Shown here: in pieces, positions 1-64,000 of the stretch
Numbering within the stretch: position 1 is the first letter of the stretch
How the letters are laid out: every line of letters begins with the position of its first letter
NCBI GenBank assembly: GCA_011525685.1
Contig: WYBW01000075.1
Location: 1 to 64,000 of the forward strand
DNA length: 64,000 nt
From: Verrucomicrobiia bacterium
Lineage (GTDB): Bacteria > Verrucomicrobiota > Verrucomicrobiia > Limisphaerales > JADLHS01
Direction: 5' to 3'
Notes under the pieces: model-generated
What the model saw: the letters and a program-made list of their open reading frames with translations, nothing else
Told to the model about the DNA's origin: nothing
Databases searched by the model: none
Translations under genes and position numbers: made by a program

Positions 1-39
1 CCCAGGCACGGCGTGGCAGGCCAGGAATTCGCCGCGTTT

Positions 40-84
40 GCGGATTGGAAATCCGCGACCCGGCAGACTGGAAGTCCGCGCTAC
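40..84. repeat. Two adjacent short palindromes of the dispersed GGAA-loop family
   Basis: Bases 40-56 form a perfect 7-bp hairpin (GCGGATT, loop GGA, AATCCGC). Bases 63-84 form a second one with one mismatch (GCAGACT, GGA, AGTCCGC) followed by GCTAC. The same design, a GGAA-type loop with G(C/T)TAC after the hairpin, recurs at about 2210, 2301, 6445, 25826, 30301, 32355 and 32587. No gene is apparent in bases 1-191. Confidence 0.6.
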
Positions 85-191
85 GGCATCGCCTCGGCGC
101 CCCCTGCAAGAAAATGAGATGCGCCCCTGCGCCCCGCTCGGGTAGATGGGCGCTTGCCAAACCCCCGCTCCGGCGGCATGATGGACGTCAT

Positions 192-983
192 ATGAAGAAT
201 GTGATTGGCCTCATTGTCCTGGCGGGCATCTGCGTCGGCCTGGCAGTGGTGTTGTTGACCACCAAAAAACAGGCCGCCGAGGAAAAGCGCAAGGACACCG
301 AAACCATTTATGATCTTTCCAACAAAGTGGTGAAGGCGACCGAGGACCTCAACGAGCAGCGGCAGGTCAATTTGATCCTGACCAACGATCTGGCCGTCAA
401 GACCGCGGAAATCATCTCGCTCACGAACCGCATCGTCGAAGTTTCCGCCAACCTTGCCCGGACCGAGGCCAACCTGGTCAGGACCGAAACCACCCTCAAG
501 CAGGAAGTTGCCAGTCGCGACGCCCGCATCGCCGAACTCGAAAACACGAACCAGCAACTGGACCAGAAAGCCGTCGGCTTGACTCTCGCCATCACCAACC
601 TCACCACCCAGATCGCCGATACCCAGCGCAAACTGGCGGCTTCCGAGGGCGACAAGGCCTTCCTGGAGAAGGAACTCAAACGCATGATGGCGGAGAAAGC
701 CGAACTGGAACGGCAGTTCAACGACCTGACCGTTCTCCGCGCCCAGGTCGCCAAGTTGAAGGAGGAACTTTCCATCGCTCGCCGGCTTGATTGGATCCGC
801 CGGGGACTGTTCGCTTCGCCCGAGCAGAAGGGCGCCCAGCAATTGATTCAGGTTGGCCCCACCGCCTTGGGGGCCGGCGACGCCAAGACCAACCTTTACG
901 ATCTGAACGTGGAGATTGGAGCCGACGGCTCGGTACGCGTCATCCCGCCTTTGTCCGGGACCAACGCTCCGCCGCAGCCATGA
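192..983 (+). CDS. Membrane-anchored coiled-coil protein
   Basis: The 263-residue protein starts at the ATG at 192. An upstream in-frame start at 45 would add 49 residues encoded by palindromic repeat DNA. Residues 4-23 form one hydrophobic segment (IGLIVLAGICVGLAVVLL). It is followed by about 180 residues of heptad-like charged sequence rich in Glu, Lys, Asn and Thr, typical of a long parallel coiled coil, and a short Gly/Pro-containing tail. The protein is probably anchored in the inner membrane with the coil in the periplasm. Its stop codon overlaps the moaA start by 4 bases (ATGA at 980-983), so the two genes are probably translationally coupled. I do not recognise a family and infer no function. 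Confidence 0.8.
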   Translation: MKNVIGLIVLAGICVGLAVVLLTTKKQAAEEKRKDTETIYDLSNKVVKATEDLNEQRQVNLILTNDLAVKTAEIISLTNRIVEVSANLARTEANLVRTETTLKQEVASRDARIAELENTNQQLDQKAVGLTLAITNLTTQIADTQRKLAASEGDKAFLEKELKRMMAEKAELERQFNDLTVLRAQVAKLKEELSIARRLDWIRRGLFASPEQKGAQQLIQVGPTALGAGDAKTNLYDLNVEIGADGSVRVIPPLSGTNAPPQP

Positions 984-2038
984 CCCGTGCCGGCCCGCTC
1001 GTAGATTCGCACGGCCGGATCTTGCGCGATTTGCGGGTAAGCGTCACCGACCGCTGCAATTTCCGCTGCCTCTATTGCCTGCCGGAGACGGAGGCGGCCC
1101 AGAATTTCTATCGCGGCCACTGGGCGCATTTGCCCAACCCCGCGCCCATCGTGCAGCAATGGGTGCCGCGCTCCGAACTTCTCTCCTTCGAGGAAATCGA
1201 GCGCGTGGTCCGGCTGGCGACCTCGTTGGGCATCCGGAAAATCCGCCTCACCGGGGGCGAACCCCTGCTGCGTCACGAAGTCGAATCTCTGGTTGCGCGC
1301 CTGGCCGGCATCCCGGGCATCGAGGACCTGGCCATGACCACCAACGGCTTTCTCTTCCCACCAAAGGCGCGCGCCCTCCGCGACGCCGGCTTGCGCCGGG
1401 TCAGCTTCAGCCTCGATTCGCTCGACCCGGTGAATTTCAAGAAGATCACCGGACGCGACGGACTGGCAACGGTCTTGGAGAGCATCCGGCTGGCGCAGGA
1501 ACTCGGCTTCCATCCCGTCAAGGTCAACGCGGTCGTTATCCGGGAGATCAATGACCACGAACTCGAGTCGCTGGCGGAGTTCGCGCGGGTGCGCGCCCTT
1601 AGTCTCCGCTTCATCGAGTTCATGCCGCTGGATTCCGCCCGGGCCTGGCAGAAGGACATGGTGTTGTCCGGCCGCGAGATTCTGCGGCGACTTCAGGCCC
1701 GCTTCCCGCTGCGGCCCATCGCCGCGGATCATGCCTCCGCGACCGCAAAGCGTTGGGCTTTCGCGGATGGCCCGGGGGAAATCGGCATCATCGCCCCGGT
1801 CAGCGAACCCTTCTGCGGCCATTGCAACCGCATCCGGCTGACCGCCGACGGCAAGGTCCGCACCTGCCTGTTCAGCGTCACCGAACACGACCTGCGCCCG
1901 CTGCTGCGCAACGGTAATTCCGATGCCGACCTCGGCGAATGGTTGCGCGGCGTGGTCTGGCAGAAGGAGGCCCGCCATCACATCGGCGAGCCGGACTTCG
2001 TCGCCCCACCCCGCTCCATGAGTTGCATCGGCGGGTGA
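980..2038 (+). CDS. moaA: GTP 3',8-cyclase MoaA
   Basis: A 352-residue radical SAM enzyme that, with MoaC, converts GTP to cyclic pyranopterin monophosphate in molybdenum cofactor synthesis. The N-terminal cluster motif is CNFRCLYC (C26, C30, C33). The SAM-binding stretch RLTGGEPLLR follows. The C-terminal second cluster motif is FCGHCNRIRL followed by KVRTC. The protein ends in the Gly-Gly tail (SCIGG) that MoaA needs. The length matches the family. The start is the ATG overlapping the previous stop; a longer reading from 791 runs through the upstream gene and is rejected. An insertion of about 20 residues after the first cluster (QNFYRGHWAHLPNPAPIVQQ) is longer than in many homologs. No other moa gene is in the window. 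Confidence 0.97.
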   Translation: MTRAGPLVDSHGRILRDLRVSVTDRCNFRCLYCLPETEAAQNFYRGHWAHLPNPAPIVQQWVPRSELLSFEEIERVVRLATSLGIRKIRLTGGEPLLRHEVESLVARLAGIPGIEDLAMTTNGFLFPPKARALRDAGLRRVSFSLDSLDPVNFKKITGRDGLATVLESIRLAQELGFHPVKVNAVVIREINDHELESLAEFARVRALSLRFIEFMPLDSARAWQKDMVLSGREILRRLQARFPLRPIAADHASATAKRWAFADGPGEIGIIAPVSEPFCGHCNRIRLTADGKVRTCLFSVTEHDLRPLLRNGNSDADLGEWLRGVVWQKEARHHIGEPDFVAPPRSMSCIGG

Positions 2039-2378
2039 AAATTCCCCGGGTTCAAGTCCCCGCTTGGAGCCGCTGAACCGCATGGCGAGTCTTGGGGCAG
2101 GCTTCCAGCCTGCCTGTCTCCGGCAATGAATATGCCCGCCCCACTTTCAGCTTCATGCGAAGCCGCCTGGCCCTTGCGAAACTGGTTACGGCCCGTGAAC
2201 CGTGAAGCCGTAACGCCGGTTTTCCAGCCAGCGGATTCTCCCCATGGAGTAATGCCCGAACCCAGCGCTGTGGGTTCCCGGCAAAGTGCTCCAAAGGGCA
2301 CGCCGACTGGAAAGTCGGCGTTACTGGCAGGCGGGTTCATCGCCGGTCAACCCATCGGGTGATCAGCAAGACAGTGAC
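2039..2378. other. Repeat-bearing intergenic region
   Basis: This gap holds no convincing gene. It contains a hairpin around 2097-2115 (GGCAGGC, TTCCA, GCCTGCC) and the paired palindromes listed separately at 2210-2324. The short open frames across it are low-complexity readings of these repeats. Confidence 0.6.
2210..2324. repeat. Paired inverted palindromes, MITE-like
   Basis: Left end 2210-2229 reads GTAACGCCGGTTTTCCAGCC. Right end 2301-2324 carries a perfect 8-bp hairpin (CGCCGACT, GGAA, AGTCGGCG) followed by TTAC. The two ends are inverted relative to each other, so each terminates outward in GTAAC/GTTAC. The same arrangement is seen at 32355-32610, with related interior and flanking sequence (a GGCGGTTCAT-like stretch just outside the right end). 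Confidence 0.6.
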
Positions 2379-2406
2379 TCGACAGGCGGCGGGCTTTTGC
2401 TAAACT
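2379..2406 (+). promoter_or_regulatory. Sigma70-like promoter of the FmdB gene
   Basis: TCGACA at 2379-2384, 16-base spacer, and an extended -10 (TGC then TAAACT at 2401-2406). The predicted start of transcription is about 13 bases before the ATG at 2426, and no Shine-Dalgarno site fits in between. Confidence 0.5.
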
Positions 2407-2425
2407 GCCGGCCAGCTTAGTCATT

Positions 2426-2779
2426 ATGCCGACATACGAATACGCCTGCTCCAAATGCGGGCACGAATTTGAAATCTTCCAGTCCATCGCGGACAAGGCG
2501 CTCAAAGTCTGCCCCGAGGACCGTTGCGCGAAGAAGAAGTGGGGGCGCGGCCCGGTCAAACGCAAGATCGGCGGCGGCGCCGGCCTGATCTTCAAGGGCA
2601 GCGGGTTCTACATCACCGATTATCGCAGCGAAGGGTACAAGCAGGCGGCGAAGAAGGAGACCGACGCCGCCAAACCCGCCGGGGGCGATGGCAAAGCGCC
2701 CAAGTCCTCCGACACCGCCGCCAAGCCGGCCGGGAAGTCCGAGAGCAAAGCCGCCTCGTCACCCGCTACCAAAGCCTGA
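2426..2779 (+). CDS. FmdB-type zinc-ribbon protein
   Basis: A 117-residue protein. It opens with the classical FmdB/CxxC_CxxC_SSSS signature MPTYEYACSKCGHEFE, with zinc ligands C8, C11, C29 and C34, followed by a basic Gly-rich linker and the family motif GSGFYITDYR (about residues 60-69). The last 45 residues are a low-complexity Lys/Ala/Pro tail. Members are annotated as putative regulators, but their biochemical role is not established. The gene stands alone behind its own promoter, and the secreted protein downstream begins 27 bases after its stop, so the two may be cotranscribed. Confidence 0.9.
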   Translation: MPTYEYACSKCGHEFEIFQSIADKALKVCPEDRCAKKKWGRGPVKRKIGGGAGLIFKGSGFYITDYRSEGYKQAAKKETDAAKPAGGDGKAPKSSDTAAKPAGKSESKAASSPATKA

Positions 2780-2806
2780 ACCCGCGCCAGCCGCGGCCGG
2801 CCCGCC

Positions 2807-4207
2807 ATGAAGGTTTTCCTTGCCATCGCCTCCTCGGTCTTGTGGAGCGCGACGGGCCTGGCGCAGTTCACCGCTCTGGAATCCACCTCCACCCGCAGCA
2901 TGTCGGGCCAGTTCATCGTCAACGGCTCACGGCTGCCTGCGGTGACCACCGTGCCGTTGGATTTGCTGACCAACGCCAGTTATCTCGAACTCGAACCCGC
3001 GTCGGCGGCGGTCTCCTGTGAGCGCATCAAGCAGGCGCTCTGGGCTGACCTGGACTTGCGCGGTCAATGGATCGGGCGGATTCAACTCAACTTGCACGCC
3101 ACTTGGACCGCGGACGAGCCGGTGACGATCATTTCGGATCGTTACCCCAGCGGCTGGGCTTATCGGCTCGAATTGCCACAGTTCGTAGAACGCCGACGCT
3201 TCGTGCGCGCCGTGGTGCAGACGCTGTTGCAGGAGCGGGCCAATCGCAACGCCGGCAGCCGCCCGGCAGAAATCCCGTTCTGGCTCACTGAGGGACTCAC
3301 GCGGCACTTGCAGGCGTCCCGCCCCGGTGATTTGATTCTCACCCCGCCCCGTCCGACCGGCCGGGCGTTGGAACTCATCCCGGTGGTCGTCGAAGAGCGC
3401 CGCCGTGATCCGCTCGCCACGGCCCGCCAGCGTCTGCGCGAGAACCCGCCGCTGTCGCTGGCGGAGCTGACCTGGCCCAGCGCGGAACATCTTTCGGGCG
3501 AAGCCGCCGAAGTCTTTGGATGCAGCGCGCAACTCTTCGTCGCCGAATTGTTGAGCCTCAAAGGCGGGCGCGATGGCCTGCGCGCGATGCTCGACGAACT
3601 GGCGGCTTGTTACAACTGGCAGACCGCCTTCTTTCGCGCCTTCCAACCGCATTTCGCCCGGCAGCTTGACCTGGAAAAGTGGTGGGACTTGCAACTCGTG
3701 CATTTCACGGGCCGCGATCCCCTGCAGCTTTGGACACTGGAGGAAAGCTGGCGCAAGCTGGACCAGATTCTCCGCGCGCCCGTGGAAATCCGCCGCACCA
3801 CCAACGAGCTGCCGTCGCAAGCCGACGTGTCGTTGCAGGCAGTCATCCGCGAGTGGGACTCCATCCGGCAGGGAACCGTGCTGAACAACAAGCTGCGGGA
3901 ACTGGAACTGGCCCGCCTGCGTATCGCGCCCCAACTCGGCGGACTCGTCGAGGGCTATCATCAGACGCTGGCCAATTACCTGCGCCAACGCGGCCAGCTC
4001 GAGCTTGTGCTGCCGGTGGCCCGGGTCAACCAGCCCCGGCTCAAGCCCCTGGCGCGCGACACGCTCCGGCGGTTGGACGAGTTGGATGCGCAACGCGCTG
4101 CCCTGCGCCCGGAGACCGGACCTGCCACGGAAGCTTTGGCGACCAATTCCGCCCCCGTGACCCTGTGGGACACCCGCTTTCCGCCGCCCGCCCCCCGAAG
4201 CCCTTGA
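2807..4207 (+). CDS. Secreted protein, possibly a degenerate peptidase-MA-like protein
   Basis: The 466-residue protein has a signal peptide (MKVFLAIASSVLWSATGLAQ, cleavage after about A19). Around residues 155-170 it has IPFWLTEGLTRHLQ, which resembles the P-x-W-L-x-E-G-x-A segment that follows HExxH in peptidase MA-like gluzincins. Upstream, where HExxH would be expected, the sequence is VRAVVQTLLQERANR, so the zinc-binding His pair is absent. This suggests an inactive scaffold, but that is inference from short motifs. No membrane segment is seen after the signal. It may be expressed with the zinc-ribbon gene 27 bases upstream. Confidence 0.75.
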   Translation: MKVFLAIASSVLWSATGLAQFTALESTSTRSMSGQFIVNGSRLPAVTTVPLDLLTNASYLELEPASAAVSCERIKQALWADLDLRGQWIGRIQLNLHATWTADEPVTIISDRYPSGWAYRLELPQFVERRRFVRAVVQTLLQERANRNAGSRPAEIPFWLTEGLTRHLQASRPGDLILTPPRPTGRALELIPVVVEERRRDPLATARQRLRENPPLSLAELTWPSAEHLSGEAAEVFGCSAQLFVAELLSLKGGRDGLRAMLDELAACYNWQTAFFRAFQPHFARQLDLEKWWDLQLVHFTGRDPLQLWTLEESWRKLDQILRAPVEIRRTTNELPSQADVSLQAVIREWDSIRQGTVLNNKLRELELARLRIAPQLGGLVEGYHQTLANYLRQRGQLELVLPVARVNQPRLKPLARDTLRRLDELDAQRAALRPETGPATEALATNSAPVTLWDTRFPPPAPRSP

Positions 4208-4244
4208 GGAAACGGCCTCAACCCGTTGGCGACCGGCAGCCAAC

Positions 4245-4272
4245 TTGACAGTGCGACGTTCAATTCTATAGT
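4245..4272 (+). promoter_or_regulatory. Consensus promoter of kamA, near-leaderless
   Basis: Perfect TTGACA at 4245-4250, 16-base spacer, TATAGT at 4267-4272. Transcription would begin near 4279, about 5 bases before the ATG at 4284, leaving no room for a ribosome-binding site. Confidence 0.7.
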
Positions 4273-4283
4273 GCGCTCACCAA

Positions 4284-5555
4284 ATGCACAGCGATACCTC
4301 ATCCCCGGGCGGCGAGGACCCGCCTCCTGGCCAGCGACTCACTCAACTTAAACAATTCCACTCCGCGGGCCGGGGATTCTGGCGCGACGTTTCCGAAGCC
4401 GATTGGAACGACTGGCATTGGCAGCTCAAACACCGGATCAGTTCGCTCGAACAACTGGAGCGGCTGCTGCCCTCGTTGACGCCGGAGGAACACGCCGGCA
4501 CCCAATTGGCCAATCACAAGCTCGCGCTCGGCATCACCCCTTACTTCTTCAACCTCATTGATCCCGCCGACGAACACTGCCCCATCCGGCGGCAGGTCGT
4601 CCCGCGCGTCGAAGAAACCCACAGCGCCTCGTGGGAACTGAGCGACCCTTGCGGCGAGGATTCGCACTCGCCCGTGCCCGGCCTGGTGCATCGCTATCCC
4701 GACCGCGTGCTGTTTCTGGTCACCGACCGGTGCGCCTCCTACTGCCGCTACTGCACGCGATCGCGGCTCGTCAGCAACGCCAGCGGCTATGATTTTCATC
4801 CGCACTTCGACCAGCAGATCGCCTACATCCGCAACCATCCCGAAATCCGCGACGTGCTGTTGAGCGGCGGCGATCCCCTGCTGTTCAGCGACGAAAAACT
4901 CGACCATCTGCTCTCGCAACTGCGCGCCATCCCGCACGTCGAGTTTCTGCGCATCGGCACGCGCATCCCCGTCTTCCTCCCGCAACGCATCACGCCGCAA
5001 CTCTGCGCGACGCTGAAAAAGCACCACCCGCTCTTCATCAGCATTCACACGAATCACCCTCGCGAACTGACCATTGAGGTGCGGGAAGCCTTGGGACGCC
5101 TGGCCGACGCCGGCGTCCCGCTGGGCAACCAAACCGTGCTGCTCCGACACGTCAACGACGACGTGACCGTGATGCAAGCCCTCGTGCAGAAACTTCTGAT
5201 GTGCCGGGTGAAACCCTACTACATTTATCAATGCGACCCCATCTCCGGCTCGGCTCATCTGCGCACCAGCGTCGCCAAGGGTTTGGAGCTGATGGAAGCC
5301 CTGCGCGGGCACACCTCGGGTTACGCGGTGCCGACCTACGTGATTGACGCCCCGGGCGGCGGTGGCAAGGTGCCCGTCAGCCCCGAATACGTCCTGAGCC
5401 GCGCCGCCGACCGTGTGGTCATCCGGAACTATGAGGGCAAGGTCTTCGAGTACATCGAAGGCGCGAAACGCCCGACTGCCTTCAAAGTCTCGGAAAACTT
5501 CGACGCCCCCGCCGTCCCATCTCCCCAAGTGGTCGAGCCGGGAATGTGGAGGTAG
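4284..5555 (+). CDS. kamA: Lysine 2,3-aminomutase (KamA family)
   Basis: A 423-residue radical SAM and PLP enzyme that interconverts L-alpha-lysine and L-beta-lysine. The cluster motif is CASYCRYC (C150, C154, C157). SGGDPLL (194-200) binds SAM. The PLP lysine is K362 in DAPGGGGKVP. Both aspartates used by true lysine aminomutases to hold the substrate amino group appear to be kept (D292/D293 in HVNDD and D318 in YQCDP), which favours lysine over the glutamate or EpmB-type substrates. Length and order match KamA. Beta-lysine can serve lysine fermentation, osmolyte or antibiotic synthesis, or EF-P modification. No neighbouring gene points to one of these. Confidence 0.93.
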   Translation: MHSDTSSPGGEDPPPGQRLTQLKQFHSAGRGFWRDVSEADWNDWHWQLKHRISSLEQLERLLPSLTPEEHAGTQLANHKLALGITPYFFNLIDPADEHCPIRRQVVPRVEETHSASWELSDPCGEDSHSPVPGLVHRYPDRVLFLVTDRCASYCRYCTRSRLVSNASGYDFHPHFDQQIAYIRNHPEIRDVLLSGGDPLLFSDEKLDHLLSQLRAIPHVEFLRIGTRIPVFLPQRITPQLCATLKKHHPLFISIHTNHPRELTIEVREALGRLADAGVPLGNQTVLLRHVNDDVTVMQALVQKLLMCRVKPYYIYQCDPISGSAHLRTSVAKGLELMEALRGHTSGYAVPTYVIDAPGGGGKVPVSPEYVLSRAADRVVIRNYEGKVFEYIEGAKRPTAFKVSENFDAPAVPSPQVVEPGMWR

Positions 5556-5654
5556 TCCCGTTGCCAGCGCAATGGCTGGCCGGGACTGCACGATCGTCTG
5601 GTCCTAACCTGTCGCGGCAACCACCCGCGCCCCAGGATTGTGTGTTGCGGCAGT

Positions 5655-6284
5655 TCATCGAACCAGCGCTGGTGGAGTCGCCAAATCGGAATTCGAGACT
5701 TCATCCGTGAGCGCCTCTTCCCACGGATAACGGTCCGATCTGACGCGCGTCCAGAACAACCGGCCCGGCTTCCGCCAGGCATCGAGCACCAAACCCTCTT
5801 CAAACGGCTGTTCGCGTGCGGTCACGACAATACTGTTGTGTTCTCGCCAGGTGCCGGGGCGCGCGACGCCCCAATGCAGGTCCAGGGATGTCAGCGGCAG
5901 TGATTGAAGTTCAATCAGCAGGTCCTCGACAAAGTGGTAACAGAGGCCGCGCTGCTTGAATCCGAGGTTGACCAGGAGGTTGTGGAACAACGGTAGTCGC
6001 CCCATCCGATATTCTCGCGCCAAGTCCCGAGCCGAATCAACCGCCAGGGCAGCCACCGCACGAGACTCTTCCACGCTCACGTTCTGGCCCAACGAAGCCA
6101 GTTCGACCGCCAAACCCTCGACCGGATTGCATGGCGCGACAGTGGATTCCAGCGGGGGGGAACTCACTGGCACACCGTCAGTGGGCGCGCCGGATCGCAC
6201 GTTCGTGCAACCGGCCATTCCAGACGCGCCCAGCACCAACCCGCTCAGGCACAGCGCCGCTCCGCGAGCCGTCGCCCACCTCAT
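5655..6284 (-). CDS. Lipoprotein of unknown function
   Basis: A 209-residue protein when started at the ATG at 6284. This start places a lipoprotein signal (MRWATARGAALCLSGLVLGASGMAGC) at the N-terminus with lipobox cysteine at residue 26. The longer frame up to 6383 would add 33 residues in front of the signal and is less likely. The mature part is soluble and includes a stretch with conserved character (GRLPLFHNLLVNLGFKQRGLCYHFVEDL, then LDLHWGVARPGTWREHNSIVV). I do not recognise the family. The gene is monocistronic on the minus strand, convergent with kamA. Confidence 0.75.
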   Translation of the reverse strand: MRWATARGAALCLSGLVLGASGMAGCTNVRSGAPTDGVPVSSPPLESTVAPCNPVEGLAVELASLGQNVSVEESRAVAALAVDSARDLAREYRMGRLPLFHNLLVNLGFKQRGLCYHFVEDLLIELQSLPLTSLDLHWGVARPGTWREHNSIVVTAREQPFEEGLVLDAWRKPGRLFWTRVRSDRYPWEEALTDEVSNSDLATPPALVR

Positions 6285-6444
6285 ATTGCGAAACGGCAGC
6301 AGCCGGCAGATAACCGACCGGCACTGCGTGACTTGGAAACCCATCACGCAGACCAATACCCGGCAAGTGCCCGAATGAGTCAATTCATTTCAGGCCTGGC
6401 CTCGTGCCGGGAGCTGCCGGTGCCTCGATTGCGTGGGCACCGAT

Positions 6445-6467
6445 CCGGTTTGGAAAGCCGGAGTTAG
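6445..6467. repeat. Short palindrome overlapping the end of the small secreted-protein gene
   Basis: CCGGTTT, GGA, AAGCCGG followed by GTTA. It is the same family as the copies at 2301 and 32587. It overlaps the stop codon of the minus-strand gene ending at 6464, so the element has set the end of that reading frame or was tolerated there. Confidence 0.5.
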
Positions 6468-6736
6468 CGGCTCTTGTTCTTGGCCAATTGCCGGGTGAAC
6501 TCGATCTGGTAACCGGACTCAGCCTTGGTCACCGCAACCGAGTAACCGTTCTTGGCAGCCCAGTCCTTGACCAGAGTCACACGCTTTTCGTTGGGGGTGG
6601 ACACCTTGGTTTGCCCTTCGGAAACCATGCTGCTCACGGCTTCCAGCCACTTTTTATCTGCTTCACTGGTGCTGTCGGCCATTACATTCGTCACGGCCAG
6701 CAGACACCCGAGGAGGATGGCACTGAGTGTTTTCAT
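6464..6736 (-). CDS. Small exported protein
   Basis: A 90-residue protein with a clear signal peptide (MKTLSAILLGCLLAVTNVMA, cleavage before D21) and a charged 70-residue mature domain containing EKRVTLVKDWAAKNGYSVAVTKAESGYQIEF. It has one of the few good ribosome-binding sites in the window: AAAGGAGC about 7 bases before the ATG at 6736. The family is unknown. The mature domain looks like a compact alpha/beta fold, possibly envelope-associated, but this is not supported further. Confidence 0.8.
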   Translation of the reverse strand: MKTLSAILLGCLLAVTNVMADSTSEADKKWLEAVSSMVSEGQTKVSTPNEKRVTLVKDWAAKNGYSVAVTKAESGYQIEFTRQLAKNKSR

Positions 6737-7153
6737 TCGCTTGCTCCTTTAGTTTCTACAACTATCTGTAGAGGCCAGTCACGGCCCAGTCGGGTGGACG
6801 CAAGGGTCGTGCCACGTTATCGCATCCCGGTGCCGACCTGATGGGCGCGTGGTGGATTCAAAACCGCGCGAGCGGCGATTGCTCGGTTTCTCGCGATTTT
6901 CCGCCATTTCACCTCGTAGTTCCGGGTGGAGATGGGACGCAACCAGACCTGCTTTGGAGCAATTGTCCCCCGGCACAATTCAAGCCGAATGCCCTTGCCG
7001 CCGGCAAACCTTATGCCGGCGTGAGTGCAAGATAATCACACTTTATCCTTGTGCAGGTGCGGATGAACGCGCTATGAAAGTGGCGCAATTTGGGACACTA
7101 CCTGCTGTCAACAGAGAGCGTCTCCAGATCTTAACCACAAAACAAAACCCTTT
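6737..7153. other. Divergent intergenic region
   Basis: About 417 bases between the minus-strand small exported protein and the plus-strand DUF11 gene. It must hold promoters for both. AT-rich hexamers lie at 7031-7047 (GATAAT, TTTATC), but no paired -35 box is convincing. The 102-codon open frame at 6849-7157 has poor coding character and is not called. Confidence 0.4.
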
Positions 7154-8647
7154 ATGAAATGCCAATTGGTTCGTTCGTCCTTACTGTTCTTGGTGTCAGC
7201 CTTGGTGCTGACCGGATGCCAGCAAACCTCCCAACAACGCAAGCCCGCCCCTGCGCCTGCCCCGGCGGGGCAGCCCGCTCCGGCGCCAGCACCCAAGGTG
7301 GGATGCACCGATCCGACCTGGGGGTTGATCCGGATGACCAAGGTGATGCCTCGCGAGGCCGCGCTCGGCGCCGAGTTCGCCGCGGAACTCAACATCGCGG
7401 CTCAGGCATGCGCCGCGAACGTGATGGTGCGGGACGTGATTCCCGAGAACACCAGCTATGTGCGGAGCGAGCCACCGGCCACGGTGGAAGGCAACCAACT
7501 GCTGTGGAAACTCGGCGACATGGACGCAGGGCAAACGCTCACGGCCAAAATCTGGTTCAAGGCCAACAAGGAGGGGACTGTGGTGAATTGCGCGACGGTT
7601 TCGGCCGATCCTCGCGTCTGCGCCGCCACGCAGGTCGTCAATCCGGCCGTTCAGTTGACCAAGACGCAACCGAAAGAGATTGTCATCTGTGATCCCATTC
7701 CGGTGACCTTGGTTGTTCGCAACAGCGGTAGCAGCCGGTTGACGGGTGTGAAAGTGACCGACACCCTGCCCTCCGGACTGACCAGCGATGGCAGGACCAG
7801 CCTGGTGTTTGACGCGGGCAATCTTGCCCCGGGTGAGAGCAAGGAATTCAAGTTCAACGCCACGGCCGCCGCACCTGGCAGCTACGTCAATCCGGCCAGT
7901 GTCGCCACCGATCAAGGTGCCAGCGCCAAGGCCTCCGCCACCACGGTTGTCCGTCAACCGGTGCTGACCATCACTTGCAAGGCCCGCGATCAGCAATACA
8001 TTGGGCGGCCCTTCGATGTTTGCTTCACCGTTTCCAATACGGGTGACGCCGCCTCAACTGCCACGCAGATTTCGGTGCCCATTCCCTCAGGCCTGACGTT
8101 CAATTCCGCCACCGCCGGTGGTCGTGTGTCAGGCGGCAGTGTTGTTTGGGAGATCGCGTCCCTGGCGGCCAAGGCTTCTCAGGACGTTTGTGCGACCTTC
8201 ACCAGCGAGGGGGCCGGCACATTCAACTTCAATGCGTCGGCCAAAGGTGCCTGCGCCAAGCCGGTAACCACCTCCTGCGCCACCAAGGTCATCGGCATCT
8301 CCGCGTTGCTGCTTGAAAAGGCGGACAACCCCGACCCGATCCAGGTGGGTGAAAACACCACGTATCGCGTGAAAGTGACCAACCAGGGCAGCGCCGACGA
8401 CACGAACATCAAGATGGTCGTGGAATTCCCGGCGGAAATTGATCCGGTAAGCGCCTCCAACGGCGGCGTGGTCAGCGGCAAGAAGGTGGTCTTCCCCGCT
8501 TACCCGCGTCTGGCACCCAAGCAGGCGTTCGAATACACGATCACTGCCAAAGGTGTGAAGGTGGGCGACGCCCGGGTGACCTTCATCCGCACTTCGGACG
8601 GCATCCCCGCCCCGACCTCGGCGGAAGAGAGCACGCGCGTTTACTAA
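7154..8647 (+). CDS. OmcB-like DUF11-repeat envelope lipoprotein
   Basis: A 497-residue lipoprotein with lipobox LTGC (cysteine 22), a Pro/Ala/Gln linker (about 25-50), then four DUF11-type beta-sandwich repeats. The repeats are marked by phrases such as VTLVVRNSGSSRLTGVKV, CFTVSNTGDAASTATQIS and YRVKVTNQGSADDTNIKM. It has many paired cysteines. The architecture resembles the chlamydial cysteine-rich outer-membrane protein OmcB and its PVC relatives, which are thought to form disulfide-linked envelope layers. A structural envelope role is inferred. The gene is followed by a strong intrinsic terminator, so it is probably transcribed alone. Confidence 0.88.
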   Translation: MKCQLVRSSLLFLVSALVLTGCQQTSQQRKPAPAPAPAGQPAPAPAPKVGCTDPTWGLIRMTKVMPREAALGAEFAAELNIAAQACAANVMVRDVIPENTSYVRSEPPATVEGNQLLWKLGDMDAGQTLTAKIWFKANKEGTVVNCATVSADPRVCAATQVVNPAVQLTKTQPKEIVICDPIPVTLVVRNSGSSRLTGVKVTDTLPSGLTSDGRTSLVFDAGNLAPGESKEFKFNATAAAPGSYVNPASVATDQGASAKASATTVVRQPVLTITCKARDQQYIGRPFDVCFTVSNTGDAASTATQISVPIPSGLTFNSATAGGRVSGGSVVWEIASLAAKASQDVCATFTSEGAGTFNFNASAKGACAKPVTTSCATKVIGISALLLEKADNPDPIQVGENTTYRVKVTNQGSADDTNIKMVVEFPAEIDPVSASNGGVVSGKKVVFPAYPRLAPKQAFEYTITAKGVKVGDARVTFIRTSDGIPAPTSAEESTRVY

Positions 8648-8675
8648 AGCGCCGCGCCGAGCATTGGCTGGTCAT

Positions 8676-8708
8676 GGCTGGCAGGTCTTACGGACCTGCC
8701 AGCCTTTT
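8676..8708 (+). terminator. Intrinsic terminator of the DUF11 gene
   Basis: Perfect 12-bp stem (GGCTGGCAGGTC / GACCTGCCAGCC), 5-base loop TTACG, followed by TTTTAT. It lies 29 bases after the stop codon. Confidence 0.9.
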
Positions 8709-8754
8709 ATTTGACAACATTTCCCGCCCGCCAAATCCAGCCATCAACCTGATC

Positions 8755-8812
8755 GTGGGCCAGGCATCCCGACTGTCCGGGGGCAGGCAGGTGGGAAGCC
8801 TGCTCCACCAGT
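8755..8812. repeat. Repeat fragment related to the palindrome inside leuS
   Basis: The stretch beginning GGGCCAGGCATCCCGACTG would translate as GQASRLSG. This is close to the GQASRLPL peptide encoded by the left arm of the repeat inserted in leuS at 34357-34374. A second GGCAGGC/GCCTGC hairpin follows. It appears to be a partial copy in a non-coding position. Confidence 0.45.
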
Positions 8813-8861
8813 TGCCACACGGCTCAACAGTTCAAAGTTCAAACTCTGCCTTGGGCAGTTC

Positions 8862-9518
8862 TCACTCCGACGGCAGCACCGCATCACGGAATCGCGCATA
8901 CAGCAGGGCGGCTTCCGTGCGCGTGTGGACGTTCAACTTCACAAAGACGCGGTCCAGATAATTCCGCGCCGTCTTGGTCGTCAGACTCAGCGCCGCCGCC
9001 ACTTCCTTGTCCGTCTTGCCCCTGGCCACTTCCGCCAGCAACTTCCGCTCTTGCACGGTCAAGGCCGCCAGGGGATTGATGCCCGGACCGCCGGCGCCAC
9101 CCGGCATTTCACCCGGGTCAATGACCGGATCAAACACTTCACCCCCGTCCATGATGGTGCGGACCGCGTCCACGATCCGTTGCGTGTCGCTGTCCTTGAG
9201 CAAATAACCCTCGCCGCCGGCTTCCATCGCCGCCAGCACGAAGCGATTATCGGCGTACGAAGTCAGAAACAGCACGCGCGTGGAGGGTGACACCGCCTTG
9301 ATCCGCCGGCAGGCTTCGATGCCGTCGCCATCCGGCAAGCGCACGTCCATCAACACCACGTCCGGCTGCAACGCACGGACCGAAGCCACGGCGGATTGCA
9401 TGCTCGCCGCCTCGGCCACGATCTGAATCCCCGGCATCAACTCCTGCAGCCGGCGCAAGCCCTCGCGCACGACCGGATGGTCGTCCACCAGCAGCAGTTT
9501 GATCGTTTCCGGTTTCAT
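8862..9518 (-). CDS. NarL/LuxR-family response regulator
   Basis: A 218-residue two-domain regulator. The receiver domain (about 6-125) has acidic residues D12/D13, phosphoacceptor D58 in VVLMDVRLPDGDG, switch Thr in FLTSYAD and Lys in YLLKDSD. A Gly/Pro linker (about 130-145) leads to a LuxR-type helix-turn-helix (about 148-212) with LTVQERKLLAEVARGKTDKEVAAALSLT. Its start overlaps the stop of the sensor kinase by 4 bases (9515-9518), so the pair is cotranscribed and coupled. Target genes are unknown; the nearest candidates are the kinase operon itself and the secretion cluster across the divergent region. Confidence 0.95.
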   Translation of the reverse strand: MKPETIKLLLVDDHPVVREGLRRLQELMPGIQIVAEAASMQSAVASVRALQPDVVLMDVRLPDGDGIEACRRIKAVSPSTRVLFLTSYADNRFVLAAMEAGGEGYLLKDSDTQRIVDAVRTIMDGGEVFDPVIDPGEMPGGAGGPGINPLAALTVQERKLLAEVARGKTDKEVAAALSLTTKTARNYLDRVFVKLNVHTRTEAALLYARFRDAVLPSE

Positions 9519-11296
9519 GGGTGGGCCGGATCTTCGGAGTTCTCTGCCGCGCCCTCATGCGCCAAGGGCGCCACCGGCACGCGAACCACCACGCGGGTGC
9601 CCTGCCCCGCCGCGGATTGCAGGTCCAGTGTCCCGCCGATTTCCCGCGCCCGCGCCGCCATGCTGGCCAGACCGACGCCTTGGCGCGCGGGTGAACCCGG
9701 ATTGAAACCCCTGCCATCATCGGCCACCTCGAGACACACGGCACCGGTTTCGGAACGGAGGGAAACCTCCACGCGCCGCGGTTGCGCGTGACGCAGGCTG
9801 TTGCTCAGGGCCTCGCGCGCGATGTTCGCCAGTTGCACCGCCTGTGTGCCGGTCAGGCGGTCGGACGCCGCTTCATCACATTGCAGGCGAACTTCCGGAG
9901 TCGGGCCGGTCTGCGCACGCTGCACCGAAGCCAGCAACACCGCCGGCAAATCCACCGCCTGCTCTTGGCGCTCCTCCGCGGCGATAAACCGCCGCATCTG
10001 GGCGATGACCGCGTCCAGTTCCAATTGCACTCCCGCCAGTTCGCGCCGGGCGGCGGCGGGCTCCTCCGCCAGCCGTCGAACCGTGTGCTTGAGGCCGAGT
10101 TGAACCGCGTAGAGCGTCTGAATGGTGTTGTCATGCAGGTCATGACCGAGTTTCTCGCGTTCCTTCTGCGCGGCGGTCAACGCGTCGCGCGCCTCGCGGA
10201 TTTGATCGGTCAACCGCCTCTGCCGATGCGCGGCCCGCAACGCCAGTCCCACCAGTGCGCTCGCCAGCAACGTCATTCCCGTGCCGGCCGCCAGTGCCAG
10301 CCAGGCGCGATGACGCGGTGACTCCGCCTCGAACCGCGGCGTGCTGTTCATTTCCAGTGCCCAACGCCGCAAGTACCACGGCTGAACGATGACTTCGCGA
10401 TGACGCGGTTTGGCCGGCGCGGGCGAGACCGGATTGAGCAGGGACTCCGAAGTTGGTTCCGGACTGGCATACAGCCGCACATGCACCCGCGGAGAAACGC
10501 CCGGATGGTTGTAAGCCTGATCCAGCATCCGGTCGGTCGAAATGAACACCGCCAGCAGCCCGGTCGCGGCAGCGGTGTAAACTGACCGAACGCGATGCCG
10601 GAACTCCTCGTCCGATTCTCCCGACTGGCGTGAAAGGTTCAACGGTCCTTGATCCGGTTTGAAGCCCGGGATGACGAACCAGAAACCGTTCTCAAGGTTG
10701 CCGTCGCTGCGCGGCACACGAACCAGCCGGGAAGAAATCCAGGGACGCACGTGCCCCAACGCCGTTCGCATGGCGGGATGCCACGCTCCCTCTCGAGCCA
10801 GGTCGGTGCCCGGTTTGAGGGGTTGAAACCCCGTGCGCGACCAGAAACGCCACACCGGCAACGCCAGCTCGCGATCCGGCTGCGGCGACGGCTCGAAGGC
10901 GTACTTGTCACCGTGAGCCACCCGGCCTCGTTCGGCGTGAGACTTGAAATCGGCGGCCACGATCTTCGGACAGTAAGCCACATGCATGACGGACGGCAAA
11001 TTGTAGCGCGGCTCAGTCATGGCATTGAGTCGAAAACTCCAGACATCGGCGGGGAGTTCCTCGAACTGCGCGCAGTAATCGGCCAGGCGCGCGAGCCGTT
11101 CCTCATACCGCTCCATCGTCCCTTCGACCAGTTGGGCCAGGATGAGAGTTTCCAGTTTGAACCGCTGTTCATCCATCACCTCGGCCTGCCGATACAAGCT
11201 CCGCGCCAGCCACGCCGAAACGCTTAACCCCAGCACCAACGTCACCCACGCCGGCCAGTAAAAACGGCCGAGCCAGCGGTGGATGCGATTGGGCAT
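9515..11296 (-). CDS. CHASE-domain sensor histidine kinase (HisKA_3)
   Basis: A 593-residue kinase from the ATG at 11296. A longer frame to 11386 adds 30 Arg-rich residues and runs into the palindromic operator-like region. A first membrane segment (WPAWVTLVLGLSVSAWLA) is followed by a periplasmic CHASE-like sensor of about 270 residues. A second membrane segment (LALAAGTGMTLLASALVGLAL), a linker, and a HisKA_3 dimerisation helix with phosphoacceptor His in KLGHDLHDNTIQTLY follow. The HATPase domain has N-box-like NIAREALSNSLRHA and G-box DDGRGF. It is cognate to the overlapping response regulator. CHASE domains usually sense small extracellular molecules; the ligand cannot be read from the sequence. 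Confidence 0.93.
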   Translation of the reverse strand: MPNRIHRWLGRFYWPAWVTLVLGLSVSAWLARSLYRQAEVMDEQRFKLETLILAQLVEGTMERYEERLARLADYCAQFEELPADVWSFRLNAMTEPRYNLPSVMHVAYCPKIVAADFKSHAERGRVAHGDKYAFEPSPQPDRELALPVWRFWSRTGFQPLKPGTDLAREGAWHPAMRTALGHVRPWISSRLVRVPRSDGNLENGFWFVIPGFKPDQGPLNLSRQSGESDEEFRHRVRSVYTAAATGLLAVFISTDRMLDQAYNHPGVSPRVHVRLYASPEPTSESLLNPVSPAPAKPRHREVIVQPWYLRRWALEMNSTPRFEAESPRHRAWLALAAGTGMTLLASALVGLALRAAHRQRRLTDQIREARDALTAAQKEREKLGHDLHDNTIQTLYAVQLGLKHTVRRLAEEPAAARRELAGVQLELDAVIAQMRRFIAAEERQEQAVDLPAVLLASVQRAQTGPTPEVRLQCDEAASDRLTGTQAVQLANIAREALSNSLRHAQPRRVEVSLRSETGAVCLEVADDGRGFNPGSPARQGVGLASMAARAREIGGTLDLQSAAGQGTRVVVRVPVAPLAHEGAAENSEDPAHP

Positions 11297-11670
11297 GGCG
11301 ACACTTCTACGCGGAGCGCCCCGCCCAAGTCCACGCGAAACCACGCCGCGTTCCGTACTCCTACTGAGGGTATTTACCAGAGGCAAATGCCTCTAGCAGC
11401 CCGGCCCCCGATTGTGCGATGAACTTTCGTTCATGACCATGCGAGAAGACTGCAAACTGCCGGTTTGGCTTTGGAAGCAGGGCCGCTGGCAAATTCACTG
11501 CGAGCAGTGCGCTTTCCCGGCCCAGTTGGCCGTGCTTGCGGCGGTCGCAATCATGTTCCCTTCCCGCGCGGCGGCCAGCCCCAATTCATTTTGGTGGCCG
11601 CGGACGTGAGCGCGCTGAAACTCCTCGATTTCAGACCGATAACAAACGCGTGAAAGCAAGCGATGGAAAC
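11297..11670. other. Divergent intergenic region with stacked palindromes
   Basis: This gap separates the minus-strand kinase from the plus-strand secretion cluster. Besides the operator-like pair at 11369-11394 it has a hairpin at 11419-11434 (ATGAAC, TTTC, GTTCAT). No convincing gene is present; the 60-65-codon frames have no start signal or recognisable sequence. Confidence 0.5.
11369..11394. promoter_or_regulatory. Candidate operator: two abutting palindromes
   Basis: GGTA-TT-TACC at 11369-11378 is followed directly by AGAGGCA-AA-TGCCTCT at 11379-11394. It lies 73-98 bases upstream of the kinase start and about 280 bases upstream of the subtilase-propeptide remnant. NarL/LuxR-type regulators often bind short inverted TACC/GGTA-like half-sites, so autoregulation by the adjacent response regulator is plausible but unproven. 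Confidence 0.45.
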
Positions 11671-12066
11671 ATGAAAAGCCTTGGGTCAGCGACCCTCTTC
11701 TTTTGGCTCGCGGCCCTGGCCGCCAACGCTGCGGCCGCCCGCACGGATGGCGCGCAGCCCAGTTTGATCCAACCTACCTCGGATGTTACGAGCAATGAGG
11801 TAGCAGCGGACGTCAGTCCGCTCCATTTTCCCGCCCCCGCCCCCGCCGCCGTCGTCGCGCCGCCGGGGCCGCCGCTGTGGATTGTGGTCCTGCGCGAGGA
11901 CGCGCCGCTGGACGATTTCCTGGCCGACCACGGCATCTCGCCCCGCATGGTCTATCGCTCCATCAATGGCTTCGCCGCGCCGCTGGCCGACACCACCCGC
12001 GCCGTCCTGCGGGCGCAGGAGTCTCTAGGGAATGGCGGCGAAAAGGACATCAATCACAAAGTCTAA
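11671..12066 (+). pseudogene. Truncated subtilase: signal peptide and I9 propeptide only
   Basis: 131 codons from the ATG at 11671. A signal peptide (MKSLGSATLFFWLAALAANAAAA) and Pro/Ala-rich linker lead to WIVVLREDAPLDDFLADHG...VYRSINGFAAPLADTTRAVLRA. That is the inhibitor-I9 propeptide pattern of proteinase-K-type subtilases (Y/W-I-V-x-L, then NGFAA). Directly after it, where the S8 catalytic domain should begin, the sequence changes to SLGNGGEKDINHKV and stops. No Asp/His/Ser catalytic segment is found before the RHS gene. It is best read as the 5' remnant of a deleted protease gene whose 3' part was replaced by the RHS gene. A free I9-type inhibitor is the alternative. Confidence 0.65.
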
Positions 12067-12133
12067 CAAAGAAAACCGGCGCGACGCAAAATCCAATCCT
12101 GTGAATCAGAAGGCACAATTGGTCGTTTCTTGG

Positions 12134-15100
12134 ATGTTCAGACAGGTACGCTGCTGCGTTTTCGCCGTGCTTCTGTGGCTACCCGCGGCGAACGCCGCGT
12201 TGCCCCTCTTGGGCGATCTCAACAGCGATGGCGCGGTGACGGTGCTCGACCTGACCCGGCTGCAAAACCACCTGCACGGGGCCGATCCACTTCCATCGGA
12301 ATTGCAGCTTTTGGCCGACATCAATCAGGACGGACTGGTCAACGAACTGGACGTGACCGGCATCGCGGACATCATTCTGGGCATCCGGGCGCTTCAGGAA
12401 CTGCCGCCGCCGGCCATTCTGGCCACCTCACCCGGGTTTGGTGAGGGGAATGTCGCCCTGACGCGGGAAACCATCTTTCGGTTCACCCAACCGCTGGCCG
12501 TCACCAATGTCATCACCACCAATACGCTCTACGCCGAGTTTGGCGGGCGGCGCATTCTGAGCCGCGTGGAACTGGGCAGCGACCGCCGCTCGCTGACCTT
12601 GTTCTTTCTGGAGACCCTCCCGGCCAGCGCCCGGGTGCGCGTGACCCTCAATGGCAATGCCTTGGCGGGCGCGTTGGGCACGAAGGTGGATGTGGACGGC
12701 GATGGCGTCTCCGGCGGGCTGGGCTACCTCGAATTCGACACGGCCAGCATCACTCCCGTGCCGGGCACGGCGGTCATCGGCTGGGTCTTTGCCTCCGAAC
12801 TCGTGCCTGATCCGGACAACCTGACCAACTCCGTCAATGTGCCACTGGCGGGCGTCACCGTCACTGTGGATGGCGCGGAGCAAATGCTGCGGGCGGTCAC
12901 GGACACCAATGGGTTCTTCAGCCTCTCGCCCTGTCCCGCCGGCCGGTTCTTTGTGCATGTGGACGGGCGCACCGTCACCAATCTGGCGGCGGGCATCCGC
13001 TATCCGGACCTGGCCTATTACCCGTTTGTGGGCAAGGCGTGGGAAGCGGTGGCCGGTTACACGAACAACCTCGCGGGCGGCAACGGCTTGGTTTATCTGC
13101 CGCTGATCCAGCCGGGCACGCTGCAACCGGTGAGTTTGATCTCCAACACCGTCGTCACCTTCCCGGCAAGCGTGGTGGCCAGCAACCCGGCGTTGGCGGG
13201 CGTGGCGCTCTCGGTGCCGGCCGGGGCGCTCTACAATGACAACGGCCAGCGCGGCGGGCAGGTGGGCATCGCCCCGGTCGCGCCGGACCGCTTGCCCGAG
13301 CCGTTGCCTGCGGGACTCAACTTTCCACTGGTGATTACGGTGCAGACCGACGGCCCGCTGAACTTCAGTGAACCCGTGCCGATTTGCTTTCCCAATCTGC
13401 CGAACCCGCGGACCGGAGTTCCGCTGCCCCCCGGCGCCAAGTCGGCCCTTTGGAGTTTTGACCATGATACCGGCGTGTGGGTAATTCAGGGACCGATGAC
13501 GGTAACGCCCGATGGCACGATGGTTTGCAGCGATCCGGGTGTGGGCATTCGCCAGGCGGGCTGGCACGGGCAGGATCCGGCAACGCAAGGGGATGGCGGT
13601 GAGAATGAGGGTGATTGGCCTCCAGACCCTAACATGAATGACAAGGGCGAGAGTCCCTCGGCTGGATTTGGCGGACAATGCGGGTCGCCCGAACCATCAA
13701 ATCCAACAGATCCCGTGCATCTCTCTACAGGCGAGTTTTATCACAGCGAAGAAGACATGCGAATCAAGGGTGTTGGGATTGATTTTGTCTGGGCGCGAAA
13801 GTTCCTTTCCAAACGGGTTGATCGGACAGCGCCCTACTTGCCTTTCGGCCCTAGATGGACGCACTCTTATGCAATCCGCTTGCAGGTGAATCATGAGTGG
13901 CATCGTCCCCCCGGTTGTAGCAGGTGCAGAGGCATTCAAACCGTATTCACCGCACTTGGTGCAGTTAGCGGCGGAAGCAAAGCGTGTCCCTGCTGCGATA
14001 GCTTTCTTTTAGTACGGTCAGTGTCGGTAGTGGATGGCAATGGCCGAAGTGACGAATACTTCAGCAGCGGTCAGGGTTTCTACAGCGCGAAAGGTTTGCA
14101 TCGGGAACTGCGCCATACGGATAATGACACTTGGACTTTAGTCTTCGAAGACGGCGGCAAATGGGTGTTTTCCAGACTCGTCGGCTATCAAATTTCCAAA
14201 ATCGAAGACCGTCACGGAAATCACCTGGATTTCGAATACGAAAACTATGACGCTCCCGATTCTCCTCAATACCGTCTCGCTCGTGTGCGGGACACACAGG
14301 GCCGTGTCATTGGACTTACGTACAATCAGCTTAACCAAATCACGGCCGTCACCGACTTCACGGGCCGCTCGGTTCGGTATGATTATTATCTGCAAAATGA
14401 TCCGGACGGGTACGCCGGACTCTTGAAGGCCGTCATCAGTCCAAGGGTCACGGGCACGGTGAACGGAAACAATTACCCCGAGGGAAAACGCCGGACGTAC
14501 ACCTACTTCATCGGGCCACGATACGTGGCTGATTACTTCTATACCGAATGCAATCCCTACGCCGAGTATTTGGCCTCGTTCATCGCGATAAAAACAATCA
14601 GGGACGGTCGCGACAATGATCCGCTCGATCCGCGTTATGGTCAGGGCGCGTATTTGACGAATTATTTTGCAACCAATGGTTTCTCAGCAGGAAGCAAGTT
14701 TGTGTTCGTTCCTGTAACACAGCCGCCTGGGGAACAATGGGTCGAGGTTCCATACTTGCGGCTGATTCGGCAAACATGGGGAGGTCAGGACTTATTCGTG
14801 TCATACCAGCAGTATGGCGCGACGACGCAATACCGCGACCGCCCGGCGTTGGGCATATGCGGTGGACTTCAGGTTTCCGTCCGTGATCGAAACGGGAATG
14901 TGAAGGATTATCAATATGACACCTACAATCAGGCCCTGCGCTACCGAGAGTACGCGGGGCGCGCGGTCCTCAACACCAATGTTACGGTGAGTGACAACCG
15001 CCCCACGAATCCAATGCGCCTGTCTGACCCGCCTGTCTTCGAGACAACTTATGAGTACAATAGCCAGTTCCGGCAATCGCTCATCCAACACCCCAACGGC

Positions 15101-18100
15101 AACGCCGTTGCCTACCGATACCGCCAGGGGAGTGGCCGCAGTGCGGGCAATCTGCTGGCGGTCACGAATCTGCCCGGTATGCACCAGCCCGCCGGAGACC
15201 AGCCCGCCTTGGTCCGCACCTACGATTACGACACCGATTTCAATCCCTGCTGCGGTTTCAATTTCGCCACGAACATCACCGACGCCCGCGGCTTCTCGAT
15301 TCAAAGCAAGTATGACAACAAGGGCAACCTGACCAATCGCACGTTCCAGATTCCCGGCGTTGTGCAGGACTTCAAATACAACGCCCGCGGCCAGTTGACC
15401 GAGCGCATTCATCCGCCGAACAGCACTGGCCACCGGCGCGTGGATCGTTATGTCTATTACACCTCCGGCCCGCAGAACGGTTACCTGCGCTTTGCCATCA
15501 CGGATGCCACCGGCGTGGCGATGACCAACACGTTCGAATACGACGCGCGCGGCAACGTCACCCGCTGGATTGATCCGCGTGGCAAGGATACCCAATACCT
15601 CGTCAACCAGCTTGACCAGGTCGTGCGCCAGATTTCCCGCGAGGTCAAGGACGGCACGGGCATCCGCTACCAGAAGGATTACCACTACGATGCCAACAAC
15701 AACGTCACCAAGATCGAAGTTCAGAACCTCGACGAAAACGGCGTCGTCCAGCCCAACAGCCATTTCACCACGAGCTACGAATACGACATCCTCAACTACA
15801 TGACCCGTAAGACCGAGGAAGTGGAAGCGGGCCGCGTGATCGTGACCGAGTACGCCTACGATGGAAACCGCAACCTGACCGAGATTCGCAAGGGCGAAGC
15901 CACAGCGGGCCGCCAGCCGGCCAATATCGTCCAGTTCCAGTACGACGAGCGCGACCTGTTGTTCCGCGAAACCCGCGCGCCCGGCACGCCGGAGCAGTCC
16001 ACCACACAATACGATTACGACGGCAACAAGAATCTCATCCGCGTCATCCACGGGTTGGAGGGCGATCCGCACATCACCGAGCTGACCTACGACGGATTCG
16101 ATCGCCTGGTGGCGGTGCGCGATCCGATGGGCAATGAATCCCTGTTCAATTACGACCCCAACGGCAACCTGGTCCGCCGCCGGGTGAATGGCGAAGTGGT
16201 GGACGTGGGGGGCAACGCCAACAACGTCCTTCTGAGTGATGTGCAGTATGAATACGATCCCATGAACCGCCTTATCCGGCAGGACCGGGATTTGTTTGAT
16301 ACCGCCACGCAGGTGCCCCTTGGCCCGGGCGTGGCCAGCACGCGCATCGAATACAGCGGCACGTCGCAGATCATTCGCATGGTCAACGCCAACGGCCACA
16401 CGAACACCATTGCCTACGACACCGCCAACCGCCGACGCACGCTCACCGATGCCGCCGGCAACACCATCACGCTCGATTACGACAAGAACAACAACATCAC
16501 CATTGTGACCGAAGTGGAGAAGCCGGACCTCGGCGGGCCCAACGAAGTGTTCACCACCCGGTTTGAATACGACAATCTCAACCGGCTCACGGCCACCATT
16601 GACAACGTCAACACCACGAACCGGTTTGGCTGGGATTCTCGCGGAAATCGAACCGTCCATGTGAACGGCCGGGGCAACGTCGTCCGCTACACCTATGACG
16701 GCCTGAACCGCCCGCTGGACACCATCCGCTTCCTGACCGCCACCGGCGATGGCTCGGGCGCGGCCACCGGCACGATCACCACGCGCCAGGCGTGGGACGA
16801 GTCCTCGCGGCTCATCAGCCAGACCGACGACAATGGTAACGCCACCGTTTATATCTACGACGCGCTCGACCGGAAGATTGCCACCACCTACGCTGACGGC
16901 ACGGTCCATCACACCGTCTTTGACGTTCACGACAACCCCGTGCTGACGTTGGATGCCAACGGCACGTATGTGACCAATCAGTTCGACGCCCTGGACCGGC
17001 TGGTGCGGCGGGACATCGCGGTGGGGCCGGGCGTTTCAGACGACACCACCTTCGAGAACTACCGGTATGACGGACGGTCACAATTGGTCTGGGCCGAGGA
17101 TGACGATTCCACGGTGCAGATGGATTACGACTCGCTCTCGCGTGTGCTGCGGGACATCCAGAACGGGACAGTGGTGGCCTCCAGCTACGATCCCGCGGGG
17201 AACCTGACGGCCTTGTTCTATCCGAGCGGGCGCGTGGTGACGAACAGCTACGATGTGCTGGAGCGGCTCAAGACCGTGACGGACGCGGACGGTTTGATTG
17301 CGAGCTACGATTACGTGGGGCCGCGGCGGGTGAAGCGGCGCGATTACGGCAACGGCACGCGGATGACCTACGAATACGACGGCATCACCGGTGTGCCGAA
17401 CCCGGCGGGCGACTTCGGCGTGAAACAAGTGATCCGCACCACGCACTCGCACATTGCGACCGGCATCCCGTTTGATGACCGGGTTTACCGTTGGGATCGC
17501 GCCGGCAACAAGACCGTCCACAACGAGCTTCACGCAGGCGGAGATTCACGCGCCTACACCTACGACTCCGTGGACCGGCTGGTCCGCTCGGTCAAGACCC
17601 CGGCCTCCGGCCCGGTGGAGGACATCCAATACGTCCTCGATGGCGTGGGCAATCGCACGCAAGTCATTGGTGGACCAGATGCAGGCGTTTACTCCATGTC
17701 AGCCGCTGGCCCGGAGCCCGCCGACCGGCCGATGAATCAATACACCACCACGCCGTTTGGCACCGAGACGCATGACCGGAACGGCAACCTGATAGCGAAT
17801 AACGCCGGCCAGCCGAACCAGCGTCTCCTGATATACGACTTTCGTAACCGGATGGTGGGCGCGGCGATGCAGGAGACAGGCGTCACCGCCAGCTACGCTT
17901 ACGATGCTTTGGGTCGCAGGATTGGCAAACAGGTCGCGGGCGGCAGGGATCAAGCATCGGGCTTTGTGCATAAGGACTGGCGAGTGATCGAAGAACAGGA
18001 TCCCGGCATAGCCATGATCGCAAGCTACGTTCACGGAAGCTACATTGACGAGGTTCTGCAAATGGACCGGGGAGGGCAGCGCTTCGGCTACCATTCTGAT

Positions 18101-18904
18101 GATATGTTCAGCATTACCGCGCTCAGTTCCGGCACCGGCGTTGTGGTCGAACGCAACACCTATTCCGACTTTGGTCTTCCCTCTGCCGTTGATGGTGGGC
18201 AGTTGAGTTCCATTTCTGGAAACACGACCTTCTTTACGGGCCGTGACATTGACGTTGACACAAAGCTCCTCCACTTCCGCCTGCGAGATCAACGCCCGAG
18301 AATCGGAAAGTTCCTAGGGGTAGATCCACTAAGCAACTGGGGAGACCATGAAAATATGGGAAACGGGGCCGTGTACGTGGGTAATAATCCAGTTTCAAAA
18401 TCAGATCCGTATGGCCTAAAGCAATCAAGTCCGAATGACCCCCATCACAAGTTATTAGCATGTGCAAGCAGAGCTCTCGACGAGGTCACTAAAGAGTTTC
18501 CAAACCTCACAGGTATTGGTGGGTATGCCAAGCCATCAGATCGCCCTGGTCCGAGTTTTCACTCCTCCGGTGAAGCTCTCGATCTATTCCCCCCGAATTT
18601 TGATTATGGTCAAAAGGTCTTTGTCTGGGCCATCATCAACGCAAAACGACTTGGGATCACTCAAGTAATATGGAACGACCACATTTGGACTCCGGGGCGC
18701 GGTGTTCAGCCATACACGCATTACACTCTAAGAGTTCCCTCCCTGTTCGCCGTCCCCCGGTTTGAGGGAGACGAACTCTACAGAGACGAACTCTTTAAGA
18801 AAAAGGACAAAGGTTATGGGACGCTCCAACATCGTGACCACATTCACATCTCGTGCCCTGATGCACCAAGCTGTTCCAATGAGCCTAAGTTTACTATCGA
18901 GTAA
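12134..18904 (+). CDS. Dockerin-RHS/YD-repeat protein with LAS-peptidase-like C-terminal tip
   Basis: A 2256-residue secreted protein. The ATG at 12134 puts a signal peptide (MFRQVRCCVFAVLLWLPAANA) at the N-terminus; an in-frame ATG at 12032 would add 34 polar residues. Domain order, approximate: type I dockerin at 26-86 with two calcium loops (GDLNSDGAVTVLDL and ADINQDGLVNELDV); an SbsA-like Ig domain at 95-210; a carboxypeptidase-regulatory-like domain at 215-290; a beta domain to about 490; the RHS entry domain from 526 (DPVHLSTGEFYHSEEDM) with two CxxC pairs near 595-620; many YD repeats to about 1950; the RHS core ending NNPVSKSDPYGL at 2084-2095. The last 161 residues carry H2143-x6-D2150 (SFHSSGEALDLF), IWNDHIW and HRDHIHIS (H2233, H2236, H2238), like LAS/ARB-07466-type D-Ala-D-Ala peptidases. 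The tip is AT-richer than the repeats. No immunity gene is evident immediately downstream. Confidence 0.9.
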   Translation: MFRQVRCCVFAVLLWLPAANAALPLLGDLNSDGAVTVLDLTRLQNHLHGADPLPSELQLLADINQDGLVNELDVTGIADIILGIRALQELPPPAILATSPGFGEGNVALTRETIFRFTQPLAVTNVITTNTLYAEFGGRRILSRVELGSDRRSLTLFFLETLPASARVRVTLNGNALAGALGTKVDVDGDGVSGGLGYLEFDTASITPVPGTAVIGWVFASELVPDPDNLTNSVNVPLAGVTVTVDGAEQMLRAVTDTNGFFSLSPCPAGRFFVHVDGRTVTNLAAGIRYPDLAYYPFVGKAWEAVAGYTNNLAGGNGLVYLPLIQPGTLQPVSLISNTVVTFPASVVASNPALAGVALSVPAGALYNDNGQRGGQVGIAPVAPDRLPEPLPAGLNFPLVITVQTDGPLNFSEPVPICFPNLPNPRTGVPLPPGAKSALWSFDHDTGVWVIQGPMTVTPDGTMVCSDPGVGIRQAGWHGQDPATQGDGGENEGDWPPDPNMNDKGESPSAGFGGQCGSPEPSNPTDPVHLSTGEFYHSEEDMRIKGVGIDFVWARKFLSKRVDRTAPYLPFGPRWTHSYAIRLQVNHEWHRPPGCSRCRGIQTVFTALGAVSGGSKACPCCDSFLLVRSVSVVDGNGRSDEYFSSGQGFYSAKGLHRELRHTDNDTWTLVFEDGGKWVFSRLVGYQISKIEDRHGNHLDFEYENYDAPDSPQYRLARVRDTQGRVIGLTYNQLNQITAVTDFTGRSVRYDYYLQNDPDGYAGLLKAVISPRVTGTVNGNNYPEGKRRTYTYFIGPRYVADYFYTECNPYAEYLASFIAIKTIRDGRDNDPLDPRYGQGAYLTNYFATNGFSAGSKFVFVPVTQPPGEQWVEVPYLRLIRQTWGGQDLFVSYQQYGATTQYRDRPALGICGGLQVSVRDRNGNVKDYQYDTYNQALRYREYAGRAVLNTNVTVSDNRPTNPMRLSDPPVFETTYEYNSQFRQSLIQHPNGNAVAYRYRQGSGRSAGNLLAVTNLPGMHQPAGDQPALVRTYDYDTDFNPCCGFNFATNITDARGFSIQSKYDNKGNLTNRTFQIPGVVQDFKYNARGQLTERIHPPNSTGHRRVDRYVYYTSGPQNGYLRFAITDATGVAMTNTFEYDARGNVTRWIDPRGKDTQYLVNQLDQVVRQISREVKDGTGIRYQKDYHYDANNNVTKIEVQNLDENGVVQPNSHFTTSYEYDILNYMTRKTEEVEAGRVIVTEYAYDGNRNLTEIRKGEATAGRQPANIVQFQYDERDLLFRETRAPGTPEQSTTQYDYDGNKNLIRVIHGLEGDPHITELTYDGFDRLVAVRDPMGNESLFNYDPNGNLVRRRVNGEVVDVGGNANNVLLSDVQYEYDPMNRLIRQDRDLFDTATQVPLGPGVASTRIEYSGTSQIIRMVNANGHTNTIAYDTANRRRTLTDAAGNTITLDYDKNNNITIVTEVEKPDLGGPNEVFTTRFEYDNLNRLTATIDNVNTTNRFGWDSRGNRTVHVNGRGNVVRYTYDGLNRPLDTIRFLTATGDGSGAATGTITTRQAWDESSRLISQTDDNGNATVYIYDALDRKIATTYADGTVHHTVFDVHDNPVLTLDANGTYVTNQFDALDRLVRRDIAVGPGVSDDTTFENYRYDGRSQLVWAEDDDSTVQMDYDSLSRVLRDIQNGTVVASSYDPAGNLTALFYPSGRVVTNSYDVLERLKTVTDADGLIASYDYVGPRRVKRRDYGNGTRMTYEYDGITGVPNPAGDFGVKQVIRTTHSHIATGIPFDDRVYRWDRAGNKTVHNELHAGGDSRAYTYDSVDRLVRSVKTPASGPVEDIQYVLDGVGNRTQVIGGPDAGVYSMSAAGPEPADRPMNQYTTTPFGTETHDRNGNLIANNAGQPNQRLLIYDFRNRMVGAAMQETGVTASYAYDALGRRIGKQVAGGRDQASGFVHKDWRVIEEQDPGIAMIASYVHGSYIDEVLQMDRGGQRFGYHSDDMFSITALSSGTGVVVERNTYSDFGLPSAVDGGQLSSISGNTTFFTGRDIDVDTKLLHFRLRDQRPRIGKFLGVDPLSNWGDHENMGNGAVYVGNNPVSKSDPYGLKQSSPNDPHHKLLACASRALDEVTKEFPNLTGIGGYAKPSDRPGPSFHSSGEALDLFPPNFDYGQKVFVWAIINAKRLGITQVIWNDHIWTPGRGVQPYTHYTLRVPSLFAVPRFEGDELYRDELFKKKDKGYGTLQHRDHIHISCPDAPSCSNEPKFTIE

Positions 18905-19112
18905 ACATAACAACTGAGGAGCGGGTCGAACACCAAATCGTATGAAACGGATAATTAGCATTGCCAGTTTTGATAGTGAAATTCTTAGATGTTTAAGAGT
19001 TGCAATCGCGCTGTAGATGCACACAGCAAGTTCCATTTTGAATGATCAGGATTGTGCTCAAAGATGGGCTGAACAAGCGCGCTCGCGCTTACTCTTTCGG
19101 AAGCATAGCCTC

Positions 19113-21896
19113 ATGTTGATCAGCTTATTGAGGCGCAGACTAAGCCAAAGTTTAATCTGTGTGGTGTTAGTATTCCACTTCACCAACGTCCAGTTTCTGG
19201 CTCATAGTCAAAGTCCTGCCCCGGTAAGTCGATTGTATTATCTCATCGAAAACCGCGAAACCGGCGACATTGTGCGTCGAGGCACGACCACGGATGCCGG
19301 TTTGCTGCCGAACGAACTCATCCTCGCGCCCGAGACGATTTATCGGATGTGGCTGTATGATCCGGCCACGGATTTGCTCGGATTTGAGGACATCGAAACG
19401 CCCACCGCCGGCCAGCGGTTTCGCATCCCGCCCATTCAACTGCGCATCCCCATGGCCCCGGATTCCGACGGGGACGGCCTTTCGGATGACGCCGAGTTTG
19501 TCATCGGCACGGATCCCAACAATCCCGACACCAGCGGCACGGGTATTTCGGACGGCGCGGCCATCCGGCAGGGTTTGAATCCGCTGCAAGACCGTCCGGT
19601 CATCACCGGTGTCATCGCCTCAGTGGCCACACAGGGCCTGGCCAGCGACATTTACGCGCAATCCGGAGTGGCGGTCATGGCCGTGGGGTCTGCCGGGGTG
19701 GTGGTCTTCAACACCGCTAACAGCGCCAATCCCATCCGCGTGGCGCAGGTGGACACACCGGGAGATGCCATGAGGGTGGCCGGTTCGGGCAACTTGATTG
19801 CGGTGGCTGATGGTCCGGCCGGTCTGGCCGTGCTGGATGTTTCCTCGCCTTCGCAAGCGAGCGTGGTGCGCCAGGTGAATCTGGGCGGCACGGCCCGGGC
19901 CGTGGCGGCGGGGGCGGGCATCGCCTACATCGGGACTGCCAGCGGTCAGTTGGTGTCGGTGGACCTCGCCTCCGGCATAATCCTGGCCCGCGCGAATGCC
20001 GGGGCCATCGTGCATGACATCGCCTTCGGTGACGACGCCTTGCTGGTGGTGGCGGGGGATCAGTTGCGCAGCTATCGCTACGATGCGGGCGGACTTGATT
20101 TGCTCGGCACGGTCGCAGCGTCGGGGTTTATTCCCGACGGCAAGACGGGCGCGAGACGGCTCTTCGTCGGTGGTGGCATTGCCTACGTCACAAGTTACCC
20201 GGGTTACGACACGTTCAACGTCAGCGATCCGGCCGCCATGGTCCGGATCGGGAGCGCGGTGGATGGCGGGTTCAATGCCTTCAAACAGATCGTGGCGAAC
20301 GGTTCGGGACTGGGTCTGGCGGCGGTGGGGGTGAATCCCGGGGAGGATGTCACCCATCACATCTCGCTCTACAACGTCAGCAACCCGGCGCAAACCACCA
20401 GCTTCATCACCACCCTCCAAACGCCGGGCGTGGCGCGGGCGGTGTCCATCTACAACGGCCTTGCCTACGTGGCGGACAGCTCCAGCTTGCAGGTGGTCAA
20501 TTACCTGGCGTTCGACACGGGCACGAATCCGCCCACCATTTCGCTCACCGCCAGTTTCCCGCTCAACCCGGCGCAGGCCGAGGAAGGCAAAATCGTCCGG
20601 GTGACGGCGCAGGTCACGGATGATGTGCAGGTGCGGAACGTGGAGTTTTACCTGGACGGCCAGCAGGTGACCAGTGACGGCAATTTCCCCTTCGAGCATC
20701 GGTTCGTCACGGCGCTGCGTTCGCTGGGGCGGACGAATTTCACCGTGCAAGCCCGCGCGTTTGACACCGGCGGGCGCTCGACGTGGTCGGAATTGATCAC
20801 GGTGGCCCTGGTGCCGGATGCGACGCCGCCGCACGTCACGGGCACGTTCCCGGCCAGCAGCGCGATTGCGGGCGCGTTGAGCCAGGTTGCCGCCACCTTC
20901 AATGAACCCATCAACCCCGCGACGTTGAACAGCAATTCCTTCCGCGTGGCGTTGGTGGGACCGGACGGATTGCCCGGCACGGCGGATGACGTGTTCATTC
21001 CCGGCGGCTTGATCACCTACAACGATGCCGCGAATCGAGCGACGCTGACTTTCCCGACGAATCTCGCGCCGGGGGCATATTCCATCCGGGTGCAGTCACC
21101 GGTTGCAGACCTCGCGGGGAATCCGATGGCCGCGCCTTTCTTCAGCCGGTTCTGGATCACCGGCGGTGTGGACAGTGATCAGGACGGCATCCCGGACGAC
21201 ATCGAGTTGCTGATGGGCCTGAATCCCAACAACCCGGATTCCAACGGGAACGGCACCTGGGATGGTGACGAGGATGCGGATGGCGACGGTTTGCGCAACA
21301 GTTGGGAGATACTGTGGGAACTCAACCCTCTGGTAGCGGACACCGGCGGCACTGGCACCCCTGACGGCCAACGCGACCCGGATACGGATGGTCTGACCAA
21401 TCTTCAGGAGCAGGCCGCCGGCACGAATCCCACTGTCGCCGACACGGACGGGGACGGGTGGAATGATGAAACAGAAATCACCGCGGGAAGCGATCCCCTG
21501 GATCCCGCGTCCAAGCCGAAGCTCTTTTTCGTCAGTGCGCCGGCTGCGGCACTGGCGGTGCCGGTAATCCCTGACACGGAGGCGAGTGATTTCCTCCGGG
21601 TCGGTGCGGTGGTGGCGCGGCCGGCGGCGTCTCTCGCCGTGCCGGTCCTGCCGGCGGCCAGTGCGCAACTTGAGTTGGCACGCGGGACGGTGGTGGCCCG
21701 GCCTGCGGCGTCACTGGCCATACCGGTCCTGCCGCCAGCCAGCGCGCAACTTGAGTTGGCACGCGGGACGGTGGTGGCGCGGCCCGCAGCGGCCTTGGCC
21801 ATACCAGTCGTGCCCGCCGTCACACCGATTGATGTCGCCAATTTCGGCGCGGTCATTGCCGCGCCACCAGCCCAGATTCAAATCAACACTCCATGA
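19113..21896 (+). CDS. Secreted beta-propeller, Ig and TSP3-repeat protein
   Basis: A 927-residue protein from the ATG at 19113, which gives a signal peptide (SLICVVLVFHFTNVQFLAHSQ); the in-frame ATG at 19017 is less likely. After about 60 residues there is a TSP3-type calcium motif (DSDGDGLSDDAEFVIGTDPN). Then come LVIVD-like beta-propeller repeats (GLAVLDVSSPSQASVV, AYVADSSSLQVV), an Ig-like segment, an SbsA-type domain (DATPPHVTGTFPASSAIAG) and more TSP3 motifs (DSDQDGIPDDIELLMGLNP, DTDGDGWNDETEITAG). It ends with 27-residue tandem repeats. It follows the RHS gene on the same strand, separated by about 200 AT-rich bases. It is probably a surface or matrix protein; the ligand is unknown. 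Confidence 0.85.
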   Translation: MLISLLRRRLSQSLICVVLVFHFTNVQFLAHSQSPAPVSRLYYLIENRETGDIVRRGTTTDAGLLPNELILAPETIYRMWLYDPATDLLGFEDIETPTAGQRFRIPPIQLRIPMAPDSDGDGLSDDAEFVIGTDPNNPDTSGTGISDGAAIRQGLNPLQDRPVITGVIASVATQGLASDIYAQSGVAVMAVGSAGVVVFNTANSANPIRVAQVDTPGDAMRVAGSGNLIAVADGPAGLAVLDVSSPSQASVVRQVNLGGTARAVAAGAGIAYIGTASGQLVSVDLASGIILARANAGAIVHDIAFGDDALLVVAGDQLRSYRYDAGGLDLLGTVAASGFIPDGKTGARRLFVGGGIAYVTSYPGYDTFNVSDPAAMVRIGSAVDGGFNAFKQIVANGSGLGLAAVGVNPGEDVTHHISLYNVSNPAQTTSFITTLQTPGVARAVSIYNGLAYVADSSSLQVVNYLAFDTGTNPPTISLTASFPLNPAQAEEGKIVRVTAQVTDDVQVRNVEFYLDGQQVTSDGNFPFEHRFVTALRSLGRTNFTVQARAFDTGGRSTWSELITVALVPDATPPHVTGTFPASSAIAGALSQVAATFNEPINPATLNSNSFRVALVGPDGLPGTADDVFIPGGLITYNDAANRATLTFPTNLAPGAYSIRVQSPVADLAGNPMAAPFFSRFWITGGVDSDQDGIPDDIELLMGLNPNNPDSNGNGTWDGDEDADGDGLRNSWEILWELNPLVADTGGTGTPDGQRDPDTDGLTNLQEQAAGTNPTVADTDGDGWNDETEITAGSDPLDPASKPKLFFVSAPAAALAVPVIPDTEASDFLRVGAVVARPAASLAVPVLPAASAQLELARGTVVARPAASLAIPVLPPASAQLELARGTVVARPAAALAIPVVPAVTPIDVANFGAVIAAPPAQIQINTP
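21535..21880 (+). repeat. Tandem 81-bp coding repeat (27-residue unit)
   Basis: About four units of the pattern A-R-P-A-A-S-L-A-V/I-P-V-L-P plus a spacer ending LELARGTVV. The two central copies are nearly identical: the segment starting at 21666 recurs 81 bases later at 21747. It forms the C-terminus of the beta-propeller/TSP3 protein and could expand or contract by slippage or recombination. Confidence 0.85.
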
Positions 21897-21907
21897 AAGG
21901 CACCATT

Positions 21908-23128
21908 ATGATCACAAACTCGAAACCTTCATCACGACCGGGGGCAATGGCTGCAGCCTACCTGCTGCCAGCACTCGTGTTCTGCGCCAGCCTGCTATTC
22001 CCCACGCATCTGGCGATCGCCCAAGGCTTCAGTTCCGGCAGTACCGGTGCGGATGGGGATTTGATCGTGACCAACAATCCGACTGTGTTGGACCTGCCGC
22101 CAGACGGAATCTTCCACTTCAACACGATCACTGTGAATGCGGGCGCCCTCCTGACTTTCAACCGCAACCCGCTCAACACGCCGGTCTATCTGCTGGCACG
22201 AAGCAATGTGACGATCAACGGAGTGATCGACGTGCGGGGCAAAGACCGGCCGGGCAATTACCAAGGCGGCGCGGGTGGCCCGGGCGGTTATGGCGGCGGA
22301 TTTGGCGGGTTCGTTTCAGGCACGAATGCCCTTCCCGGTGGTGCCGGCAAAGGGCCCGGCGCGGGTTTGCGGGGCGAGACTCCATCGGTCACTGGCAGTG
22401 GCGCGTATAGCACTGTGGCCAAAGCCACCGAGACTTCCCGCTCGGGCACGAATTACGGCAATCCGTTGCTCATTCCCTTGGTCGGCGGCTCTGGGGGCGG
22501 AGGGCTTGATGGCAACATCAATGGCGGTGGGGGCGGTGGTGGGGGCGCGATTCTCATCGCCTCAGATACCGTGATTCGCGTGGCCGGGACGGTGATCGCT
22601 GTAGGTGGCAGTGGTGATGCGAACAACGGTGGCAGTGGTGGCGCCATCCGGCTGGTATCGCCGCGTGTTTACGGAAACGGTTCGCTTCAAGTAGGAGGAG
22701 GGAATTCCGGTGGCAACGGGCGCATCCGGATTGATTCAGTGCTAAAAATCGAACCCAATGATCCGAGCCAGTTTCTGGGTTTGAACATGACGGCCGGCTA
22801 TACCCTTGGTGCCAACATGGTGGTGTTTCCGCCCAACCTGCCGCGACTGGATGTGGTGGCTATTGGCACCAACGCCATTCCCTTTGGCACCGGCAGTCCG
22901 CAATTCTTCTTCTTTCCCATCGGCGCGCCCACCAATCAAACCGTCACCGTGGAGGCGCGGAACTTCAACACCAATGCCGTGCCGATCGAGGTGGCGCTCA
23001 TCCCGGACAGCGGCGAGAAGGAAACGTTCCCGGCGGTGATTGATAATTCCAGCAATCCGGGGCAGGTGATCGTGCCCGTCACCGTCACCCCCAACACCAA
23101 GGTGGAAGTGCAGGCCTGGATTCGGTAA
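21908..23128 (+). CDS. Secreted glycine-rich protein
   Basis: A 406-residue protein from the ATG at 21908, chosen because AAAGG lies 7 bases upstream. An in-frame ATG at 21893 overlaps the previous stop as ATGA and is the alternative. The signal peptide is MAAAYLLPALVFCASLLFPTHLAIA. The middle (about residues 60-270) is rich in Gly clusters (GGAGGPGGYGGGFGG, GGGGGGGGAILIA) within a repetitive beta pattern (NVTINGVIDVRG), like solenoid or adhesin-type extracellular proteins. A beta-sandwich-like C-terminal domain of about 110 residues follows (QTVTVEARNFNTNAVPIEV). It is in the same run of genes as the propeller and cohesin-like proteins. The family is not recognised further. Confidence 0.82.
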   Translation: MITNSKPSSRPGAMAAAYLLPALVFCASLLFPTHLAIAQGFSSGSTGADGDLIVTNNPTVLDLPPDGIFHFNTITVNAGALLTFNRNPLNTPVYLLARSNVTINGVIDVRGKDRPGNYQGGAGGPGGYGGGFGGFVSGTNALPGGAGKGPGAGLRGETPSVTGSGAYSTVAKATETSRSGTNYGNPLLIPLVGGSGGGGLDGNINGGGGGGGGAILIASDTVIRVAGTVIAVGGSGDANNGGSGGAIRLVSPRVYGNGSLQVGGGNSGGNGRIRIDSVLKIEPNDPSQFLGLNMTAGYTLGANMVVFPPNLPRLDVVAIGTNAIPFGTGSPQFFFFPIGAPTNQTVTVEARNFNTNAVPIEVALIPDSGEKETFPAVIDNSSNPGQVIVPVTVTPNTKVEVQAWIR

Positions 23129-23151
23129 GGACTGGTTGCAGCTTGCGCGCC

Positions 23152-24066
23152 ATGAAAACTCAACTGCAATGGCAGGCGATAGCGGTGGTGGTCCTCATGA
23201 CCGCTCGCATGGTCACGGCGCAAACGGTGGAAACGAACGCGGCCACCATTTCCGCCGGGCTGGTGCGTGGCATTCCCGGAAGCACGGTGAACATGCCGCT
23301 GAGTTTCGGCCACACCGGCACGGTGGCCGCCGTTCAGTATGACTTGAGTTTTAATCCCACCCGCATGAGCGCGGGAACACTTTCCGGTGCTCCGGTGACC
23401 AACGCGGTGTTGCGCTCGCGTCAGATTGCGCCGGGCCAGTATCGGGTGTTGCTGTATCGCAGCGGCGCACCACTGTTGGCCACCACCAATGACCTGGGCG
23501 GCATCCCGTTTACCGTGCCGGCGGGACAGTTATCGGGTGGCGGCGGTCCCGTAATCATCACCAACGTCGTCGCCAGCTCGCTGGCTGCCACCGCCCTCAC
23601 GCCGATCCGCCGTCAGCACGGCAACGTGCTGGTCGGTCCCGTTTATCGCGCTCCCGACGGTGTGGTGGACTTGTTCCTTACCGTTGCCCCCAACCAGCTC
23701 TATGTCATCCAGGCCACGACGGACTTTATCGGGTGGGTCAACATCGCGACCAATTTTGCCACACAAGATTACCTTGTGGCGCAGGACGCCGATGCGGTGA
23801 ACTTCCCCATGCGGTTTTACCGTGCGGTGCCGGTGGGCGCAGCGGGCGGCGGGCTGATCACCAGCCTGATGATGGTCGGGGCCAACGAAATGAGCTTTGG
23901 CTACGCCACGCTGGCCGGTCGCACTTACGTGCTGCAAACCTCCACCAACCTGGCGGCGTGGAACAATCTGACCACTAATGTTGCTCCCGGCACGCTGCTG
24001 AATTTCACCAACGCGATTTCACCCGCCGTGCCAAGCCAGTTCTTCCGCATCCTGGAGTTGCCGTGA
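23152..24066 (+). CDS. Secreted cohesin-like protein with two C-terminal STNL modules
   Basis: A 304-residue protein with a signal peptide (to about A23, VTA before QTVE). Residues about 30-150 match the cohesin pattern: GLVRGIPGSTVNMPLSF, then VQYDLSFNPTRM (the yDp-like strand), IPFTVPAG, and RRQHGNVLV closing like the cohesin G-x-V-x-V strand. Cohesins bind dockerins. The RHS protein encoded 4.2 kb upstream has a dockerin. Two copies of a small module follow, LYVIQATTDFIGWVNIATN...FYRAVP and TYVLQTSTNLAAWNNLTTN...FFRILELP. The stop overlaps the GTG start of the next gene by 3 bases. The cohesin call rests on motif order, not on a search. Confidence 0.75.
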   Translation: MKTQLQWQAIAVVVLMTARMVTAQTVETNAATISAGLVRGIPGSTVNMPLSFGHTGTVAAVQYDLSFNPTRMSAGTLSGAPVTNAVLRSRQIAPGQYRVLLYRSGAPLLATTNDLGGIPFTVPAGQLSGGGGPVIITNVVASSLAATALTPIRRQHGNVLVGPVYRAPDGVVDLFLTVAPNQLYVIQATTDFIGWVNIATNFATQDYLVAQDADAVNFPMRFYRAVPVGAAGGGLITSLMMVGANEMSFGYATLAGRTYVLQTSTNLAAWNNLTTNVAPGTLLNFTNAISPAVPSQFFRILELP

Positions 24067-25523
24067 AGTGTCGGCTCTCACGATGGCTGCTGGGGGTGTT
24101 GTGCCTGGTCTGGCCGATGGAGGGTCGGGCGGATGTGGTTTTGGATTGGACCGCGCTGATGTTGGATTGCATCCGGGTGGAAACCACCGCGCCCACGTTG
24201 AGCGCCCGGAATCTGGCCATTCTCCATACGGCCATGTACGACGCGGTGAATTCGGTCAACCGCACACACCAGCCTTATCGTTTTCAGTTGAACACACCGG
24301 CGGAAACTTCGGCCGAAGCGGCAGCGGTGGAAGCGGCATTCCGGGTCACGGCGATTTTGTATCCATCGCAACTGGCATGGGCCAGCGATTTGCGCGCCAG
24401 CTACCTGGCTGCGGCCACGCCGGGACTTGCGCTGACCAACGGATTGAGCTTGGGCTATTTGGTGGGCTTGCTCACGGTGGATTCGCGCAGCAACGACGGC
24501 TCAAACACCGAAGTTCCCTACATTCCAAGCACTGATCCGGGCCAATGGCAGCGGACGCCCCCGTTTTTTCGCCCGCCGCTGACGCCGCACTGGGGCTATG
24601 TGGATCCCTTTTGCCTGAGCGATATTGAGCCATTTGTTCCCGGCCCGCCACCGGCTTTGGACAGTCCCGAATACGCCGCGGCTCTCAACGAAGTCAAAGC
24701 CATCGGTGGACAGGGCAGCTCGGTTCGCACCGCCGAGCAGAGCCAGATCGCGGTGTTCTGGTCCGACTTCAGTTACACCGCCATGCCACCGGGGCATTGG
24801 CATGAAATTGCGGCCACGATCGCGCAGAGCCGGGGCAACACGCTGGCGGAGAACGCGCGGATGTTCGCGTTGCTCAGTCTCGCACAGGCGGACGCCGCCA
24901 TCGTGTGTTGGGAAGCAAAGTATCGCTACAATCTCTGGCGACCGGTCACTGCGATTCGACGGGCAGACGAAGATAACAACGCAACCACGGAAAAGGATGC
25001 GGCTTGGAATCATTATCTGGCTTCGCCCCCGTTTCCCGCTTACACCAGCGGGCACAGCACGTTCAGCAAAGCCAGCGCGCAGGTGTTGACGCACTTCTAC
25101 GGCACGGACGCGATCGAGTTCACCGCCACTTCCGATTCGTTGCCTGGGGTGGCCCGCCACTTCACCAGCCTCGCGGCGTGCGCCGATGAAGTTGGCATGA
25201 GCCGGATTTACGGCGGAATTCACTTCCAGTTCGACAACACGGCGGGGAAAGCCAGCGGCCAAGCCATTGGCGATTACGTCACGGCGAACTTCCTGCTCCC
25301 GAATGACCGGCTGCCACTGGTGCGGATGGAAGGACTGGCGGACGGCAAGCCCGTCCTGCGGATGCATGGACACATCGGTAGCCCGTTTGTGTTGGAGGCC
25401 TCACCGGACCTACAGCATTGGCACGGCGTTGCCACCAACACAGCGGCAGTGGGCGGCTTGGTGCTTGTAGATAGCCGCCCGGGTCTGCCATCGGCTTGCT
25501 TCTATCGGGTTGTCCCACCATAG
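24063..25523 (+). CDS. Vanadium-dependent haloperoxidase/PAP2-family exported enzyme
   Basis: A 486-residue protein starting with GTG (overlapping the previous stop in GTGA). The signal peptide is SRWLLGVLCLVWPMEGRA. The vanadate/phosphate pocket motifs are present in order: KYRYNLWRP (Lys and Arg), YTSGHSTFS (the Ser-Gly-His acid-base triad) and SRIYGGIHFQFDN (Arg and the vanadate-coordinating or nucleophilic His). Spacing and length suit bacterial vanadium chloro/bromoperoxidase homologs, which halogenate organics or act as acid phosphatases; which reaction applies cannot be told. The C-terminus carries one STNL-type module (FVLEASPDLQHWHGVATN...FYRVVPP), shared with the gene upstream. It is the last gene of the overlapping run. 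Confidence 0.88.
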   Translation: MKCRLSRWLLGVLCLVWPMEGRADVVLDWTALMLDCIRVETTAPTLSARNLAILHTAMYDAVNSVNRTHQPYRFQLNTPAETSAEAAAVEAAFRVTAILYPSQLAWASDLRASYLAAATPGLALTNGLSLGYLVGLLTVDSRSNDGSNTEVPYIPSTDPGQWQRTPPFFRPPLTPHWGYVDPFCLSDIEPFVPGPPPALDSPEYAAALNEVKAIGGQGSSVRTAEQSQIAVFWSDFSYTAMPPGHWHEIAATIAQSRGNTLAENARMFALLSLAQADAAIVCWEAKYRYNLWRPVTAIRRADEDNNATTEKDAAWNHYLASPPFPAYTSGHSTFSKASAQVLTHFYGTDAIEFTATSDSLPGVARHFTSLAACADEVGMSRIYGGIHFQFDNTAGKASGQAIGDYVTANFLLPNDRLPLVRMEGLADGKPVLRMHGHIGSPFVLEASPDLQHWHGVATNTAAVGGLVLVDSRPGLPSACFYRVVPP

Positions 25524-26040
25524 GTCTTCCTGCAAAGGACACTTGCCTCCCGGCAAGAGCGTCACGCACTCAACAAAGGGCCGGTCAAACGAGAAAGCGA
25601 GGGGGAGCCCGGCGGGCCAGAGGAACGCGGTGGGGTGACGGTGACGGATACGAACGCGGCGGCGCAGCAGTTTCACCGTCTGGCGCGGACGGGGTCGGTG
25701 TCCCCGTAGCGGAAGGCATCCTGCCTGCCGTAGAGCCGAGCTTCCCAGCCCGGCGGAAACAGCGCCACGCACACCGGAGGATGCTGGAGCTTTCGTGAAC
25801 CGCGCAGGATTCAACCATTCCTTCCGGGCGGCTGGAAGCGCGCCCGCTACGTCAGGATGCCTGACGATACCTTCACGTTCCTTCACTCGCCCATTTGTGA
25901 CAAAATGAATTGCTCAACTCCGTCGTCCACAAAAATAGGGCCTCGGCACGCAGCCGGCAAATTTCTTCGCGCACGCTGGAAATCCAGCCGGCAAGTTTGG
26001 CGTGGACGAGTTCGCCGAGCACACTGCGTTGCTGGCGGCA
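25524..26040. other. Repeat-bearing gene-free region
   Basis: No convincing gene. It contains a repeat-family stretch at 25706-25725 (GTAGCGGAAGGCATCCTGCC) and a GGGCG/CGCCC palindrome at 25826-25850 with a GGAAG loop and terminal GCTAC. Bases 25870-26040 read on the minus strand give a short fragment (QRSVLGELVHAKLAGWISSVREEICRLRAEALF in abbreviated form) without a start codon, possibly a gene remnant downstream of the PIN gene. Confidence 0.45.
25826..25850. repeat. Short palindrome, GGAAG-loop family
   Basis: GGGCG, loop containing GCTGGAAG, then CGCGCCC and GCTAC. It is the same layout as the other dispersed copies. Confidence 0.45.
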
Positions 26041-26502
26041 TTATTCCCCCACACTATTTAGCGCGGCGTCCCGGATGTCCGGGGTAAGATACATGCCCGC
26101 TTCCTGGTCGAGCCGTGCGAGCAAGGTTCGCGCGGAAGGAATAAGCACTTTGCGTTTTGCCAGGAGCACGACGCCCAGCAGGCCGATCACAGCCACGCCT
26201 TCCTGGACGGCGAGTTTGCGGCCTTTGCGTTCGTCAATCAGCAGTCGGTCGGCCTGGAGTTCTCGCGCCAATTCTATCGCCTCGGCTTCGGCCGCATCCA
26301 CGATCTCAGCATATTTGCCCACTTGGGCGGTGTCTTGGACGGTGGCGGTGCGCAACCAATCTGGGAGCGGAGAATGGTTGCGGGTCAGTTCGCGGCGAAC
26401 GGCCTCGGGGACGATGACTTCGTGGAAAAGGTTGGGCAACAGCGTCGCTTCACCCACCGTCAGCAGCGCTGTGAGCGGTGATGTATCGGAAACGACAATC
26501 AT
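26041..26502 (-). CDS. PIN-domain toxin (DUF3368 type)
   Basis: A 153-residue PIN-fold protein. The acidic nuclease residues expected of PIN proteins are visible: D6 in VVSDTSPL, E in EAEAIELARE (about residues 72-81), and DER in LLIDERKGRKLA (about residues 88-98). The C-terminal region LARLDQEAGMYLTPDIRDAAL is typical of DUF3368 toxins. Such proteins are presumed RNases neutralised by a small antitoxin. Its start overlaps the stop of the UPF0175 gene by 4 bases (26499-26502). The pair sits between two genes that carry the same C-terminal STNL module, as if inserted into the cluster. Confidence 0.9.
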   Translation of the reverse strand: MIVVSDTSPLTALLTVGEATLLPNLFHEVIVPEAVRRELTRNHSPLPDWLRTATVQDTAQVGKYAEIVDAAEAEAIELARELQADRLLIDERKGRKLAVQEGVAVIGLLGVVLLAKRKVLIPSARTLLARLDQEAGMYLTPDIRDAALNSVGE

Positions 26503-26744
26503 CGCGCGGCGAGGGCTTCAACGGCGCGCAAGTCGGCGGCCAGTTCCTCCCTGCCGTAGTGAATGGGAATGCGACGCCGACCGAGTTCGCGCAGGAAAGC
26601 AGCCTGGGAAAGCCCGGCAACTTCTGCCGCCTGCCCGAGCGTGGCTTCCTCAGTCACAAAGAGGCCAATGGCCAGATGCAGGGACATCTCGCGTGGCGAG
26701 AGTCGCGCTTCAAGATGTTCAGGCAAGGTCAGCGTCATTTCCAT
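26499..26744 (-). CDS. UPF0175-family antitoxin
   Basis: An 81-residue protein with the UPF0175 pattern: a short beta strand (TLTLPEHLEARL), then LHLAIGLFVTEEATLGQAAEVAGLSQAAFLRELGRRRIPIHYG, a helix-turn-helix-like segment. UPF0175 genes regularly precede DUF3368 PIN toxins and are taken as their antitoxins and autorepressors. It is the first gene of the pair. Confidence 0.9.
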   Translation of the reverse strand: MEMTLTLPEHLEARLSPREMSLHLAIGLFVTEEATLGQAAEVAGLSQAAFLRELGRRRIPIHYGREELAADLRAVEALAAR

Positions 26745-26831
26745 TTGTTATTCTGCCAGTCATCCTATCACGCAACGCCGATATGGCAATCATCGCCTTC
26801 TTGCAGAACCGATTGAACCCACCCTCACAAC

Positions 26832-27614
26832 ATGAGCACGAATAAACAGAAGTTGTTTGCAAGGAGAAGCATTTGCCTGGGCGCGTACGGCCTCTTGCTC
26901 GCCTCTATTGGCATGGCCTCCGGCATTCCCGAACCCGCGCTCATTCTTTATGGCAGTGTCACCAACACGGCCGGCCCACTCCTGCTCACGTCGGGCGGGG
27001 TGAATTGGCTGGTTGTCGGCGCGGCCTCCAGTGCCTCGGCCTCCTCGACCATTGCCAGCGTGAACGGCCAGTTTTTCTACGTCGCCCGCATCCCGTTTGA
27101 AACCCGTTCCGCCGGTAACCTCACGTTCACTCCGTCGCCCAACACGCTGCCGCTCACCGCCGCCCCAAGCAATTTTACCCGGTCGGCCACGGTGATTGGC
27201 GTCGTCGCCACACTCGTTCCGCCCGCCTCCACCAACTTCACCTTCAGCAAAGCCGACCGAGGCCGCATCGAGCGCGTGGACCTGCTGGTCAATCTGCCCC
27301 TTGATCCCGCCCTCGACTCCGACGGCGATGGAGTGCCCGATTGGGCCGAACTCATCGCCGGCACGGATCCTTACGATCCGGATTCCGTCTTCAAAGCCTC
27401 CACCGAGCTTCAACCCGCCTCCGGCGGCGGCCTGATCATCAAATGGGCCAGTGTGGCCGGCAAAACCTACTCGATACATCGCAGCACGAACTTATCCCAA
27501 GGCTTCAGCCTGCTGGTGGACAATCTCCCAGCCACCGCACCGCAGAACCAATACACCGATTCCACCGCCACCACTGCCGGACCATACTTCTATCGCATCG
27601 CCGTAAGTCCGTAG
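26832..27614 (+). CDS. Secreted protein with TSP3 calcium motif and STNL module
   Basis: A 260-residue protein with a signal peptide (ICLGAYGLLLASIGMASG). An N-terminal beta-rich domain of about 150 residues contains YGSVTNTAGPLLLTSGGVNWLVVG and RIPFETRSAGNLTFTPSPN. It is followed by one TSP3-like loop (DSDGDGVPDWAELIAGTDPYDPDS) and a C-terminal STNL-type module (TYSIHRSTNLSQGFSLLVDN...FYRIAVSP). The module links it to the cohesin-like and haloperoxidase genes on the other side of the toxin-antitoxin pair. The function is unknown; surface attachment is inferred from module sharing. Confidence 0.8.
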   Translation: MSTNKQKLFARRSICLGAYGLLLASIGMASGIPEPALILYGSVTNTAGPLLLTSGGVNWLVVGAASSASASSTIASVNGQFFYVARIPFETRSAGNLTFTPSPNTLPLTAAPSNFTRSATVIGVVATLVPPASTNFTFSKADRGRIERVDLLVNLPLDPALDSDGDGVPDWAELIAGTDPYDPDSVFKASTELQPASGGGLIIKWASVAGKTYSIHRSTNLSQGFSLLVDNLPATAPQNQYTDSTATTAGPYFYRIAVSP

Positions 27615-27789
27615 CGGGATTCAGGTCAATTGTACCTTGTCCGGAGGGTCGTGCAGGCTGCTGGTTGCGCGTTCCCCCGGTGTCCCCCTGCCGGTTGAGG
27701 CCTTCGTTTGAGGCCCGTTTGAGGATTGATTCCTGTCAGGGAGTCGTTCAAGCTGCGGCCCGGCAACCGACAATTCAGACCACGGGCTT

Positions 27790-30045
27790 ATGAAAACCAA
27801 CTCTCACCACTGGCATTTCTTCCGTGCGGGCGGCTTTGATCAGGTCAAACTCGAATCCGGCGCGGACTACACGCACCTCGAGCAGCTCGACCAGAAGCTC
27901 TGGGTCGCGCTGGCCTGCCCGACCACCGGGCTGGAGTTCGATTCCAAAACCGCCGCGCTCATTGACACGGACAAGGATGGGCGCATCCGCGCGCCCGAGC
28001 TGATCGCCGCCATCAAGTGGGCCGCCTCGATGCTCAAGAATCCCGACGACCTTGCCAAGGGCGGCGACTCCATTCCGCTCTCCGCCATCAACGACACTTC
28101 GCCGGAGGGCAAACAACTGCTGGCTTCCGCCAGACAAATTTGCGCCAACCTCGGCAAGGCGGACGCCACCGCCATTTCGCTCGCCGATGCCTCGGATGCG
28201 AACAAGATTTTCACCAACACAACCCTCAATGGCGATGGGGTAATCCTCCCGGAGTCCGCCGGCGACGATGCCACGAAAGCGGTCATCAACGACATCATCG
28301 CCTGCCTTGGCGCGGTGACGGATCGCTCGGGCAAACCGGGCATTGACCAGGCCAAGGCGGACACGTTCTTCGCCGAGTGCGCCGCGTTCGAGGCGTGGAA
28401 CAAGAAGGCGGAGACGGATGCGGCCAACATCCTGCCGGCGGGTGACGGCACCGCCGCCGCGGCCGCCGCCGTCCGGGCAATCAAGGGCAAGGTGGATGAT
28501 TACTTTGGCCGCTGCCGGCTGGCGGCGTTCGATCCGCGCGCCGTCGCGTTGCTCAACCGGAAGGAGGAGGAGTATCTGGCGGTGGCGGCGAAGGACCTGA
28601 GCATCACAGCCGCGGAGATCGCCGACTTTCCACTCGCGCAGGTTGCCGCCGGCAAACCGCTGCCGCTCAAAGGGCCGATCAATCCCGCTCATGCCGCCGC
28701 CGTGGCCACGCTGCACGCCGCCGCCGTGAAACCGTTGCTCGGCGACAAAACCGAGCTGACTGAATCGGACTGGACGGCGTTGCAGGCCAAACTCGGGGCG
28801 TTCGAGTGCTGGACGGCGGGCAAGGCGGGCGCGGCGGTTGAGAAACTGGGTTTGCCGCGCGTGCGGGACATCCTCGGCGGCAAGGCGCGCGACAACATCA
28901 ACGCGCTGATTCTCAAGGACAAGGCGCTGGAGCCCGAGGCCACCGCCATTGCCAACGTGGAGAAGCTTTGCCGTTTTGTCCGCGATCTGCGGACGTTGTG
29001 CGTCAACTTCGTCAACTTCAAGGACCTTTACGCCGGGGAGCGGCCCGCCATTTTCCAGTGCGGCACGTTGTATCTGGATCAACGTTCCTGCACGCTCTGT
29101 CTGCCGGTGGACGACGCCGGCAAGCACGCCACCATGGCGGGTCTGGCGGGTGCATATCTGGCCTATTGTGATTGCGTGCGCAAGGGTACGGGGGAGAAGA
29201 AATCCATTGTGGCGATTTTCTCCCAGGGCGACGACGACAACCTGATGGTGGGGCGCAACGGACTGTTTTACGACCGCCAGGGACGTGACTGGGACGCCAC
29301 GATCACCAAGGTGGTCGCCAACCCGATCAGTTTGCGCCAGGCCTTCTGGTCGCCCTACAAGAAACTCGTGCGGATGATCGAGGAGATGATCGCCAAGCGC
29401 GCCGCCGCCGCCGACACGGCTTCCACCGCCAAGCTGGAATCCACGGCGACCACCGTGGCCACGGCGGACAAGGCCAAGCCCGCCGAGCCGGCCAAGAAAG
29501 TGGACGTGGGAGCGGTCGCCGCGATGGGCGTGGCGGTGGGCGCCATCGGCACGGCCTTTGCCTACTTCATGGGGCTGTTCAAAGGTATCGCGCCCTGGCA
29601 ACTGCCGTTGATCATCCTCGGGATCATGTTGTTGATTTCGTTGCCGTCGCTGGTGCTGGCGTTCATCAAGCTCCGCAAGCGCAACCTGGGGCCGATTCTG
29701 GATGCCAATGGCTGGGCCGTGAACGCGAAGGCGCGGATCAACGTGCCGTTTGGCACCTCCCTCACCGGCATTGCCAAGCTGCCGCCCGGTTCGCACGTGG
29801 ACGTGAGCGACAAATACGCCGAGAAATCCGCCGTGTGGCCCAAGGTGTTGATCGTCCTGTTCGTGGTCTGGTGGCTCTATGCCTTCCTCAACGACGACGT
29901 GGGCCGCTTGTATCGCTGGACCGACGGCAAATACGGCAAGCCCCCGGCGGAAGTGCAAAAACTGCTCGACGAACAAAAGGCCGCGGAGAGAGCCGCCGCT
30001 GAAGCCAAAGCCGCCGCCGAGGCCGCCGCCGCGGAAGCGAAGTGA
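27790..30045 (+). CDS. Large EF-hand protein with C-terminal membrane segments
   Basis: 751 residues. An EF-hand-like loop lies near residues 58-70 (DTDKDGRIRAPEL) and a second weaker one near 150 (LNGDGVILPESA). A long soluble region includes a cysteine pair (LDQRSCTLCLPVDD). An Ala/Lys/Thr linker at about 535-575 is followed by three hydrophobic segments (VAAMGVAVGAIGTAFAYFMG, LPLIILGIMLLISLPSLVLAFI, VLIVLFVVWWLYAFL) and an Ala/Glu-rich coiled tail. The large N-terminal part lacks a signal peptide, so it is probably cytoplasmic. I do not recognise a named family. It stands alone. Confidence 0.85.
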   Translation: MKTNSHHWHFFRAGGFDQVKLESGADYTHLEQLDQKLWVALACPTTGLEFDSKTAALIDTDKDGRIRAPELIAAIKWAASMLKNPDDLAKGGDSIPLSAINDTSPEGKQLLASARQICANLGKADATAISLADASDANKIFTNTTLNGDGVILPESAGDDATKAVINDIIACLGAVTDRSGKPGIDQAKADTFFAECAAFEAWNKKAETDAANILPAGDGTAAAAAAVRAIKGKVDDYFGRCRLAAFDPRAVALLNRKEEEYLAVAAKDLSITAAEIADFPLAQVAAGKPLPLKGPINPAHAAAVATLHAAAVKPLLGDKTELTESDWTALQAKLGAFECWTAGKAGAAVEKLGLPRVRDILGGKARDNINALILKDKALEPEATAIANVEKLCRFVRDLRTLCVNFVNFKDLYAGERPAIFQCGTLYLDQRSCTLCLPVDDAGKHATMAGLAGAYLAYCDCVRKGTGEKKSIVAIFSQGDDDNLMVGRNGLFYDRQGRDWDATITKVVANPISLRQAFWSPYKKLVRMIEEMIAKRAAAADTASTAKLESTATTVATADKAKPAEPAKKVDVGAVAAMGVAVGAIGTAFAYFMGLFKGIAPWQLPLIILGIMLLISLPSLVLAFIKLRKRNLGPILDANGWAVNAKARINVPFGTSLTGIAKLPPGSHVDVSDKYAEKSAVWPKVLIVLFVVWWLYAFLNDDVGRLYRWTDGKYGKPPAEVQKLLDEQKAAERAAAEAKAAAEAAAAEAK

Positions 30046-30367
30046 GTTGACTTGACCTACGCCGTGGTCAGCGGATCAAGGCCAGCCAACAAGGCCATTG
30101 ATGCGGACCAGGCCCAAAACAGTCGTCCCTGTCGGCGACGAGGGCGTCGTGGCCACGCCGTCTCCGCGGTGAGGCTGAGTTCGAACCCTGCGATCGGAAG
30201 TGGCGGCTCAAGGGGTGGAACGGCTTGCGCTGCGAGCCGTAACCAGGCGTATGGCGGCGCAGCCCTTCACCGCGACGTTCCGCCCGCTCTGCGCGGGCGA
30301 AGTGCTCGCAGCGCGAGCACTGCTACCACCCAGGTTGCCCCTTCAGCCACTCCTGTTTGACCAAAGA
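30046..30367. other. Gene-free region before rimO
   Basis: About 320 bases with no convincing gene. It holds a perfect 9-bp hairpin at 30301-30321 and several GC-rich near-palindromes (for example around 30140-30160 and 30215-30240). A T-loop-like GTTCGAACC at about 30180 has no tRNA around it. Confidence 0.5.
30301..30327. repeat. Palindrome AGTGCTCGC/GCGAGCACT followed by GCTAC
   Basis: Perfect 9-bp stem with AGC loop and a downstream GCTAC, matching the terminal signature of the dispersed palindrome family. Confidence 0.5.
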
Positions 30368-30396
30368 TTGCCTGGCCCGCGGGCGTTGCGTAACCT
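30368..30396 (+). promoter_or_regulatory. Promoter of rimO, near-leaderless
   Basis: TTGCCT at 30368-30373, 17-base spacer, TAACCT at 30391-30396. The predicted start of transcription is about 3 bases before the GTG start codon at 30406. Confidence 0.55.
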
Positions 30397-30405
30397 GCGC
30401 CGCCT

Positions 30406-32139
30406 GTGACAAAGGCATTACGCAAAGAACGACCCGTGCGGGTGGGTTTGATCTCGCTCGGCTGCGCCAAGAACCTGGTGGACGCCGAGATCATGCTCGG
30501 GTCATTGCTCAAGGAAGGCGCGGAAATCACCAACGACGCCGCGCAGGCGGACGTGGTGATCGTGAACACCTGCTCGTTCATTGACTCCGCGCAGGAGGAG
30601 AGCGTGGATGCCATTCTGGAGTCCGCCGAAGTCCGTGAGGCGAGAAACCGCGGCCAGGGCCTCGTGGTTTCCGGCTGCCTGCCCCAACGATTCCGCGACG
30701 AACTGCCGAAGCTGTTCCCCGAAGTGGACGCGTTCATGGGAATTGATCAGGTGGCCAGCGTCGGTGAAATCGTCCGGCAGGCCATCGCCCGGCGCGCCGC
30801 ACGGCAGGAAGATGCGAGTTCCCAGCCCAAGAGCCCAAAGACCAAAGTCGTCGCCCGGCTGGCCGATTTGGAGCGGCACAAGCCAACAACCTCCCGGCAC
30901 GATGCGTCCGAGTCCTTGCGGGGGACAGACAAGTTTGGCAGGACCAGAACCGTCATCGGCCCGGCCGCGCAAACCAAGGTCTCCGCCGAATCGGCAAGAG
31001 CGCCGGGAGAGGGCGCCGCGCTCCTGGAGGTCAACGCGCGCCCGACCTACGTCCCCGACTACGCCACGCCGCGCTTTCGCCTCACGCCGCGACATTTTGC
31101 CTACGTGAAGATCGCCGAGGGCTGCAACCACCCGTGCAGCTTTTGCATCATCCCCCGGATGCGCGGCTCGCATCGCAGCCGGACGCCGGCGGACATCCTG
31201 GCCGAAGCCCGGGCGCTGATTGCCGACGGGGTGAAGGAGCTGAACCTGATTTCGCAGGACTCGACCTACTACGGGCTGGACCTGCGTCCCAACCATTCGC
31301 GCGCGATCGCCTCGCCGGAGCGGTTTGGCTCGGCGGTGAAATCCCTGCCGGGGGAGGCGGCGACCCTCAGTACGCTGCTGCGCGAGTTGAACGCGCTGCG
31401 CGGTGACTTCTGGATTCGCCTGCTCTACACGCATCCCGCGCACTGGACGGATGAATTGATCAAAACGATCGCGGCCTGCCGGAAGGTGGCGCGTTATGTG
31501 GACATTCCTTTGCAGCACATTCACGACAACATGCTGCAACGGATGCGGCGGGAAACCTCGCGGGCCTACATCGTGGACCTGTTGCGCAGAATCCGCGCCG
31601 GGGTGCCGGGCATCGCGTTGCGCACCACGTTCATCGTGGGTTTTCCGGGCGAAACCGAGGCGTGCTTCGAGGAGTTGCTGGCGTTCATCCGTGAAACCCG
31701 TTTCGAGCGGTTGGGCGTGTTTCCCTATTCGCGGGAGGACGGCACCCTGGCGGGGAAGATGGCGGCGCAAGTGCCCGAAAAACTCCGCCAGCGCCGCCGC
31801 GAACTGGCCATGGCGGCGCAACACGAGGTGGCGGTGCATGTCGCCGAATCGTTCGTGGGGCGCACGCTGCGGGTGCTCGTGGAAGGCGAAGCGCGGGCGG
31901 AGCAATTGCGGCAGGCCGGGGTGAGTTCGTGGGAGCATGGTCTTGTCCGCACGTCCGCGGCGCCGCCCGCGGAACTGGACGGAGGACGATACCTCGTCGC
32001 GCGCGGCGAGGCGGACGCGCCGGACATAGACGGCCGGGTGTATGTGCGGGCCGCGAAGCGCCGCCTGCCCCTCGGCCAGTTCGCCCGCGTCCGCATCATC
32101 GGCCACACGGACTACGATTTGATCGCGCAGCCGGCGTGA
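30406..32139 (+). CDS. rimO: Ribosomal protein uS12 methylthiotransferase RimO, with extra insertions
   Basis: A 577-residue radical SAM methylthiotransferase that modifies an aspartate of ribosomal protein uS12. The start is GTG. The UPF0004 domain has cluster cysteines C20, C56 and C91. The radical SAM motif EGCNHPCSFC has C240, C244 and C247. IPRMRGSHRSR follows, and a C-terminal TRAM domain ends in GHTDYDLIA, as in RimO. The protein is about 130 residues longer than usual. About 75 extra residues (roughly 136-212, low-complexity, including QPKSPKTK) lie between the first two domains. About 25 more (near 288-312, NHSRAIASPERFGSAVKS) lie in the radical SAM barrel. The start of the first insertion reads like the CCCAAGCCCAAAG repeat found in leuS. 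Confidence 0.95.
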   Translation: MTKALRKERPVRVGLISLGCAKNLVDAEIMLGSLLKEGAEITNDAAQADVVIVNTCSFIDSAQEESVDAILESAEVREARNRGQGLVVSGCLPQRFRDELPKLFPEVDAFMGIDQVASVGEIVRQAIARRAARQEDASSQPKSPKTKVVARLADLERHKPTTSRHDASESLRGTDKFGRTRTVIGPAAQTKVSAESARAPGEGAALLEVNARPTYVPDYATPRFRLTPRHFAYVKIAEGCNHPCSFCIIPRMRGSHRSRTPADILAEARALIADGVKELNLISQDSTYYGLDLRPNHSRAIASPERFGSAVKSLPGEAATLSTLLRELNALRGDFWIRLLYTHPAHWTDELIKTIAACRKVARYVDIPLQHIHDNMLQRMRRETSRAYIVDLLRRIRAGVPGIALRTTFIVGFPGETEACFEELLAFIRETRFERLGVFPYSREDGTLAGKMAAQVPEKLRQRRRELAMAAQHEVAVHVAESFVGRTLRVLVEGEARAEQLRQAGVSSWEHGLVRTSAAPPAELDGGRYLVARGEADAPDIDGRVYVRAAKRRLPLGQFARVRIIGHTDYDLIAQPA

Positions 32140-33071
32140 TCCGCTGGACCGCCTCACAGGACCGCGTCACCCGGGGCCGTGAAACGGAACGCGGTTGGGC
32201 CGCACGTGCTTCCCGACTCTCGTGGCGCATCCCGATCAAAGGTGGTGAGGGTCGCGCTGCGATCCGCCCGTCGTGCGCGGTGGCGGGGCAGTTTGGGGAG
32301 AGATTCCTCTGGCAAAAGCTCGCGCACTGAACCCCTGAACCGCCTGGGAGGGGCGTAACGCCGGTTTTCCAACCGGCCCCGCCTGCCCAGTGGAATAAAG
32401 CGGGTGGTGAGCACTGTATTACTCTCCGTCAGAATACTCGTGGCCCGCGAAGCAGTTCCGAGCGATACGGTTTTTGTTGTCACCTTTCTCCTCTACTCCC
32501 TTTCGCCCGGACAGGCGGGACGCGCTGTCCCACGTTGGTTGCGGCTTCGCCGCGCTGTGAACGCTCGTCGAAAGACCCCCGGCCCGCGCCGAATGGAAAG
32601 TCGGCGTTACAGACCGGCGGTTCATGGAGATCCGCATACGCGGCTGGGGGCGTGGTTCCGCCGGATGCTGCGTTCCCCACTCCAGGCTGAAGGCGGCGGC
32701 AAGAGCCTCTGGGACCATCGAATCAACCCGCCCGTCACCGGTGGCGAAAGGATGGGTTGCTCCATGGTGAGCCGCCAGCCGATAGGCCCTGAGCGTGTCC
32801 CGGTCCGCGAGGGTGTTCGTTCCAAAGGCCGCCTGCCACGCGTACAGCGCGGCGCTCGACTCATGCTCCTTCCGTTGCATTACGCCATCCACGTCGCCGC
32901 GGCGCAGAGACGTCAGAGTGTTCACACATTCAACCATGTCCGAGCGGTACGGCTGAATCGTCAACGGCTTCGCCGCACGGCGGAGAACACGCTGGTAATG
33001 CGCCGCCATGCCGGCGTCCCCCGAAGAACAGCCCCAGAAAGTTTCGCTGATGATCGCGCTGGTGGCCGTTT
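32140..33071. other. Repeat-rich non-coding or decayed region
   Basis: About 930 bases with no intact gene. It includes the paired palindromes at 32355-32610. Minus-strand readings at about 32640-33060 give protein-like but unassignable pieces (for example TATSAIISETFWGCSSGDAGM and LADRDTLRAYRLAAHHGATHP). These may be the decayed end of the RHS tip or of a gene that followed it. Confidence 0.5.
32355..32610. repeat. Second pair of inverted palindromes, MITE-like
   Basis: Left end at 32355-32377 is GTAAC followed by a perfect hairpin (GCCGGTT, TTCC, AACCGGC). Right end at 32587-32610 is CGCCGAAT, GGAA, AGTCGGCG, TTAC. Orientation and flanks match the 2210-2324 pair, but the interior is longer and diverged. 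Confidence 0.55.
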
Positions 33072-33701
33072 TTACTTGGAAGCAATCCCTCGACTGCAGC
33101 CGCGGTGCGAACGCCCGCCACCTGGCGCCATGCACGTGTCGAAGTTCACCTTGCAATCGGCCCTGCATGCAGCAAGGCAGGCCTCGTTCTGAGCTGGACT
33201 GTTATCGTCCATGGAGGCTGCCCCATACTCAATCTCACAGCGATCATTGCAAGTGCGGAAAGTCCCCAAGCACGTGCTTCCTCCCGGCAGGAAGGGATAC
33301 GGAAGGTCCTCCCCAGCTTTTTTGCTCTTGCCTCGGCCACTGTGATTCGAAATTCGTGCAAGGACACGGCGGCTTCGGCTTCCTTGGAGGCGGAGAGGGT
33401 TTTGGTCGTGATTCGAACCATGGGTCGGAGGGAAGACGCCCGTCCGCGTCTACGTTCGAGATCGGATTGTTCTGGGCGATGAAATACAGATTCATCCCAC
33501 CTTCCTCTTGATCGGATGCCGATTCAGCCACCGTTGCAGATCGGGGGCAGACCAGCGGTAGCCGTAGTAGAAGCCGGGCGTGGCCAGCCATTCCTTCGAC
33601 GAAAACCGATACCCATTTGCCCCGGCCAAGGCCCTGCTCGTCGAAACCGTGTTCCCATGCGCGTCATACTTGTAGCTCGCCGCCAATAATTCTGGCGACA
33701 A
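33072..33701 (-). pseudogene. Decayed RHS 3' end with cysteine-rich tip
   Basis: Reading from 33701 downward gives an RHS core: YKYDAHGNTVSTS, GYRFSSKEWLATPGFYYGYRW, LQRWLNRHPI. One base then appears lost, and the other frame continues EEGGMNLYFIAQNNPISNVDADG, the end of the core. The tip continues through PCPC, then shifts frame again near 33250 into CNDRCEIEYG...CLAACRADCKVNFDTC and stops at 33072. The whole N-terminal part and YD repeats are missing. The fragment ends 46 bases from the leuS start codon, and the leuS promoter lies between them. It is an orphan RHS tip fragment, not expressed as one protein. Confidence 0.8.
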
Positions 33702-33709
33702 CTCTGGCG

Positions 33710-33738
33710 TTGCTGCCGGGGGCGCCTTTGCCCAGAAT
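33710..33738 (+). promoter_or_regulatory. Promoter of leuS, near-leaderless
   Basis: TTGCTG at 33710-33715, 17-base spacer, CAGAAT at 33733-33738. The predicted transcript begins about 3 bases before the ATG at 33748. Confidence 0.45.
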
Positions 33739-33747
33739 TCGCCGCCT

Positions 33748-36666
<2,919 letters not shown>

Positions 36667-36714
36667 CCGCGCCAGATGAATGGCGTTGAAACGCTCGCGT
36701 CCCCACGCTCGTCC

Positions 36715-37794
36715 TCAGGTGAGGTGCGCGCCCTGGGTTTCGACATAGACGGCGTAAAGCGATTGGCTGGCCGCCATGAAAAGGCGATTGCGCTTCACGC
36801 CGCCGAAACAAAGATTCCCGCAGATTTCGGGCAGCAGGATCATCCCGATGCGCTCGCCCTCCGGCGAGAAGACATGCACGCCGTCGTAACCGTCACCCAC
36901 CCAGCCCGCCGCCGCCCAGATGTTGCCCTCGATGTCCGCCCGGATCCCATCGGCGCCGCCGGCGCCCTTGCCCTTCAGTTCCATCGAACAAAACCGACGT
37001 TTGTTGCGCAGTTTCGTACTGTCCACGATGTCCCACACGTCAATGCCCTTGGGTGACGGACCGCCGGTGTCGGCCACGTAGAGTTTCTTGTAGTCCGGCG
37101 AGAAGCACAGACCGTTCGGTTTGAACCCTTCGTCGCTCACGAGGTCCAGCTTGCCGGACTTTGGGTCAATCCGGTAAACGGCCTCCTTGATTTCAAGTTT
37201 GCCCTTGTGGCCTTCGTAGTTGCCCATGCTGCCGTAGCCGGGATCGGTGAACCAGATGCCGCCATCGGGATGCACCACCGCGTCGTTGGGCGCGTTGAAC
37301 GGTTTACCCTGCCACTGGTCGGCAAGGACCGTGACACGGCCATTGTGTTCGTAACGTACGACGCGGCGGTTGCCATGCTCGCAGGAAATTTGCCGTCCCT
37401 CGAAGTCGAACGTGTTGCCGTTGCTGTTGCCCGCGGGTTGCCGAAACACGCTGACGTGCCCGTCCTCGTCCAACCAGCGGAACTGGCGGTCGTTGGGAAT
37501 GTCGCTCCAGACCAGATAACGGCCCACGCCGTTCCACGCGCATCCCTCCGCCCAGAGGGCGCCCGTGTGCAGCCGTTGAATTGGAGTGTTGCCGATCTTC
37601 CTGAACCGCGGATCGAGCGCGATGATGTCCTGATCCGGATACCGCACCGGCTTGTTGCCCGACCAGTCGCGCTCCGCCGCGCCAACCGCGCGCCCCAGCA
37701 CTACAGCCGCTGCGGCGGTCGAGGCGTTTCTCAAGAAGCTTCGGCGATTGATGGTTTGGGCCACAGGTCGCGGATGGCAGGTGTTGGCAGGCAT
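36715..37794 (-). CDS. SMP-30/gluconolactonase-like exported protein
   Basis: 359 residues. The N-terminus carries a Tat-type signal (NRRSFLRNASTAAAAVVLG), so it is exported folded. The mature part is a six-bladed SMP-30 propeller: EGCAWNGVGRYLVWSDI (metal-binding Glu), NAPNDAVVHPDGGIWFTDPGYG (Asn/Asp) and KPNGLCFSPDYKKLYVADTGG (Asn and Asp). The three-metal-ligand pattern is intact, so lactonase activity on gluconolactone or another sugar lactone is likely, probably in the periplasm. It is a single gene convergent with leuS; the sequence around 36685-36715 has a GC-rich imperfect palindrome. Confidence 0.9.
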   Translation of the reverse strand: MPANTCHPRPVAQTINRRSFLRNASTAAAAVVLGRAVGAAERDWSGNKPVRYPDQDIIALDPRFRKIGNTPIQRLHTGALWAEGCAWNGVGRYLVWSDIPNDRQFRWLDEDGHVSVFRQPAGNSNGNTFDFEGRQISCEHGNRRVVRYEHNGRVTVLADQWQGKPFNAPNDAVVHPDGGIWFTDPGYGSMGNYEGHKGKLEIKEAVYRIDPKSGKLDLVSDEGFKPNGLCFSPDYKKLYVADTGGPSPKGIDVWDIVDSTKLRNKRRFCSMELKGKGAGGADGIRADIEGNIWAAAGWVGDGYDGVHVFSPEGERIGMILLPEICGNLCFGGVKRNRLFMAASQSLYAVYVETQGAHLT

Positions 37795-37899
37795 GGGTTT
37801 GACTGGGTTAAGGTGTTGGCGCGAGCTTGCCGTCCGCCCCCGGTCAATTCAACAAAAAGGTGAAAACAGATCCCCAGGTTGCGCCGATCTGAATGTGGG

Positions 37900-40305
37900 T
37901 CAACGCCCGCGCCCCCTGCCGCTGAACAGCAGCCGCAGGCTGTTCATGACCACGACCACCGTGCTGCCCTCGTGCCCGATGACGCCCACCGGCAGCGGAA
38001 TTCTTCCCATCAAGGCGAACACCACCAGCACCGCCACGGTCCCGAGCGACACCACGAGGTTCTGCCGGATGATCCGACGGGCGCGCTGGCTGAGGCGGAA
38101 GGCCGCCAGGAAGTTCTCCAGCCGGTCGTGCATCAACACCACGTCCGCCTGTTCGAGCGCGGCATCCGAACCGCGCGCCCCCATGGCCACTCCCACGTGA
38201 GCCACGGCCAGGCTCGGAGCGTCGTTGACACCGTCGCCGACCATTGCCACGCGGTTGCCCGCATCACTAAGGGACTTGATGGCGGCCACTTTCTCCTCCG
38301 GTTTCAATTCCGCACGAGCTTCGTCGAGTTGGAGCGCAGTTTTCAGATGTTCCGCCGTCCTCTGGCGGTCGCCGGTGAGCACCAGGGTTCGCAACCCGCC
38401 CCGCTTGAGTTCCTCCACCACGAGGCGGGCCTGGGGGCGGATGTCATCGCGCAACACGATCCGGCCCAGCAAACCGTCCCGGGCCAGCCAGACCTCGGAA
38501 GCGCCGGCGTCGGACCGTGCCTCTGGAGTGGAGGAAGCCGGCAACTCTGAGGATTTCGCGGCGGGAGTTTCTCCCTTCGGCGAAGCCTCTCCTCGCTGCG
38601 ACTCCGCACGCAGACCAGGAGTCATCACCCATTCCTTTCGGCCAAGACGAACCTCGCCACCATCGAGCCTGGCCCGCAATCCCTGGCCGGTGACTGATTC
38701 AAAATCGGTGAATTCCACCGGCTCGAGCTGCATTTGCCGGCCGTGGCGGGTGATGGCGCGGGCCAGCGGATGCGCGGAAAGTTTCTCCAGCGAATAGGCC
38801 AGGCGCGCGATTTCGGTTTCGCGGCCGGGCGGGAAACTTTCAACGCTCTCGACGCGCAGTTCGCCGGTCGTGAGCGTACCCGTTTTGTCGAGCGCCACCA
38901 CGTTCACCTCGGCCAGCTTCTCCACGGCGGCTCCGCCGCGGATGAGCACACCGTGACGCGCCCCGAAGGCAATGGCCGCGAGCACCGCGGAAGGAATCGA
39001 AAGCACCAGCGCGCAGGGGGAGGCCACGACCAGCAGTGTCATGGTCCGATAGAAGGCGCTGCGCACTTCTTCGGTGGAGGAGAATGGCGGCAGCCGGAAA
39101 CCCAGCCACCACACGAAAAACATCGCGAGGGACAGGCCGAGCACCAGATACGTGTAAAACGTGCTGAACCGGTCGGTGAAACGCTGCGAGGGAGCCTTCT
39201 GATGCTGGGCTTCGCGGATGAGCCGGATGATTTTTTGCAGGGCGCTCTCCGCCGCCGGCCGCAACACGTTCACGTCCACCGCGCCCCACAGGTTCATGGT
39301 GCCGGCGAGCACCGTGTCGCCGGGCTGCTTTTCCACCGGCACGGCTTCGCCGGTGAGGTTGGATTCATCGGCCGCGGTGCTGCCCCGATAGACCTCCGCG
39401 TCCACGGGAAACTGGCCGCCCGGTTTCACCCGCAACTTCATGCCGGGGCGTACGCGGTCCACCGGCACTTCGTGTTCACGGTCGGCGTCATCAAGGCTGA
39501 TCGCGACCTTCGGGGCTTCCCGGAACAGCGAGCGAATCTCCCGTTGCGTCCGCCCCAGCGCAAAATGCTCCAGCCCGCCGGAAAGCGAGAACAGGAAAAG
39601 CAGGACTGACCCTTCGCCCCACGCGCCAATGCTGGCGGCGCCCGCGGCCACGGCGAGCATCAGGAAGTGGACATCAATGGCGCGCTGGCGCAGCCGCTCC
39701 CAGACTTCCTCGGCGGCGAACCAGCCGCCAGCCAGGTACGCGGCCATGAAGCTCGCCACGGCAAACGCCGGCTGCCCCGTTTTCTGAAGCCAGTAACCGA
39801 CCAAGCCGAAGACGCCACACAATCCCGCCGCCAGCAACTGGACTTTCCATTCTTCGGCGTGCTCCTCGGCATGTTCGAGAAACTCGACATCGCGCTGGAC
39901 CACCTTCGGGAACGGCACGTTGCGCCAGCGCCAGAACTTCGGAGCCGTCGGGCAGGTCACCCGCGCGATGGTGGTGGTGTCGCCCTCATGTTGGATGGTG
40001 ACCCGGCGGCGTTCGCTTTCGGACAACGGCGTGTCACAGACGTCACAACTGCCCGTGCCGGAGAGCAGCGAACACTTCTGGTTGCACGGCGACTCCTGGG
40101 CCTCCTGGAACTTCTCGGTAATTCGTGTGGTCAGTCGGGCGGCATCGGCCCGGCCGAGCGTGGCCAATGAAATGGTGCGGCGGGAACGGTCTATGGTGAC
40201 AGCCTCGAGCGCCGACTCATCGGCCAGCGCTTCGACCACCGAACGGGCCAGACAGGTTGCGCCTGTCGGTGGGTGCGAGCCGTGCGATGACGCCGATGCA
40301 CTCAT
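37900..40305 (-). CDS. Heavy-metal P1B-type ATPase (Zn/Cd/Co-type)
   Basis: An 801-residue inner-membrane metal exporter. It has actuator TGE (318-320), SPC in the ion path (429-431), phosphorylated D473 in DKTGT, the HP motif in SAHPLA, GDGVND hinge, and a last helix HEGSTVVVVMNSLRLL. These point to the Zn/Cd/Co group rather than the CPC copper group. The N-terminus is an HMA-like fold with a lone Cys (ATCLARS) followed by a four-Cys cluster CNQKCSLLSGTGSCDVC (C74, C78, C87, C90). A low-complexity insertion (about 593-630, QRGEASPKGETPAAKSSE) interrupts the nucleotide-binding domain. No metal-responsive regulator is adjacent. Confidence 0.93.
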   Translation of the reverse strand: MSASASSHGSHPPTGATCLARSVVEALADESALEAVTIDRSRRTISLATLGRADAARLTTRITEKFQEAQESPCNQKCSLLSGTGSCDVCDTPLSESERRRVTIQHEGDTTTIARVTCPTAPKFWRWRNVPFPKVVQRDVEFLEHAEEHAEEWKVQLLAAGLCGVFGLVGYWLQKTGQPAFAVASFMAAYLAGGWFAAEEVWERLRQRAIDVHFLMLAVAAGAASIGAWGEGSVLLFLFSLSGGLEHFALGRTQREIRSLFREAPKVAISLDDADREHEVPVDRVRPGMKLRVKPGGQFPVDAEVYRGSTAADESNLTGEAVPVEKQPGDTVLAGTMNLWGAVDVNVLRPAAESALQKIIRLIREAQHQKAPSQRFTDRFSTFYTYLVLGLSLAMFFVWWLGFRLPPFSSTEEVRSAFYRTMTLLVVASPCALVLSIPSAVLAAIAFGARHGVLIRGGAAVEKLAEVNVVALDKTGTLTTGELRVESVESFPPGRETEIARLAYSLEKLSAHPLARAITRHGRQMQLEPVEFTDFESVTGQGLRARLDGGEVRLGRKEWVMTPGLRAESQRGEASPKGETPAAKSSELPASSTPEARSDAGASEVWLARDGLLGRIVLRDDIRPQARLVVEELKRGGLRTLVLTGDRQRTAEHLKTALQLDEARAELKPEEKVAAIKSLSDAGNRVAMVGDGVNDAPSLAVAHVGVAMGARGSDAALEQADVVLMHDRLENFLAAFRLSQRARRIIRQNLVVSLGTVAVLVVFALMGRIPLPVGVIGHEGSTVVVVMNSLRLLFSGRGRGR

Positions 40306-40483
40306 AACTATCCCAGCCGATATAGCAGGACTTGGGAGAGAAAGCGAATATCAATCCCGCAGCGACGGGAGTAAGGACGGCGCGGTTTCCAAACATTCGC
40401 CCGGCTCGCCTTCACCGCAAGTTTCCGCCCGGCTGATGGTGCCCACTCGCCCTCATCGTGGCTTCCGCTGCTGGTGGCTTCTT

Positions 40484-41071
40484 TCACGCCTGGCTGACGA
40501 CAGAAGCTTCCAGAAATCCGCGCTCCGGGTCGCGCACCGTCAGCACTGGACAGGGCGCATGACGCACGACCCTTTCGGCGGTGCTGCCCAGCAACACATG
40601 TTTAAGCCCGGTGTAACCGTGCGTGGCGAGGATGATCAAGTCCGCCTCAAGCTCGCGGGCGGCGGCGGCGATCTCAGCGTAGGCCTGCCCCGTCCGCACG
40701 AGCGACTCGCACTTGACGCGGCCGCCGATCTTGTCCCGGCTAATCTCCGCGAGCCGCCGCTCCGCGCGACGGAGCAGGTCCTGGTTCAGATCATCCAGTG
40801 CCGTGGCCACGAGCATGTAACTCTCCGGATACGCCGCCGGTTCGACCACGTGCAGCAGGATCAGCCGGGCGTCGCATTGTCCGGCGAAGGCCAGCGCGTA
40901 ATCCAGTGCCCGGTTCGAGCACTCGGAAAAATCCACCGGCACCAGGATCTTGTTCAGTCGGAAAGGCGATGCGGCTGGAGGGAGGACCGCGCTCTTTTCC
41001 AACAGCCGGTCGTCGCTGGGTTTAAGCTCGACGGTGACTTTGCTTTGCTTGGGAACGGGTTTGACTTTCAT
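40484..41071 (-). CDS. Universal stress protein (UspA family)
   Basis: A 195-residue protein from the ATG at 41071; a longer frame to 41185 adds Arg-rich sequence. A 40-residue basic leader precedes a single Usp domain: ILVPVDFSECSNRALDYALAFA at the start, and the ATP-binding signature ATHGYTGLKHVLLGSTAERVVRHAPCPVLTV at the end (G-2x-G-9x-G-S/T pattern). It is therefore an ATP-binding Usp. It lies on the same strand as the metal ATPase, after a 178-base gap, and may be independently transcribed. Confidence 0.93.
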   Translation of the reverse strand: MKVKPVPKQSKVTVELKPSDDRLLEKSAVLPPAASPFRLNKILVPVDFSECSNRALDYALAFAGQCDARLILLHVVEPAAYPESYMLVATALDDLNQDLLRRAERRLAEISRDKIGGRVKCESLVRTGQAYAEIAAAARELEADLIILATHGYTGLKHVLLGSTAERVVRHAPCPVLTVRDPERGFLEASVVSQA

Positions 41072-41521
41072 AACACCGGCGGTTTCAGTTTCGACAAAAT
41101 CTCGTCCTCTCCTTCGCCTTGTGCAAGTGCCGGGCGCGCCAACCGGCCTCAGCCGTTTCCTTCGGAAAGAGACGCCCAGAAGCACCCGCCGTAAGCTGGT
41201 TGGAGTTTCCCTCAGAATTATTGTTCAAGATGGACGTTTTGAACGGGCGGAAAACCCGCGCCGGATCGCGCTCACCCCACATTCCCCAACAGGCAATCCG
41301 GCGCGGTCCATCTCATGGTCTGTTGTTCAGGCGCGACAAGTTAAGCCCATCCACCCGCAAAGGGCTTCTCGTTCCTTGTCGAAGTGTGACCTTTTTTTGT
41401 CGCGGGCTGACGGTCAATTTGGAATTTCCAATCCGCCGGTCCTCTGGCATTGTCCGGGCCACTCGCTCGGGGGCGTGGCCAGGCCGCTTCCGCGACCGGG
41501 CGATGGCCGTCTCTTTTCACT
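41072..41521. other. Divergent intergenic region between the usp gene and pckG
   Basis: About 450 bases with promoters expected on both strands. No box pair is convincing. Open frames across it are short and Arg/Pro-rich. No repeat of the dispersed family is recognised. Confidence 0.4.
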
Positions 41522-43297
41522 ATGACGAAACGCGAAGCCGGTGCTTGCAACACAACGAATCCAACGGTCCTCTCCTGGGTCGAAGCTCAGGCTCGGCTTT
41601 GCCGGCCGGATCAAATCTTCTGGTGTGACGGTTCGGAAACCGAGCGGCAACTGTTGACGGATCGAGCCGTCACCGAAGGGGTGCTGATCCGGTTGAATCA
41701 GACCAAACTCCCGGGCTGCTATTACCATCGCTCGCATCCGAACGACGTGGCGAGGGTCGAGCAATGCACCTACATCTGCACGGAGACGGAGGAAGAGGCC
41801 GGCCCCACCAACAATTGGATGCAACCCAAGGCGATGTATGCGTTGTTGCGCGAGCATTGCGACGGCGCCATGCGGGGACGGACCATGTTCGTGGTCCCTT
41901 ATCTCATGGGCCCGCCCGGCTCGCCGCTGGCCAAGGTGGGCGTCGAACTCACCGATTCCATCTACGTGGCCCTGAGCATGCGCATCATGACGCGCATGGG
42001 CGACATCGCCTACGAGCAGCTTGGCGCGAGCGAGGATTTCAACCGCGGCCTGCACTGCATGTTGGACGTGCATCCCAAGCGCCGGATCATCGCGCATTTT
42101 CCGCACGACAACGCAATCATCTCCATCGGCTCGAACTACGGCGGCAACGTCTTGCTCGGAAAGAAATGTCTGTCGCTGCGCATCGGCTCGTATCTGGGCC
42201 GGCGCGAAGGCTGGATGGCGGAGCACATGTTGATCCTGGGCCTGGAATCGCCCGAGGGAAAGAAGACCTACGTGGCGGCGGCTTTTCCCAGCGCCTGCGG
42301 CAAGACGAATTTTGCCATGCTCATCCCGCCGCCGCGGTTCAAGGGCTGGAAGGTTTGGACGGTGGGGGATGACATTGCGTGGATGAGACCCGGCCCGGAT
42401 GGCCGCCTCTACGCCATCAACCCCGAAGCTGGCTATTTCGGCGTGGTCCCGGGCACCAATTCCCGCTCGAATCCGAACGCGATGAAGTTGATCGAGCGCG
42501 ACACCATCTACACCAACGTCGCGCTCAAGCCGGACGGCACGGTGTGGTGGGAACACCATGATGAACCGGCGCCGGAGAAATGCCTGGATTGGCGCGGCCA
42601 GGAATGGACCCTTCACTCGAAGGAAAAAGCGGCGCACCCCAACAGCCGCTTCGCCGCTCCGATGACGAACAATCCCATGCTGGATCCAAGGGTCAATGAT
42701 CCGGAAGGGGTGCCCATCAGCGCCATCATTTTCGGCGGACGACGCGCGGACACCATGCCGTTGGTGTACCAGGCGTTCAACTGGATCCATGGCGTTTACA
42801 TCGGCGCCACGATGGGTTCGGAAATGACCGCCGCCGCGGTGGGAGGCGCCGGCCAGGTGCGGCGCGATCCGATGGCCATGCTGCCATTCTGCGGCTACAA
42901 CATGGGCGATTACTTCCGGCACTGGCTCACCATGCGCAAGCATCTCAAGCACCCACCGCGCATCTTCCATGTGAACTGGTTTCGCCGCGACGCCAACGGT
43001 CATTACTTGTGGCCCGGCTTCTGTGAGAACATGCGCGTGCTCAAGTGGATCGTGGACCGTTGCGCCGGAAAGGCGGATGCCGATGAGACCCCGCTGGGGT
43101 GGGTGCCTGGGCCGGAGTGCTTCGATGTGGAGGGGCTGACGGACTTTTCGCCGGACAAACTGGCTCAGGTGCAGCACCTCAATTATCCCGATTGGCGACG
43201 CGAGTTGCTCATGCAGGATGAACTCTTCATGAAGCTCTACTCGCACCTCCCCAAGGAACTCATCTTCCAGCGGGAACTGTTGGTGGCGCGTCTTTGA
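41522..43297 (+). CDS. pckG: Phosphoenolpyruvate carboxykinase (GTP)
   Basis: A 591-residue GTP-dependent PEPCK that converts oxaloacetate and GTP to PEP, CO2 and GDP for gluconeogenesis. The start is the ATG at 41522 (MTKREAG); the frame open to 41450 reads through non-coding sequence. Motifs in order are the PEPCK signature FPSACGKTN (P-loop/kinase-1a with reactive Cys), WTVGDDIAWM (kinase-2, metal Asp), and INPEAGYFGVVPGTN. The C-terminal nucleotide-binding segment has FHVNWFRRDANGHYLWPGF. The length fits the GTP class. It is monocistronic. Confidence 0.97.
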   Translation: MTKREAGACNTTNPTVLSWVEAQARLCRPDQIFWCDGSETERQLLTDRAVTEGVLIRLNQTKLPGCYYHRSHPNDVARVEQCTYICTETEEEAGPTNNWMQPKAMYALLREHCDGAMRGRTMFVVPYLMGPPGSPLAKVGVELTDSIYVALSMRIMTRMGDIAYEQLGASEDFNRGLHCMLDVHPKRRIIAHFPHDNAIISIGSNYGGNVLLGKKCLSLRIGSYLGRREGWMAEHMLILGLESPEGKKTYVAAAFPSACGKTNFAMLIPPPRFKGWKVWTVGDDIAWMRPGPDGRLYAINPEAGYFGVVPGTNSRSNPNAMKLIERDTIYTNVALKPDGTVWWEHHDEPAPEKCLDWRGQEWTLHSKEKAAHPNSRFAAPMTNNPMLDPRVNDPEGVPISAIIFGGRRADTMPLVYQAFNWIHGVYIGATMGSEMTAAAVGGAGQVRRDPMAMLPFCGYNMGDYFRHWLTMRKHLKHPPRIFHVNWFRRDANGHYLWPGFCENMRVLKWIVDRCAGKADADETPLGWVPGPECFDVEGLTDFSPDKLAQVQHLNYPDWRRELLMQDELFMKLYSHLPKELIFQRELLVARL

Positions 43298-43789
43298 ACC
43301 GTCACAAATTCTGCCTACCGGTCAACTCATCGAAGTCTTTCCGTTCCAAGGCTGGCGACTGGTGCTTGGTCGGCGCAAGTGCTTGGCCTGCTCCTGACTG
43401 CGCATGGGACAGGAGCTTTCTGTTGCGAATCCAGACCACTGGGAATTGCCGCCGTACAGACCGAGGGCCGGACTTTCGTCCGGCCCCGGTAGTGACGAGG
43501 TTTATACGCCTTCACCCAGGCGCTCAGAAGGGCAGTGCGGCCAACTTGGAGGGTCGCTGTTCGCACCGCACTGCGAGCAAAACCTCTATGCCAACCCTAA
43601 ACGAACAGCGAAATCTTTTCGCCTCTGTTTATCAGATACACCACCTCGAGAAATTGTTCAAAAAATATTTCGGCCCGGTCGCAGTTTCCGGAACAGCCGT
43701 TGGCAACAAGAGACTTACGCAAAAAGAAACTGCGGCCTCGCTCGAATTGGCGCTTCGCGTCCGTGAGTTCCCCCAAAACCTGCCTGCGG
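43298..43789. other. Convergent intergenic region with strong palindrome
   Basis: About 490 bases between pckG and the convergent pgl. It contains the perfect hairpin at 43465-43486. A possible 74-codon frame beginning ATGCCAACCC at 43590 (MPTLNEQRNLFASVY) runs into the pgl 3' end. It is not strong enough to call. Confidence 0.45.
43465..43486. repeat. Perfect 9-bp palindrome between convergent genes
   Basis: GGGCCGGAC, loop TTTC, GTCCGGCCC. There is no T-tract, so it is not a standard intrinsic terminator. The core AC-TTTC-GT is shared with the hairpin at 11419-11434. Confidence 0.6.
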
Positions 43790-44512
43790 TCAGCCCGGCT
43801 GCATGTCGGTGAAGACCCTCGTGAACGGGCGGTTTTGGACCACCCGGGCGAGCGGGGTTTGCCCTGTCGGACTCAGCGATTGGCGGAGCGCAGAGTCCTT
43901 CCCACGCCCCGAGACCAGCACCCAGACCTGTCGGGCCGCCGCAATCGCCCGGTAGCCCATCGTGACGCGCTGGGGCGGAGGTTTGGCGACCGTTACCGGC
44001 CGATAGACGGCCGGATCGTCCATCACAGATTCCGCCTCGCCGGGGAAAAGCGATGCCACATGGCCGTCCTCGCCCATGCCGAGGAAGATCAAATCCAAGA
44101 CCGGCTGGCCATCCAAACTCAGCGGCGCGAGGCGACAGATTTCCGACTCGGCCGCCGCGGCGGCAAGCTGTGGCGGCTCCTCGCCCGCAATGCGATGGAT
44201 CTGCCGCTCGGGCACGCCCAGCGGCTGAAAGAGGAGTTCCCGGGCCGCGCGAAAGTTGCTCTCCGGCTCATCCGGCGGCACACAACGTTCGTCCGCCCAA
44301 AAGAAATGAATGTTCGACAAGTCCATCGCCCGCGCGCGGATCGAATCGGTGGCGGCTGAAAAGAGCGTCCTGGCGATTCGCCCCCCGGAAAGAGCCATGC
44401 AAAATGGTTGCGGCCGTTTCGTCTCGGCAACGATCAGGTCGAGCCAGGAGTTGGCGGCCGCCGACGCGAGGGTTTCGGCGGACGAAAAGTGCAACATCTC
44501 CACATTCGTCAC
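43790..44512 (-). CDS. pgl: 6-phosphogluconolactonase
   Basis: A 240-residue enzyme of the glucosamine-6-phosphate isomerase/6PGL fold that hydrolyses 6-phosphogluconolactone. Visible are the phosphate loop ALSGGRIARTLF, FWADERCVPPDEPESNFR (catalytic region), DLIFLGMGEDGHVASLFPG (catalytic His) and a C-terminal helical end. The start codon is GTG at 44512, overlapping the previous stop in GTGA. The third gene of the zwf operon, it follows G6P dehydrogenase in the pathway, consistent with the order. Confidence 0.95.
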   Translation of the reverse strand: MTNVEMLHFSSAETLASAAANSWLDLIVAETKRPQPFCMALSGGRIARTLFSAATDSIRARAMDLSNIHFFWADERCVPPDEPESNFRAARELLFQPLGVPERQIHRIAGEEPPQLAAAAAESEICRLAPLSLDGQPVLDLIFLGMGEDGHVASLFPGEAESVMDDPAVYRPVTVAKPPPQRVTMGYRAIAAARQVWVLVSGRGKDSALRQSLSPTGQTPLARVVQNRPFTRVFTDMQPG

Positions 44513-44871
44513 CGGTCACCTCCGGTCGCACGCCTCCAACAGACGAACTTTGCCTGGTTCGTTGATCCCATGGCTTGGATGACGGCCTGATTATCAAACC
44601 CCGGCAACTGCTGCAGCCGGGCGAGGAGTTCACGGCAACCTTCGGCTGATTGCGGAATGGCGAGACCGGATTCCGGGTCTAGCCTGCCCAGCAGGAAGAA
44701 CACATCGTCCCGATACGGCCCTTCGTCCGTGGTCACGATGCTGACCTCGCTCCATTCGTCCAGGCGGATGCTTTCCTCTCGCCCTTTCGGTCCGCGGAAG
44801 ACCTCGGTGTCCTCAGCGAGGAGAACTTGATGGGTTGCCTCGCGAGGGCGAAGAAATTCCAGCCAGCTCAT
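44509..44871 (-). CDS. Conserved small protein between zwf and pgl
   Basis: A 120-residue soluble protein from the ATG at 44871 (MSWLEFLRPREATHQ); upstream codons to 44973 overlap zwf. The sequence has a strand-rich start (SIRLDEWSEVSIVTTDEGPYRDDVFFLLG) and a helical end (LLARLQQLPGFDNQAVIQAMGSTNQAKFVCW). Such proteins are common as uncharacterised families, and I assign no function. It lies 13 bases after zwf and overlaps pgl by 4 bases, so all three are translated from one mRNA. A role tied to G6P flux is possible but is only an inference from position. Confidence 0.85.
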   Translation of the reverse strand: MSWLEFLRPREATHQVLLAEDTEVFRGPKGREESIRLDEWSEVSIVTTDEGPYRDDVFFLLGRLDPESGLAIPQSAEGCRELLARLQQLPGFDNQAVIQAMGSTNQAKFVCWRRATGGDR

Positions 44872-44884
44872 GGCGCGGTCGAGT

Positions 44885-46456
44885 CTATTGGAGTGGCTGC
44901 GGATCCCGCCACGCATGGCCGCCGGCAGCCAGCAACTCTTCCGCTGCAATCGGCCCCCAAGTGCCGGCGGCATAGAATTCGCGGTTGGTCAGCGCCTTGC
45001 CCTCCCAGCCGTTGCGGATCGAATCCACGATCTGCCAGGCAGTTTCCACTTCATCGCGCCGGATGAACAATGTCGCGTCGCCCGCGACGGCTTCCAGCAG
45101 CAGCCGCTCGTAAGCCTCGGGTGTATAAGCGCCGAACTCCGAATCGTAGCTGAAATGCATCCGCACCGGGCGCACGCCCAGGCTCATGCCCGGAACCTTG
45201 CCGTTGAATCGGAGATAGATGCCCTCGTTCGGTTGCAGTCGCAACGTAAGCGCGTTCGGGTCCAGCCTGGCCCCGCACGCGGCGGCGAACAGCACGTGCG
45301 GCGTGGGGCGGAACTGGATGCGCACCTCGCTGGCGCCGAGCGGCAGGCATTTGCCCGTCCGCAAATAAAACGGCACGCCCGACCACCGCCAGTTGTCAAT
45401 GAACAGTTTCAGCGCCACGTAGGTTTCGACGTTCGAGTCGGGTTTGACCTTGGTTTCCTGGCGATAGCCTGGCTGCGGCTGTCCATCCACCACACCGGCG
45501 AAGTATTGCCCGCGCACGACCTGTCTCGTCACGTCCTCGGGGGCGAGCGGACGGATGGATTTTAACAACTTCACCTTTTCGTCGCGGATGGACTCGGCCT
45601 CCAGCGATACCGGCGGTTCCATGGCCACGAGGGCGAGGACTTGGAGGAGGTGGTTCTGAACCATGTCGCGCAGGGCCCCGGCCTCCTCGTAGTAACCGCC
45701 GCGCCCCCCCACGCCCTGCTTCTCGCTCACCGTGATCTGGATGTGGTCCACAGACTCGCGATTCCAGAGTCGCTCGAAAATCGAGTTCGAGAAGCGGAAC
45801 ATCAGGATGTTCTGGACCGTCTCCTTGCCGAGATAGTGGTCAATGCGGAAAACCTGCTGCTCGTGCGCAAACCGCGTCAGTTCGCTGTTCAACGCATGAG
45901 CCGAAGCCAGGTCGTGCCCGAACGGCTTCTCGACCACCAGGCGTTGCCAGCCCGAGTCCCCGTCCCGTTGCAGCAGGCCGGCGCGATGCACCTGCTCGAC
46001 CACCGCGCCAAACTGGCTGGGCGAGATGGCCAGATAAAACAGGAGATTCCGCCGGAGGGCCGCATCCTCGAACGACTCCAGTTTGTCCTTCAGCGCCCGA
46101 TACGCCTCCGGCTCGGTGAGGTCACCGCGGCAATAAGACAAACTGCCCGCAAACGCCTGCCATGCCTTGTCGTCCACCGGTTGGGTGCGGGAAAACCGGC
46201 CCAACGCTTCGCGCAACTCGGCCCGCCATGATTCATCGGTCTTCTCCCGCCGCGCAAAACCCACGATGCGAAAGGCCGCCGGCATCTGTTTTTCCTTGAA
46301 CAGATGATAGAACGCGGGAATCAGCTTGCGGGCCGTCAAATCGCCGCTCGCGCCAAAGATGATGATGGAACAAGGCTCGACGGCTTTGCGTCCCGAATCC
46401 AAGCGGCAAGTCATCAGTTCATCCAGTTGGTCGGAAGTGCTCACGGACGGGAGCAT
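44885..46456 (-). CDS. zwf: Glucose-6-phosphate 1-dehydrogenase
   Basis: A 523-residue enzyme oxidising glucose-6-phosphate to 6-phosphogluconolactone with NADP or NAD. The coenzyme-binding motif is IIFGASGDLTARKL. The substrate signature is RIDHYLGKE with the catalytic Asp-His. VVEKPFGHDLASA and the C-terminal FYLRTGKCL are present. The start is the ATG at 46456; a TTG at 46492 could add 12 residues. It is the first gene of the zwf-small protein-pgl operon, the entry to the oxidative pentose phosphate pathway. No gnd gene is nearby. Confidence 0.97.
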   Translation of the reverse strand: MLPSVSTSDQLDELMTCRLDSGRKAVEPCSIIIFGASGDLTARKLIPAFYHLFKEKQMPAAFRIVGFARREKTDESWRAELREALGRFSRTQPVDDKAWQAFAGSLSYCRGDLTEPEAYRALKDKLESFEDAALRRNLLFYLAISPSQFGAVVEQVHRAGLLQRDGDSGWQRLVVEKPFGHDLASAHALNSELTRFAHEQQVFRIDHYLGKETVQNILMFRFSNSIFERLWNRESVDHIQITVSEKQGVGGRGGYYEEAGALRDMVQNHLLQVLALVAMEPPVSLEAESIRDEKVKLLKSIRPLAPEDVTRQVVRGQYFAGVVDGQPQPGYRQETKVKPDSNVETYVALKLFIDNWRWSGVPFYLRTGKCLPLGASEVRIQFRPTPHVLFAAACGARLDPNALTLRLQPNEGIYLRFNGKVPGMSLGVRPVRMHFSYDSEFGAYTPEAYERLLLEAVAGDATLFIRRDEVETAWQIVDSIRNGWEGKALTNREFYAAGTWGPIAAEELLAAGGHAWRDPQPLQ

Positions 46457-46693
46457 GAACGAGCGACGGAGCAAAGACAACTTTGAGTACAAACCGAGAG
46501 CCGGGTGATTCGCCGCAAAGGATTGGAGTAGTAAACTTCGTCCCCCTTCTTCGATATTTCGACGGAGCTCGAGGGCGAGGACGGCGAGGAGATCGAGAGG
46601 GACGGTTTATCGGCGGAACATCAACTCAGGATGCCGCAGTCCACCTCGGTAATCGAAGCAGCTTGCTTGTTTAACCGCTTCAAAGCAGAAGCC

Positions 46694-48250
46694 TCACGCA
46701 TCCTTGCGGGGAAACAAGGGCGACGGCTCGCCCAGTTGGTGTCCGGCGGGCAAACCTCCCCAAGCGGCGGCGGCGAACTGATCCGGCTCTCCGCCCAGAC
46801 CGAGTTGCGCGTAAATCTTGGTCGCCGTCCCCGGAAGGAACGGCCACAACAAGACCGCCAGCACGCGGCACGTTTCCGCCAGATTGTAGAGCACTTCATC
46901 CAGCCGGGCTGCCTGGGCGGGATCCTTGGCCAGTTTGAAGGGAGCGGTCTGGTCCACGTATTGGTTCGCGCGCGTGATGAGCGACCAGATGGCCAGCAGC
47001 GCCGCTTGCAGCCGGTGGTTTTCGAGCGAGGACCGTGTGTCGGCGACGACCCTGGCAGCCTCCCCGGCGAGTTCATCCGAGCGAGCGGGCACGATGCCCT
47101 GGCGATAACGCTTCAGCATCGAGAGCGAACGGTTCACCAGATTGCCCAGACCGTTGGCGAGTTCCGCTTGATACCGCGCCTTGAAGCCGGTGTCGGTCCA
47201 GTTTCCGTCCGGACCGATGTCCAGTTCCCGCACGACGTAAAACCGGAAGGCGTCCACACCCCATTCGTGGATGACCGCGACCGGGTCCACGATGTTGCCG
47301 GTGCTCTTGCTGATCTTCGCGCCCTCCCTCTGCCACCAGCCGTGCGCCAGCACCTGCTTCGGCAACGGCAGCCCCATCGCCTTGAGCATGATGGGCCAGA
47401 ACACGGCGTGGAACTTGACAATGTCCTTGCCGATGACGTGGATGTCGGCCGGCCACAATCTCAGCCCCGAGTCCCGCGTCTTGGGTTCTGGTTCGGCGGC
47501 GGCGAGCACGGTCGCGTCGCCATGCGCGGCGGGAACAGAGATGTAATTCACCAAGGCGTCGAACCACACGTAGGTGACGTAATTCGGATCGAAGGGCAGC
47601 GGAATGCCCCAGCTCAACCGGGCCGCCGGACGCGAAATGCAAAGGTCTTCAAGCGGCTGGCTTTTGAGAAAACCCAGGACCTCATTGCGCCGGTAATCGG
47701 GCTGGACGAAGGCGGGATTCGCTTCAAGATAATCAATCAGCCACTGCTGATGTTCGCGCAGCTTGAACCAGTAGTTGGTTTCCTCCAGTTCAATCACTTC
47801 ACCCCAAGACGGGTCAAACGTGCCGTCAGGCAGCCGGTCCTTGTCCGTCAAAAACGTCTCCTCTTTCGTTGAATAAAAGCCCTTGTAGGTGGCGGTGTAA
47901 AACTGCCCTTGAGCGTGCAGGCGAGCCAGAATCGCCTGCACAAACTCCTTGTGGCGCGGCTCGGTGGTGCGCACGAAATCGTCATTCGTGATGCCCAGGC
48001 TTCGCCAGAGCGATTGAAAGCTTTGAGCCAGTTCATCACAATAGGCTTGCGGGCTTTTGCCCTCGGCCACCGCCGCCTGTTGCACTTTCTGGCCATGCTC
48101 ATCGAGTCCCGTCAGGTAAAAGACCGCCTGGCCCAAACTTCGCCGCGACCGCGCGATCACGTCCGTGATCACCTTCTCATAGGCATGACCGAGATGCGGC
48201 TGGCCGTTGACGTAATCAATGGCAGTGGTGATGTAAAACCGTTTGCTCAT
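46694..48250 (-). CDS. metG: Methionyl-tRNA synthetase (short form)
   Basis: A 518-residue class I synthetase charging tRNA-Met. HLGH is at 19-22, KISKS (variant KMSKS) is in REGAKISKSTGN, with HVIGKDIVKFHAVFWP between them. The CP region lacks the four-cysteine zinc knuckle, so it is the short zinc-free type, and there is no C-terminal tRNA-binding domain. A small extra stretch (AAEPEPKTRDSGLRLWP, about 252-268) precedes the DIHVIGKD block and may be another repeat-derived insertion. It is transcribed alone from a promoter close to the start codon. Confidence 0.96.
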   Translation of the reverse strand: MSKRFYITTAIDYVNGQPHLGHAYEKVITDVIARSRRSLGQAVFYLTGLDEHGQKVQQAAVAEGKSPQAYCDELAQSFQSLWRSLGITNDDFVRTTEPRHKEFVQAILARLHAQGQFYTATYKGFYSTKEETFLTDKDRLPDGTFDPSWGEVIELEETNYWFKLREHQQWLIDYLEANPAFVQPDYRRNEVLGFLKSQPLEDLCISRPAARLSWGIPLPFDPNYVTYVWFDALVNYISVPAAHGDATVLAAAEPEPKTRDSGLRLWPADIHVIGKDIVKFHAVFWPIMLKAMGLPLPKQVLAHGWWQREGAKISKSTGNIVDPVAVIHEWGVDAFRFYVVRELDIGPDGNWTDTGFKARYQAELANGLGNLVNRSLSMLKRYRQGIVPARSDELAGEAARVVADTRSSLENHRLQAALLAIWSLITRANQYVDQTAPFKLAKDPAQAARLDEVLYNLAETCRVLAVLLWPFLPGTATKIYAQLGLGGEPDQFAAAAWGGLPAGHQLGEPSPLFPRKDA

Positions 48251-48258
48251 CCGGGTTC

Positions 48259-48287
48259 ATTGTGCGGGACGCCGGGGTTAATGGCAA
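48259..48287 (-). promoter_or_regulatory. Promoter of metG, probably leaderless
   Basis: On the minus strand TTGCCA (48287-48282), 17-base spacer, CACAAT (48264-48259). Transcription would begin one or two bases before the ATG at 48250. Confidence 0.55.
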
Positions 48288-48350
48288 CTTTGGGGAGCAT
48301 CGGAAGGGAGACGTGAAAAAGTCTGGACTCGTCAAGGCGGCGGCCCGGGA

Positions 48351-48356
48351 TAAAAT
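48351..48356 (+). promoter_or_regulatory. -10 box of the ClC gene, possibly leaderless
   Basis: TAAAAT within a GGGATAAAATCCC palindrome. The predicted start of transcription coincides with the GTG at 48363. No good -35 is seen. Confidence 0.35.
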
Positions 48357-48362
48357 CCCGCT

Positions 48363-50222
48363 GTGCAGTCTTTGATGAACTCCCGCCTCGCACTCAAGGC
48401 GCAGGAATTCTGCCGCGAACACTGGCAGCAGGTGCTGCGCTGGCGCGAAAAGCTGCAGTTCCGCGAGGAGGCGCTGCACCTGCTCCTGGCCGGAGGCGTG
48501 GGCGTCATCGGCGGCCTGGTCAACCTCTTCTTCTTCTTCGCCATCGAGAGCGTCAAACGCGCGGTGCTCCGGCGGCCGGGCGACCCGGTCGAGGTGGCGG
48601 AGGAAATGGCGGCCTGGCAGGTCGCGTTAATTCCGGCGGTGGGCGGCCTGGTCGCCGGCCTGGTGCTTTACTGGGGTCTGCGACTGGTGGGCCGGCAAGG
48701 CGCGGCGAACATGCTCGAGGTCGTCGTGGCCGGCGACGGGAAGCTCCCTTTTCGGACCAATCTGGTCAAAGCCCTTTCCTCGTTGGTGAGCATCGGCACC
48801 GGCGCCTCGATCGGACGGGAAGGCGCCATCACGCAATTGTCCGCGACCCTGGCCTCGAAACTGGGGCAGTTCGGCAAATGGCCGCCGTACCGCTTGCGGT
48901 TGCTGGTCGGCTGCGGCGCGGCCTCGGGCATCGCCGCCGCCTACAACGCTCCCATTGCCGGCGCGGTGTTCGCCGCCTGGATCGTGCTGGGCAATTTCTC
49001 GATGAACCTCTTCGCGCCGCTGGTGTTTGCGTCGGTGATCGCTTCGATGGTGTCGCGGAGCTTCTTCGGGATCAAACCCTGGTATGAAGTGCCGTCCTTC
49101 GGAGCGATCAGCATGTGGCAATTGCCGTGGTTCATTCTGCTCGGGATTGTGGCCGGCCTGTTGGGTGCGGTGTTTCTCAAGATGATCCGCCGTTGCGAAA
49201 TCCGCTTCGAGCAGAACCGCTGGCCCATCTACACGAAGCTGGCCCTCGCCGGGCTGATCGTGGGATTGATCGCCGTGGCCTTCCCCGGCGTCTGGGGCAA
49301 TGGCTACGTGATCACCAACCGCATTCTGCACGAGGACTTCGACCACCTCGCGGCGTCCTGGGTGCAACAGGGATTGTCCGGCGGCGGATGGGTGATTTTG
49401 TTCCTCGTCGGCCTGCTGTTGGCGAAAATGCTCGCCACCGCCGTCACCGTCGGGTCGGGCACCGTGGGCGGGGTGTTCACGCCCACGCTGTTTCTGGGCG
49501 CGTCCCTGGGCGCGCTGTTCGGAGTGGTCCTGCAAACTCTGGGCGGCGCGCGCGACATGCCTCCCAGCGCGTTTGCCCTGGTGGGCATGGGCAGCGTCCT
49601 GGCGGCGACCACCCGCTCGCCGTTGCTGGCCATGATCATGGTGTTTGAAATCTCATTGGACTACTCGCTCATGCCCCCGCTGATGCTGGGCTGTGTGGTG
49701 TCCATCCTCGTGGCCGGCCGGCTGCACCCGGAATCCATTTACACCGAACCGTTGCGCCAGCGCGGTCTCGAACTGGGCGAGAACTCCACCCAGCCGGGTG
49801 TCATCACCGAACGGAAGGTGGGTGACCTGATGCACGCGCCCGTGCCGCCCCTGCGCGAGAACACGCCGCTCAAGGAGATTGCCAACCGGTTCATGACCAG
49901 TTCGAACAACTTTCTGCCGGTGGTCAACGCCGACCAAAAACTGCTCGGGGTGGTGGCCTTGCAGGATTTGAAGGAGTATCTCCACGCGGGCGAAGAGTTG
50001 CAGGCCGTGATCGCCTATGATGTCATGCGCCCGCCGCCGCGGTGTGTCACTCCCAACCAGCGCCTGCTGGAAGTGCTGCCCGTGGTGCTCGAGAGCGAAC
50101 TGCGGAACATCCCGGTGGTGAACAGCTTCAAGGAAAACCGGTTGGTCGGTGCTCTGGCCCGGGGCGAGGCGCTGGGCATCTTTGCCGAAGCCATCGCCGC
50201 CGGCAGCAAACCGGCGGGTTGA
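48363..50222 (+). CDS. ClC-family chloride channel/transporter with CBS pair
   Basis: A 619-residue inner-membrane protein (GTG start; ATG at 48375 is the alternative). About ten hydrophobic segments carry the ClC signatures GTGASIGREGAITQ (gating Glu) and GSGTVGGVFTPTLFLG. The N-terminal GSGIP-like site is replaced (GRQGAANMLEVV), so anion coordination may be altered. The C-terminal 140 residues form two CBS domains (MHAPVPPLRENTPLKEIANRFM; VMRPPPRCVTPNQRLLEVLPV) that bind adenine nucleotides in relatives. It probably moves chloride or another anion, perhaps in exchange for protons. It is monocistronic, divergent from metG. Confidence 0.93.
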   Translation: MQSLMNSRLALKAQEFCREHWQQVLRWREKLQFREEALHLLLAGGVGVIGGLVNLFFFFAIESVKRAVLRRPGDPVEVAEEMAAWQVALIPAVGGLVAGLVLYWGLRLVGRQGAANMLEVVVAGDGKLPFRTNLVKALSSLVSIGTGASIGREGAITQLSATLASKLGQFGKWPPYRLRLLVGCGAASGIAAAYNAPIAGAVFAAWIVLGNFSMNLFAPLVFASVIASMVSRSFFGIKPWYEVPSFGAISMWQLPWFILLGIVAGLLGAVFLKMIRRCEIRFEQNRWPIYTKLALAGLIVGLIAVAFPGVWGNGYVITNRILHEDFDHLAASWVQQGLSGGGWVILFLVGLLLAKMLATAVTVGSGTVGGVFTPTLFLGASLGALFGVVLQTLGGARDMPPSAFALVGMGSVLAATTRSPLLAMIMVFEISLDYSLMPPLMLGCVVSILVAGRLHPESIYTEPLRQRGLELGENSTQPGVITERKVGDLMHAPVPPLRENTPLKEIANRFMTSSNNFLPVVNADQKLLGVVALQDLKEYLHAGEELQAVIAYDVMRPPPRCVTPNQRLLEVLPVVLESELRNIPVVNSFKENRLVGALARGEALGIFAEAIAAGSKPAG

Positions 50223-50313
50223 ATCTCGAAAAGTCCACGCAAGCCGCCGGATCCCGGCTCGGCACATCCACGCTCCCGGCCTTTTCACACCGCGTCGGCG
50301 AACGCACGTGGTT

Positions 50314-51288
50314 TCACAGCAGCGCCAAAGCTCCGATCAACGCCGCTGCCAGCCAGATCAACACGACGGCGAGCGCGGGTTTCAATCCTCCCCGCACCAG
50401 GCGATGCGAAAGGTGGTTCGTGTCGCCCAGATAAAACGGTTTGCCCATTCGCCAGCGCAAAACGACCACCCAGGCCAGATCGCCCAGCGGCACCGCCAGC
50501 ACGAGCAGCGGCGTGATGACCGCCCAGGGACGCGGATTCGTGTCGCTGTAAAAGTGCGGCAGGATGGCCAGCACCGCGAGCAGATAGCCCACCAGATGGC
50601 TGCCTGAGTCGCCGAGGAAAGCGGTCGCCCGGGGAAAGTTGTGGGGCAGGAATCCGAGCAACGCGCCGCAGACCAGCCAGGCGATGAGCGACACCAGATA
50701 TTGTCCATGTGCAGCCGCGATCACCGCCAGCCAGCCCGCGCCGATGGCGCCCAGGCCGGCGCAAAGCCCGTTCATGTTATCCATGAAGTTGAAGGCGTTG
50801 ATCACCGTCAGCAGCCATAGAATCGTGATGGCATAACTAAACACCACACTCGGCACGAACAGCGTGATGCGAACCCCCGCCGCCGCCACGATGGTGGCAA
50901 TCAACACCTGGCCGCAGAACTTCACCAGCGGGCGCAACTCGTGTTTGTCGTCCAACAACCCCAGAACCACCATCCCGACCGCGCCCAGGGCGATGGCGAC
51001 CAGTTGGACCGCGCGCGCCTCCAGGCCATAGAGTAACTCGGCATTGCCGGCCATTTGCGGCCCGTTCAGTTTGAGCCATGCCGCCGCCGCCGCCAGCGGA
51101 ACGATCAACCCGGTCAACACCGCGAGTCCGCCGGCCAGGGGAATCGGCCGGTCATGGATCTTGCGGTGGCCGGGATCGTCCACGAGCCCCGTGCGCAAAC
51201 ACCATTGCCGCCAGAGCGGCAGCACGGCCAGCGTGGTGGCCAGCGCGCTGACGAACGCGGCGAGGTAGGCGTTGTGAGGAAAATTCAT
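50314..51288 (-). CDS. WecA/TagO-type polyprenyl-phosphate sugar-1-phosphate transferase
   Basis: A 324-residue integral membrane enzyme with about ten helices. It has the family motifs DDPGHRKIHDRPIPLAGGLA near the start, LLDDKHELRP (Asp pair binding Mg), NAFNFMDNMNGLCAG (catalytic loop) and FLGDSGSHLVGYLLA. It transfers a sugar-1-phosphate (usually GlcNAc- or a related sugar) to undecaprenyl phosphate, starting lipid-linked glycan synthesis. The start overlaps the stop of the GT4 gene by 4 bases, making it the last gene of a four-gene envelope operon. The exact sugar is not readable. Confidence 0.93.
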   Translation of the reverse strand: MNFPHNAYLAAFVSALATTLAVLPLWRQWCLRTGLVDDPGHRKIHDRPIPLAGGLAVLTGLIVPLAAAAAWLKLNGPQMAGNAELLYGLEARAVQLVAIALGAVGMVVLGLLDDKHELRPLVKFCGQVLIATIVAAAGVRITLFVPSVVFSYAITILWLLTVINAFNFMDNMNGLCAGLGAIGAGWLAVIAAAHGQYLVSLIAWLVCGALLGFLPHNFPRATAFLGDSGSHLVGYLLAVLAILPHFYSDTNPRPWAVITPLLVLAVPLGDLAWVVVLRWRMGKPFYLGDTNHLSHRLVRGGLKPALAVVLIWLAAALIGALALL

Positions 51289-52454
51289 GCGGGGCGCAGA
51301 CCGCGCTCGGCGGCCAGCTTCATGTAAAGAGAGTGGATGTGCTCCACCATCAGCTCGACACCAAAGTGTGCCCGCACGAACGCCTGCCCACGCTGGCCGA
51401 GCCGCCGCCGCAGTTCCGCGTCGCGCGTGAGCTGGAGAAGGCTCGACGTCAGACGGGCCTTGTCGCCGGGCGGCACGAGGAATCCGGTTTCGTTGGGGAT
51501 GCAGACTTCGCCGGCTCCGTCGCAATCATAGGCCACGACCGGCCGCCCGGCGGCGAGCGCCTGTGGCAAGGCGCGGGGCAGGCCTTCGCGGCGCGAGAGG
51601 TGAACCAGAATGTCCATGATGCCGACGAGCGCCGGAATCTCCGTCGGCGCAACCAGGCCGGTGAAGACGAAGTGCCTTCTCAGACTCGCGGAGGCAACAG
51701 CGTGCTCAAAACGTTTGCGCCATGCGCCGTCGCCCACCAGCAGGAATTTCACGCGCGGATGCTCGCGGACGATCTCCGGGGCGATGGCGATGAGATCGTC
51801 ATGGCCCTTCAATTTGAACAATCTGGCAATCTTGCCAATGACGATGTCCTTTGGCTCCAGCCCCCATTTCGCGCGCAGCTTTGCATCATCCGCGGCGCAG
51901 AGGTAAGGCTGTAGATCGAACCCGCTGAAGATTCTGGTGTACTGGTCCGTCTGGCCAATGCCGGCGGCGAGGTATTGCTGTTTCATCGCGTCGGCCACGA
52001 CCACGAAATGCGTCGTGACGCGCGCGGCGCGTTTCTCGGCGGCGGTGAAAACGAAATTCGGCAGCGCTCCCTGGAACGCGCCGAAGGACGGCCCGTGGAT
52101 GGTGTGAACGATCAGCGGCACACCGGCACGGTGCGCGGCCAGTCTGCCCAGCACGCCGGCCTTGCCGCTGTGGGTGTGGACGACGTCGGGACATCGGGCG
52201 CGGAACAACCGCGTGAGTTTCTGAAGAGCGATCCAATCCTTCCACGGATGCACGGGCCGGACGAGTTCCGGCACGATGCTCAGGAGACCGGGCGTGGTGT
52301 CGAAGATTGATTCCAGCGAACCTTCCGGCCCCGTGGTGGGGCCGGATAAGAGTTGCATTTCCAAGCCCATGTCGCGCAACCCCAGGACCGTGGCCACGGT
52401 GTTCTCCTGCGCGCCGCCCACGATCAACCGCGTGATGACATGCGTAACCCGCAT
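51285..52454 (-). CDS. GT4-family glycosyltransferase
   Basis: A 389-residue GT-B fold enzyme. The N-terminal Rossmann half starts MRVTHVITRLIVGGAQENTVA, followed by VVHTHSGKAGVLGRLAAHRAG and HGPSFG. The C-terminal half has IGKIARLFKLKGHDDLI, and the donor-site E-x7-E pattern is SRREGLPRALPQALAAGRPVVAYDCDGAGEV. It retains nucleotide-sugar configuration, probably building the glycan started by the overlapping WecA-like gene. It lies 11 bases after the DUF2723 gene. Confidence 0.93.
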   Translation of the reverse strand: MRVTHVITRLIVGGAQENTVATVLGLRDMGLEMQLLSGPTTGPEGSLESIFDTTPGLLSIVPELVRPVHPWKDWIALQKLTRLFRARCPDVVHTHSGKAGVLGRLAAHRAGVPLIVHTIHGPSFGAFQGALPNFVFTAAEKRAARVTTHFVVVADAMKQQYLAAGIGQTDQYTRIFSGFDLQPYLCAADDAKLRAKWGLEPKDIVIGKIARLFKLKGHDDLIAIAPEIVREHPRVKFLLVGDGAWRKRFEHAVASASLRRHFVFTGLVAPTEIPALVGIMDILVHLSRREGLPRALPQALAAGRPVVAYDCDGAGEVCIPNETGFLVPPGDKARLTSSLLQLTRDAELRRRLGQRGQAFVRAHFGVELMVEHIHSLYMKLAAERGLRPA

Positions 52455-52465
52455 GTGACGCTGGC

Positions 52466-55381
52466 TCAGGGCCTGCCACCCTTGAGTTCCTGAAGGCGGG
52501 CTTCCACAAATCGCGTTTCCGCCGAATTGGTCACTGAATGGCTCAGGTAAGCCTCGTAATGTTGGACGGCGGCATTGGTGTCCTTGCGGCGGTAGGCGAT
52601 TTCGCCCAGGCCGAAGTAAACCGGATACGCCTTCGGCAGGGCTTGTTGCAGGGTTTCGTAGTCGCGCTGGGCGTCATCCAATCGGTCCGCGCGCAGGAAG
52701 GCGATGGCGCGGTTGAGCCGGGCCGGGTGGTTGGTCGGCTGCAGGCTCAACAAGCGATCCAGGGTGCGGATGGCCTCGTCGAACGCATCGGCGTTGATGC
52801 AAAGGTAGCTCTTGTTGATGAGTGCGTTGGCGTCGTCCGGGGCGGCTTGCAGTTGGCGGTTCACGACGGAAAGTGCGTTGGTAAACAGGCCCTGTTGCGA
52901 ATAAAGCCGCGACGCCGAGGTCAGCAGGTACATTTCGGTGGGATTCTTCTTGAGTTCGGACTCGATCAGCCCGACGGCCCGGTTCGTGTCCTTGGCCGCA
53001 AAGTAAGACGCCGCCTCGAGGGCCAGCAGATCAACGTGATTGGTGCGGGTGAGGGTGAAGCGGTCCGGGGCGGCGCGGATTTCCCGGACCACGGCGAGGA
53101 CTTCGTTGGTCTGTCCGGCGAGCAGGTGGAATTGCGCCAGCCACATGCGGCTGGCGAGGTCGCGCGGCGAAAGGCTTCGCACCCGGTCGAACGCCTCGCA
53201 AGCCTGACGGAACAGCCGGCCCTGTACGAACAGCGATCCTTGGGCGGCGCTCAGACCCGGTTCATCATACGGGCCGTGCTCCATGAGCATTTGATCCAGG
53301 AACTGCTCCTTCAGATCGTCGGGCAGGGGCATCGGTCCGGTCTGCCCCGCGCGGTAGCGCTCGTTGTATTCGAGGTTGGTGCGGGCCACCAGGTTGGCCT
53401 CGTTCAGCCGGTGCGCGAGGGCGAACCGGGGGGCCGCCTTTTCGAACTCGCCCGCCTTCTGCAGTTCCACGCCCCAATTGTTCAGCGCCCGGGAATAGAA
53501 GGCCGCCAGCGTGACGGCTTGGGCATTGCGCAACGGCTTCAGACGGAAGAAACCGTAGAGTTTTTCCATGACGCTCAAGACCGCCGCGGGATCCCGCGGG
53601 GTGGCGGCCGCCAGCACCGGACTCAATGTTTCGCCCTCCAGCCGCGTCCAGAACGCTTCGTTCTCCGCGATCACCTCGGCCTCCAGCGGCGGAGGCAGAA
53701 GCGATTCGGGCGGGAAGGTCCGCAACTGGTAAACCAGTTTGCGCGGCACATCGTGGAAGTATTCGAAGTAATAACCGAAACTCGGGTGCAGGTAATAAAT
53801 CTCCGCGTTTTGGGAAAGCTTGTAGAGCAGACTGACCAGTTCCAAATCCTCCAGCCGCCGTGTCTCCTTGAGGTCCACGGTCTCGGTCCAGCGCGTCGGA
53901 TACGCCTTTTGCAAGTGGCGACGGTAGCCGGACCAGGTCAGCGACTGGGTGTCGAGCAGCACAAAGTCCCCGGCGCGTCCGGCGCGAGCCAGCCACGCCT
54001 GCATGAGGTAGAGGCGGCGGGGATCGTCGCTGAGCAACACCCCGCTCTGGGGCAGACCGTCCGCGAGCGCGGTGACGAACTGCCGCAGCATGGGGCCGTT
54101 GGAAATGCGGATCTGGGGCAGATTCCGCCAGAGCAGGGAAGCCGGCACGATCACGAACAGCGCAATGACCAGGCCGGGGAAGAAGCGACTCATCAGCTTT
54201 GCGGACTCCGGCACTCTCCTTCCGCGCGTGGGCAGCAACCGGAACACGAGCAGGAAATAACCGCTGAAGTATCCGATGCTCAACGCGCCCAGGTAATAGA
54301 ACGGCAGGAAGGGAAACCCATAGCCGCTCTCCCGCGGACTGAAGGGCGGATCGAACGCCACCCACAAACCGGCCGCGAGGAACGCTCCATGCACCAAGTG
54401 GAACATCCACGTCGCCACCGCCGTGCCCAGCCGGCTGGTGTCGCCGAAATAGGAGGACCAGCGGATGGCGATCAGCAGCACCGGCACCAGCGAGGTCAGC
54501 CCGAGCAAGGCGACGGTTTTCCGCGGGAACCCCAGCAGACTGCTCTTGGTGACCATGTAACTTGCCTTGAGCGCCTCCCAGAAACCCGTGGGTTGGACGT
54601 TCGACCACACGGCCAGCAGGGGCAACAGCAGGAGCAGCGACAATCCGGCCAGACCGCAGAGCAACATGCGTCCGAGGAATCGCACGTTGAAGAAACTCAA
54701 ACCCCGGATCCACACCAGCGCCGCGAGGTAAGCCGGAAGAAAGCCGATCATCGCGAAGTTGTTCGTCATCCCCAGGCCGAAGACGAACGAAGTGCGCCAC
54801 AAGCGCGACTCGCGTTCATCAATGCGGTAAGCCAGAAGATTCTGGACGACGTAGGCGAAGACCAGCAGGTCGAGCATTTCGTAGGAGGCCACCGTGGCAT
54901 GTTCCCAGAAGCTCAATTGCAGTCCGCATACCGCCGCCGCCAGCACCGGTGGAATCCACGCCCCGGGCACCGAGAGCAGGGAAAAGGGACTTTGCTCGCG
55001 CGCCCGTTGCTCCCGGGTGCGGTCGTGCGGCAACAGAGCCACGGAACGGGCCAGCAGGCCCAAAGTAAGCACCGCGCAAAGCATGGAGAACAGATTCAAC
55101 GCCAGCGGCACCTGCGCATCCGGAAGCCAGCGGATGGGATAGGTCACCAGGAAATAAAGCGGACGGACGACTTCCGGCTGCCAGCTCCAGCCGGCGGTGT
55201 TGGCCACCAGAGCGAGGCTGTTATGCGAGGAATTCCAGTAGTCCACCGCGCCCCAGCGGTTGAGCGACACCCAGTGGTTGAAGGTCAGGAGATAAACCAC
55301 CAGCGCGGCGGCCACGACCAGCCAGGGGAGGCGGCCGCGCACGGAGGTCTGCATCTCATCCCATGCTTGTCCCGTGGTCAT
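52466..55381 (-). CDS. DUF2723 membrane glycosyltransferase (GT-C-like) with TPR tail
   Basis: A 971-residue protein from the ATG at 55381, which overlaps the upstream stop by 4 bases. Residues about 15-420 contain roughly ten membrane helices and the DUF2723 opening (LVVYLLTFNHWVSLNRWGAVDYWNSSHN), including the acidic residue expected in the first periplasmic loop of GT-C enzymes. The last about 350 residues hold TPR repeats (GLFTNALSVVNRQLQAAPDDANALINKSYLC, LGEIAYRRKDTNAAVQHYEAYL). DUF2723 proteins resemble protein O-mannosyltransferases and are thought to use lipid-linked sugar donors. It would act with the WecA and GT4 enzymes of this operon. Confidence 0.9.
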   Translation of the reverse strand: MTTGQAWDEMQTSVRGRLPWLVVAAALVVYLLTFNHWVSLNRWGAVDYWNSSHNSLALVANTAGWSWQPEVVRPLYFLVTYPIRWLPDAQVPLALNLFSMLCAVLTLGLLARSVALLPHDRTREQRAREQSPFSLLSVPGAWIPPVLAAAVCGLQLSFWEHATVASYEMLDLLVFAYVVQNLLAYRIDERESRLWRTSFVFGLGMTNNFAMIGFLPAYLAALVWIRGLSFFNVRFLGRMLLCGLAGLSLLLLLPLLAVWSNVQPTGFWEALKASYMVTKSSLLGFPRKTVALLGLTSLVPVLLIAIRWSSYFGDTSRLGTAVATWMFHLVHGAFLAAGLWVAFDPPFSPRESGYGFPFLPFYYLGALSIGYFSGYFLLVFRLLPTRGRRVPESAKLMSRFFPGLVIALFVIVPASLLWRNLPQIRISNGPMLRQFVTALADGLPQSGVLLSDDPRRLYLMQAWLARAGRAGDFVLLDTQSLTWSGYRRHLQKAYPTRWTETVDLKETRRLEDLELVSLLYKLSQNAEIYYLHPSFGYYFEYFHDVPRKLVYQLRTFPPESLLPPPLEAEVIAENEAFWTRLEGETLSPVLAAATPRDPAAVLSVMEKLYGFFRLKPLRNAQAVTLAAFYSRALNNWGVELQKAGEFEKAAPRFALAHRLNEANLVARTNLEYNERYRAGQTGPMPLPDDLKEQFLDQMLMEHGPYDEPGLSAAQGSLFVQGRLFRQACEAFDRVRSLSPRDLASRMWLAQFHLLAGQTNEVLAVVREIRAAPDRFTLTRTNHVDLLALEAASYFAAKDTNRAVGLIESELKKNPTEMYLLTSASRLYSQQGLFTNALSVVNRQLQAAPDDANALINKSYLCINADAFDEAIRTLDRLLSLQPTNHPARLNRAIAFLRADRLDDAQRDYETLQQALPKAYPVYFGLGEIAYRRKDTNAAVQHYEAYLSHSVTNSAETRFVEARLQELKGGRP

Positions 55382-56583
55382 TTGTGGATTCCAGTTGAAT
55401 CGAAGCCCGCAGACTTGGCAAGACCCGTTTGGCCCGCCCCGCTGCACGCGCCGCCCTTGGCGCGGACCTCGGCGACACACTCGACGTGTTGGGTTTGCGG
55501 GAACATGTCCAGCGGCACCACCCGCGCCAATTCAAAGACACTGTCCATGCACAAGATGTTCAAGTCCCGCGCCATCGTGGCCGGATGGCACGACACATAA
55601 ATGATTTGCGCCGGGCCTGCCTCGCGCAACTGCCCCAAGACTTGCGGCTGACAACCTTTGCGCGGCGGATCGAGCAAAACACTGCACGCCGCCAGCGGCA
55701 ACCGCCGGCCCAACGCCGGAAGCGTCTCTTCCACTGTGGCCGCAATGAACTCGCCGTTGGTCCGCCCGCGAGCGGCGGCATTGCGCCGGGCCGCCCGGAT
55801 CGCCGCTTGATCGTATTCCACCCCGACAAAACTCTCCACCGCCTCCGCCAGTTCCACGGCGAAGAATCCCACGCCGCAATACAGGTCCACCAGATGCCGC
55901 GCCCCGCCGGCCCGCAAACACTCGCGCACCGCCTCCACCAGCCGGGGCAGCAGGAAGAAATTGTTTTGGAAAAACGAATCGGGCGGCACCTCCCAGCCCT
56001 CCGGTGGAACACGCAACACCACCTTGATTCCGCCCTTGGGCGGGGGATTCCCGCGGACGTGACGGATCTGCCGGTTGATCGCCGGTTCGGCGATCTTGCA
56101 CTCCTCAATGTCTTCCACCAGGCCGCAGTCGCCCCGGATGAAACCGATGTTCAGTTTCTGCGCCGGCTTGTTCCACTGGCTGCGAATCATGATGCGGTTG
56201 CGGTAGCCGTAAGGTTGCGGGCAGGGCACCACGGACGACACCACGGCGGGGTCGAAGCCGCCGATCCGCTGGAACAAGTCCGCCACCTGCTTGCGCTTGA
56301 TGCGGAGCTGCGCCTCGTAGGCAATGTGCTGATACTGGCAGCCGCCGCACGCGCCAAAATACCGGCACTCCGGCGCGACGCGCTCGGCCGCCGGCTCCAG
56401 CACCTGCCTCAGCCGCGCCCGGGCGAAACTCTTGCGCACCTCGGCAATCTCCGCCTCGACCAGTTCGCCCACGAGCACAAACGGAACAAAGACGACCAGT
56501 TCATCCACCCGCGCCACCCCCTCGCCGCCGAACGCGATGTCCTGGATGCGCAACTGAAGGATTTGGCCGGGCGTCAAATTCAT
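55378..56583 (-). CDS. TrmA/RlmD-family tRNA or rRNA uracil-5 methyltransferase
   Basis: A 401-residue SAM-dependent enzyme. A TRAM-like N-terminus (IQDIAFGGEGVARVDELVVFVP) precedes a four-Cys iron-sulfur motif including CRYFGACGGCQYQH. SAM-binding follows in LVDLYCGVGFFAVELA, the catalytic region in LLDPPRKGCQPQVL, and YVSCHPATMARDL carries the catalytic Cys and C-terminal motif. It methylates uracil C5 in tRNA (TrmA-like) or 23S rRNA (RlmD-like); the choice cannot be made from sequence alone. It is the first gene of the envelope operon, an odd partner for glycan genes. Confidence 0.93.
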   Translation of the reverse strand: MNLTPGQILQLRIQDIAFGGEGVARVDELVVFVPFVLVGELVEAEIAEVRKSFARARLRQVLEPAAERVAPECRYFGACGGCQYQHIAYEAQLRIKRKQVADLFQRIGGFDPAVVSSVVPCPQPYGYRNRIMIRSQWNKPAQKLNIGFIRGDCGLVEDIEECKIAEPAINRQIRHVRGNPPPKGGIKVVLRVPPEGWEVPPDSFFQNNFFLLPRLVEAVRECLRAGGARHLVDLYCGVGFFAVELAEAVESFVGVEYDQAAIRAARRNAAARGRTNGEFIAATVEETLPALGRRLPLAACSVLLDPPRKGCQPQVLGQLREAGPAQIIYVSCHPATMARDLNILCMDSVFELARVVPLDMFPQTQHVECVAEVRAKGGACSGAGQTGLAKSAGFDSTGIHK

Positions 56584-56812
56584 TCGCGCAAATTAGAAGT
56601 CCCCCTCCGGGGGCAAAAGGTTTTTCCAAACCATCCCTCGCCCGTTGAGACGGCCCTGGCAAGGGCACATGACAGTTTGTTGCAAGTCCAGCGGTCTGCC
56701 GGAGGAGCGGCTTGCCAGCCGCCTGACCCGCTCGGCGGCTGGTCCAAGCACGCAACCAGGGCAGGCACGCCTGGGAGCAGGCAAGAGAGAGGCGCCCCCG
56801 GCGGTCGCAAAC
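56584..56812. other. Intergenic region with no feature seen
   Basis: About 230 GC-rich bases between two minus-strand genes. No gene is supported. Imperfect palindromes (for example GGCTTGCCAGCC near 56710) are present but not recognised as the dispersed family. Confidence 0.4.
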
Positions 56813-57658
56813 TCAGAAGGCGGCGGGCAGGCGCAGACAGCGTTCCAGCCGGGCGGCGGCGGATTCATCCGGTCTGCCAAAATTGGGTCGTGACTCCAAG
56901 TCCACCAGCGGTCGCAGTTCGTAAGTTTCGGTGGACAGAAGGTTGTATGCCTGTGTGGGCATGCAACGGCAAATCAACGTGCTGACGTTGAGACGCCGTG
57001 CTTGCAGGTGGAGGATCGGCCCCATGGGAACCGGCCCGTCCTCGATCACCCGCGCCACAATCGCATCCGGCGCGGTGTCCAGGCCGCGCTCGATGGCAAA
57101 CCGCCGCTCCGGCAGTGGCGGACCGAACGCCCGCCGCGCCTCGGCTTCGAGCGATTGCGCCACAAAGAACAATTCCCCACCCGAGTCATCCTTCAACACC
57201 TCCCAGATCACCGGCGCCCCGGCGCTGTCCAGCGTAATGCGGATGCTTTGAGACGCCACGCCGCCAGCGCGAGAGGCGGCCGTGTCAGGAACGGTCCAAT
57301 GATAGGTCACCTGACTGTGCGTCCGGCCGTTGAACGCGATTGCGCTTTCCTCAAAGTAAAGGACCAGATTCGCCGGCGCGGCGTTGGACTCGGCCAGTTC
57401 TTGAATCAGCAGCGGCGCCAGCTTGAAGGCCAGCGTGTTGGTGAAGCCCGCTTCCAAAGGTTTGAGCAAAGCCACGTTCGTCAAGTAGAGCCCGGCCCGT
57501 TCGTAAATGGCCGATCGCTGCGGGCTGGTCAACGGCGCACGCTTCGGCGCGCAGCCGGCGACGCTCAAACCCAGGCCCACACTCAAGCAACTGACACCGA
57601 CGACCGTCCACCACCGCCATCTTGCGAACTCCTCACCGTGTAACGCGAATTTTCTCAT
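56813..57658 (-). CDS. Lipoprotein, hypothetical
   Basis: A 281-residue protein from the ATG at 57658, which overlaps the previous stop in ATGA. The lipoprotein signal is SCLSVGLGLSVAGC with lipobox Cys 36. The mature part is soluble, about 245 residues, with SQSIRITLDSAGAPVIWEVLKDDSGGELFF and CRCMPTQAYNLLSTETYELRPL. I do not recognise the family. It is the partner of the epimerase gene, so an envelope or lipid-related task is possible. Confidence 0.82.
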   Translation of the reverse strand: MRKFALHGEEFARWRWWTVVGVSCLSVGLGLSVAGCAPKRAPLTSPQRSAIYERAGLYLTNVALLKPLEAGFTNTLAFKLAPLLIQELAESNAAPANLVLYFEESAIAFNGRTHSQVTYHWTVPDTAASRAGGVASQSIRITLDSAGAPVIWEVLKDDSGGELFFVAQSLEAEARRAFGPPLPERRFAIERGLDTAPDAIVARVIEDGPVPMGPILHLQARRLNVSTLICRCMPTQAYNLLSTETYELRPLVDLESRPNFGRPDESAAARLERCLRLPAAF

Positions 57659-58665
57659 CTCCGGACGTTGCCGTTGGCGCGAAACCACTCGACCGCATCC
57701 GCCAGCGCGGTTCGAGGTGAAGTCTGCGGCAGGCCCAGTTCGCGGATGGCCTTGGCGGGGTTGAAAAACATTTTGTGCTCCGCAGTGCGCACGCCGGCCA
57801 ACGGTGCCCGCGGCGCTCGACCGGTGATCGCCGAGCCGGCTTCGTTGACGCGAGCGATCACTTTGGCGAACCAGTGCGGGAGGCACAGGCGCGGCGCGGC
57901 CAACCCGGTCAGTTCCGCCAGCACGGCGAAGGTTTCGGCCAGCGTCCAGTTGCCCTCCGCATGGCCCAGAATGTAGCGTTCGCCGGGGACACCGCGCTCC
58001 GCGGCCAGGATGTGTCCCACCGCCACATCGCGCACATGCACCCAGTTCAGGCCGGTGTCCAGGTACGCCGGCATGGCGCGGTTCACAAAATCCAGAATCA
58101 CTTTTCCCGTGGGCGTGGGTCTGACATCGCGCGGGCCAACAGGCGCGCTGGGATTGACGATGACGACGGGCGCGCCGCGTTGTGCCAACTCCAGCGCAAC
58201 CTGCTCGGCCCGCCACTTCGAGCGTTTGTAATGCGTGTTCAGATGCGCTTCCGCGGCCCAGGCGGTTTCATCCGTCGGCACGAGGCTTCCGTTGTTCGCC
58301 CGCGGCAGACCGATACAGCCGACGGTGCTCGTGTGAATGATGCGCGAACAGCCCGCGGCGACGGCGGCTTCGAGCACGTGGCGGGTGCCGTCCACGTTCG
58401 CCGCATACATCGGCGCATAATCGCGCAGCCACAGGTGATAACTGGCGGCCAGGTGGAAACACCAGTCACAACCGCGCATCGCCTCCGTGAGCTTCTGCCG
58501 GTCGCCCAAATCGCCGGTCACGCGCTCGAACTCGGCCCCGGCCAGTCCGCGCAAATCGGCCCCCGGCCGCAGCAGGGCTTTCACGCGGTGACCGCGCCGG
58601 TTCAACTCCTGCACCAGATTGGATCCGATGAATCCGGAAGCGCCGGTGACGAAACACTTCATCAT
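57655..58665 (-). CDS. hpnA: HpnA-like NAD-dependent epimerase/dehydratase
   Basis: A 336-residue extended short-chain dehydrogenase. The NAD(P)-binding motif is VTGASGFIGSNLVQEL. The active-site pair is in THYKRSK (Tyr-x3-Lys). It closely matches the hopanoid-associated sugar epimerase pattern: FHLAASYHLWLRDYAPMY, NPSAPVGPRDVRPTPTGKVI, PAYLDTGLNWVHVRDVAVGHILA and GERYILG. In hopanoid producers HpnA sits in hpn clusters; here it stands with a lipoprotein gene and no other hpn gene. A role in sterol- or sugar-like envelope lipids is plausible; related 4-dihydroflavonol reductases are the alternative. Confidence 0.88.
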   Translation of the reverse strand: MMKCFVTGASGFIGSNLVQELNRRGHRVKALLRPGADLRGLAGAEFERVTGDLGDRQKLTEAMRGCDWCFHLAASYHLWLRDYAPMYAANVDGTRHVLEAAVAAGCSRIIHTSTVGCIGLPRANNGSLVPTDETAWAAEAHLNTHYKRSKWRAEQVALELAQRGAPVVIVNPSAPVGPRDVRPTPTGKVILDFVNRAMPAYLDTGLNWVHVRDVAVGHILAAERGVPGERYILGHAEGNWTLAETFAVLAELTGLAAPRLCLPHWFAKVIARVNEAGSAITGRAPRAPLAGVRTAEHKMFFNPAKAIRELGLPQTSPRTALADAVEWFRANGNVRR

Positions 58666-58765
58666 GCCGGGACAAGTGTGGCAGGAACGCGTGCCGCGCG
58701 AAACGAGATTCAGCCGCCGACCCGGAATCCACCGCGGGCGTCATGGTGATTTTTCCGCCGCCTGC

Positions 58766-58795
58766 TTGACTTGGCTGGCCACGTTCACAACTATT
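58766..58795 (+). promoter_or_regulatory. Promoter of the TPR-mtnA pair
   Basis: TTGACT at 58766-58771, 17-18-base spacer, AACTATT around 58789-58795. Transcription would begin about 5 bases before the ATG at 58807. Confidence 0.5.
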
Positions 58796-58806
58796 CCCAC
58801 CGTCGT

Positions 58807-59226
58807 ATGCCGGTCAAAAGCAGTGCTCGAAAGAAAAAGGCCACCCGCCAGGAAACGCGGGAGTTGGACTTGCAAATCAAGTTCATGGAAGGCCTCGTCC
58901 GGCGCGACCCCGAGTACGTGGACGCGCTGCAACTGCTGGGCGACCATTACACCCAGCGCGGCAGGTACGCGCAGAGCCTCGAAGTGGATGAACGCCTCTC
59001 GCGCCTGCAACCCGACGATCCGTTCGTCTATTACAACCTCGCCTGCAGCTACTCGTTGAACCGCCAATTTGACCTCGCCGTGCAGGCCCTCGAGAAGGCT
59101 TTGAATCTCGGCTACCGCGACCTGAACTGGATCGCCAAGGACCCGGACCTGCGCCAGCTCCGCAAGCACGCCCTCTTCCGCCGCATCGCCGACAAGCTTC
59201 GCCGCTTGAAGGTCAAGATTCGCTGA
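58807..59226 (+). CDS. Small TPR protein
   Basis: A 139-residue protein from the ATG at 58807 (MPVKSSARKKK). A basic N-terminal tail is followed by about two and a half TPR-type helix pairs: PEYVDALQLLGDHYTQRGRYAQSLEVDERL, FVYYNLACSYSLNRQFDLAVQALEKAL, then DLNWIAKDPDLRQLRKH. There is no signal peptide, so it is cytoplasmic, probably a protein-protein adapter. mtnA starts 6 bases after its stop and is probably coexpressed. Confidence 0.88.
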   Translation: MPVKSSARKKKATRQETRELDLQIKFMEGLVRRDPEYVDALQLLGDHYTQRGRYAQSLEVDERLSRLQPDDPFVYYNLACSYSLNRQFDLAVQALEKALNLGYRDLNWIAKDPDLRQLRKHALFRRIADKLRRLKVKIR

Positions 59227-59231
59227 AGCCC

Positions 59232-60365
59232 GTGAATGTCACCGTCCGCGGCCGAACCCGCCATTACCGCACGGTTACTTTCGACGGCAAACGCAACGCG
59301 GTCTTGCTCATCGAGCAGCGTTTGCTTCCCCACCGCTTCACCCTCGTTGCCACACGAGACTACCATGAAACCGCCGTCGCCATCCGGGACATGATTGTCC
59401 GGGGTGCGCCCGCGATCGCCGCCACGGCAGCCTACGGCCTGGCCCAGGGAGCACGGGCGTTTCGCGGACACAGCCTGCCGGGTTTCACGCGACACGTTGA
59501 ATCAGTCTTCAGGACGCTTCAGGCGGCCCGGCCCACTGCGGTGGACCCGGTCAATGCCATGCAACAGGTCCGCGCCGTCATGGCGACCGGCCGGTCCGTG
59601 GAGGAACGACAGGCGCTGGCCCTGGCGGCGGCGGAGGAATTTGCCAACCAGGACGTGCGACATTGTGAGGCGATTGGCCGGCAGGGCATGTTCCTGATCC
59701 GCGAGGGTTGTCGCGTGCTCACCCATTGCAACGCCGGCTGGCTCGCGTGCGTGGACGTTGGCACTGTGACGGCGCCCCTCTACGCCGCGGAGTCGGCCGG
59801 AAAGCGGTTTCACGTCTTTTGCGACGAGACCCGGCCTCGCTCCCAGGGCGCCACTCTCACCGCTTGGGAGCTGGCGCAACAAGGCATCTCACACCAGATC
59901 ATCGCGGACAATGCCGCCGGCCATCTCCTGCAACGAGGGGAGATTGATCTGGTCATCGTGGGAAGCGACCGCACCCTCGGCCGCACCGGCGAAGTGGCCA
60001 ACAAGATTGGCACCTACACCAAGGCCGTGCTTGCCAAGCGGCATGGCATTCCGTTTTACGTGACGATTCCGCTTTCGACCATTGACTGGACCTTGAAGTC
60101 GGGCATGGCCATTCCCATCGAGGAACGGGACGAGAGCGAAGTCCTGGGAGCATGGGGAGTGGTCGCAAATCCCAAGCTCGAAATCCAAAGCCGATCACGC
60201 CGTCGGCGCACCTACGTGCGCGTGGCCAATCCGAGCAGCCACGCGCGCAACCCAGCGTTCGATGTGACACCGGCGGAACTGATCACCGGCATCATCACTC
60301 CCGTGGGCATTTTCAAGCCGGAGGAACTTTGGCGACGGCGACGGGAGTTGGGCTATCGCGGCTGA
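59232..60365 (+). CDS. mtnA: Methylthioribose-1-phosphate isomerase MtnA
   Basis: A 377-residue isomerase converting methylthioribose-1-phosphate to methylthioribulose-1-phosphate in the methionine salvage pathway (eIF2B-alpha-like fold). The start is GTG. RGAPAIAATAAYG (58-70) is the family signature. Catalytic C166 is in HCNAGW and D246 in VGSDRTLG, with ANKIGTYTKA after it. About 25 extra residues (about 311-335, NPKLEIQSRSRRRRTYV) split the usual block before RNPAFDVTPAELI and derive from repeat-like DNA (AATCCCAAGC... at 60168). The other mtn genes are not in the window. It is cotranscribed with the TPR gene. Confidence 0.95.
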   Translation: MNVTVRGRTRHYRTVTFDGKRNAVLLIEQRLLPHRFTLVATRDYHETAVAIRDMIVRGAPAIAATAAYGLAQGARAFRGHSLPGFTRHVESVFRTLQAARPTAVDPVNAMQQVRAVMATGRSVEERQALALAAAEEFANQDVRHCEAIGRQGMFLIREGCRVLTHCNAGWLACVDVGTVTAPLYAAESAGKRFHVFCDETRPRSQGATLTAWELAQQGISHQIIADNAAGHLLQRGEIDLVIVGSDRTLGRTGEVANKIGTYTKAVLAKRHGIPFYVTIPLSTIDWTLKSGMAIPIEERDESEVLGAWGVVANPKLEIQSRSRRRRTYVRVANPSSHARNPAFDVTPAELITGIITPVGIFKPEELWRRRRELGYRG

Positions 60366-60501
60366 AGGAGAGCGCGCGGCGGATTTGCGAAGCCCGCGCC
60401 GGGTGCCTGCCGTGTTCAGCAAGATGGAAAGCAGCGGAGCGCCGTTTGCCTGCTTTCCCGGTTGCGTGGAAGGCTTGGTTGAATGGGGCGGGGGTTCAAG
60501 G

Positions 60502-60888
60502 TCAGGCTGTCGTCGCGCCCAAGACCGGCACGGGGCCGGCATTCTCGGAGTGGCACACTCGAACACGGAAGGCCCCGGCCCGCGCCACTTGCAGCAACGT
60601 CACGGCGGCGTATTGCACGGTCCCTTCCACCGCCACGACGCCAGTGGCCAGCGCCCGCGTCAGGGCGATGCGCAATCCTTCCGCGTCCGCTCGCGAAACG
60701 CGCCCCGGCATGTAAGGGCCGAGATGCGGGAGAATGATCTCGGTTTCCCAGGAGTCCGAGGGCCATTCGGCTGGCAGCCGTTCGGGCTGCCAACCCTCCA
60801 AGCGCGCCAGGTGCAGCAGCTTGCCAAACGCCTTGGGGCTCATCTTGTAGCTTCGGCCATTTGCTTCACTGAAAACTTCGATGGTCAT
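60502..60888 (-). CDS. Hypothetical protein
   Basis: A 128-residue protein with an ATG start (MTIEVFSEANGRSYKMSPKAFGKLLHLARLEGWQPERLP). Sequence composition looks coding, with GRVSRADAEGLRIALTRALATG forming a helix-rich middle. No signal peptide, membrane segment or familiar motif is seen. It lies alone, 94 bases downstream of tRNA-Val on the same strand. Confidence 0.65.
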   Translation of the reverse strand: MTIEVFSEANGRSYKMSPKAFGKLLHLARLEGWQPERLPAEWPSDSWETEIILPHLGPYMPGRVSRADAEGLRIALTRALATGVVAVEGTVQYAAVTLLQVARAGAFRVRVCHSENAGPVPVLGATTA

Positions 60889-60981
60889 AGCGGCGTGGAA
60901 AAGCAGCTTCCATTCTCAGATTGAAGCCCGGTCACCGGCAAACCACGCCCAACCGGCGGAAATGGCTGATTTCGAGGGAGA

Positions 60982-61056
60982 TGGTGCGCGCTGCAGGGTT
61001 TGAACCTGCGACCCCTTCCGTGTGAAGGAAGTGCTCTACCGCTGAGCTAAGCGCGC
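60982..61056 (-). tRNA. tRNA-Val (CAC anticodon), CCA encoded
   Basis: The minus-strand sequence folds into a full cloverleaf. Acceptor GCGCGCT pairs with AGCGCGC, followed by A and encoded CCA. The anticodon arm is CTTCC-TTCACAC-GGAAG (anticodon CAC). The T arm is GCAGG-TTCAAAC-CCTGC. It decodes GUG valine codons, which are frequent in this GC-rich genome. Confidence 0.97.
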
Positions 61057-61197
61057 AACGTCGGCAACCTTAGCGGGTTGGACAAATTCTTCAAGCCATT
61101 CTTCCGGTGCGCCGAACCCACCTTCACCGCGCTTGGGTTCAAGCGACTCCAAGTTTGGGACAGTTGTGCCAGTGAGTGGACGCCTCCAGAGTAAATC

Positions 61198-62799
61198 TTA
61201 TCCCGACCTCCGCAACACGGTGTCCCGCTGCGCCCAGTCGGGATTCGGGTGCGGATAATCCAGGTTGTAGTTCAACCCGCGGCTCTCAGGTCGCAGGAGC
61301 GCGCTGCGGACGATCAAGTCCGCGACGGTCGCAATGTTGCGCAACTCGAGCAGGTCGCTCGTCACGATGAAATTCCAGTAGTACTCGTGAATCTCCTCCA
61401 ACAGGTTGGCGATGCGCTTTTGGGCGCGCTGCAAACGCTTGTTCGTCCGCACGATGCCGACGTAGTCCCACATGCAACGGCGGATTTCGTCCCAGTTGTG
61501 TGAGACCACCACCATCTCGTCGGGATTATGCGCCTGGCCGGACTGCCAGGCGGGAATCTTCAATTCGACCGGCGCGGCGAGGTTGGCGGCCGCTTTCGCC
61601 GCGGCGCGATGCGCACAGACCAGGGCTTCCAGGAGCGAATTGCTCGCCAGGCGGTTGGCGCCATGCAGGCCCGTGCAGGCGACCTCGCCCACGGCGTAAA
61701 GGCCGGCGATCTCCGTCTCGCCGTCCACGTTGGTCATCACGCCGCCACACTGATAATGGGCCGCCGGCACCACCGGAATGGGTTCCTTGGTGATGTCAAT
61801 CCCGTAGCGAAGGCAGGTCTGGTAGATGTTGGGAAAGCGCTCGATGATGAATCGCGCCGGCCGGTGGGTGATGTCCAGCCACACGTGATCGGCGCCGCTC
61901 TTCTTCATCTCGCTGTCAATCGCCCGCGCCACGACGTCGCGTGGCGCGAGCGATTTCAAGGGATGCGCCGCGTCCATGAACTCGCCACCGTCAAAACCTT
62001 TCAGCACGCCCCCCTCGCCGCGCACGGCCTCGCTGATGAGAAACGATTTGGCCTTGGGATGATAGAGGCAGGTCGGATGAAACTGGATGAACTCCATGTT
62101 CGCCACCGCGGCCCCCGCGCGATACGCCATCGCCACGCCATCGCCGGTCGCGATGTCGGGATTGGTCGTGTACAGATAAACCTTCCCGCAACCGCCCGTC
62201 GCCAGCAGCGTGACGGGCGAGGCAAACGTCTCCACCTGCCCCGTGAGCTTGTCGAGCACGTAAGCGCCCAGGCAACGATTCGCGCCCACGTAGCCCAGCT
62301 TCTGACTGGTGATCAGGTCAATGGCAAAGTGGTTCTCGAAAATCTGGATGTTTGGCTGACCGGCAATGGCCTGGAGCAACGCGCGCTCGATTTCGCGGCC
62401 AGTCACATCCTTCGCGTGCAGGATGCGGCGCTTGGAGTGTCCCCCTTCACGGCCCAGATCCAGTTCCCGCGCGCCGTGCGACTGCGGAATCTCCCGCTCG
62501 GAAAACTGCATCCCCAGTTCGATCAACTCGCCGATGCGCGCCGGGCCTTCTTCGACAATCGTGCGAACGACCCTTTCCTTGCACAGGCCCGCGCCCGCTT
62601 CGAGCGTGTCGCGCACGTGCAGCTCGAACGAATCCTCCTTGCTCGTCACCGACGCGATGCCGCCCTGCGCATAGTTGGTGTTGGACTCCGCGCGATCCTT
62701 TTTCGTAACGATCGCCACGCGTCCACGGGGCGCGACCTTGAGGGCGTAGCACAAACCCGCGATGCCACTGCCAAGGACAAGAAAGTCGAATGGTTGCAT
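61198..62799 (-). CDS. nadB: L-aspartate oxidase
   Basis: A 533-residue FAD enzyme oxidising L-aspartate to iminoaspartate, first step of NAD synthesis. The start is the ATG at 62799 ([16 protein letters not shown]), which gives the FAD motif at the N-terminus; an in-frame ATG upstream would add 16 residues. The flavoprotein blocks are in order: [35 protein letters not shown], the active-site SEAVRGEGG with the conserved Arg, [10 protein letters not shown], and the succinate-dehydrogenase-like C-terminal helices. NadA and NadC are not in the window. It is transcribed alone, divergent from the RHH-PIN pair. Confidence 0.97.
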
Positions 62800-62875
62800 C
62801 TTGGAAACCTGCTCGTGAAGTCTGCAAGGAGGAATGGGTGTTGTCAATTCGCCGGATCGGTGTTACCAAGCTTCC

Positions 62876-63118
62876 ATGCGAACACTGACGTTGAAGTTGC
62901 CGCCCGACCTTTTGGCCTGGCTGGAGAAGCGGGCGCGGTTGTCAAACCGGTCCAAGTCGGAAATCGCCCGGGAAGCGCTGCTCGCCCAACGCGACCGGCA
63001 GCGTGGCGGAAGCGCCGCGGCGCGCGCCGGCGATCTCGTCGGCAAGTTTGCCAGCGGCCGGAAAGATTCCGCGCATAAACGTCATCTCAAAGGCCTCGGC
63101 TCATGCCGGCGTATCTGA
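62876..63118 (+). CDS. Ribbon-helix-helix antitoxin
   Basis: An 80-residue protein from the ATG at 62876 (MRTLTLKLPPDLLAWLEKRARLSNRSKSEIAREALL), a typical RHH strand and two helices. An in-frame ATG at 62834 has AGGAGG too close (1 base) to be well placed. The C-terminal half is basic and likely disordered until bound. It overlaps the PIN toxin gene by 16 bases, the usual antitoxin-first order, and should bind its own promoter as well as the toxin. Confidence 0.85.
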   Translation: MRTLTLKLPPDLLAWLEKRARLSNRSKSEIAREALLAQRDRQRGGSAAARAGDLVGKFASGRKDSAHKRHLKGLGSCRRI

Positions 63119-63519
63119 CCGACTCCGGCCCGTTGGTGGCGCTGTTGGACCGCTCTGAACCTCATCACGCCTGGGTTTACCAGCAGTTTGATCTCGTCCG
63201 GGGAACCATCTGGACTTGCGAGGGGGTCCTTGTGGAAGCCGCGTATCTGCTCGCCGCGGCCGGGCTGCCACCGTGGAGCGTTTTGGAGTTGTTGGACCGC
63301 GACGTCATTGCAGTCCGTTTCGATTTGGAATCCAACCTCGACCGCGTTCTGGCCTTGATGCAGAAATACGCCGACACCCCAATGGACTTTGTGGATGCCT
63401 GCCTCGTCACAATGACCGAGGCCAAACGGGACTGCCAGCTCATCACGATTGACTCTGACTTCCGCGTGTATCGCCGTTTCGAGCGGCAGGCCATTCCGCT
63501 CATTATGCCGCTGAGGTGA
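63103..63519 (+). CDS. PIN-domain (VapC-like) toxin
   Basis: 138 residues. The acidic PIN residues are D7 in LTDSGPLVALLDR, E40 in CEGVLVEAAYLL, D97 in TPMDFVDACL (with D94) and D117 in TIDSDFRVYRR. Together these form the magnesium site of a VapC-type RNase. The final strand IPLIMP is typical. It belongs to the overlapping RHH antitoxin. This is a different PIN subfamily from the DUF3368 gene at 26 kb. Confidence 0.9.
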   Translation: MPAYLTDSGPLVALLDRSEPHHAWVYQQFDLVRGTIWTCEGVLVEAAYLLAAAGLPPWSVLELLDRDVIAVRFDLESNLDRVLALMQKYADTPMDFVDACLVTMTEAKRDCQLITIDSDFRVYRRFERQAIPLIMPLR

Positions 63520-63520
63520 G

Positions 63521-64000
63521 TCAAAGCCTCCCGTTATCAATCAATCGCGTCCCGCCCACGAACACCGCCAAGGCCATGTGTGTACCTGGCGAGACTTTCG
63601 CCACGGGCGACAGCGTTTCCGGTTCGAAGAACTCAACGTAATCCAGTCTCGCGTCCGGCGCCGTTTGGATGACTTTTCCCACCAGGGATCTCAACTGGAC
63701 AGCGGGGGCGGGCTGCTTCGCCGTTGTGACCGCCCGGCGCACAGCCTGGATTGACCGCTGAAGGACTGTGGCCTGCTGTCGCAAATCCCCCGAGAGGTAC
63801 TTGTTCCGTGAACTCATCGCCACGCCGTCCAACTCGCGCACGATGGGCGCGACGAGAGTCTTCAGCGGGAAATTCAGATCGCGAACCATGCGCTTGATCA
63901 CGGCGGCTTGTTGAAAATCTTTGGCCCCAAAAACAGCCACGTCCGGCTGCACGATGTTGAACAGCTTGGCCACGACCGTTGTGACCCCGCGAAAGTGCCC
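63521..64000 (-). CDS. panC: Pantothenate synthetase, 5' end outside the window
   Basis: A partial gene; 160 codons are visible, open to the window edge. The sequence GHFRGVTTVVAKLFNIVQPDVAVFGAKDFQQAAVIKRMVRDL is the ATP/pantoate-binding block, followed by LDGVAMSSRNKYLS (KMSKS-like loop) and the C-terminal domain ending RLIDNGRL. The enzyme joins pantoate and beta-alanine with ATP to give pantothenate. The HIGH-containing N-terminus lies beyond 64000. Its stop codon is 1 base after the end of the convergent PIN gene. Confidence 0.95.
   Translation of the reverse strand, partial: GHFRGVTTVVAKLFNIVQPDVAVFGAKDFQQAAVIKRMVRDLNFPLKTLVAPIVRELDGVAMSSRNKYLSGDLRQQATVLQRSIQAVRRAVTTAKQPAPAVQLRSLVGKVIQTAPDARLDYVEFFEPETLSPVAKVSPGTHMALAVFVGGTRLIDNGRL

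Follow-up and report, generated by a model that had tools for sequence, protein, structure and literature searches.

A VldE/Mt3-type peptidase domain as predicted exchangeable tip of a secreted dockerin-containing RHS protein in a Verrucomicrobiia bacterium

Organisation of the RHS gene

The window, i.e. the whole stretch of 64,000 nucleotides of contig WYBW01000075.1 that was analysed, contains a large RHS gene whose product ends, beyond the RHS core, in a separate domain of 161 residues, here called the tip. The parts of the gene are as follows.

12134 to 18904, plus strand: RHS gene, 2256 residues from the ATG at 12134
12134 to 12196, plus strand: putative Sec-type signal peptide MFRQVRCCVFAVLLWLPAANA, recognised by eye from the sequence
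12209 to 12358, plus strand: type I dockerin domain, residues 60-109 of the 2290-residue open reading frame (Pfam PF00404, E 1.3e-10, over the cut-off)
12404 to 13606, plus strand: N-terminal scaffold; parts of it resemble Big_5 and CarboxypepD_reg, each under the Pfam cut-off
13709 to 13897, plus strand: DUF6531, start of the RHS module (PF20148, E 2.5e-12)
18197 to 18418, plus strand: RHS-associated core end, closing with DPYGL (TIGR03696, E 5e-11, residues 2056-2129)
18419 to 18901, plus strand: tip, a VldE/Mt3-type LAS metallopeptidase domain of 161 residues according to homology, profile and fold searches
18560 to 18583, plus strand: HSSGEALD, with tip residues H48 and D55 as equivalents of VldE H301 and D308 (alignments)
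18668 to 18688, plus strand: IWNDHIW block; its Trp, W85, is the same in all 44 aligned sequences of the family
18830 to 18847, plus strand: HRDHIH, with H138, D140, H141 and H143 as equivalents of VldE H370, D372, H373 and H375 (alignments)

The longest open reading frame of the gene has 2290 residues and is open from 12032, so that its numbering runs 34 ahead of that of the 2256-residue protein; H48 and D55 of the tip are H2177 and D2184 in the former and H2143 and D2150 in the latter. RHS repeats were also detected (PF05593, E 1e-46). The last residue of the TIGR03696 match is the end of DPYGL (residue 2129 in the 2290-residue numbering, nucleotide 18418), and this order of repeats, core end and tip in the Pfam and NCBIfam matches is the layout of an RHS polymorphic toxin. 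A preliminary description of the same DNA had put an H-x6-D motif (HSSGEALD), IWNDHIW and HRDHIHIS in the 161 residues past DPYGL, and each was found where it had been placed. No cohesin that could receive the dockerin was found in the bacterium's own genome.

Identity of the tip

Pfam, NCBIfam and PADLOC gave no match to the tip (Pfam and NCBIfam up to E 10), the Peptidase M15/VanY Pfam model found nothing even at E 10, PHROGs yielded weak tape-measure and endolysin matches and nothing stronger, and scans of viral contigs with single tip sequences found nothing. A phmmer search of the PDB with the window's tip alone matched one protein only, the pneumococcal VldE (two entries of its sequence), in its C-terminal domain (E 3e-6). 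VldE (Spr1875) of Streptococcus pneumoniae has been solved in several structures (PDB 9FLH-9FLN; PMC11667670). Among phages, the tblastn matches of the tip (E 5e-7) were tape-measure proteins, from mycobacteriophages and from Gordonia phages; the domain matched in them is the one known as Mt3.

A profile was built from 44 sequences, namely the window's tip, a same-genus relative, two Nocardioides-type proteins and 40 viral relatives. It matched VldE over the whole domain (E 2e-30), followed by M15B carboxypeptidases (E ~0.003, the profile level being the only one at which the tip appears akin to M15) and desert hedgehog (E 0.04); such secondary matches form the pattern expected of the LAS group. 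The same alignment was used for an AlphaFold2 model (mean pLDDT 79, pTM 0.74), which replaced an earlier, poor prediction from four sequences (pLDDT 53) and in which the loop preceding H-x-D-H-x-H is poorly modelled. When the model was compared with the PDB by Foldseek the top five matches were all VldE (E 1e-7 to 4e-6), with a TM score of 0.81 against the active-state VldE structure. Among the best fold matches was also a viral protein named for an ARB-07466-like C-terminal domain, a name that comes from the database only; a literature search found no paper on this domain.

The preliminary description had proposed a LAS/M15/ARB-07466-like D-Ala-D-Ala peptidase. Profile, model and fold searches bear out the LAS fold and the ARB-07466-like kinship; the D-Ala-D-Ala specificity was not supported, as VldE cuts L-Ala-D-Glu and no M15/VanY model matches. 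Taking alignments and model together, the tip is assigned to the VldE/Mt3 branch of the LAS (clan MD) peptidases, with VldE as the nearest solved relative. The assignment rests on homology and not on the motif, since chance can well produce the bare layout, H-x6-D followed further on by H-x-H: it was present in 5.5% of shuffled tips, and the layout with H-x-D-H-x-H in 19 of 200,000. A chance motif in a domain with no LAS relationship would be in keeping with the first of these frequencies and with the silence of Pfam and NCBIfam, but it is refuted by the significant homology that phmmer, tblastn, profile and fold searches all give, and its probability is negligible.

Active site and predicted specificity

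VldE is an L-Ala-D-Glu endopeptidase acting on cross-linked stems, in which the zinc ligands H301, D308 and H375 as well as H370, D372 and H373 are each essential; E368, the residue that closes a latent state with several zinc ions, is dispensable (PMC11667670). In the alignments all six essential residues are kept in the tip (H48, D55, H143, H138, D140 and H141), and H48, D55 and H143, the predicted zinc ligands, align with H301, D308 and H375. The two domains share fold, zinc ligands and the equivalents of H370-x-D372-H373-x-H375. They differ in that the position of E368 is Leu136 in the tip, the tip loop before H-x-D-H-x-H is longer and identity in the fold alignment is ~20%. VldE also has an N-terminal wall-binding module and acts on the wall of its own producer, whereas the tip ends an RHS protein.

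The viral relatives in the alignment were gathered by the H-x-D-H-x-H pattern, which makes the invariance of that motif among them a product of construction; independent invariance was found for H48, G51, A53, D55 and W85. Proteins containing Mt3 hydrolyse peptidoglycan in zymograms, and in Mt3 of the tape-measure protein of mycobacteriophage TM4 a well-conserved Trp has been mutated (PMC1796659). Mt3 of TM4 shares with the tip the domain type, the Trp, H-x6-D and H-x-D-H-x-H, but it lies inside a tail protein and aids DNA entry (PMC1796659). Most phage members have HMDH with IWxQ, compared with HRDH and IWND in the tip. The Arg that follows GGY in the family is Ala37 in the tip; the position of the transition-state Arg of VldE (R294) is not clearly kept, and K38 or R42 might replace it.

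Because VldE cuts L-Ala-D-Glu, this bond is, by analogy, a likelier target for the tip than D-Ala-D-Ala. The unclear position of the catalytic Arg, the extended loop and a long tree branch (2.24 changes per column) could also mean that the fold was kept while peptidoglycan cleavage was lost, the tip now binding a wall peptide or another target. Retention of the six VldE-essential residues and of the invariant Trp would be unexpected after a loss of catalysis, and we regard this reading as improbable. A working peptidase remains the preferred one.

Exchange of the tip among relatives

Two genomes from other families of the same order, G153 and G172, encode RHS proteins that are 43% and 40% identical to that of the window over ~2,000 residues, aligning from the dockerin region through the core end. 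(The Pfam dockerin is over the cut-off in the G153 relative and not in that of G172.) Along the scaffold identity to the window ranges from 32 to 61%, and it is 38-40% over the last 60 residues of the core. Beyond the core end no similarity to the window's tip was detectable, blastp of that tip against either of the other two giving no match at E 10. The comparison shows exchange of tips on one scaffold directly, and the suggestion in the preliminary description of a swapped polymorphic tip is strongly supported by these full-length relatives with unrelated tips. Relatives of the scaffold that can be followed end to end and diverge at the core end provide a natural experiment on tip exchange.

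The tip class itself is rare, with credible carriers in 2 of 196 genomes of the order: the window's own genome and G130, of the same genus. A third match within the order (G152, with an internal stop) sits in an unrelated gene and was dismissed as spurious. Other matches within the phylum are short open reading frames and were set aside; the one examined, L024, looks VanY-like and has no RHS part. The G130 tip is ~30% identical to that of the window and is carried by a different RHS protein, which reads as SpvB-type. In the window's own genome an SpvB-type scaffold bears another tip, and the remaining RHS proteins of that genome have diverse tips. The tip-bearing genes of the window and G130 lie at the same locus, with flanking genes shared at 64-86% identity, and the boundaries of the shared locus in the window are as follows.

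9515 to 11386, minus strand: histidine-kinase-like gene (a kinase as read from its sequence), left boundary, 64-65% identity in G130
26044 to 27614, no single strand: right boundary, a PIN-like open reading frame, a small open reading frame and a secreted protein of 260 residues, with 74, 86 and 78% identity in G130

The right-boundary genes are in the same order in G130; the PIN-like label comes from reading the putative protein only. The possibility that the tips of window and G130 are sister copies, retained at a common locus as the scaffold changed, is neither supported nor rejected by the tree (p-AU 0.256, long branches).

Base composition was the other argument for a swap. The hand counts of the preliminary description, 29/60 G+C at 18481-18540 and 46/60 at 16741-16800, are exact, and over its length the tip has a GC of 0.495 and a GC3 of 0.50 against 0.595 and 0.73 in the core. 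A GC as low as that of the tip occurs in 1% of the 483-bp stretches of the window, all of them starting between 18201 and 18901. The drop is thus real, yet it is weak evidence for a swap, because most other RHS tips in the genome also drop in GC and because it is off the tip boundary, starting at ~18,000 inside the core and continuing beyond the stop to ~19,200. GC dips a second time, less strongly, at 13,650-14,850. In the G153 and G172 relatives the GC of the tip is not below that of the core.

Partner gene and scaffold family

The RHS gene is followed directly by a second gene.

19113 to 21896, plus strand: partner gene encoding a signal peptide and a C-block (LVIVD, Big_7, Big_5 and TSP3 repeats)

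There is no credible small gene at 18905-19112, and neither a terminator-like nor a promoter-like site was found between the two genes. No immunity gene lies next to the tip in the window, G153 or G172, the partner gene following directly in all three. The C-block has its homologue in the C-terminal half of proteins built on the same N-terminal scaffold. This scaffold (residues 125-525) was found in a further 23 genomes of the order at ~50-70% identity and is common to many giant secreted proteins there. Relatives with both parts in G003 and G013 consist of the scaffold, a variable middle of ~190-520 residues and then a C-block homologue. In the dockerin-RHS form (window, G153, G172) scaffold and C-block are encoded by separate adjacent genes, with the RHS module between them. 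A recent RHS insertion that split a scaffold gene was considered and rejected, the two-gene form being shared by G153 and G172 from other families.

Scaffold and C-block may, tentatively, mark an undescribed polymorphic carrier family of the order. Many of its members would be one protein with a variable middle, and the dockerin-RHS members would be split, bearing the exchangeable enzyme as RHS tip and having no adjacent immunity genes; we hold this reading as a whole to be less likely than not. Single-protein relatives with scaffold, C-block and differing middle cassettes were seen at L052-L056, L058-L060, L062, L063 and L065. L062 (G003, 958-5952) has a prokaryotic phospholipase A2 as its middle cassette (PF09056, E 2e-7).

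Proposed function

RHS tips are classic polymorphic toxins (PMC3482391); the available part of that source makes no mention of M15, VanY or D-Ala-D-Ala. LAS-type peptidases have already been described as toxin domains, both VanY-like (PMC12419801) and M15-like in T6SS effectors (PMC12135965). Peptidoglycan-targeting polymorphic toxins have in common with the protein studied here an enzyme that can be exchanged, an RHS or other protein as its carrier, and the wall as target; they are typically coupled to immunity genes, whereas none adjoins the window's tip. No report of an RHS protein with a VldE/Mt3 tip came up in a search mainly of the open-access literature. The type of tip is thus known, and its combination with an RHS carrier has, as far as found, not been described before.

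We consider the tip likely to be a VldE/Mt3-branch zinc peptidase that forms the exchangeable end of a Sec-exported dockerin RHS protein and cuts the peptidoglycan of neighbours; the protein would probably be a weapon or tool against the walls of other bacteria. We infer that its export relies on Sec and on one more, unspecified step. In solved RHS proteins the RHS part encloses the tip, and by analogy the RHS part would enclose and shield the tip here. Cleavage after DPYGL would then free the tip, which, with one zinc on H48, D55 and H143, may cut stem peptides, most likely at L-Ala-D-Glu. Cutting of stem peptides in neighbouring bacteria would weaken their walls.

In the main rival reading the tip does work as a peptidoglycan endopeptidase, but in the service of the producer, opening or remodelling its own wall or digesting wall debris, and not as a weapon. 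VldE is a stress-related wall-remodelling enzyme (PMC11667670), plasmid relatives are found as part of a transglycosylase-family protein or close to an FtsK-like gene, and the dockerin, like the domains of the partner, points to a role at the cell surface or outside it. The missing immunity gene likewise favours a role for the producer or in scavenging. Against it, unrelated tips on one scaffold suit antagonism better than housekeeping, and the tip is rare in the order; we judge a producer role unlikely, if less so than a loss of cleavage. Antagonism, the preferred reading, raises the question of how the producer would be protected with no immunity gene nearby.

A secreted RHS protein with a VldE- and Mt3-like zinc L,D-endopeptidase is a testable prediction. 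It would bring enzymes of phage entry, an enzyme that remodels the wall and a polymorphic tip together in one domain family.

Other features of the locus and its relatives

A short open reading frame at 11536-12066 resembles a piece in the same place in G130 (L005, 1614-2387); by eye it is a protease-inhibitor- or propeptide-like fragment and may represent a truncated gene. A secreted protein of 1212 residues is encoded at this locus in G130 (L005, 2399-6037); by eye it contains an M23-like wall-peptidase stretch (HAGLDLAA...HLHFEL) along with a sulfatase-modifying-type domain, which would make it a possible second wall enzyme of the locus. In the window, 24063-25523 encodes a vanadium-chloroperoxidase-like PAP2 protein (PF01569, E 4e-10).

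The tips of L163 (G172) and L012 (own genome) both contain an NNCQHY motif, which suggests one shared tip family, perhaps papain-like. A remnant of an RHS core end lies on the minus strand at 33501-33668 in a frame of 94 residues (TIGR03696, 26 bits), and it closely resembles the core ends of L008, L013 and L014 of the same genome, whose tips differ.
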